Below are positions 1 through 22,196 of a stretch of 22,196 nt of DNA, piece by piece. How positions within the stretch are numbered: position 1 is the first letter of the stretch; every line of letters begins with the position of its first letter. The notes under the pieces were generated by a model, which made no database searches, had not been told where the DNA came from, and worked only from the letters and a program-made list of their open reading frames with translations. The stretch comes from a virus: positions 1 to 22,196 of IMG/VR virus record IMGVR_UViG_3300032516_001061; one strand, given 5' to 3'. Position numbers and translations under genes: made by a program.

Positions 1-129
1 CGACGACCAGCCGATCGGGATGTCAACTCTGAGATGTGGTCCCCTATTAAATACGGCGTACCCCAGAGACTCGGTCTCTTCGCGGCTCCCTGCGTTGACC
101 ACGAAATCCCCTTCGTAGATATGGCTCAT
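1..129 (-). CDS. Partial hypothetical protein, cut by the window edge
   Basis: An ATG at 129-127 opens a frame of 43 codons that runs without a stop to base 1, so only the N-terminus is visible. It begins MSHIYEGDF and later contains the stretch RGPHLRVDIPIGW. A GAAAGGAAA ribosome binding site lies just upstream, and the start overlaps the stop of the preceding gene in an ATGA junction, the arrangement used by many genes here. I do not recognise the family. The coupling and ribosome binding site make it a likely real gene; its function is unknown. Confidence 0.65.
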   Translation of the reverse strand, partial: MSHIYEGDFVVNAGSREETESLGYAVFNRGPHLRVDIPIGWSS

Positions 130-527
130 GGCGTTTCCTTTCTCACGATCGTCGGGATCGTCGTGTGAAACTCGGGACCGTACAGCATCCCAAGTCGATG
201 TAGGATCTCATCGAGGTTACCACGAACTCCCTTCACATCTTCTCGATCAAGGAGCTTCTTCGACTCGTCGACGAGGTATGCGACCTTCTCGAGTGCAACC
301 TGTCTTGGGATCTCAGGCTCGGTGTAACCATCTCCCCCGACGAGGTAGACTGTCGATCGTGGCTTGAACTCATAAATTGTGTACCTCTCGTCGCTCGAGA
401 GGTCGTAGTCCTCGATCCATGGCGATCCGTGACAGCCACAGCCGATCACGACGATCCCTGTTTCGCGGCTGAGGATCGACAGCTCCGAAAGGAATCGCTT
501 AGCTCTTTGCTCCCAGCTTGCCGACAT
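126..527 (-). CDS. Hypothetical protein, 133 aa
   Basis: This is a complete 133-residue frame starting at ATG 527, with a weak GGAGAG motif about 10 bases upstream. Residues about 20-35 hold a hydrophobic strand followed by a GCGCHG motif (two Cys and a His) that could bind a metal, then an acidic middle and a charged helical C-terminus. It overlaps the next gene by an ATGA junction and the preceding gene by 29 bases, so it appears translationally coupled in a run of small phage genes. I do not recognise the family and give no function. No signal peptide or membrane segment is visible. Confidence 0.7.
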   Translation of the reverse strand: MSASWEQRAKRFLSELSILSRETGIVVIGCGCHGSPWIEDYDLSSDERYTIYEFKPRSTVYLVGGDGYTEPEIPRQVALEKVAYLVDESKKLLDREDVKGVRGNLDEILHRLGMLYGPEFHTTIPTIVRKETP

Positions 528-726
528 GTCGTTCGAACTCTCCTATGCTCCGTTCGAGCATCACCCATGCTTGGTTATCGTCGTAGTCGATCTGAATCGT
601 GAAGAGACATGCCTGGACTGTCATTGCGTACATGTCTCCCTGCTTCGATAGCTTCTTCACGTCGTCTTTGAGGTCCTGCAACCTGAGAAGAAGAGCGAAC
701 CTCTTCTCAGTCGCGGCGACGCCCAC
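499..726 (-). CDS. Hypothetical small helical protein, 75 aa (GTG start)
   Basis: The frame is open further upstream, to a GTG at 846, but the extra N-terminal 40 codons are Ser/Thr/Arg-rich, overlap the zinc-finger gene and look like an out-of-frame shadow. I therefore chose the GTG at 726, just before the stop of that gene. The remaining protein has a plausible amphipathic helix with many Lys, Leu and Asp, followed by a C-terminal helix. A second possible start is GTG 789, which has a good AAAGGA motif upstream, so the N-terminus is uncertain. The family is unknown. The 3' end overlaps the following gene by 29 bases. Confidence 0.5.
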   Translation of the reverse strand: MGVAATEKRFALLLRLQDLKDDVKKLSKQGDMYAMTVQACLFTIQIDYDDNQAWVMLERSIGEFERHVGKLGAKS

Positions 727-853
727 AAACCCCGCAAAAGTAGAACTGGTGTCTCCAGTCGTAGACGTACTTGTGCTCACAGGTCTCACCCCAGGGTCCT
801 TTCGAGAACGGCTCAGAAGGCGAGTCCTCGATCGAGGCGTCGCCACTCTTCAT
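707..853 (-). CDS. Small zinc-finger protein, 48 aa
   Basis: This is a 48-codon frame from ATG 853. Its C-terminal half carries a CxH pair (Cys25, His27) and a CxxCG pair (Cys40, Cys43), spaced like a small zinc ribbon and surrounded by aromatic residues (Tyr, Trp, Phe). Such tiny treble-clef or ribbon proteins are common in phage early regions. The start lies inside the end of the preceding gene (41-base overlap) and no strong ribosome binding site is visible, so the exact start is uncertain. The conserved-looking metal ligands are the main reason to accept it. Its role is unknown; nucleic-acid or protein binding is only a guess. Confidence 0.5.
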   Translation of the reverse strand: MKSGDASIEDSPSEPFSKGPWGETCEHKYVYDWRHQFYFCGVCGRRRD

Positions 854-1196
854 CAGACTTACGATCGAGTTCGATTTCGCCGTACGAGTCGAGCCTGGAA
901 TCGATATCATCCTTGCCTTCGTCTTCTTCGTCCTCGAACTCTTCGTCTTCTTCATCTTCTTCATCTTCGTCCTCGTCATCCCAGTCGTCGTCTTCGTCGG
1001 GATCACCCTCGTTCACGTAGTCCATGGTGATCGCGAGCAAGTGATCGTAGTCACCAGATGTGGCTTCGTCCCGGTACTCCTGGATGATCTTCGGGTCGAC
1101 ACCACCATCTCTCATCGCTTTTATGACACGACCCATGATGGCGAATGCATTGCCGTCTTCGCCCACGAGCTTTACGTACACATTAGTCTTCGGCAT
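813..1196 (-). CDS. Conserved phage protein with a long acidic tail, 127 aa
   Basis: ATG 1196 is preceded by an AAAGGA ribosome binding site. Residues 1-65 form a compact domain (beginning MPKTNVYVKLVGEDGNAF, with SGDYDHLL near residue 50) that resembles a hypothetical protein family I have seen in many tailed phages, where the same KLVGxDGNAFA and SGDYxHLL motifs recur. Residues about 66-105 are almost entirely Asp and Glu. The acidic tail could mimic DNA or keep the protein soluble; this is inference. It sits directly after the SWIM protein gene, whose stop lies 12 bases upstream of this start and overlaps the ribosome binding region, suggesting co-translation. Confidence 0.8.
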   Translation of the reverse strand: MPKTNVYVKLVGEDGNAFAIMGRVIKAMRDGGVDPKIIQEYRDEATSGDYDHLLAITMDYVNEGDPDEDDDWDDEDEDEEDEEDEEFEDEEDEGKDDIDSRLDSYGEIELDRKSDEEWRRLDRGLAF

Positions 1197-1208
1197 ATGA
1201 TTGTCCTT

Positions 1209-1577
1209 TCATCTCAGTGTTGCCCAGATCCCGTCTCCTACATAGAACATCTTTCGCTTTCGTCTCTGAGCTGACTCCTTCGATCCCCAGATCGTGATCT
1301 TCTGCTCTATGACTCTCGCGATATGCTGCCAGATAGCTAAGACGTGGGAGCAACCGCTTCTCGGATCGGTGTCTTCGAAGCGATTGAGCCCCCATTGGCA
1401 CGTACACGTATAGCTCGTACCGTGTCGTGTCACAACGTATATCTCGCCCGATCCACCTGACTTCACGATGTAGCTTGTCGGGCTTGCCCACCGAACTTCA
1501 TGCTTGAGACTCTTCAGCCAGATCGACTGTAGGTCTCTCACCCGCTTCGGTGGAAGCTGAATCCTCTGCTCGATCAT
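1209..1577 (-). CDS. SWIM-type zinc finger protein, 122 aa
   Basis: The protein carries a CxC (Cys58, Cys60) followed 15 residues later by CxH (Cys76, His78), the ligand pattern of the SWIM zinc finger (CxCx(n)CxH), in the context YTCTCQWG ... GCSHVLA typical of that family. SWIM domains bind DNA or protein partners in bacterial SNF2 proteins and transposases. Here the domain is alone, with a basic C-terminus (QRRKRK). The window also encodes a SNF2 helicase without its own SWIM domain, so a trans partnership is conceivable but unproven. ATG 1577 has an AGAAGG motif 9 bases upstream; the start lies 80 bases inside the preceding gene, an unusually long overlap, and GTG 1541 is an alternative start. 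Confidence 0.8.
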   Translation of the reverse strand: MIEQRIQLPPKRVRDLQSIWLKSLKHEVRWASPTSYIVKSGGSGEIYVVTRHGTSYTCTCQWGLNRFEDTDPRSGCSHVLAIWQHIARVIEQKITIWGSKESAQRRKRKMFYVGDGIWATLR

Positions 1578-1983
1578 TCGACACCGCCTTCTGTCTGATC
1601 GTAGCTGAAATCATGTTCCCGATGACTCTCGAGACATAGAACCCCCCACGGATCTTCGTATCCGTCTCCCGACCGTAGACCCCATCGAAGTACTGCTTGT
1701 CGAGATCGATCAGGACTTCGACGTTAGCCCAGGACTTATCCGTGTGAGCATACGTCTTGATCTTGAAGAACTTCGACCCATCCGGGAAGAGAACATCGAA
1801 CTCGAGGATGTCGCAGCTGTTCGGGTACTCGTCTCCGAGAGGTCTGAGCTGGAGAGCTTGTCTTCTTCCGTACTCGGTCTCGATATCCACGATCTCAGCT
1901 GTATCGAACCTCGGTGAAGTCGGTTCCTCACGATTGAGGATCTCCGCGACCTCTTCGGCCGTGAACTTCTTCTGGGATCTCAT
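1498..1983 (-). CDS. Hypothetical protein, 161 aa
   Basis: This is a complete 161-residue frame from ATG 1983, joined to the preceding gene by an ATGA overlap. The N-terminus (about residues 6-20, FTAEEVAEILNREE) resembles a short helix pair. The middle is beta-rich with aromatic and charged residues (about 55-115), and the last 30 residues are low-complexity and acidic. No catalytic motif, membrane segment or signal peptide is visible and I do not recognise the family. Its codon style matches its neighbours. The last 80 bases also encode the start of the SWIM protein in another frame. Confidence 0.75.
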   Translation of the reverse strand: MRSQKKFTAEEVAEILNREEPTSPRFDTAEIVDIETEYGRRQALQLRPLGDEYPNSCDILEFDVLFPDGSKFFKIKTYAHTDKSWANVEVLIDLDKQYFDGVYGRETDTKIRGGFYVSRVIGNMISATIRQKAVSNDRAEDSASTEAGERPTVDLAEESQA

Positions 1984-2228
1984 GCTTTTGCCTCGACGAG
2001 ATCGATCGTCTCGCCAACGAGTTCCTTGAGTGCGTTGAGCAAGAAGATCTGCTCCTCAATCTTGGTCACCCAGAGTCCCTGCTTCCCGGGGAGCCAGCTG
2101 TTGCCGCCATCGGTCGTGTACCAGCGTCGAAGATTGAGTCCCTCGATCTCGTTGTATACTTCCCGGCTGATCACGAACTTCTCTGATTCTCCAGTTTTCC
2201 TTTCGAACTTCTTCGACTTCGGTGCCAT
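1980..2228 (-). CDS. Hypothetical basic protein, 82 aa; first gene after the 2.3 kb regulatory region
   Basis: ATG 2228 has a good AAAGGAG ribosome binding site. The N-terminus is strongly basic (Lys/Arg-rich, residues 3-18). The middle contains a Trp-rich segment (RRWYTTDGGNSWLPGKQG) and the C-terminus is a hydrophobic helix. It is the first gene after the AT-rich 2229-2451 region, so it probably heads the leftmost transcript. The family is not recognised; the basic N-terminus and small size would suit a nucleic-acid-associated early protein, which is only an inference. Confidence 0.75.
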   Translation of the reverse strand: MAPKSKKFERKTGESEKFVISREVYNEIEGLNLRRWYTTDGGNSWLPGKQGLWVTKIEEQIFLLNALKELVGETIDLVEAKA

Positions 2229-2451
2229 CTGTCATTCTCCTTTGCTCTCTGTGATCTTATTGTTGATTGAGTGCTCGACTGAACTGCACCTCCTGTCGAT
2301 GTCCTTGATGTTATGTTCCCAAGTTCTTAAGCCGACCTGCTGCTCGCCTGGAATCTCCTATTTCCTATTATCCTAATTATAATTGATGAAGATTAGAATA
2401 GGATTAGAGAGAGATTAAGATACAATTAGAGAACATAAATCATCAATCATC
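2229..2451 (-). promoter_or_regulatory. AT-rich non-coding region with a -10 box (2376-2381) and upstream iterons
   Basis: No gene fits these 223 bases. Read on the minus strand, a perfect TATAAT lies at 2381-2376. No convincing -35 box sits 16-18 bases upstream; instead that space is filled by 11-bp direct repeats (see the repeat at 2391-2434). This suggests an activator-dependent promoter for the leftmost gene run. The predicted leader to ATG 2228 would be about 140 bases and contains several purine-rich AGGAG-like motifs but no open frame longer than about 10 codons. No terminator hairpin with a T tract is visible after the FemAB-like gene. Confidence 0.55.
2391..2434. repeat. Four tandem 11-bp direct repeats (GATTAGA iterons)
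   Basis: On the plus strand the units are gattagaatag (2391), gattagagaga (2402), gattaagatac (2413) and aattagagaac (2424). They have an exact 11-base period and a shared core (g/a)attag or gattaa. The period is close to one helical turn, so a protein could bind all copies on one DNA face. The array begins 10 bases upstream of the TATAAT box of the leftward promoter. Two further copies with the same 11-base spacing occur at 18546 and 18557, upstream of another promoter. Confidence 0.7.
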
Positions 2452-3768
2452 TCAATCAACGTGATAGGGGAACGAAGTTACGAAGGTATACGTCGTCACA
2501 TCGTTCCCAGACTTAGCGTATCTCAGCTTGTGAGCTGGGAGCCCGTCCCCTCCCCCATCGTACGTTCCCATGTTCAAGTACTCGATCCCCTTATCTTCGA
2601 GGAGACTGAACAGCACCGACATCATTGCATCCGTAGTCCCTGACTTCCCACCATAGACCGGACTCCCGTCAGGTGCCATCGAGTAGTTCAGGCTCTTTTC
2701 GACGAGAAGTGTAGCAATCTCTGGTCGTCCCGAGAGCCTATCACAGATCACGAAGGATGTCGGGAAGCTCAGATCGAAGTAGCAGGGATCGACTGTCGAA
2801 TTTCCGACCCTAGGATCTTCACGAGTCCCCAGAATCGCGAACGGATAGATCGATAGAGCTTTGATAGCGACTTCGTCTCGTGAGAGTGCGGGCTGACGAT
2901 GCTTATCGTAGTTGAGTCTCTTCCACTCGTTGAGAACTCGAAGCATTCGTGTCGGAGAGTCCTCGAACCAGAATGACGGATCCTGATAGTACTTCGTTTC
3001 ACGCCATGTCTTACGTAGACCGGACCTCTGGTTCTTGCTGAAGATGTCATCGGTGTGAGTATTGACCCATCTGATGTCCACAAGTGCTTGCTTGTGGGGA
3101 TAGACAACTCCTCGTGGATCGAACTCTCTAAATTGACTTAGTCTCTGCGCGGACACGTTTACGATCGAGACCGGTCGAACGCTCCCGGGAGCGATCATTA
3201 TCGCAAGCTTGAGGAGTTCGTTGACGGGAATCACTCCATCATCGAAGATCCTGAATCGGGGTTGATCCTTGAACTTCCTGATGACGATCCCTTGGGCATG
3301 ACCATACCATTCGACGAAGAAGCCCGTATCTCTCGCGAGCTCGTACGACCAGAGATACCCGAAGCTTGCTTCGTGATGCGGTGCTCCAAATCGACAGAAA
3401 TGTTTGTTGACGAGAATGTTGTCATCGACTCCAATCGTCGGGTGATTAATCACCCAATCGAGATGGTTGCGATCCCAGCTAGTCCACTCGCTCACGGAGA
3501 GTTTAGGTTCGCGTTTCACGAACCCCACGATTCGATATGGTTGTCCCCGACCTTTGCGGCCGCCCGTAACCTCGAAGCCCACACTGCGAAGTGAGGCTAC
3601 TGTGTTCATTCGAACGGTCTCTACGTTCGGCGAATCGACCGAACGGTCGATCTTCTTCGCAATGAGCTCCGAAAGTTCGTCCTTCGAAACTCCGCGCAGA
3701 AGAGCTTCGACATATTCGACATCTACGTAGCCGAGTTTTGCAATAGCTTCCGGTGTCATATCGACCAT
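2452..3768 (-). CDS. Predicted FemAB/GNAT-fold acyltransferase-like protein, 438 aa
   Basis: The C-terminal half (about residues 240-425) resembles FemAB and DUF2156-type double-GNAT transferases. It has a basic SKNQRSGLRKTWRE helix near 244-257, a helix ending in a Tyr/Arg-rich segment (280-295), a strand followed by a glycine-rich turn (371-377), a long helix ending EDKGIEYLNMG (391-401), and a terminal GLPAHKLRYA like the family's closing FKxxFG-type motif. Such enzymes use acyl or aminoacyl donors to modify amines. The first 85 residues look like a winged-helix domain and residues 90-235 are unassigned. The start is ATG 3768, with AGGAG 8 bases upstream; a longer frame to 3867 would overlap the previous gene. 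The function here is inference: a role in DNA-base hypermodification is possible but untested. Confidence 0.5.
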   Translation of the reverse strand: MVDMTPEAIAKLGYVDVEYVEALLRGVSKDELSELIAKKIDRSVDSPNVETVRMNTVASLRSVGFEVTGGRKGRGQPYRIVGFVKREPKLSVSEWTSWDRNHLDWVINHPTIGVDDNILVNKHFCRFGAPHHEASFGYLWSYELARDTGFFVEWYGHAQGIVIRKFKDQPRFRIFDDGVIPVNELLKLAIMIAPGSVRPVSIVNVSAQRLSQFREFDPRGVVYPHKQALVDIRWVNTHTDDIFSKNQRSGLRKTWRETKYYQDPSFWFEDSPTRMLRVLNEWKRLNYDKHRQPALSRDEVAIKALSIYPFAILGTREDPRVGNSTVDPCYFDLSFPTSFVICDRLSGRPEIATLLVEKSLNYSMAPDGSPVYGGKSGTTDAMMSVLFSLLEDKGIEYLNMGTYDGGGDGLPAHKLRYAKSGNDVTTYTFVTSFPYHVD

Positions 3769-3779
3769 GAACTTTGCTC

Positions 3780-4106
3780 CTACTTCACGATCTGCACGAG
3801 CTCGAAGATCATCTCGTGACAGTACTCGTATCGTTCCACAACTGGACGAGACTGATTCGGGTGCCACTCGATTTCGACGACTGGCATCTCCCCAGGATTG
3901 TACGATCTCTTGACGGTCCCGAGCGATCCCTTCGGGACTGTGTCGTTCCCGAAGAGACCCATCCTCACGGTCTGACCTACCACGAAGTAAGGCTTCAGAT
4001 CGGGATACCTCGTCTTCGAGTGAAACGGATCCTCACGTCCCCGAATCCCTGCGATTGACCCGACCATCCCTGTGATTGCTCCTACGATCTCAGCTAGTCC
4101 TGACAT
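3780..4106 (-). CDS. Small protein with hydrophobic N-terminus and SH3-like barrel, 108 aa
   Basis: ATG 4106 has a GAAGGG motif 8 bases upstream; the longer TTG start at 4133 has no such signal. Residues 4-21 are Gly/Ile/Val-rich (IVGAITGMVGSIAGI), long enough for a short membrane-associated helix. Residues about 45-105 look like a small beta-barrel of the KOW/SH3 type, with GQTVRMG, a PKGSLGTV turn and a hydrophobic strand before a Trp. The family is not firmly recognised. The start overlaps the preceding gene's stop by 13 bases, and the stop lies 12 bases before the start of the FemAB-like gene. Confidence 0.65.
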   Translation of the reverse strand: MSGLAEIVGAITGMVGSIAGIRGREDPFHSKTRYPDLKPYFVVGQTVRMGLFGNDTVPKGSLGTVKRSYNPGEMPVVEIEWHPNQSRPVVERYEYCHEMIFELVQIVK

Positions 4107-4327
4107 GGATAGTACCCTTCGTGAATGATCCAACCGCGATTATCAGCTGTCGGTGTCTCTACTAGAGGACATCTCTGCCAGATCACGATATACGGATCAG
4201 TCGAATACATCCCGCCAGAAGATCGATGAGGTCCCTCATGACCGGGAAGAGCATCGCACATGAATCGTGTCCCGATCTCCTCGTCGTCGCCTTTCACGAC
4301 CAAGAACTCTCCACAGATTGTTCCCAT
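4094..4327 (-). CDS. Small zinc-binding protein, 77 aa
   Basis: The start ATG 4327 directly follows the TAG of the preceding gene, and an AGGAGG ribosome binding site is embedded in that gene's last codons. The protein shows Cys5, Cys24, then LPGHEGPH (His30, His34), a pattern seen in many small actinobacteriophage proteins (CxLPxGHxGPH) and presumed to bind one zinc ion. The remainder is short, with Trp residues at 50 and 66. Its function is unknown. It belongs to the three-gene run downstream of the 4.6 kb promoter. Confidence 0.75.
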   Translation of the reverse strand: MGTICGEFLVVKGDDEEIGTRFMCDALPGHEGPHRSSGGMYSTDPYIVIWQRCPLVETPTADNRGWIIHEGYYPCQD

Positions 4328-4573
4328 CTAAGCCTCCTCGTCGTCGATATCCCCGTCCGTTGAGTCGTTCTTCTTGAGTTCAGACTTCAAGCATTCGAGC
4401 CAGTGATCCACCGATCCGAGAGGAGATTCGAGAAGATGACGGAGTTTCTTCGCGAGTCTCTCCCCGTAGTAATCGTTTCTCGTGATTGGATCGAAGCACT
4501 CGAGTGCCTCTGCTAGAAGAATTCGACCCTCCTCTACGCATGCAATCTTCTGCTGTCTTGTCAGCTGTGCCAT
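4328..4573 (-). CDS. Hypothetical helical protein, 81 aa; first gene after the 4.6 kb promoter
   Basis: ATG 4573 has an AGGAGG ribosome binding site 4 bases upstream, among the strongest in the window. The protein is predicted helical, with an N-terminal TRQQKIACVEEGRILLAEAL segment, a charged middle and an acidic tail (DGDIDDEEA). No known domain is recognised. It is the first gene read from the strong promoter at 4623-4652, so it is probably expressed well and early in that transcript. A second AAGGAGG with an ATG three bases later (4614) precedes it in another frame; I treat that as part of the leader. Confidence 0.8.
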   Translation of the reverse strand: MAQLTRQQKIACVEEGRILLAEALECFDPITRNDYYGERLAKKLRHLLESPLGSVDHWLECLKSELKKNDSTDGDIDDEEA

Positions 4574-4622
4574 GCTCCCTCCTGAATTCGGTTGAATGGA
4601 TCATGGACCTCCTTATATTATA

Positions 4623-4652
4623 ATTATAATTGATCAGAGCGCTGAAGGTCAA
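4623..4652 (-). promoter_or_regulatory. Sigma-70-like promoter (TTGACC, 18 bp, TATAAT)
   Basis: On the minus strand TTGACC lies at 4652-4647 and TATAAT at 4628-4623, with an 18-base spacer; 11 of 12 consensus bases match. It points at the 4328-4573 gene about 50 bases downstream. The -35 box is part of the inverted repeat half-site TGACCCCTATT (minus strand), so a protein bound there would block polymerase. A short hairpin (ggggt, 6-base loop, acccc; 4655-4670) sits immediately upstream of the -35 box. Confidence 0.75.
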
Positions 4653-4788
4653 TAGGGGTCAGAGAACCCCATCGAGATCCATTGATGCCATGGTTTCTAC
4701 ATATCCTCAGAGATCTCATGTGTCCTGCATCCTCACAGAGTTGTACTGTATCCTACATTGAATGTCAATACTAACGATGACCCCTATT
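4651..4788. repeat. Inverted 11-bp repeat AATAGGGGTCA flanking the intergenic region
   Basis: The plus strand has aataggggtca at 4651-4661 and its exact complement tgacccctatt at 4778-4788. The two arms lie about 116 bases apart within the only substantial non-coding region between the primase gene and the small genes to its left. One arm overlaps the -35 box of the strong promoter; the other lies about 10 bases upstream of the TTGACA of the weaker one. This fits paired operators for a repressor, possibly the XRE protein encoded at 6635-6955, which is inference. Confidence 0.6.
4740..4768 (-). promoter_or_regulatory. Possible second promoter (TTGACA, 17 bp, TACAAC)
   Basis: The minus strand shows a perfect TTGACA at 4768-4763 and TACAAC at 4745-4740, 17 bases apart; the -10 box matches only 4 of 6. 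It lies in the same non-coding region (4574-4815) and would give a leader of about 160 bases, including the downstream promoter. Around it the element atcctca or atcctac recurs at 4703, 4729 and 4750 on the plus strand, a possible operator family. I rate the promoter as plausible, not certain. Confidence 0.4.
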
Positions 4789-4815
4789 CTCTAATTCCGA
4801 CGTCATGTTTGCGCA

Positions 4816-6702
4816 TCAGACTTCTGTCGAGAACCACTTGTCTGGTTTCGGGCCTCCCTTAACACCGGGAGCACGTTCAACTTTCTCTCGACGAACTCGA
4901 CCATCACTTTCGAGTGACTTTAATACGCCTCGGATCGTTTGTTCAGAGACTCCGTCGAGACAGTCTGCAATCTGATCGACGAGCATTCCGTCAGGAGCTA
5001 AGCTCTTTAGCATTTGAGAAATCGACCCGATGAGCCTCCCACCTGACGATTTCTTCGTGCCAAGTTCAGATTCGACTTTGTAACAATCTTCGAGCTCCGT
5101 GAATCTATACGACCAAGCTGTCTCCGCTGATGACTTGTACTCTCCTTGGACGGGTACCCATCCCTCGTCTCCCGGTTCATCTCCCTGTAGAAAGAGAGAT
5201 GCTTCCGAGAACGCGTGAAATGCCATCGACCCGTAAGACCCCTTCCCCTGACCAGACGCACCCTTTCCCTTGTGATGGACTAGCAATACGCCCGACCCGA
5301 TTTCGGACCTGATCCGCTCAGCTGAGCTGAAGACTGATCCCCCGACCTCAGTAGCTTTGAATTCATCGACTCCAGCCATCATCCTAAGGATCGGATCGAA
5401 GATCACGAGAGAGATCTCTCCGTGACGATACTTGATATCACGAAGCCAGAGGATTAGATCGGAGACGTTCTCGGGTGTGAAGAAGAACTCTCGACTCAGG
5501 TCGAGATAGAGTGGAGCTGATAGCGGGGTCGGGAGCCGAACTTTGATCGATCGATGATCCCCGTTCGTGGAGAAATCACCCCCGAGACCTTTCGCGATGA
5601 GGATCTTCGCAAGTCGATCTTGGAGCAAGTTCTCGGGATCTTCCTTCGTGATGTAGACCACAGGACCCGGTCGCATGATCGGAAACGACCCGAGGAATGG
5701 GAGTCCGGAAGCAATAGAGATGCCGAGGTCGAGAGACAGCCAGGACTTCCCCATCTTTGGAGCACCTACGATCATCCCGATCGCATGACTAAGCCAGATG
5801 CCCTCGACATCCCAGGGTTGTGTCGGGACTTGCATCGCCATGAACGAAGCTATCGAGACTTTAGATGGTCTCGGAGGTTCGATCTGTTTCGGTGCTAGTG
5901 ACCTCAGAAGATTCCTGACGAACGAGGTGTCTTTCTTTCGGAGCCAGTAGTCCCTGAGATCTTTCTCTGATGAGAGAGGGTCGAGGATCTCTGCGAGGTT
6001 GATTACAATCGAGGAGATTGCTGCTTGAAGTGCTAGCGAAGCTGCTGCTCTTGCTCCCTCGATCCCAGGTTGATCGATATCGAAACAGAAGACGATCTGA
6101 CGAACACCTCGTTCACGGAGGACACGATAGACAGCTGTTGAGATCGGTGTCTGGGCTCCCTTCGTGATTGCGAAAGCTGGGAACCCCAGATAACGTAGAA
6201 CGCCACAATCGGACTCCCCTTCTGTCAACCAGATTTCGTCGGGGAGCTTGTCTGTGACTTCGGGCCAGAGAGGTGGCGTCGATGCTCCCGATGGTTCCCA
6301 TCTGAATGATTTCTGTCTCGTCGGTCGATGCTTCTCGATAGTATGATTTGCCCATGTGAAAGCAACTCCAGTAGGGGTCTCCCTCATCCCCCACGAAGTC
6401 CACTCGCTCCAGGGAACGCCTGTGTACTCTTGCCACCACGAAGATCCCTCACCGACGACTTCTTTCCCTGTTATCGTGATCGTCGGAGCTGGTTCGTCGT
6501 CTTCGAGACAGGTTAGGATCTCGCTGTATGAGCACCCCCGAAAGCAATGAACGAGAACTCCCTCGTCAGGGTCGATCGAGAGATGAAGGCTCGGTTCGAC
6601 ATCATCGTGAGCGGGACAGAGAGCTGTGAAGCCATCAGATGTCTGTCGAATCCCACTCAACCGTGCTAGCCACCAGCTCAGTGGTTTCGGGACTGACGAC
6701 AT
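4816..6702 (-). CDS. Primase-helicase: CHC2 zinc finger, TOPRIM and RepA-like AAA helicase, 628 aa
   Basis: This protein is predicted to make primers and unwind DNA at the phage fork. Domains in order: a DnaG-type zinc finger with Cys29, His32, Cys53 and Cys57 (CPAHDD ... HCFRGCS); a TOPRIM domain with the acidic motif WLTEGESD (Glu161) and CFDIDQPG (Asp208, Asp210); a RecA/RepA-like ATPase with Walker A GAPKMGKS (313-320), Walker B SLVIFDP (Asp436) and a VHHKGKG motif (476-477); and a C-terminal winged helix (about 565-628). This order is usual for phage bifunctional primase-helicases of the RepA type. The start is ATG 6702 with an AGGAG upstream, 68 bases inside the XRE gene's 3' end. No key residue appears lost. 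Confidence 0.93.
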   Translation of the reverse strand: MSSVPKPLSWWLARLSGIRQTSDGFTALCPAHDDVEPSLHLSIDPDEGVLVHCFRGCSYSEILTCLEDDEPAPTITITGKEVVGEGSSWWQEYTGVPWSEWTSWGMRETPTGVAFTWANHTIEKHRPTRQKSFRWEPSGASTPPLWPEVTDKLPDEIWLTEGESDCGVLRYLGFPAFAITKGAQTPISTAVYRVLRERGVRQIVFCFDIDQPGIEGARAAASLALQAAISSIVINLAEILDPLSSEKDLRDYWLRKKDTSFVRNLLRSLAPKQIEPPRPSKVSIASFMAMQVPTQPWDVEGIWLSHAIGMIVGAPKMGKSWLSLDLGISIASGLPFLGSFPIMRPGPVVYITKEDPENLLQDRLAKILIAKGLGGDFSTNGDHRSIKVRLPTPLSAPLYLDLSREFFFTPENVSDLILWLRDIKYRHGEISLVIFDPILRMMAGVDEFKATEVGGSVFSSAERIRSEIGSGVLLVHHKGKGASGQGKGSYGSMAFHAFSEASLFLQGDEPGDEGWVPVQGEYKSSAETAWSYRFTELEDCYKVESELGTKKSSGGRLIGSISQMLKSLAPDGMLVDQIADCLDGVSEQTIRGVLKSLESDGRVRREKVERAPGVKGGPKPDKWFSTEV

Positions 6703-6955
6703 CTCTGTTCATCTCCTCGATTACGTCTTGCCACGGCTTGGACAGCATTGCAGGGGTGAGGAAGTCCAGTGTGAATGACTCTGAGCTTCTCGTCTTCAGG
6801 ACCTCGACGATCTTGATAGCCATCTCGTTCGGGATCGTCAAGCCATTCTCGAAGTACGAGATCTGCGGCTGTGCGACTTCGACCGCATCAGCTAGCTCCT
6901 GTTGAGTCATCTCCAGCGACCTTCTGATGACGGCTATGGTTAGGTTCTTTGGCAT
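6635..6955 (-). CDS. XRE/Cro-CI family transcriptional regulator, 106 aa
   Basis: Residues 8-53 form a lambda-repressor-like helix-turn-helix: MTQQELADAVEVAQPQISYF holds the two helices and turn, followed by ENGLTIPNEMAIKI. The C-terminal 50 residues have no recognisable peptidase or dimerisation motif. The ATG at 6955 has AGGAG overlapping the stop of the polymerase gene, so it is co-translated between polymerase and primase. Likely targets are operators in the phage's own intergenic regions, such as the inverted repeats at 4651-4788; that link is inference. Being embedded among replication genes suggests a role in timing rather than a lysogeny switch. Confidence 0.88.
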   Translation of the reverse strand: MPKNLTIAVIRRSLEMTQQELADAVEVAQPQISYFENGLTIPNEMAIKIVEVLKTRSSESFTLDFLTPAMLSKPWQDVIEEMNRDVVSPETTELVASTVEWDSTDI

Positions 6956-6958
6956 AGT

Positions 6959-9409
6959 CTACTCCTGTAGTTCTCTCTTGAGAGCATCACCCCAGTTACA
7001 GCCAACTTCGATATCCACTCGAAACGGGATGATTGTCGTATCGATTTCTTCGGGGAGATTGATAGCCATCTCGTCTGAGATTAGCTTACAGACTCCCTCG
7101 AGAAGGTCTTCTCTGACCTCGAAGTATAGAGCATCGTGAACCGAGAAGAGGAGATAAGCTCCTTCGGGAAGCTTAGTTACGAGTCTCGTTGCTGCTGTTA
7201 GACAGATATCTGATGCCATACTCTGGATCGGTGTGTTGACTGCCTGTCTTTGGATACCGTAAATCGTGGTTGAATCGCGTAACGGGAACCTCCTTCTTCG
7301 TCCGAAAGGGGTATTAGTATATCCCTCTCGAGCTACAAACATATGTTGCTCCTTGATCCACGCATTCAGACCGGGAAATCCCTTCAAGAACTCATCGATG
7401 AAGATCTCGGACTGCTTAAGTGACCATCGGTCTCCTCCCAGTACCGTAACGTAATGCTCCATCTCCCACCCTTCGGTCAGAGACTTAGCACCTCGACCGT
7501 AGATGATCCCGAAATCAATGTACTTCGCCATGTACCGTTCGAGCTTCGTGATCTCTTCAACGGGCTTTTTGTACATCTTGGAAGCTACGATCTTGTGGAT
7601 ATCCTGATCGGCTTCGTAGGCTTTGATCAGTGTCTCATCTTTCGATAAGTATCCAGCAACACGAAGCTCTAGCTGAGAGTAGTCAGCCCCCACGAAGACA
7701 TAGCCAGGTGGTGCAACAAAGCCTCTGCGTATGTCCTCACCCATCAAGATGGGAATGTTCTGAAGATTAGGCTCATTACAGCTCAAACGTCCTGTCGACG
7801 TCCCGTGAAGAAGGAAGTCCGGGTGAACTCTCCCATCGACAGGGTGAACCTTCTCGAGCAACCCCTCGATATAAGTCGCCTGGATCTTTGACCACTGACG
7901 ATGATCTAGTAACACCGTCAACCACTGAACGACTGTGTCCCTGTCTTCGCGGTTGGACTCTCTCACTTCGCGAACGAGAGCTTGGAGCTCTTCTCGTTCT
8001 GTCGTTCGACCCTCGAGCTCGAGCTCCCCGAAGATGATCTTGTTCACCTGTAACGACGACTTCGGATTGAGATTCTCGATCCCCCAGAGCTTAGCTGTCT
8101 CGATCAAATACTCTTCCCACTCTGCTAATCTGATCGCGACCTCTCCGTGCATCTTCTCGAAATAAGGGATGTCGATCAGGACTCCATGATGTTCGATCTT
8201 TGCGAATGCGAGTGTCCCGGGGACCAATACTCGCTCTACGAGATCGATTAATTTCGGATCCTCATTGCGCAATTCATCTAGGAGCTCGTAGTACAGCCTG
8301 ATGGTGATGTAGCAGTCCTGAGCGTGATACGCCCAGAGTGCCTCCCAGTCTCGTTCGGCATCCGGAACCTTGAACCATTCATCGAACGAGAAGTGATAGT
8401 CAGGTACATCATAGCGAACCCTCGCAATGGACTTCAGACCGTGAGACGCATACCTGTTGTACGGTCTCTCGTCCTGGGCGTACTTCATCAGCATAGTGTC
8501 CATCGGGTTCATGAACTCAGGTTGGAAACCTAGCCACGTCTGAATAAACTTCACATCAAACTTGATGTTGTGAAAGACCATAACGCCGGGATAGAGCTGC
8601 CAGAAGTCCTTCAGGATCATCTTCATATCTGCATGCTGAAGAAGCTCCCTCTTGATGATCACGGAGTAGCCTTTCCCGTCCGTAGTCATAGCTCCGAACC
8701 CCACAGAGATCAGAGTGTCCGAGAGGAAATCGAACCCAGTCGTCTCAAGGTCGCAGGAGATAGCCGTTGTGCTCCAGAGAATCTGGAGCTGATTGATGAT
8801 CTCCTCGATCGACTCTGGCATCACCTCGATGATCTCGAACTCTTCGGGCTCGGACTTCGTAACTGCCTTCTCGATATCCTCGATGAAGTCCCTGAACAGG
8901 TCGGGGTCGCGTAGCACAGCTGAGGGATGGAATGTTGGGACCGTAAACACAGATGTTCGATCATCTGACCCATCTGGAGCGATCTCCATCATGAACCCCT
9001 GTCCACGCCACTTCGTGATTGGGAGTGCCTTCGTGGAAGCTTTCAGAGCCGACAGACCCACTCCCCCGACCGTGATGATCTTGGTCGGATTGACAGCTGC
9101 TATCTCCCTCTGAAGTCTCTCGTTACAATGCATCCATGTCGTCGGGCTGGGTGTCTTATCGTCGACTGGGTGACACAGACAAGCGTTCGTGTACCAGACT
9201 TTCTCGGGATCGATGTTGACGAGCTTCAGGGATTCTCGAAGGAGCTTCCCGGACTTCCCCACGAAGGGCATCTTCTTGATGACCTCAGTGGTCCCAGGAG
9301 CTTCACCGATCACGACGATTCCACCAGGCGTCCCGCTTCCAAAGACTCGTGGTCTCCCAGTCAAGCTGCACTTCAGGCATGCTTCTGGGAGTGAGTCAAA
9401 GTTTTCCAT
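6959..9409 (-). CDS. Family A DNA polymerase with N-terminal uracil-DNA glycosylase domain and 3'-5' exonuclease, 816 aa
   Basis: Residues 1-185 are a family 4-like uracil-DNA glycosylase: GEAPG (35-39), four candidate 4Fe-4S cysteines (11, 14, 79, 95) and HPSAVLR (161-167). Residues 210-385 are a DEDDy exonuclease: CDLETTG (219-225), HNIKFD (280-285) and YHAQDC (361-366). The polymerase domain has motif A VGADYSQLELR (573-583, Asp576), motif B with Lys629 and FGIIYG (633-638), and motif C VHDALYFE (757-764). Motif C has Ala where most PolA enzymes have Glu (HDE); the essential Asp759 remains. ATG 9409 (GAGGTG upstream) is preferred to the TTG at 9424, which has no spaced ribosome site. Its start overlaps the dpdA stop by 14 bases. 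A UDG-like domain on a PolA is also known in phage SPO1. Confidence 0.93.
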   Translation of the reverse strand: MENFDSLPEACLKCSLTGRPRVFGSGTPGGIVVIGEAPGTTEVIKKMPFVGKSGKLLRESLKLVNIDPEKVWYTNACLCHPVDDKTPSPTTWMHCNERLQREIAAVNPTKIITVGGVGLSALKASTKALPITKWRGQGFMMEIAPDGSDDRTSVFTVPTFHPSAVLRDPDLFRDFIEDIEKAVTKSEPEEFEIIEVMPESIEEIINQLQILWSTTAISCDLETTGFDFLSDTLISVGFGAMTTDGKGYSVIIKRELLQHADMKMILKDFWQLYPGVMVFHNIKFDVKFIQTWLGFQPEFMNPMDTMLMKYAQDERPYNRYASHGLKSIARVRYDVPDYHFSFDEWFKVPDAERDWEALWAYHAQDCYITIRLYYELLDELRNEDPKLIDLVERVLVPGTLAFAKIEHHGVLIDIPYFEKMHGEVAIRLAEWEEYLIETAKLWGIENLNPKSSLQVNKIIFGELELEGRTTEREELQALVREVRESNREDRDTVVQWLTVLLDHRQWSKIQATYIEGLLEKVHPVDGRVHPDFLLHGTSTGRLSCNEPNLQNIPILMGEDIRRGFVAPPGYVFVGADYSQLELRVAGYLSKDETLIKAYEADQDIHKIVASKMYKKPVEEITKLERYMAKYIDFGIIYGRGAKSLTEGWEMEHYVTVLGGDRWSLKQSEIFIDEFLKGFPGLNAWIKEQHMFVAREGYTNTPFGRRRRFPLRDSTTIYGIQRQAVNTPIQSMASDICLTAATRLVTKLPEGAYLLFSVHDALYFEVREDLLEGVCKLISDEMAINLPEEIDTTIIPFRVDIEVGCNWGDALKRELQE

Positions 9410-10217
9410 TGTCACCTCGTGCAACCTGCTCGAAGACTCGAACGTTGTGCTGAGCTATCGAGAGATGACCATCACGAATCGGGGAGTTGAAGTAGTCTGG
9501 ATCTCGTCGTGGGTAAGGTGGGATCTCGCCGAAGGCCTCGAGACAGATTCCCCTCATGGCGTAGACCATCGGTTTCGCACTGTCCACTGATCTGATCTTC
9601 GGGAAGTCCCTGGCGATGTCAGCATAGGCCCACAGTGTTCGACCCCATCCCAACATGTGGATATCGGCACCCAGTTCGAGACTCGGGTAGATCATCTTTA
9701 CGATATCGTAGAGACCCCCCTCGAACATCTCGAGATAGTCCTTCGAGATTCCGATGACAGGCTCCTTCGTGAAGACCTCGGGGTAGTCAGCTCGATGACG
9801 AGAGAAGTTGTCGGTCATGCAGCTGTAGCAGTAGTCGTACTCCTCTCTCGTCTTCCCTTGAGGTACGAGCATCAGCCTCGGGTTGAGATCCCTGAACGTG
9901 TTGTACCCCATTGACGAGAAGTACGATAACGCCTCGTCGGTCAGCTTGCAGGTCCCCTCGACCGAGAAGAGCTCGTCCGGGCAGACGATTTCGGAGGCTC
10001 CGATGAGCTGTGCCTGCTTGAGGAGGATCTTCCCCGGTTGACCCAACTGGAACTCGTGAGCCGAGTTGTCCAAGATGACGTAGGCACCTCGAGTGGCTTC
10101 TCTGCGATAGTGAGTGAAGTACCTTGCATCCGACAGTAGATGTGACAGCACGAGATGCATCGGGCCCGTCCCAAAGACCTTGAGATCCGGGATCGAGGGA
10201 ATTAGAATGGTCTGCAT
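9396..10217 (-). CDS. dpdA: DpdA: DNA 7-deazaguanine transglycosylase, TGT-family, 273 aa
   Basis: DpdA proteins are relatives of tRNA-guanine transglycosylase that exchange guanine in DNA for a 7-deazaguanine. This protein shows the family landmarks: VILDNSAHE (48-55, Asp50, equivalent to the TGT pocket Asp), EIVCPDE (76-82), VIGISKDYLE (154-163), ADIHMLGWG (184-192) and IRSVDSAKP (208-216), whose Asp212 matches the TGT nucleophile. The length suits short phage DpdA proteins, and the C-terminal tRNA-binding zinc site of TGT is absent. The start ATG 10217 has AGGAG 7 bases upstream; a longer frame to 10331 overlaps another gene and is rejected. The gene overlaps the polymerase start, coupling base exchange with replication. 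The queC, yhhQ and queF genes at 14.3-17.2 kb support the call. Confidence 0.85.
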   Translation of the reverse strand: MQTILIPSIPDLKVFGTGPMHLVLSHLLSDARYFTHYRREATRGAYVILDNSAHEFQLGQPGKILLKQAQLIGASEIVCPDELFSVEGTCKLTDEALSYFSSMGYNTFRDLNPRLMLVPQGKTREEYDYCYSCMTDNFSRHRADYPEVFTKEPVIGISKDYLEMFEGGLYDIVKMIYPSLELGADIHMLGWGRTLWAYADIARDFPKIRSVDSAKPMVYAMRGICLEAFGEIPPYPRRDPDYFNSPIRDGHLSIAQHNVRVFEQVARGDNGKL

Positions 10218-10227
10218 TGATATTCTC

Positions 10228-10419
10228 CTACGTAAAGTTGGATACGCCTCGCTTGAGTCGTGCTTGTCTGAGGATTGCGAGTTCTTCTTCAGCATCTTCT
10301 CGATCAGAGCACGGGAGAAGCATCCCATCACCGATCACGTACCAGCCGTCATCGAGTCTCAGAGTTCTCAGCTCCCCGTTTGTGTCGATCGTGACGCCAT
10401 CACTGAACTTCAGTGTCAT
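10228..10419 (-). CDS. Hypothetical protein, 63 aa
   Basis: ATG 10419 has AGGAG 7 bases upstream. A longer frame to 10620 is an out-of-frame shadow of the zinc-ribbon gene. The N-terminal half is beta-rich (TLKFSDGVTIDTNGELRTLR, then DDGWYVIGDG); the second half is a charged helix, EDAEEELAILRQARL. The fold could be a small beta-sheet with a C-terminal helix, but I do not recognise the family. Its stop lies 10 bases before the dpdA start, so it is probably in the same transcript; a role as a DpdA accessory is possible but unsupported. Confidence 0.75.
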   Translation of the reverse strand: MTLKFSDGVTIDTNGELRTLRLDDGWYVIGDGMLLPCSDREDAEEELAILRQARLKRGVSNFT

Positions 10420-10705
10420 CTTCGGGCTCCTCTTCAGGCTCGTCCTCGACGAGCTCCCCTGATTTTGTTCGCCAGGCTTCGATTGATTCCATCGGACCGA
10501 CTCCACATTCAGGGCAGCTCGTGTCGGAAAGCTTCGAGGAGAACCTCCGACAGTTCGGGCACTGATGACCATCCCCCGAGTAGCTTCCTGACCGATTGAA
10601 GATCTCTCCGCAGACTCCACAGTCGTAGAGAGGGTCTTGGTCGGGTTCTTCTACGATCACTTCACATGCATCACACTGATACGCATTGACCTTCTCAGCA
10701 GACAT
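10400..10705 (-). CDS. Multiple zinc-ribbon protein, 101 aa
   Basis: Eight cysteines form four CxxC knuckles: 11/14, 29/32, 49/52 and 64/67. They should build two zinc ribbons, in the contexts YDCGVCGE, HQCPNCRR and TSCPECGVG. The C-terminus is acidic (residues 85-101). Such proteins commonly contact nucleic acids or RNA polymerase. ATG 10705 is preceded by an AGGGGG purine block that overlaps the previous gene's stop. It lies between two other Cys-rich proteins and dpdA; nothing in the sequence reveals its partner. Confidence 0.85.
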   Translation of the reverse strand: MSAEKVNAYQCDACEVIVEEPDQDPLYDCGVCGEIFNRSGSYSGDGHQCPNCRRFSSKLSDTSCPECGVGPMESIEAWRTKSGELVEDEPEEEPEDDTEVQ

Positions 10706-10706
10706 A

Positions 10707-10931
10707 TCATCCCCCTTTCAGAACACATTCGTTGCATTCTTGATACACACCCCAAGAGTCAGCTCCCGAAGCCCTTTCACAGAGAGACCATCTGGGCCCA
10801 ATCGTGATGATCTTCCCACAGATCGTCTTCTTCCCGTCGTAGGAACCGTGCACAGGTCCCGTGAAATACCTTCGATGTGTAGTCTTCCACGGGAGAGTCT
10901 GTCGTCGTGCTAGGTACTTCGCTCTGAGCAT
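10707..10931 (-). CDS. Small Cys/His-rich protein, 74 aa
   Basis: ATG 10931 follows a strong GGAGGGG motif that overlaps the preceding gene's stop. Cys38, Cys51, Cys66 and Cys69 (QECNEC) form a likely zinc site, with His19 and His28 nearby. The N-terminal 25 residues are basic and aromatic (RAKYLARRQ, HRRYFTG). The spacing CG(x12)C(x14)CxxC resembles small phage zinc proteins of unknown role. It is the second gene of the transcript starting at the 11.7 kb promoter. No function is assigned. Confidence 0.75.
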   Translation of the reverse strand: MLRAKYLARRQTLPWKTTHRRYFTGPVHGSYDGKKTICGKIITIGPRWSLCERASGADSWGVYQECNECVLKGG

Positions 10932-10934
10932 AGA

Positions 10935-11630
10935 CTATCCCCTCCAGACTTCTGAGAATGGGCCAACCGGGACTAACCCCGACTTCATGTAGGTGAATTC
11001 TCTCAGCAGCTCCGGGATCATCGTTCGGATCTTCAAGTACTCAGCCCACATGAGATACCGCTCGAAGATCCCGATCAGTTCATCGAGATCAGACGAGTCA
11101 AACGTCTTCGTGAAATCACACTGTGTCTTCTCGGGGTACCTCCAGGCTCGTGCGAACAGCTGCTTCGAGATCGATGTCAAGTTCGAGCTCTCTCTCAGCC
11201 TGATATGAACGATCGGAGCCGCATGACATTCGAGCGGATTGTTCGGCCAGACTGTACACCCAGGATTGCCGTCTGAGACAGTCTTCATCAGCGGGCAGGG
11301 ATCTTCGAGTGATCTGAACTTGTCGGTGAGTGTATGGATCTCGAACTTCTGGGAGTTCACGTCAACGAATCGAGGGTAGAAGAGAGTTCGAGGGATGTCC
11401 CACGTCAGGTTGTCGAACTCTTGAGGGATATAGTCCAGTGTCAGTTGGAAGAGACAGCACGACCGACATCCACGAATGCAGGTGAATTTCCGAAAGACGG
11501 AAGCTCCGACTCCAACTGCTTCGGTCCCCATCCCAACGATCTTCCCGTTCCACCTCGTCAGGTCAGGACTCAGTCGGGCGAGTCTCGTGACGGTCCTTTC
11601 GACAGTGTCTGCTACTACGACTGATGACAT
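10935..11630 (-). CDS. YkgJ-like cysteine-cluster protein, 231 aa
   Basis: The protein carries the signature of the YkgJ family (putative zinc or iron-sulfur cluster): CIRGCRSCC (Cys51, 55, 58, 59), then DPCPLM (Cys112), GCTVW (Cys125) and PLECHAAP (Cys135). The biochemical role of the family is not established. The C-terminal 80 residues are helical. ATG 11630 (AGGGG upstream) is preferred to a longer start within the promoter region. It is the first gene of the transcript that leads to dpdA and the polymerase, so a redox or radical role linked to base modification is tempting; the sequence does not show one. The start lies 49 bases downstream of the -10 box. Confidence 0.75.
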   Translation of the reverse strand: MSSVVVADTVERTVTRLARLSPDLTRWNGKIVGMGTEAVGVGASVFRKFTCIRGCRSCCLFQLTLDYIPQEFDNLTWDIPRTLFYPRFVDVNSQKFEIHTLTDKFRSLEDPCPLMKTVSDGNPGCTVWPNNPLECHAAPIVHIRLRESSNLTSISKQLFARAWRYPEKTQCDFTKTFDSSDLDELIGIFERYLMWAEYLKIRTMIPELLREFTYMKSGLVPVGPFSEVWRG

Positions 11631-11678
11631 TCTTATCCCCTTCCCTATTATATTATAATATAGAACCATGCTGGATAT

Positions 11679-11707
11679 ATTATAGGGAGATTAGAAAACT
11701 ATCTCAA
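11679..11707 (-). promoter_or_regulatory. Sigma-70-like promoter (TTGAGA, 17 bp, TATAAT)
   Basis: The minus strand has TTGAGA at 11707-11702 and a perfect TATAAT at 11684-11679, with an exact 17-base spacer; 11 of 12 bases match consensus. The -35 box lies inside the last codons of the upstream exonuclease gene. One GATTAG element (11689-11694 on the plus strand) falls in the spacer. Further TATAAT-like sequence follows downstream (about 11647-11660). It should drive the YkgJ-like gene, dpdA, polymerase and primase. Confidence 0.75.
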
Positions 11708-12442
11708 ATCAGCAGGGATCCAAGCAGTAAAGTCTTCTGGGTTCGACGGAGTCGAGATCCACCCTTCGGCAGGTGCCCACTTTCGGGAGTAGAGTGACCC
11801 GACCGACCACTGAATCGGATCATGTTTGATCACATCGGGGAGCTTGAAGTCGAGGAGCTTACCGGACTTCGAAGCCCACTGAAACCCTCCCGTGTTCAGA
11901 AGATGTTTGAAGACAGTTACGGTTGCAACAGAGTCCTGGATCTGGTAGCTGAGAACATCTTGGACGTGACCCGAGAACCAGAGCGAAGGTGCGAGAGCTC
12001 CATTCTCGATTCCGCCCCCACCCTTGAATGTCCCACATCCCTGTGCGGCCGCGGAGAGACCCAATCGATGACGACGAACACTGGCGAACAGTACCATCAA
12101 ATCCACATGTGAAGTACTCATCGCAAGCTTAGCGGCTCGGGTGATGTCTTCGGCTTCGACCCCTAAGACATATAGATCGAAGGCGAGGGAGTTCCACCCT
12201 ACGATTAGCTCGCCACGAGCGGCGATCCCCTCGAGAGTTGAGAGGAGGGCTCTCGCACCGTTCATCGAGAGCTTCGGACCATAGGGTCCCGCAGTCGGTA
12301 GTTTCCTGCCGTAGAAGAGTAGGACTTCATCGTCAGAACCGACAAGAGCTGCACAAGCAATCCCCAATCGATCCTTCGGACTCAGGGTGTCTCCCGTATC
12401 AGTCTTGGCGATCTCCAGATCGAACCCCCAGCTATATGTCAC
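11699..12442 (-). CDS. DnaQ/RNase H-like 3'-5' exonuclease, DEDDy type, 247 aa
   Basis: Three exonuclease motifs are readable: Exo I WGFDLE (Asp8, Glu10), Exo II GWNSLAFDL (Asp89) and Exo III SYQIQDS (Tyr166, Asp170), the DEDDy pattern. Asp114 in HVDLMVLF may also belong to the site. The family degrades or proofreads nucleic acids. The polymerase in this window already has its own DEDDy domain, so this separate enzyme probably has another job, such as degrading host DNA or processing ends. The GTG start at 12442 overlaps the HNH gene's stop as GTGA, with AGGAG about 10 bases upstream. The last 55 residues are Trp-rich and unassigned. Confidence 0.8.
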   Translation of the reverse strand: MTYSWGFDLEIAKTDTGDTLSPKDRLGIACAALVGSDDEVLLFYGRKLPTAGPYGPKLSMNGARALLSTLEGIAARGELIVGWNSLAFDLYVLGVEAEDITRAAKLAMSTSHVDLMVLFASVRRHRLGLSAAAQGCGTFKGGGGIENGALAPSLWFSGHVQDVLSYQIQDSVATVTVFKHLLNTGGFQWASKSGKLLDFKLPDVIKHDPIQWSVGSLYSRKWAPAEGWISTPSNPEDFTAWIPADLR

Positions 12443-12942
12443 GACTTCGTCTCCTCACGTCTTCGACGATTGGTCTCTCTCTGCTTTTCAATAGATTCGG
12501 GTGATCGTGTCTTCCCGAGATGACTCTGTCGGGCACGATCACGAAGTTCACGAGCTCGAGCTTCGCCATAGATTTCCTCGAAGGTCTTCCCGAGTCGTGA
12601 TGATCCTTCGAGACGTTTTCGTTTCCAGGTTCGACTTCTCTTTTCGATGGATTCACGAGGTTCGGGTTTTCCGAGATGAGCTTTACTGAGCTTCTCCGAT
12701 CGAATTCTCCCGATGTCGAACTGTGCATTAATCAAGTTGTGAAGCTTCTGATGACACGACGGGCAAACTACGATCCCGTTACCGACGTCAAAAGTAGCTT
12801 CGGGACGATCCCGAATCGGGATTACATGATGTACGACTCGGGCTGGGACTCTGCATTTAGTACAGATGCAATCATCTCTCTTTCGAACTGCAGCTTGCCA
12901 CGTCATAAGCTCTACAGTGTATCCCGGTTGTCCTTGGGTCAT
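12439..12942 (-). CDS. HNH homing-type endonuclease with NUMOD3 repeats, 167 aa
   Basis: Residues 14-70 form an HNH nuclease: CTKC (27-30), HHVIPIRDRPE (38-48), NGIVVCPSCH (55-64) and LH (67-68). The active His-Asn-His are about 39, 55 and 64, and four cysteines bind structural zinc. The basic C-terminus repeats LGKxxxxESIEK twice (about 90 and 145), a NUMOD3-like DNA-binding motif typical of phage homing endonucleases. The gene is joined to both neighbours by 4-base overlaps (ATGA and GTGA), a clean cassette insertion. It is clearly related to the HNH gene at 16045-16749, which suggests spread within this genome. Confidence 0.9.
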   Translation of the reverse strand: MTQGQPGYTVELMTWQAAVRKRDDCICTKCRVPARVVHHVIPIRDRPEATFDVGNGIVVCPSCHQKLHNLINAQFDIGRIRSEKLSKAHLGKPEPRESIEKRSRTWKRKRLEGSSRLGKTFEEIYGEARARELRDRARQSHLGKTRSPESIEKQRETNRRRREETKS

Positions 12943-13157
12943 TCTTTCTTCTCAACTTTCATCACGGTAAGTTCGATCCACGACGTAGTTATTGGTACGT
13001 TGTACTCAACACCGAGCTTCTTCGCGAGTTCACTGGCTTGAGCTTCGTCAACGATAACGCACATTCCCCCCTCTCGACTCTCTCTCAACGTCCCGTCAGC
13101 TTGAAGTTCTGGCTCTTTCGGATTCAGAAACTTTACGTCGAAGATATACCCGATCAT
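12939..13157 (-). CDS. Hypothetical protein, 72 aa
   Basis: This is a complete frame from ATG 13157, overlapping the preceding stop as ATGA. It reads as a compact alpha/beta protein: an N-terminal strand (MIGYIFDVKFLNP), a Gly-rich turn, a helix (DEAQASELAKKLG) and a final strand (SWIELTVMKVEKK). No motif gives a function and I do not recognise the family. The next gene is the HNH endonuclease, which starts inside this gene's stop codon, so the HNH insertion probably took over its downstream junction. Confidence 0.7.
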   Translation of the reverse strand: MIGYIFDVKFLNPKEPELQADGTLRESREGGMCVIVDEAQASELAKKLGVEYNVPITTSWIELTVMKVEKKE

Positions 13158-13354
13158 TCGCTGAACCAGTCGATTCTCTCAAGGTAGACGGGTCCGGGAA
13201 ACGTCTGTTTTGTTGAGACAACGACGTGACCTGGTCTTGCTCGTCTCTGGAGCTTCTTGATCGCCTTATTCATCTCGTCACGGGTGTACGGCTTACCGGA
13301 TTCGAGGATCCCGCCCGGACCGACGAGCATTGTGTTCTTACGTTTCTTTGTCAT
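13154..13354 (-). CDS. Hypothetical basic protein, 66 aa
   Basis: ATG 13354 has GAGGG 7 bases upstream and overlaps the preceding gene by 17 bases. The protein is Lys/Arg-rich (N-terminus MTKKRKN; middle AIKKLQRRARPGHVVV), with a Gly-Pro turn in between. It could bind nucleic acid, but no fold is recognised. It is one of three small genes downstream of the LuxR-type regulator. Confidence 0.65.
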   Translation of the reverse strand: MTKKRKNTMLVGPGGILESGKPYTRDEMNKAIKKLQRRARPGHVVVSTKQTFPGPVYLERIDWFSE

Positions 13355-13625
13355 CGAGCCACCCTCGCTCTCTTCGAAACTCGAGACCTAGATACTTTTT
13401 GTGTCGGAGTGGGAACTCGCACCCAAGACTTCGAGCAAGATTTTCGGCGAATGTCCAGTCAGGGACTCTAGACATCAGAACGAGATCCGGGAGTGAGAAG
13501 ACTTCTGTCTTCTGCGAACAGAGAAGCCCGAACGTGCACGAGATTCGAATCTGAGTTCCATCATCGAGCTCGAAGTCTCCGGATGATCCCTCGATGCCGT
13601 GGGACTCCCCGATCAGTTTACTCAT
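13338..13625 (-). CDS. Hypothetical protein, 95 aa
   Basis: This is a complete frame from ATG 13625; only a weak GGA-type ribosome site is visible upstream. The first 35 residues look beta-rich (DFELDDGTQIRISCTFG). A later Trp-containing segment (WTFAENLARSLGCEF) is helical and the C-terminus is charged. The family is unknown. The 100-base gap in front of it holds a nested hairpin (13660-13698), which may influence its expression or end the luxR transcript. Confidence 0.65.
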   Translation of the reverse strand: MSKLIGESHGIEGSSGDFELDDGTQIRISCTFGLLCSQKTEVFSLPDLVLMSRVPDWTFAENLARSLGCEFPLRHKKYLGLEFRRERGWLDDKET

Positions 13626-13659
13626 GCTTCACATCCGTTGGTTTCATTCTCACCTCAGT

Positions 13660-13698
13660 GGAGCTGCTGGGTCTCGCACCCAGTGCCCCCATTGCTCC
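13660..13698 (-). other. Nested inverted repeat in the gap after the LuxR-type gene
   Basis: The inner stem ctgggt/acccag (13667-13672 and 13678-13683) has a 5-base loop; an outer stem ggagc/gctcc (13660-13664 and 13694-13698) can enclose it. There is no T tract, so it is not a standard rho-independent terminator. It occupies most of the 100-base untranslated gap between two genes and would form in the mRNA before the 13338-13625 gene. Confidence 0.45.
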
Positions 13699-13725
13699 CC
13701 AAGATCTGATGTTGGGATGCTTGGT

Positions 13726-13977
13726 TCAGCCCCTTGAATCTTTCGTCTTGCGATGGTATACCGATAGATCGAGCTCTTCAAGATTGATGATCCCATTTCG
13801 AAGAGCTGTACAGACTGCTTGTGTTCGGGACTGTGTATCGAGCTTCTCGTAGATTTGAGTGATATAATTCTTCGTCGTCTGATAGGAGATTCCCAGTGTC
13901 CGACTAATCTCCTTGTTACAAGCTCCCTGTATCATCAGTCGGAGAACTGACAGTTCACGAGGTGTGAGTTTACACAT
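13726..13977 (-). CDS. Stand-alone LuxR/GerE-type HTH protein, 83 aa
   Basis: Residues 3-62 match the LuxR/NarL C-terminal DNA-binding domain: LTPRELSVLRLMIQG, then NKEISRTLGISYQTTKNYI (recognition helix) and YEKLDTQSRTQAV. No receiver or ligand-binding domain precedes it, because the protein starts two residues before the domain. Such short LuxR-HTH proteins occur in phages and probably act as constitutive regulators. ATG 13977 has AGGTG 6 bases upstream. It lies just after the 363-base non-coding stretch, a possible site of autoregulation. Its targets might include the GATTAG iterons; that is inference. Confidence 0.88.
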   Translation of the reverse strand: MCKLTPRELSVLRLMIQGACNKEISRTLGISYQTTKNYITQIYEKLDTQSRTQAVCTALRNGIINLEELDLSVYHRKTKDSRG

Positions 13978-14340
13978 ATCAGCACCTGATCGAAGTCGAA
14001 GTGAGTGCTCACTCTCAGAATCGAACTGATAGGGAGCCCCACTCCTCGTAAGCAGAGCTCCCTTTCTGACATGACCAAATTCAGTCTGGTTGGAAACGTT
14101 CTCGAACTCAATACGACCTGGAACTTTGAGAACCGGCTATCCGCTCCCGATTCCCTTTTTCACATCACGTCTTTCGATATTGGGTTGTCTACTTCTCTGA
14201 GTTGAATCGAGGAGCGCCTCCTTATTGACGATTAGCTCTCTAAGCGTCTACAGTCGTTCCCGAGGTCCGAACGGTTCCGACTCCGATCTCTTCTTCGGGG
14301 AGTATAAGCCAGAGATCGTCACGACGAAGAGAGCTTTCAA
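13978..14340 (-). other. 363-base stretch without a leftward gene
   Basis: No leftward frame here has both a start signal and a plausible protein. Rightward frames of 66 and 70 codons begin at GTG or TTG without ribosome sites and look random. The stretch holds several inverted repeats: agggagc/gctccct (14031-14037, 14057-14063), gtgagtgctcac (14001-14012) and gttctc/gagaac (14098-14103, 14128-14133). Near 13999-14052 the minus strand can fold into a T-loop hairpin (TTCGATT) next to a 6-bp acceptor-like stem, but a normal cloverleaf does not form. No strong promoter pair was found. It may encode a structured RNA or be a decayed gene. Confidence 0.5.
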
Positions 14341-15012
14341 TTATAGACTCGGATCGTCGGCCCCGTTCTGTCTGAAGGCCTCGATTCGCTCCACGCACGT
14401 TGGGCAGAGTCTACAGGGCTTTGCTCCACCTTCGTAACACGACCACGAGAGCCCGAAGGGAGCCCCGATCTCGAACCCGAGCTTGACGACTTCCTTCTTC
14501 ATCATCCACTGAAACGGGCTGATGAGTCGAACAGCTCGATAAGTCCCGACCCAGATCGCAGCAGCCATCGATCCTGTGAATTCTGGCGAACAGTCAGGGT
14601 AGGCCCAGTGAGCAGCATCGTCTGCATGAACGGCTATTGCGACTTCGCTGTAGTTGTTCTCGAGAGCGTAGACTGTTGCGAGTGAGAGAAACGTCCCGTT
14701 CCGATACGGGACCACTGTCGGAGATGGCCCCTGCTGATGAGCAAGCTCCTGATACGTCTCGTGCGGCATGGGGATCTCGTCCATGAGAGCGGACCCGGCA
14801 CCCCGAAAGAGATCAGGTGGGAGTCGCATGATCGTGTGATCGAGAAGGTTGAAGTGACGAGCTACCTTCGCAGCAGCCTGAAGCTCCTTCTCGTGCTTCT
14901 GCCCATACCAGAATGAGATCGCACCGACCTGTCTCGGGCTCGAATCGTGGATCATCTTCGATAGGAGAACGGTAGAGTCGAGACCTCCCGAGAGGAGGAC
15001 CAGCGTACTCAT
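14341..15012 (-). CDS. queC: QueC: 7-cyano-7-deazaguanine (preQ0) synthase, 223 aa
   Basis: QueC converts 7-carboxy-7-deazaguanine with ATP and ammonia to preQ0. The PP-loop SGGLDST (8-14) binds ATP and the C-terminal zinc site is Cys192, Cys200, Cys203 and Cys206 (CYEGGAKPCRLCPTC), as in known QueC proteins. SFWYGQKHEKE (33-43) and VPYRNGTFLS match the family, and the length is normal. There is no fused amidotransferase domain of the Gat-QueC type. ATG 15012 overlaps the yhhQ stop as ATGA. The product would feed QueF and DpdA. Its substrate enzyme QueE, and QueD and FolE, are not in the window. Confidence 0.95.
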   Translation of the reverse strand: MSTLVLLSGGLDSTVLLSKMIHDSSPRQVGAISFWYGQKHEKELQAAAKVARHFNLLDHTIMRLPPDLFRGAGSALMDEIPMPHETYQELAHQQGPSPTVVPYRNGTFLSLATVYALENNYSEVAIAVHADDAAHWAYPDCSPEFTGSMAAAIWVGTYRAVRLISPFQWMMKKEVVKLGFEIGAPFGLSWSCYEGGAKPCRLCPTCVERIEAFRQNGADDPSL

Positions 15013-15722
15013 TGAGCTAGCCCCGCCTCAGTCTTCGTCACGTCAGGTTCGGTCTCGAGCTTGAACGGGTTGTAGTTCAAGCCGTAATCGTACGTATCGA
15101 TCCCTTCGACTTTCTTCCACCATGTGATGACGGCGTAGGTGATCGGCGTGACGATCACTTCGTAGAGGGTCTTGAACAGTGCTCCCGAGTAGATCATTAC
15201 CGGGATGACTGTCCAAGGCACGACTCCTGCGAACCCGAGGATCACGAAGACTGTAGTGTCGACCGTCTCCCCGACGAGGGTAGAACCGATCGTACGCGTC
15301 CACAGGTATCGTCCCTTCGTCCAGATCTTCATCGACGACAGGGTTCGGGCATTCGCGAACTGTCCGCACCAGACGCCGAACATCGATGCGACTACGATCC
15401 TGGGAACGGGTGCTAGGACGTTGTGGAATTGCTCTGCGAACACGGGGTTCACGGGCGAGAGCTTATCCGTGATCCAGTAGACGACCACCATGAGGATGTT
15501 CGCAGCGATGCCCACCCAGATGATGCGCCTCGCTCCGGAGTAGCCGTAGACTTCAGTCAAGACGTCCCCGAGGATGTAGCTGATCGGGAACAGGATGACT
15601 GCACCAGCGAACACGAACGACCCGAAGAAGGCCAGGCGTGCTGCGATCGTGTTCGACAGTACGAGAATGACCGCGAACATGGCCATCGCGTACGGGTACA
15701 GCTTGTAGTTGTTGTACTTCAT
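15009..15722 (-). CDS. yhhQ: YhhQ-family queuosine-precursor transporter, 237 aa
   Basis: YhhQ (COG1738, DUF165/VUT family) is a membrane protein that imports preQ0 or preQ1 in bacteria. The diagnostic segment is FPISYILGDVLTEVYGYSGA (45-64), followed by RRIIWVG. About six hydrophobic helices are visible, e.g. around 12-30, 33-50, 66-84 and 160-180, and the C-terminus is charged and cytoplasmic-looking. The gene sits between the QueF-like paralogue and queC, with ATGA coupling to queC. The start at ATG 15722 has GAGGGGG about 11 bases upstream. A phage-borne copy would enlarge the precursor supply during infection. The exact substrate is inferred from context. Confidence 0.92.
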   Translation of the reverse strand: MKYNNYKLYPYAMAMFAVILVLSNTIAARLAFFGSFVFAGAVILFPISYILGDVLTEVYGYSGARRIIWVGIAANILMVVVYWITDKLSPVNPVFAEQFHNVLAPVPRIVVASMFGVWCGQFANARTLSSMKIWTKGRYLWTRTIGSTLVGETVDTTVFVILGFAGVVPWTVIPVMIYSGALFKTLYEVIVTPITYAVITWWKKVEGIDTYDYGLNYNPFKLETEPDVTKTEAGLAQ

Positions 15723-15727
15723 GGCGG

Positions 15728-16063
15728 CTAGAACCCCCTCGAGATCTGCTGGGTTGCTGGGCCGTGTGCGATCGTCATTCCCCCGAGGGTGACGCGAAGA
15801 TCGACCATACCGACGAGCTCGGTCATCTTATCGAAGATGATCCGACACATCTCCTCGCCGGTGTGCGTCCCTTTCAAACTCTCTCCTTGGAGCCATGTCT
15901 CAAACGTCATGAACTCGATCAACGTCGCGGCGGGTCTGTACTCGATCAGGACCTTCCCGATGTAGGGCCCGCCGAGACAAAGCCCTTGGAACGACGGTTC
16001 GAAGATTATTCGAGTAACCTTCGCATCGTTTGACAACACTTCTACTACAACATCCGGATCCAT
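15728..16063 (-). CDS. QueF-family T-fold paralogue, 111 aa, catalytic Asp missing
   Basis: This short protein aligns by eye with the QueF core: QGLCLGGPYIGKVLIEYRP (26-44) matches SLCPxxxQPDxGTVxIxYxP, LIEFMTFETWL (48-58) matches xIESKSLKLYL, and GEEMCRIIFDKM (69-80) matches the following helix. Cys29 sits at the thioimide cysteine position and Glu71 may match the substrate Glu, but the catalytic Asp is replaced by Tyr34 and the NADPH motif ESKS is lost. It lacks the HGH zinc motif, so it is not QueD. It could be an amidinotransferase-like QueF-L relative, a partner subunit for QueF, or a new preQ0-modifying enzyme. GGAG 7 bases before ATG 16063 lies inside the HNH gene's 3' end. Confidence 0.7.
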   Translation of the reverse strand: MDPDVVVEVLSNDAKVTRIIFEPSFQGLCLGGPYIGKVLIEYRPAATLIEFMTFETWLQGESLKGTHTGEEMCRIIFDKMTELVGMVDLRVTLGGMTIAHGPATQQISRGF

Positions 16064-16749
16064 TCTATATCTCCATTCACAGTTCCGGGACTTTCATTCC
16101 GGTTGCGTTCTTCACGCTTACGTCGTAGAGTTTCCTTCTGTCTTGCAATCGACTCAGGAGATTTAGGCTTCCCGAGAAGAGCCTTACCAATCTTTGCTTT
16201 GACCTCCTTTGCTCGATCTTCTCCGAAGTACTCTTCGTGAGTCTTCCCGGACTTCGGGTGAACATACTCTCCCGAGTCCATCTTACGCTGCCAAGCCGCT
16301 CTCAGATTCTCGACGAATCCAGAAGGTCGTTTCAGCCCGAGATGACTCTGTCGACCTTTCTCGATCGACTCAGGTGATCGACTCTTCCCGAGATTTCCCC
16401 GTCGGATCTTCTCTCGAGTCTCCTGGGAGGGAGTTCGATTGACACCTGTGTCGAATTGAGCTTCGATCATAGCATGAAGAAGTCGATGACATCGATAGCA
16501 TACGATCGTTCCGTTATTTACGTCGAATCTTTCTTCAGGACGATCCCGAACAGGAATAATATGGTGTACGAGAACCGACGGAGCTCCACACTCCGTACAG
16601 AAGTCTCCGTCACGCCCCCGAACAGCTGCACGCCACTGCTGAAGTTTCGTGTCGTATCGTCGGACTCCCTCCCGACGATCCCGGCGAAGATCATCAGCAC
16701 GGTCTTTCCCACAGTACTCATCCCAAGTCGGTCCCTTTGGACATCCCAC
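16045..16749 (-). CDS. HNH homing-type endonuclease with NUMOD3 repeats, 234 aa (GTG start)
   Basis: The HNH core lies at about residues 35-95: CTEC (51-54), HHIIPVRDRPE (62-72), NNGTIVCYRCH (78-88), and His92. LGKxxxPESI motifs of the NUMOD3 type recur after residue 115 and near the C-terminus, and the segment GKTHEEYFGEDRAKE (about 168-182) is echoed at the N-terminus by PTWDEYCGKDRADD. It is a relative of the 12439-12942 endonuclease, longer by an N-terminal extension and an extra repeat block. The GTG start at 16749 has AGGAG 8 bases upstream. It lies between queF and the QueF-like paralogue and overlaps the latter by 19 bases, so it appears to be a selfish insertion that kept the operon readable. 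Confidence 0.9.
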   Translation of the reverse strand: MGCPKGPTWDEYCGKDRADDLRRDRREGVRRYDTKLQQWRAAVRGRDGDFCTECGAPSVLVHHIIPVRDRPEERFDVNNGTIVCYRCHRLLHAMIEAQFDTGVNRTPSQETREKIRRGNLGKSRSPESIEKGRQSHLGLKRPSGFVENLRAAWQRKMDSGEYVHPKSGKTHEEYFGEDRAKEVKAKIGKALLGKPKSPESIARQKETLRRKREERNRNESPGTVNGDIEWIRML

Positions 16750-16754
16750 TTGAT

Positions 16755-17213
16755 TTACTCCTGCTCGGGATATTCGTATGATGCTGTGATCGAGATCCCA
16801 CCTCGTGGTTGTTGTGTCACGATCACGACGAGGTGTTCCGGATCGATATCTGCGATAACACGATCAGCAACGATCTTTGGGAGCTTCTCGCAGAACGATC
16901 CGGTATTCCGGAATCTCTGCAAGTACAACTTCAACGATTTTGATTCAATCCCGAGCTTCTTCGGAACGTACTGAATCGTGACGGTGCCGAAATCAGGCTG
17001 CGACGTGATGGGGCAAAGTGACGTGAATTCGAGGGCTTCGAGCTGAACTTGGACTCGATCGAGAAGAGGGAAGGTATCAAGCTTCTCGACGACTCCTCGA
17101 ACGGTCTTTCCCAGAACTGTGAACTCTTGTGACTCCTGCGACACTTCAGCTTCCTCCCAGACGAAGAGAGGGAGTTGAACCATCCGGAGCAGTTGATTCA
17201 ACTCCCTGTTCAT
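16755..17213 (-). CDS. queF: QueF: NADPH-dependent preQ0 reductase, type I, 152 aa
   Basis: QueF reduces the nitrile of preQ0 to the aminomethyl group of preQ1. The catalytic motif EFTSLCPITSQPDFG (62-76) holds the thioimide Cys67 and Asp74; the NADPH-binding motif ESKSLKLYL is at 90-98; PRGGISI (136-142) ends the fold. Glu109 matches the substrate-binding Glu97 of the Bacillus enzyme, but the neighbouring His96 is Cys108 here, a variant I believe also occurs in some bacterial QueF proteins. The single T-fold domain and length are those of type I enzymes. ATG 17213 follows the previous stop by one base, with a weak GAAG signal. It implies that the modified base in DNA is preQ1-type rather than preQ0. 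Confidence 0.95.
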   Translation of the reverse strand: MNRELNQLLRMVQLPLFVWEEAEVSQESQEFTVLGKTVRGVVEKLDTFPLLDRVQVQLEALEFTSLCPITSQPDFGTVTIQYVPKKLGIESKSLKLYLQRFRNTGSFCEKLPKIVADRVIADIDPEHLVVIVTQQPRGGISITASYEYPEQE

Positions 17214-17214
17214 G

Positions 17215-17694
17215 CTACTTCAGTCCCGAGATCTTCGGGGCAGTCGTCGCGGCAGGTGCTTTCCCTCCCAAGGTATTCCCGAGGGTCGGTTTTGAGGTTA
17301 CCTTCTCGATCGGGAGAAGGTCCGTGACACGATTCCTCTGGACGCCCTGGTACTCTTCCTGATCGACGACAGCGAGTGCGACCCTTCCGACGAACTCAGG
17401 CTCGATCAGAGTCCCGTCGTCTTCCGCTTTGAAGTCCAAGCTGTCCTGGAACATGCCGAACTTCTCGAGCAGGGACCTGAGAAACCAGAGAGACTTCGGG
17501 GCCAAGCTGGTGTTCATGAACAGACGACGTTCCGAGAACTCTCCCTCAGTCACGTCGAGGGCCCAGCTCAGCCTCATGTTCGAAGACGATGCAGACTGGA
17601 GCATCTGCACCGATGCCACCACGATCGGGTACCGTCCCGCAGGCAGCGGCTCCATCGACGGTACGTCCGAGAAGTTGATGTTCAGTTGTTTCAT
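17215..17694 (-). CDS. DUF669-like ssDNA-binding protein, 159 aa
   Basis: The sequence resembles DUF669, a phage single-stranded DNA-binding protein family encoded beside Sak4-type recombinases. Residues 17-60 (PLPAGRYPIVVASVQM ... MRLSWALDVTEGEF) form an OB-like beta segment, followed by a helix with WFLRSLLEKFG (70-80) and a strand ending VGRVALAVVDQEEYQG. The last 30 residues are Thr/Ala/Pro/Lys-rich, a typical flexible SSB tail. ATG 17694 overlaps the recombinase stop as ATGA, with AGGAG upstream. It should coat ssDNA during phage recombination and replication. Confidence 0.75.
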   Translation of the reverse strand: MKQLNINFSDVPSMEPLPAGRYPIVVASVQMLQSASSSNMRLSWALDVTEGEFSERRLFMNTSLAPKSLWFLRSLLEKFGMFQDSLDFKAEDDGTLIEPEFVGRVALAVVDQEEYQGVQRNRVTDLLPIEKVTSKPTLGNTLGGKAPAATTAPKISGLK

Positions 17695-18485
17695 TGAGTC
17701 TCCTGTTCAGATTTCACGGCTTCCAAGCCGGGCAAGTAGTCTCCGGGGACAGGGAGCTCTGGTTCAGCCTCTTCGGGGGCTTCACTAACCCCGAGGACAT
17801 CGAAGAGCTTCGTGATCGTCGGATCTATGATATCGTTCGGGATCTCGACACCCCAAGGAGTTCGAACTTTCGTCCGGATCTTCGGATAGTTCCTGAGGAC
17901 GAGGATCCTGTGGACTCCGTCATCAGCTTCAGCTAGCCCGAGATAGGATACGACTGACATCATGCCAGGGACTTCTTCAGCTAATGTCCCTGAGAGCGCT
18001 GGCTTGATGATCATCCCCTCTCTCGGCTCGAGCTCTGTCTTCGAGAGACCTGTGATGATCACGTGCATTGGGAGATCCCTGAATGCACGGATCAATCGTC
18101 TGATCTGCACCGATGCCCTGTTATAGTCCTGGAGCTGGAGCAGATCTGGATCTTGACGTTCTTTGACTTCGATCTCGAGGAACTTGAATAGAGCGAAGAC
18201 ATGAGTCTCCGTGATGGAGTCTACCCCTACGCTCTTGTAGCCATGCCCGGGAGCCGAGAGGTAGGCGTACACCTCGTTGTAGTCTTTCCAGTCCCGAACA
18301 CGAACCACATCGATATCAAGTCCTGCGAGTGTCTGATCACCTCCTTCGAAGTTCACGAACAGCATGGGGTACGTCCTCGGATCCTGCTGTGCGGTTCCGA
18401 GAAAGTGAGTCTTGCCATGCCCTGAAGGAGCATAGATCAAGATCTTCTGGTGCAGTGCCACTGTTGGTTTGTAGACTTCGACCAC
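17691..18485 (-). CDS. Sak4-like RecA-type ATPase, 264 aa (GTG start)
   Basis: The protein has a Walker A YAPSGHGKTHF (18-28), a Walker B KSVGVDSIT (84-92, Asp89), and the order of strands and helices of the RecA core; LRNYPKIRTKVRTPWG near residue 200 and an acidic Pro-rich C-terminus complete it. This matches the Sak4/AAA_24 single-strand annealing recombinases of phages, which act with DUF669-type SSB proteins. The SSB follows immediately here, with an ATGA overlap, which supports the call. The GTG start has AAGGAGG 8 bases upstream and lies 24 bases after the -10 box of the 18.5 kb promoter. Confidence 0.88.
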   Translation of the reverse strand: MVEVYKPTVALHQKILIYAPSGHGKTHFLGTAQQDPRTYPMLFVNFEGGDQTLAGLDIDVVRVRDWKDYNEVYAYLSAPGHGYKSVGVDSITETHVFALFKFLEIEVKERQDPDLLQLQDYNRASVQIRRLIRAFRDLPMHVIITGLSKTELEPREGMIIKPALSGTLAEEVPGMMSVVSYLGLAEADDGVHRILVLRNYPKIRTKVRTPWGVEIPNDIIDPTITKLFDVLGVSEAPEEAEPELPVPGDYLPGLEAVKSEQETQ

Positions 18486-18508
18486 AGGCTAGGCCTCCTT
18501 ACCTATAT

Positions 18509-18537
18509 ATTATAAGGTCCCCAGATGCTAAATTCAA
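18509..18537 (-). promoter_or_regulatory. Sigma-70-like promoter (TTGAAT, 17 bp, TATAAT)
   Basis: The minus strand has TTGAAT at 18537-18532 and a perfect TATAAT at 18514-18509, with a 17-base spacer. Two GATTAG units 11 bases apart lie about 10 bases upstream of the -35 box. It should drive the recombinase, SSB, queF, T-fold, yhhQ and queC genes. The leader is very short, with the AAGGAGG site only about 10 bases after the -10 box. Confidence 0.7.
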
Positions 18538-18542
18538 GGGGT

Positions 18543-19583
18543 TTAGATTAGAGGTAGATTAGTATCATTCCCCTGCTCAACAACATCTAGCTTGATGAAG
18601 TTCGACTGAAGAATGTACTCGAAGTCTTCGCCAGTGTTGACGGCTTTACAGACTGAGAAGAACGGACACGTCGCACATCGATGAATCGACCCCGATGGGA
18701 AGACTCGATCGAAGTCATCGACAGCTTGATTCATCTCGAACCAGGTCCAGCGGATCATCCGCTCATAGGCTTCGACTTCGACCTGGCTTCGTGAGGTCCA
18801 CTCTCTCACGAAGAACTGAAGCCAGCCTCGCGACTCGTAGTAGTCGATGATCTCTGTATAGTCCTCTACGTTGAAGCCGTTCCGCTCGATCTCCTGGTAG
18901 TAGAGAGCCGCTGTATACGGCATGTCCTTCGCCTTCGTGAGACGAGATCCGTTCTTTATGACGGGTGGGACTGTCGGGACGTTCTTCAAGAGAGCGTTGT
19001 AGATGAGACCGCGGGCAAACTTGCCCGTCTGATGATAAAACAGGTACGCATAGCCCGTGATCTGCTCGTCGAGATCGAGACCTCTAAAATCTGGTAGACG
19101 TACGTGGGTCTTGTGATCAACGATCCAGAGACCGTCTTCACGTTCAACAACGAGATCGATCTTCCCGGAGAGCTGAGCTCCTGTAGGCCCGTGCGATGAG
19201 TGTCGAGGATCGAGAATCGGGGCGTAGATCCTCTCCTCGACCAAGACGGGCGTACCTATCGAGTGAGTTCCCTCGTACTGGACGTAGTTTGCTATCATTC
19301 CGTCGACGAGTGTAGACATTGAGATGACGTCAGACCAGATCCGATCGAACGTCTCGGCGAAGTCTCGCTTGAGAGAAGAGATTACCCCGACTAACCACTC
19401 GTCGTAGGTGTCTTTGACGTTCTTGCCTTTGTAGTAGGCTTCAAGACAGGAGTGAACTCCCTGCCCGATGATCAGTGGCCAGATCGGAGCTTTCGTCTGG
19501 TAGCCGAGATAGTACTGCCAGTACCACAGCCGTCTGCAGTCCCTGAATGTCATCACTTCCGTAACACTGATTCGATTGATCAT
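18543..19583 (-). CDS. Cas4/RecB-like PD-(D/E)XK nuclease with Fe-S cysteines, 346 aa
   Basis: This is a phage recombination exonuclease of the Cas4/AddB type. His44 (GQGVH), Asp143 (SGKIDLVVE) and the Asp156-x-Lys158 pair (WIVDHKTH) form the metal site; Gln174 and Tyr178 in DEQITGYAY match the QxxxY motif. Four cysteines could hold a 4Fe-4S cluster: Cys16 near the N-terminus and Cys303, Cys306 and Cys312 (CATCPFFSVC). There is no CRISPR array or other cas gene, so it is not part of a CRISPR system. It starts at ATG 19583, overlapping the resolvase stop as ATGA, without its own ribosome site. It probably resects ends for the Sak4 recombinase. Confidence 0.9.
   Translation of the reverse strand: MINRISVTEVMTFRDCRRLWYWQYYLGYQTKAPIWPLIIGQGVHSCLEAYYKGKNVKDTYDEWLVGVISSLKRDFAETFDRIWSDVISMSTLVDGMIANYVQYEGTHSIGTPVLVEERIYAPILDPRHSSHGPTGAQLSGKIDLVVEREDGLWIVDHKTHVRLPDFRGLDLDEQITGYAYLFYHQTGKFARGLIYNALLKNVPTVPPVIKNGSRLTKAKDMPYTAALYYQEIERNGFNVEDYTEIIDYYESRGWLQFFVREWTSRSQVEVEAYERMIRWTWFEMNQAVDDFDRVFPSGSIHRCATCPFFSVCKAVNTGEDFEYILQSNFIKLDVVEQGNDTNLPLI
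18546..18567. repeat. Two GATTAG units spaced 11 bases upstream of the 18.5 kb promoter
   Basis: The plus strand reads gattagaggta at 18546-18556 and gattagtatca at 18557-18567. The core and the 11-base period equal those of the array at 2391-2434. They lie inside the last codons of the Cas4-like gene and just upstream of the -35 box, a normal place for an activator site. Confidence 0.6.
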
Positions 19584-19999
19584 GGGCAGAGAACTTGATT
19601 CTGGAACGGGAGATGAAAAGCATGCATGCCAAGATGATACGCATCCTGCTCATGCTGCGATAGGGGTTCTCCGTTCCACGAGAGAGGGGCGGGATATCGA
19701 GCTGAGACTGATGACTTCCAGACACCCGGTCGGATTCGAATAGCATTCGGGAAGACTCCATCGAAGAACCTCAATACGCTTCTGAGGACTTGATTCATCA
19801 CTCCCATCGTCGGGACGGTCATGTCCTCGATCGCGACGAAATAGTACTGCTCAGGCTTCTCAGCGATCAGAGACGACGCGAGATCCTCTGGTCGAAGATT
19901 CCCGAACTCGATCGGTTCCCAGATTCCCTCGGGTTCGACTTCGAAGACACAGTAACCTGTCGTGATTCCGGGATCAATTGCTAGGTATCGACACGACAT
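19580..19999 (-). CDS. RuvC-like Holliday junction resolvase, 139 aa
   Basis: The RNase H-fold acidic residues are readable: Asp9 (YLAIDPGITTGY), Glu58 (VAIEDMT) and Asp119 with His122 (HEQDAYHLG), the RuvC order. ATG 19999 has GGAG 6 bases upstream and gives a 139-residue protein, a normal size for short phage RuvC-like enzymes; the longer frame to 20152 adds a Ser/Lys-rich shadow of the preceding gene. It overlaps that gene by 26 bases. It should cut branched DNA before packaging. Confidence 0.85.
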   Translation of the reverse strand: MSCRYLAIDPGITTGYCVFEVEPEGIWEPIEFGNLRPEDLASSLIAEKPEQYYFVAIEDMTVPTMGVMNQVLRSVLRFFDGVFPNAIRIRPGVWKSSVSARYPAPLSWNGEPLSQHEQDAYHLGMHAFHLPFQNQVLCP

Positions 20000-20567
20000 C
20001 TTTCTCTCCATACTTTTCGAGGACGTGACTGATTTCGATTTCGAGAAGCCGTTCGGGTGCATAGCCAAGACGTTCACCTTCGAACGCGAGGATCGAGAAC
20101 GCACGACCGAGATGAGAGAGTGCGTCTTCGTGCTTGCCGAGCTGAAGTGCAACTCGAGCTGACCCGAGATACGCAGATGCGAGACCGACGGAGAGACCGA
20201 CCTGGGCTAGATCACGACCTTCGGGCGAGAGATCTGTTCGCGTGAGTGCTACGATCGCTGATCCGGTCATCCACAGAGCTTGTGAGAGCTCCTTCATCAC
20301 GAGCTCACCATTGGTCGGTTCCTCGTGATTTCGAATGTAGCTGGGAGCGAAAGCCCTGAGGTTCAGATCGAGATACTCCACAGTTTCGGACAGTGCGAAG
20401 TCAATACTGTTCTCGACGTTCGGGAACGGGAATCGAGCTTCTGTCTGTCTTCGGACTTCGGAGATACGATTGATCAGAACAATGTAGAGCGTGAGAGCTT
20501 CTTCGCTAGGTTCTAGAATCACGGACTGCGATCTCGGCTTCGGTTTAGGCTTCGGTTTACGAGCCAT
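19974..20567 (-). CDS. All-helical protein, possibly MazG-like, 197 aa
   Basis: The N-terminus is a KPKPKPKP repeat followed by an almost entirely helical protein. Residues about 55-105 (SIDFALSETVEYLDLNLR ... YIRNHE ... MKELSQALWMTG) resemble the all-alpha NTP-pyrophosphatase (MazG-like) pattern ExxE ... ExxD, but the last ligand is Gln instead of Asp, so activity is doubtful. The second half (HLGRAFSILAFEGERL) is a further helix bundle. The ATG at 20567 follows the helicase stop directly (TAG-ATG), with AGGA upstream. I am not certain of the family; an inactive MazG relative or an unrelated helical protein are both possible. Confidence 0.6.
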   Translation of the reverse strand: MARKPKPKPKPRSQSVILEPSEEALTLYIVLINRISEVRRQTEARFPFPNVENSIDFALSETVEYLDLNLRAFAPSYIRNHEEPTNGELVMKELSQALWMTGSAIVALTRTDLSPEGRDLAQVGLSVGLASAYLGSARVALQLGKHEDALSHLGRAFSILAFEGERLGYAPERLLEIEISHVLEKYGEKDVVSIPSN

Positions 20568-22175
20568 CTAGTCCTCGTTTCGTAGGCTGATGAGGAGATC
20601 TCGAAGCTCCATATCAGTCATCTTTGAGATCGAGAGTGACTTCAAGGCGAGATTCTCTTCTACGAGCATGTCTGCTGTATCGGGACATCGTAGCACAACT
20701 AGTACAGGACGATGATCTAGCCCGATCCGGATAACACGGTGAAGAGACTGGAAGTGAGCATCCATATCGAACGTTCGATCCATAGATACAACTGTGTGAG
20801 TGTTCGTGAGAGTGTGTCCAAACTTCCCGACAGTGAGCCCGAAGAGGAGGATATCGATCTGCCCTGATCGATACTGCTCGAGAACATAATCAACGTCTTC
20901 GGTCTCCCCCGTTGCTAGACCGACCTTGTAACCTCGTTGATCAAGCTTCTGATAGAGGAGCTTGAGACCCTCGACCCAGTGACCCCAGATCAGCATCGGT
21001 GTCTTGTACGCTTCACTCTCGAGCATCTCGACGATTGCATCATGTTTCGACGACGAATCGATTCCTCCGAACGCATACGGATTCGACACAGCCTGTAACA
21101 ACCGTGTTAATTGTGCCATCTTCGACGCGATCGGTAATCGCTTCCCCGATTGAAGCTCTAAGACGAAGCTCTTCAAGATCTTATCGTAGACCTTCTTCTG
21201 AGCTACGTTCAGATCCAGATCCACATGCTCATAGATGTATTCGGGAAGATCTGGCAGAACGTCCTTCTGATTCTTCACGAACAGGAGGTCTCTAAACTCG
21301 TCCTGGAAATTGATCCCAGGATTCGTCCCAGAGACTTCGTAACCAGACCAGATCGAGGGAGTAACGATACAGTACTTGGACGTGAATCGCCAGTACGATC
21401 TGAAGACAGACGGTTCGAGGAGATGAAACTGTGTCCAGAGATCGTCTGCATATCGGGAGATAGGACTCCCCGAAAGACACCAGACATGATCTGCACGTCG
21501 ACTGACCTTCTCTAAGGTCTTGAATCGCTTCGTCGTACGAGTCTTCACGAGGATGGACTCATCGAAGATGATCAGAGACCAGACGACGTCTCCGTATTCG
21601 AGCGGGCGTCTTACGACCGTATCGTAATTTGTGATCGTCCAGACAGGAAGATGCTTCGACGGGGGCTTCCCGTAAGAGATCTCGTATGGGGACTGGCCCC
21701 ACTTCTCGAGCTCTCGAGTCCATGTTCTCAAGAGGTGTTTCGGGGCTATCACGAGAATGGGATTTGCATCCCAAGCTTCAGCAGATACGATCGCTGTGAC
21801 AGTCTTTCCCAGTCCGGGAGATAGCCCGAGGATCGCCCCTCGATGTGGGTTCGATACGAGATACCGTGCAGCAAGTTGCTGGAATGGGTAGAGATCGTTC
21901 CACGATCTGTGTTGGAGGAGAGCCCACTCCGATATATCTGTTAAGGGGAACCCATATCCCGTGATGAGGAGCTCAGTAGCGAAGCTGAGCTCCGCATCAG
22001 GGAACAGTCGCTTGACGGAATACACTGTAGAAGCTAGAGGTGGGAGTCTGTACTCGTTCGTCAGTGACGTCTTGGCTCCGAGTGATCCAGCAAGTCCCGG
22101 AGTAACAGCAAGCCCCGACAGGACAAGGTAATCTCCTTCTCGAGTGAGCTTCGCTTGTTCTGTCGAGGTTGTCAT
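20568..22175 (-). CDS. SNF2/SF2-type helicase, 535 aa
   Basis: The two RecA-like lobes are clear. Lobe 1 has a Q-motif region (LYPFQQLAARYL, 95-106), Walker A LSPGLGKT (118-125), motif II FDES (204-207, DES in place of DEAH, frequent in phage members) and motif III LSGSP (234-238). Lobe 2 has MLIWGHW, DILLFGL and the arginine-finger motif SLHRVIRIG. No SWIM or other accessory domain is fused. In phages such helicases act in replication restart, branch migration or recombination. ATG 22175 follows a possible upstream stop directly (TAG-ATG), with GAAGG 9 bases before it. It heads the visible recombination block. Confidence 0.92.
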   Translation of the reverse strand: MTTSTEQAKLTREGDYLVLSGLAVTPGLAGSLGAKTSLTNEYRLPPLASTVYSVKRLFPDAELSFATELLITGYGFPLTDISEWALLQHRSWNDLYPFQQLAARYLVSNPHRGAILGLSPGLGKTVTAIVSAEAWDANPILVIAPKHLLRTWTRELEKWGQSPYEISYGKPPSKHLPVWTITNYDTVVRRPLEYGDVVWSLIIFDESILVKTRTTKRFKTLEKVSRRADHVWCLSGSPISRYADDLWTQFHLLEPSVFRSYWRFTSKYCIVTPSIWSGYEVSGTNPGINFQDEFRDLLFVKNQKDVLPDLPEYIYEHVDLDLNVAQKKVYDKILKSFVLELQSGKRLPIASKMAQLTRLLQAVSNPYAFGGIDSSSKHDAIVEMLESEAYKTPMLIWGHWVEGLKLLYQKLDQRGYKVGLATGETEDVDYVLEQYRSGQIDILLFGLTVGKFGHTLTNTHTVVSMDRTFDMDAHFQSLHRVIRIGLDHRPVLVVLRCPDTADMLVEENLALKSLSISKMTDMELRDLLISLRNED

Positions 22176-22196
22176 CTAGTGAGCCTTCAGCAGATG
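22176..22196 (-). CDS. Possible last codons of an upstream gene, cut by the window edge
   Basis: Six open codons ending in TAG abut the helicase ATG, the same TAG-ATG junction seen at 20568 and 4328. The fragment is too short to prove coding and no family can be read; the only evidence is the junction pattern. Confidence 0.35.
   Translation of the reverse strand, partial: HLLKAH

Follow-up and report, generated by a model that had tools for sequence, protein, structure and literature searches.

A phage cassette with a TGT-fold DpdA

Does this virus replace guanine in its own DNA with a 7-deazaguanine, and if so, which base is it and where does it come from? The window, by which we mean the whole 22.2-kb viral fragment analyzed here, encodes QueF, a QueF-like protein, YhhQ, QueC and DpdA, all on the minus strand. 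The first-pass annotation had read these genes as a system for 7-deazaguanine in DNA, with QueC, QueF, YhhQ and DpdA clearly recognizable in one region. Both points are borne out, by profile for QueF, YhhQ and QueC and by an AF2 model with PDB fold matches for DpdA. Our preferred explanation, to which we assign a probability of about 0.68, is that the phage swaps guanine in its own DNA for a preQ1-level 7-deazaguanine, which would be salvaged and then probably methylated.

The product of positions 9396–10217 (273 aa) has no match to any Pfam or NCBIfam profile. Its AF2 model (pLDDT 91.7) matched tRNA-guanine transglycosylases (TGTs) throughout the 50 best PDB matches listed. A structure search that did not give TGT/DpdA had been set beforehand as a refutation of the proposal, and the result thus favors it. 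The best viral structural match is a protein of Cellulophaga phage phiST (Foldseek E 1.3e-14, TM 0.79). A direct search of the window DpdA against the named phages found no homologue; the link runs only through relatives, two of which (L011 and L014) match DpdAs of the phiST/CP220/immuto type at E 1e-7 to 1e-12. DpdA relatives are present in phiST, CP220, immuto and Youna2, and D50, N51 and D212 are invariant in an alignment of 11 sequences. Similarity to the DpdA1 type was not found, with hhalign probabilities of 2.5% and 16% in comparisons with the 9g/Dp-1 DpdA. As modeled, the product is a divergent DpdA (DNA-guanine transglycosylase) with a TGT fold.

The divergent DpdAs of phiST, Campylobacter phage CP220 and Flavobacterium phage immuto are thus related to the window DpdA by a chain of sequence matches and by fold. 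We take them to be the type that Cui et al. 2023 named DpdA3, which is reportedly tied to near-complete guanine replacement. The window clade differs from them by a distinct signature, LDNSAHEF and IRS.DSAKP, and by a conserved operon with UDG-PolA, although the two groups are weakly separated in the tree (51/96). In the window, a gene for a uracil-DNA-glycosylase (UDG)-like domain fused to an exonuclease and a family A DNA polymerase (6959–9424, minus strand) overlaps the 3′ end of dpdA; in the relatives, the polymerase gene follows dpdA immediately or at a short distance.

QueF, QueC, YhhQ and gene order

The protein encoded at 16755–17213 exceeds the cut-offs of both TIGR03139 (110.3 vs. 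86.9 bits) and PF14489 (72.5 vs. 27.3 bits). Residues C67, D74, E90, S91, K92, K95 and E109 are invariant, and the NADPH motif ESKS.K is kept. By profile and residues, it is a predicted type II preQ1 synthase QueF, i.e., a preQ0 nitrile reductase. A Cys is located at what we take to be the His96 position (B. subtilis numbering), which counts against our preferred explanation, although other phage QueFs have it too. QueC (7-cyano-7-deazaguanine synthase, 14341–15012) matches PF06508 at 171.9 bits and falls 1.6 bits short of the TIGR00364 cut-off (148.7 vs. 150.3), and its sequence contains the P-loop SGGLDS and the four zinc cysteines SCYEGGAKPCRLCPTC. The start of queC overlaps the stop of yhhQ (15009–15722), whose product scores as a queuosine-precursor transporter (TIGR00697, 100.1 bits vs. 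a cut-off of 50.95; PF02592, 164 bits). Against NF008406, the equivalog of the E. coli-type preQ0/preQ1 transporter, it scores 28.2 bits vs. a cut-off of 252.

Upstream of queF are a DUF669/ssDNA-binding-like gene (17215–17694, minus strand; PHROG ssDNA-binding matches) and a gene for an AAA/phage P-loop ATPase (17691–18485, minus strand; TIGR01618, E 4e-10), both of which are conserved neighbors by synteny. The genes had been described as split between two transcripts, for which we find modest support. The two best sigma-70-like promoter matches, recognized by consensus only, precede the eight-cysteine gene described below (11/12, 11679–11707, minus strand) and the AAA gene (10/12, 18509–18537, minus strand). 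The number of such sites in the window is not in excess of that in shuffled sequences (7 vs. 5.1, sd 2.3), and in the relatives the genes form one contiguous same-strand array. The window DNA has no match among the named phages. As to the host, a genome collection gave a single match, to a phage contig that was binned with Methanothrix, perhaps wrongly.

De novo genes exchanged for a transporter

Of the preQ0 synthesis set FolE/QueD/QueE/QueC, only QueC is found in the window; FolE, QueD and QueE profiles have no match there, in agreement with the first-pass annotation, and neither has radical SAM. The missing set is not disqualifying, because published group 3 phages also lack it (PMC6884629). 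Since the window is a fragment, absence of folE, queD and queE from the whole virus rests on relatives. Comparison of 15 viral DpdA relatives indicates the ancestral order AAA-DUF669-QueF-QueD-QueE-FolE-QueC-DpdA-Pol, with the stretch from QueF to QueC in this order in seven relatives and the same genes rearranged in L011. Compared with this order, the window has lost folE, queD and queE and has yhhQ. The same swap is seen in three other relatives (L002, L007 and L035). Within the DpdA clade, PF02592 is found only in L002 and L007, both without PF01242 and PF01227, and L035 is alike; transporter and de novo genes never occur together in this clade. The L007 record, which is near-complete (53.8 kb), has no FolE, QueD or radical SAM gene. 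The loss of folE, queD and queE with the presence of yhhQ supports the earlier suggestion that the early steps depend on host intermediates or on import. Retention of QueC would be redundant if YhhQ imports preQ0, which counts against our preferred explanation.

A QueF-like protein next to the transporter

Directly upstream of yhhQ is a gene for a 111-aa protein (15728–16063) that had been listed as QueF-like. Its homology to QueF holds, whereas its standing as a second QueF does not, since the reductase residues are absent. The QueF profiles match weakly (E 0.043–0.18; TIGR03139, 13.7 vs. 86.9 bits), and hhalign links it to phage QueFs at E 6e-5 and a probability of 65%. Cys and Glu are kept, and Asp, the ESKS motif and PRGG are lost. 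In QueF-L, the QueF fold has catalytic Cys and Asp and no NADPH motif. The Asp position of the QueF-like protein is aromatic or deleted, and its residues therefore do not fit those of an archaeosine synthase QueF-L. On these alignments, it is genuinely, though remotely, homologous to QueF, and at the level of the fold only.

Although QueD occupies this place in the relatives, a decayed QueD can be rejected (hhalign probability of 0.5% to QueD vs. 65% to QueF). A recent duplication of the window QueF is not favored either, as the protein groups with those of L043, L044 and L046 apart from the QueFs (99/97), on long branches. When the window protein was searched directly against viral contigs and named phages, no homologue was returned. 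The family includes members in L043, L044, L046 and L035, other members match PF14489 at up to 2e-5, and in five viruses the gene immediately precedes yhhQ. In L035 and L044, long viral contigs with YhhQ and DpdA and no QueC, no other QueF homologue was found. These proteins form a small undescribed T-fold family. We raise, as a rather doubtful idea, that this new family works with the transporter: the protein might capture imported preQ0/preQ1 via Cys and Glu and pass the base to DpdA, either as a carrier or by NADPH-free nitrile chemistry.

An eight-cysteine candidate methylase and the predicted base

Between the two halves of the cassette is a gene missed in the earlier gene list (10935–11630, minus strand), whose product has eight cysteines and resembles PF03692/FliB-YkgJ proteins. 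It scores 14.3 bits against PF03692, under the curated cut-off of 23; of seven clade members, five match this profile with E values of up to 1, the best being 2e-5. Its AF2 model has a pLDDT of 73, and PDB searches by sequence and by fold gave no match. The gene is found near dpdA or queF, or inside the array, in much of the window clade, and its homologues are located beside QueF/DpdA in Cellulophaga phage phi38:2, Mycobacterium phage Knocker and Pseudanabaena phage Pan1, so that the association spans four phage groups and two DpdA types. A PF03692/FliB-type protein of this kind may be the dPreQ1 methylase DpdM.

FliB, with 8 conserved Cys, acts on lysine amines as a [4Fe-4S] SAM N-methylase (PMC8598068). 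Compared by description only, the likeness lies in these cysteines, in the N-terminal cluster (CX4CX3CC-type in FliB) and in the methylation of a primary amine (PMC8598068); the substrate of FliB, however, is a protein (flagellin), and the spacing in the window protein is CX3CX2CC. By this analogy, the eight-cysteine protein probably methylates the amine of preQ1.

The following route builds on the gene identities, on the fold of DpdA, on synteny and on the exchange of folE, queD and queE for a transporter; every enzyme activity in it, the step order, methylation and protection are predictions. The base would no longer be made from GTP by the virus. CDG or preQ0 would come from the host, with QueC converting CDG to preQ0, and/or YhhQ would import preQ0/preQ1. 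QueF would reduce preQ0 to preQ1, and DpdA would exchange guanine in DNA for the base. The eight-cysteine protein would probably methylate the aminomethyl group, either on the free base or within DNA, to give 7-(methylamino)methyl-7-deazaguanine, and the modified DNA would block restriction enzymes. Because of this probable methylation, we predict N-methyl-dPreQ1 rather than plain dPreQ1 as the product. The first-pass prediction of dPreQ1 or a derivative thus keeps its preQ1 level, supported by a QueF over its equivalog cut-off, but is incomplete as given.

Alternative explanations

Plain dPreQ1 as the product, with the eight-cysteine protein doing other work such as metal delivery or redox help, is a serious minority possibility. 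DNA of Dp-1 and HVTV-1 carries dPreQ1 (PMC6884629), and the eight-cysteine gene is missing from five relatives that do have QueF and DpdA (L007, L009, L010, L011 and L013). The recurrence of this gene with QueF/DpdA cassettes across unrelated phages, and the methylation of primary amines by FliB-type proteins (PMC8598068), argue for the methylated base instead. It is unlikely that the main base is neither of the two. Sequence hardly separates QueF from QueF-L (PMC6884629), and the QueF-like protein has Cys and Glu but no NADPH motif; the true QueF, however, has that motif and exceeds the preQ1 synthase cut-off.

The genes could also merely raise queuosine precursors for host tRNA, on which the TGT-like protein would act. 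QueC, QueF and YhhQ serve tRNA queuosine supply as well, and Hutinet et al. raised a tRNA role for phages without DpdA (PMC6884629). We regard this as very unlikely, as the window has a DpdA homologue whose gene overlaps that of the replicative polymerase, and among the relatives are phages whose DNA contains 7-deazaguanine or in which a DpdA is annotated. Least probable is a decaying system, for which one could cite the loss of folE, queD and queE, the missing catalytic residues of the QueF-like protein and the insertion of a passenger HNH/NUMOD3 homing endonuclease gene between its gene and queF (16045–16749, minus strand; PF01844, 29.6 bits, over cut-off). Against this, no gene is broken, neighboring genes are tightly spaced or overlap, and the reduced form with yhhQ is found again in L002, L007, L035, L044 and L049.

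Relation to known systems

There is a precedent for a preQ1-level base in a phage that has both DpdA and QueF: Streptococcus phage Dp-1 has dPreQ1 in its DNA (PMC6884629), so this base is not only a halovirus one. In phage CAjan, deletion of dpdA abolishes modification and protection (PMC6884629). Like the window, the Dp-1 cluster encodes QueF, QueC, DpdA and a transporter for queuosine precursors (QueT in Dp-1), and its published product is preQ1-level (PMC6884629). Unlike the window virus, Dp-1 has FolE, QueD and QueE; its DpdA is DpdA1-type without usable sequence similarity to ours, and the Dp-1 stretch examined has no eight-cysteine gene. The cassettes of phi38:2, Knocker and Pan1 encode QueF, DpdA and the eight-cysteine protein side by side, as here, but keep FolE, QueD and QueC (QueE is annotated in phi38:2 and Knocker), have DpdA1-like DpdAs and show no YhhQ match in the stretches examined.

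These comparisons point to a phage lineage that shifted from making its DNA base to scavenging it, with three pathway genes giving way to a transporter within a conserved gene order. For a second-step modification of preQ1 in DNA, the eight-cysteine protein is a candidate that can be tested, and the QueF-like proteins are a new small family linked to the transporter. Each is relevant to the ways in which phages extend their set of bases that resist restriction.

Results

The window is a complete IMG/VR record (22.2 kb) that represents the virus by a fragment, as is also the case for several of its relatives (viral contigs numbered L002 to L050 here), and functions throughout are inferred from homology and gene neighborhood. 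All recognizable genes lie on the minus strand, including QueF (16755-17213), YhhQ (15009-15722) and QueC (14341-15012), which score as family members in profile searches, in agreement with the first-pass annotation. In most phage QueF sequences aligned, including that of the window, the His beside the substrate-binding Glu is changed to Cys, Ala, Gly or Ile. Immediately downstream of queC lies a gene for an 83-aa LuxR/GerE-type DNA-binding protein (13726-13977). There are two related HNH endonuclease genes (12439-12942 and 16045-16749), the second of which has a NUMOD3-like motif and sits between queF and the QueF-like gene. A 471-aa protein with no assigned function (2452-3867) has two adjacent homologs in L035 (19-867 and 997-2148).

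The minus-strand gene at 9396-10217, previously proposed to encode a TGT-like DpdA, has no match in Pfam or NCBIfam. An AF2 model built from 13 relatives has high confidence scores (pLDDT 91.7, pTM 0.90). Each of the 50 best PDB matches listed for it is a tRNA-guanine transglycosylase (E about 1e-6 to 3e-5), which bears out the proposal. The top viral structure match is a Cellulophaga phage phiST protein, with Vibrio nt-1 and Mufasa8 proteins lower down. D50-N51 and D212 are invariant in alignment with immuto (annotated DpdA), Youna2, CP220 and others, and their positions and motifs resemble those of the catalytic aspartate pair of TGT.

Searches with the window DpdA recovered 15 viral relatives and, from a Methanothrix genome bin, one phage contig. 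The order AAA-DUF669-QueF-QueD-QueE-FolE-QueC-DpdA is found in L004, L008, L009, L010, L013 and L006, the last with the eight-cysteine gene (see below) shifted upstream. DpdA is followed by a UDG-polymerase in all of these except L008, whose contig terminates shortly past DpdA. The AAA-to-DpdA order is kept in L015, truncated within DpdA, and in L011 the same genes occur in rearranged order. In Weizmannia phage Youna2 the arrangement is related, with the polymerase after DpdA. It follows from these shared orders that the linkage of base supply with recombination genes and of DpdA with the polymerase, correctly noted at first pass, is ancestral in the clade rather than peculiar to this virus. 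From two good promoter matches one might guess that the two groups form separate transcripts. The polymerase gene (6959-9424) fuses a uracil-DNA-glycosylase-like domain to an exonuclease and a family A polymerase, as in L002, L004, L007, L035 and L044. In L011 (1457-3064), an intein-like in-frame insert interrupts QueE within the radical-SAM cysteine motif (CNLRCDFC ... VVHN CDTAY). L035 (JAUCQD010000187.1), a close relative, comes from a Methanothrix metagenome bin, reflecting either an archaeal host or mis-binning.

FolE, QueD and QueE are indeed absent from the window, and likewise from L002, L007 and L035; a VUT-family transporter is found there instead, and in none of the relatives that carry FolE or QueD. 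In the 53.8 kb L007 record, FolE, QueD and radical-SAM matches are absent; one end lies in queC and the other in queF, genes that adjoin in L002, and the record is therefore probably a near-complete permuted genome. The VUT protein of L007 is shorter and more distant than the window transporter, pointing to more than one gain of a transporter. L044 and L049, found via YhhQ, are reduced further, to QueF or QueF-like protein, YhhQ and DpdA without QueC or QueD. Taken together, loss of the first three steps with a transporter is a recurring pattern. Retention of QueC in the window could mean either that host CDG is used or that the transporter delivers a compound upstream of preQ0.

The QueF-like protein (15728-16063, 111 aa) is nearer to QueF than to QueD in profile alignment. 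Together with its L043, L044 and L046 homologs, it makes up a family in which a single Cys (at the nucleophile position), two Glu and a C-terminal His are retained and the Asp, the NADPH motif and PRGG are lost. A related copy in L035 has lost the Cys as well, yet is clearly QueF-derived (96% probability). In all five cases yhhQ lies directly downstream. The QueF-like protein is the only QueF homolog found in L035 (57.9 kb; whole bin searched) and in L044 (53.2 kb; within a 16.6 kb stretch), and QueC was not found on the viral contig of either. Because the Cys is not universal, our favored guess is a carrier or partner of the transporter. The L046 gene (1916-3016), next to yhhQ and a DpdA1-type gene, joins the QueF-like domain in frame with one that resembles class I SAM methyltransferases, as assigned by eye.

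A further gene, overlooked at first pass, encodes a protein (10935-11630) that has a CX3CX2CC cluster and in which eight cysteines are invariant. It is also found in L002 (two copies), L004, L006, L008, L015, L035 and L049/L050. In Cellulophaga phi38:2, Mycobacterium Knocker and Pseudanabaena Pan1, homologs (E 2.5e-25 to 2.6e-31) are encoded next to QueF and DpdA. The homolog of Vibrio phage VH7D (8e-27) has no such neighbors within the stretch examined, and Funsized, with a cassette much like that of Knocker, is without the protein.

Discussion

PreQ1 bears a primary amine. FliB is a [4Fe-4S] enzyme that methylates lysine amines with SAM; its cysteine cluster resembles that of the eight-cysteine protein, and it too has eight conserved cysteines (PMC8598068). 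The product was first proposed to be dPreQ1 or a derivative; we keep the preQ1-level base and, from the FliB likeness and the amine, predict that the eight-cysteine protein methylates preQ1, free or in DNA. Cui and colleagues reportedly described in 2023 methylated dPreQ1 in phages and a methylase, DpdM, with an unusual fold; that the eight-cysteine family is DpdM is a lead.

Phages with DpdA, partial pathways and YhhQ homologs have already been listed, and dPreQ1 has been measured in Dp-1 (DpdA and QueF) and HVTV-1 (Hutinet et al. 2019; PMC6884629). The window system fits with this kind. As far as can be told, what is new is the exchange of pathway for transporter inside one syntenic clade, the DpdA clade of the window itself, the QueF-like/YhhQ pair, and the association of the eight-cysteine protein spanning phage groups.
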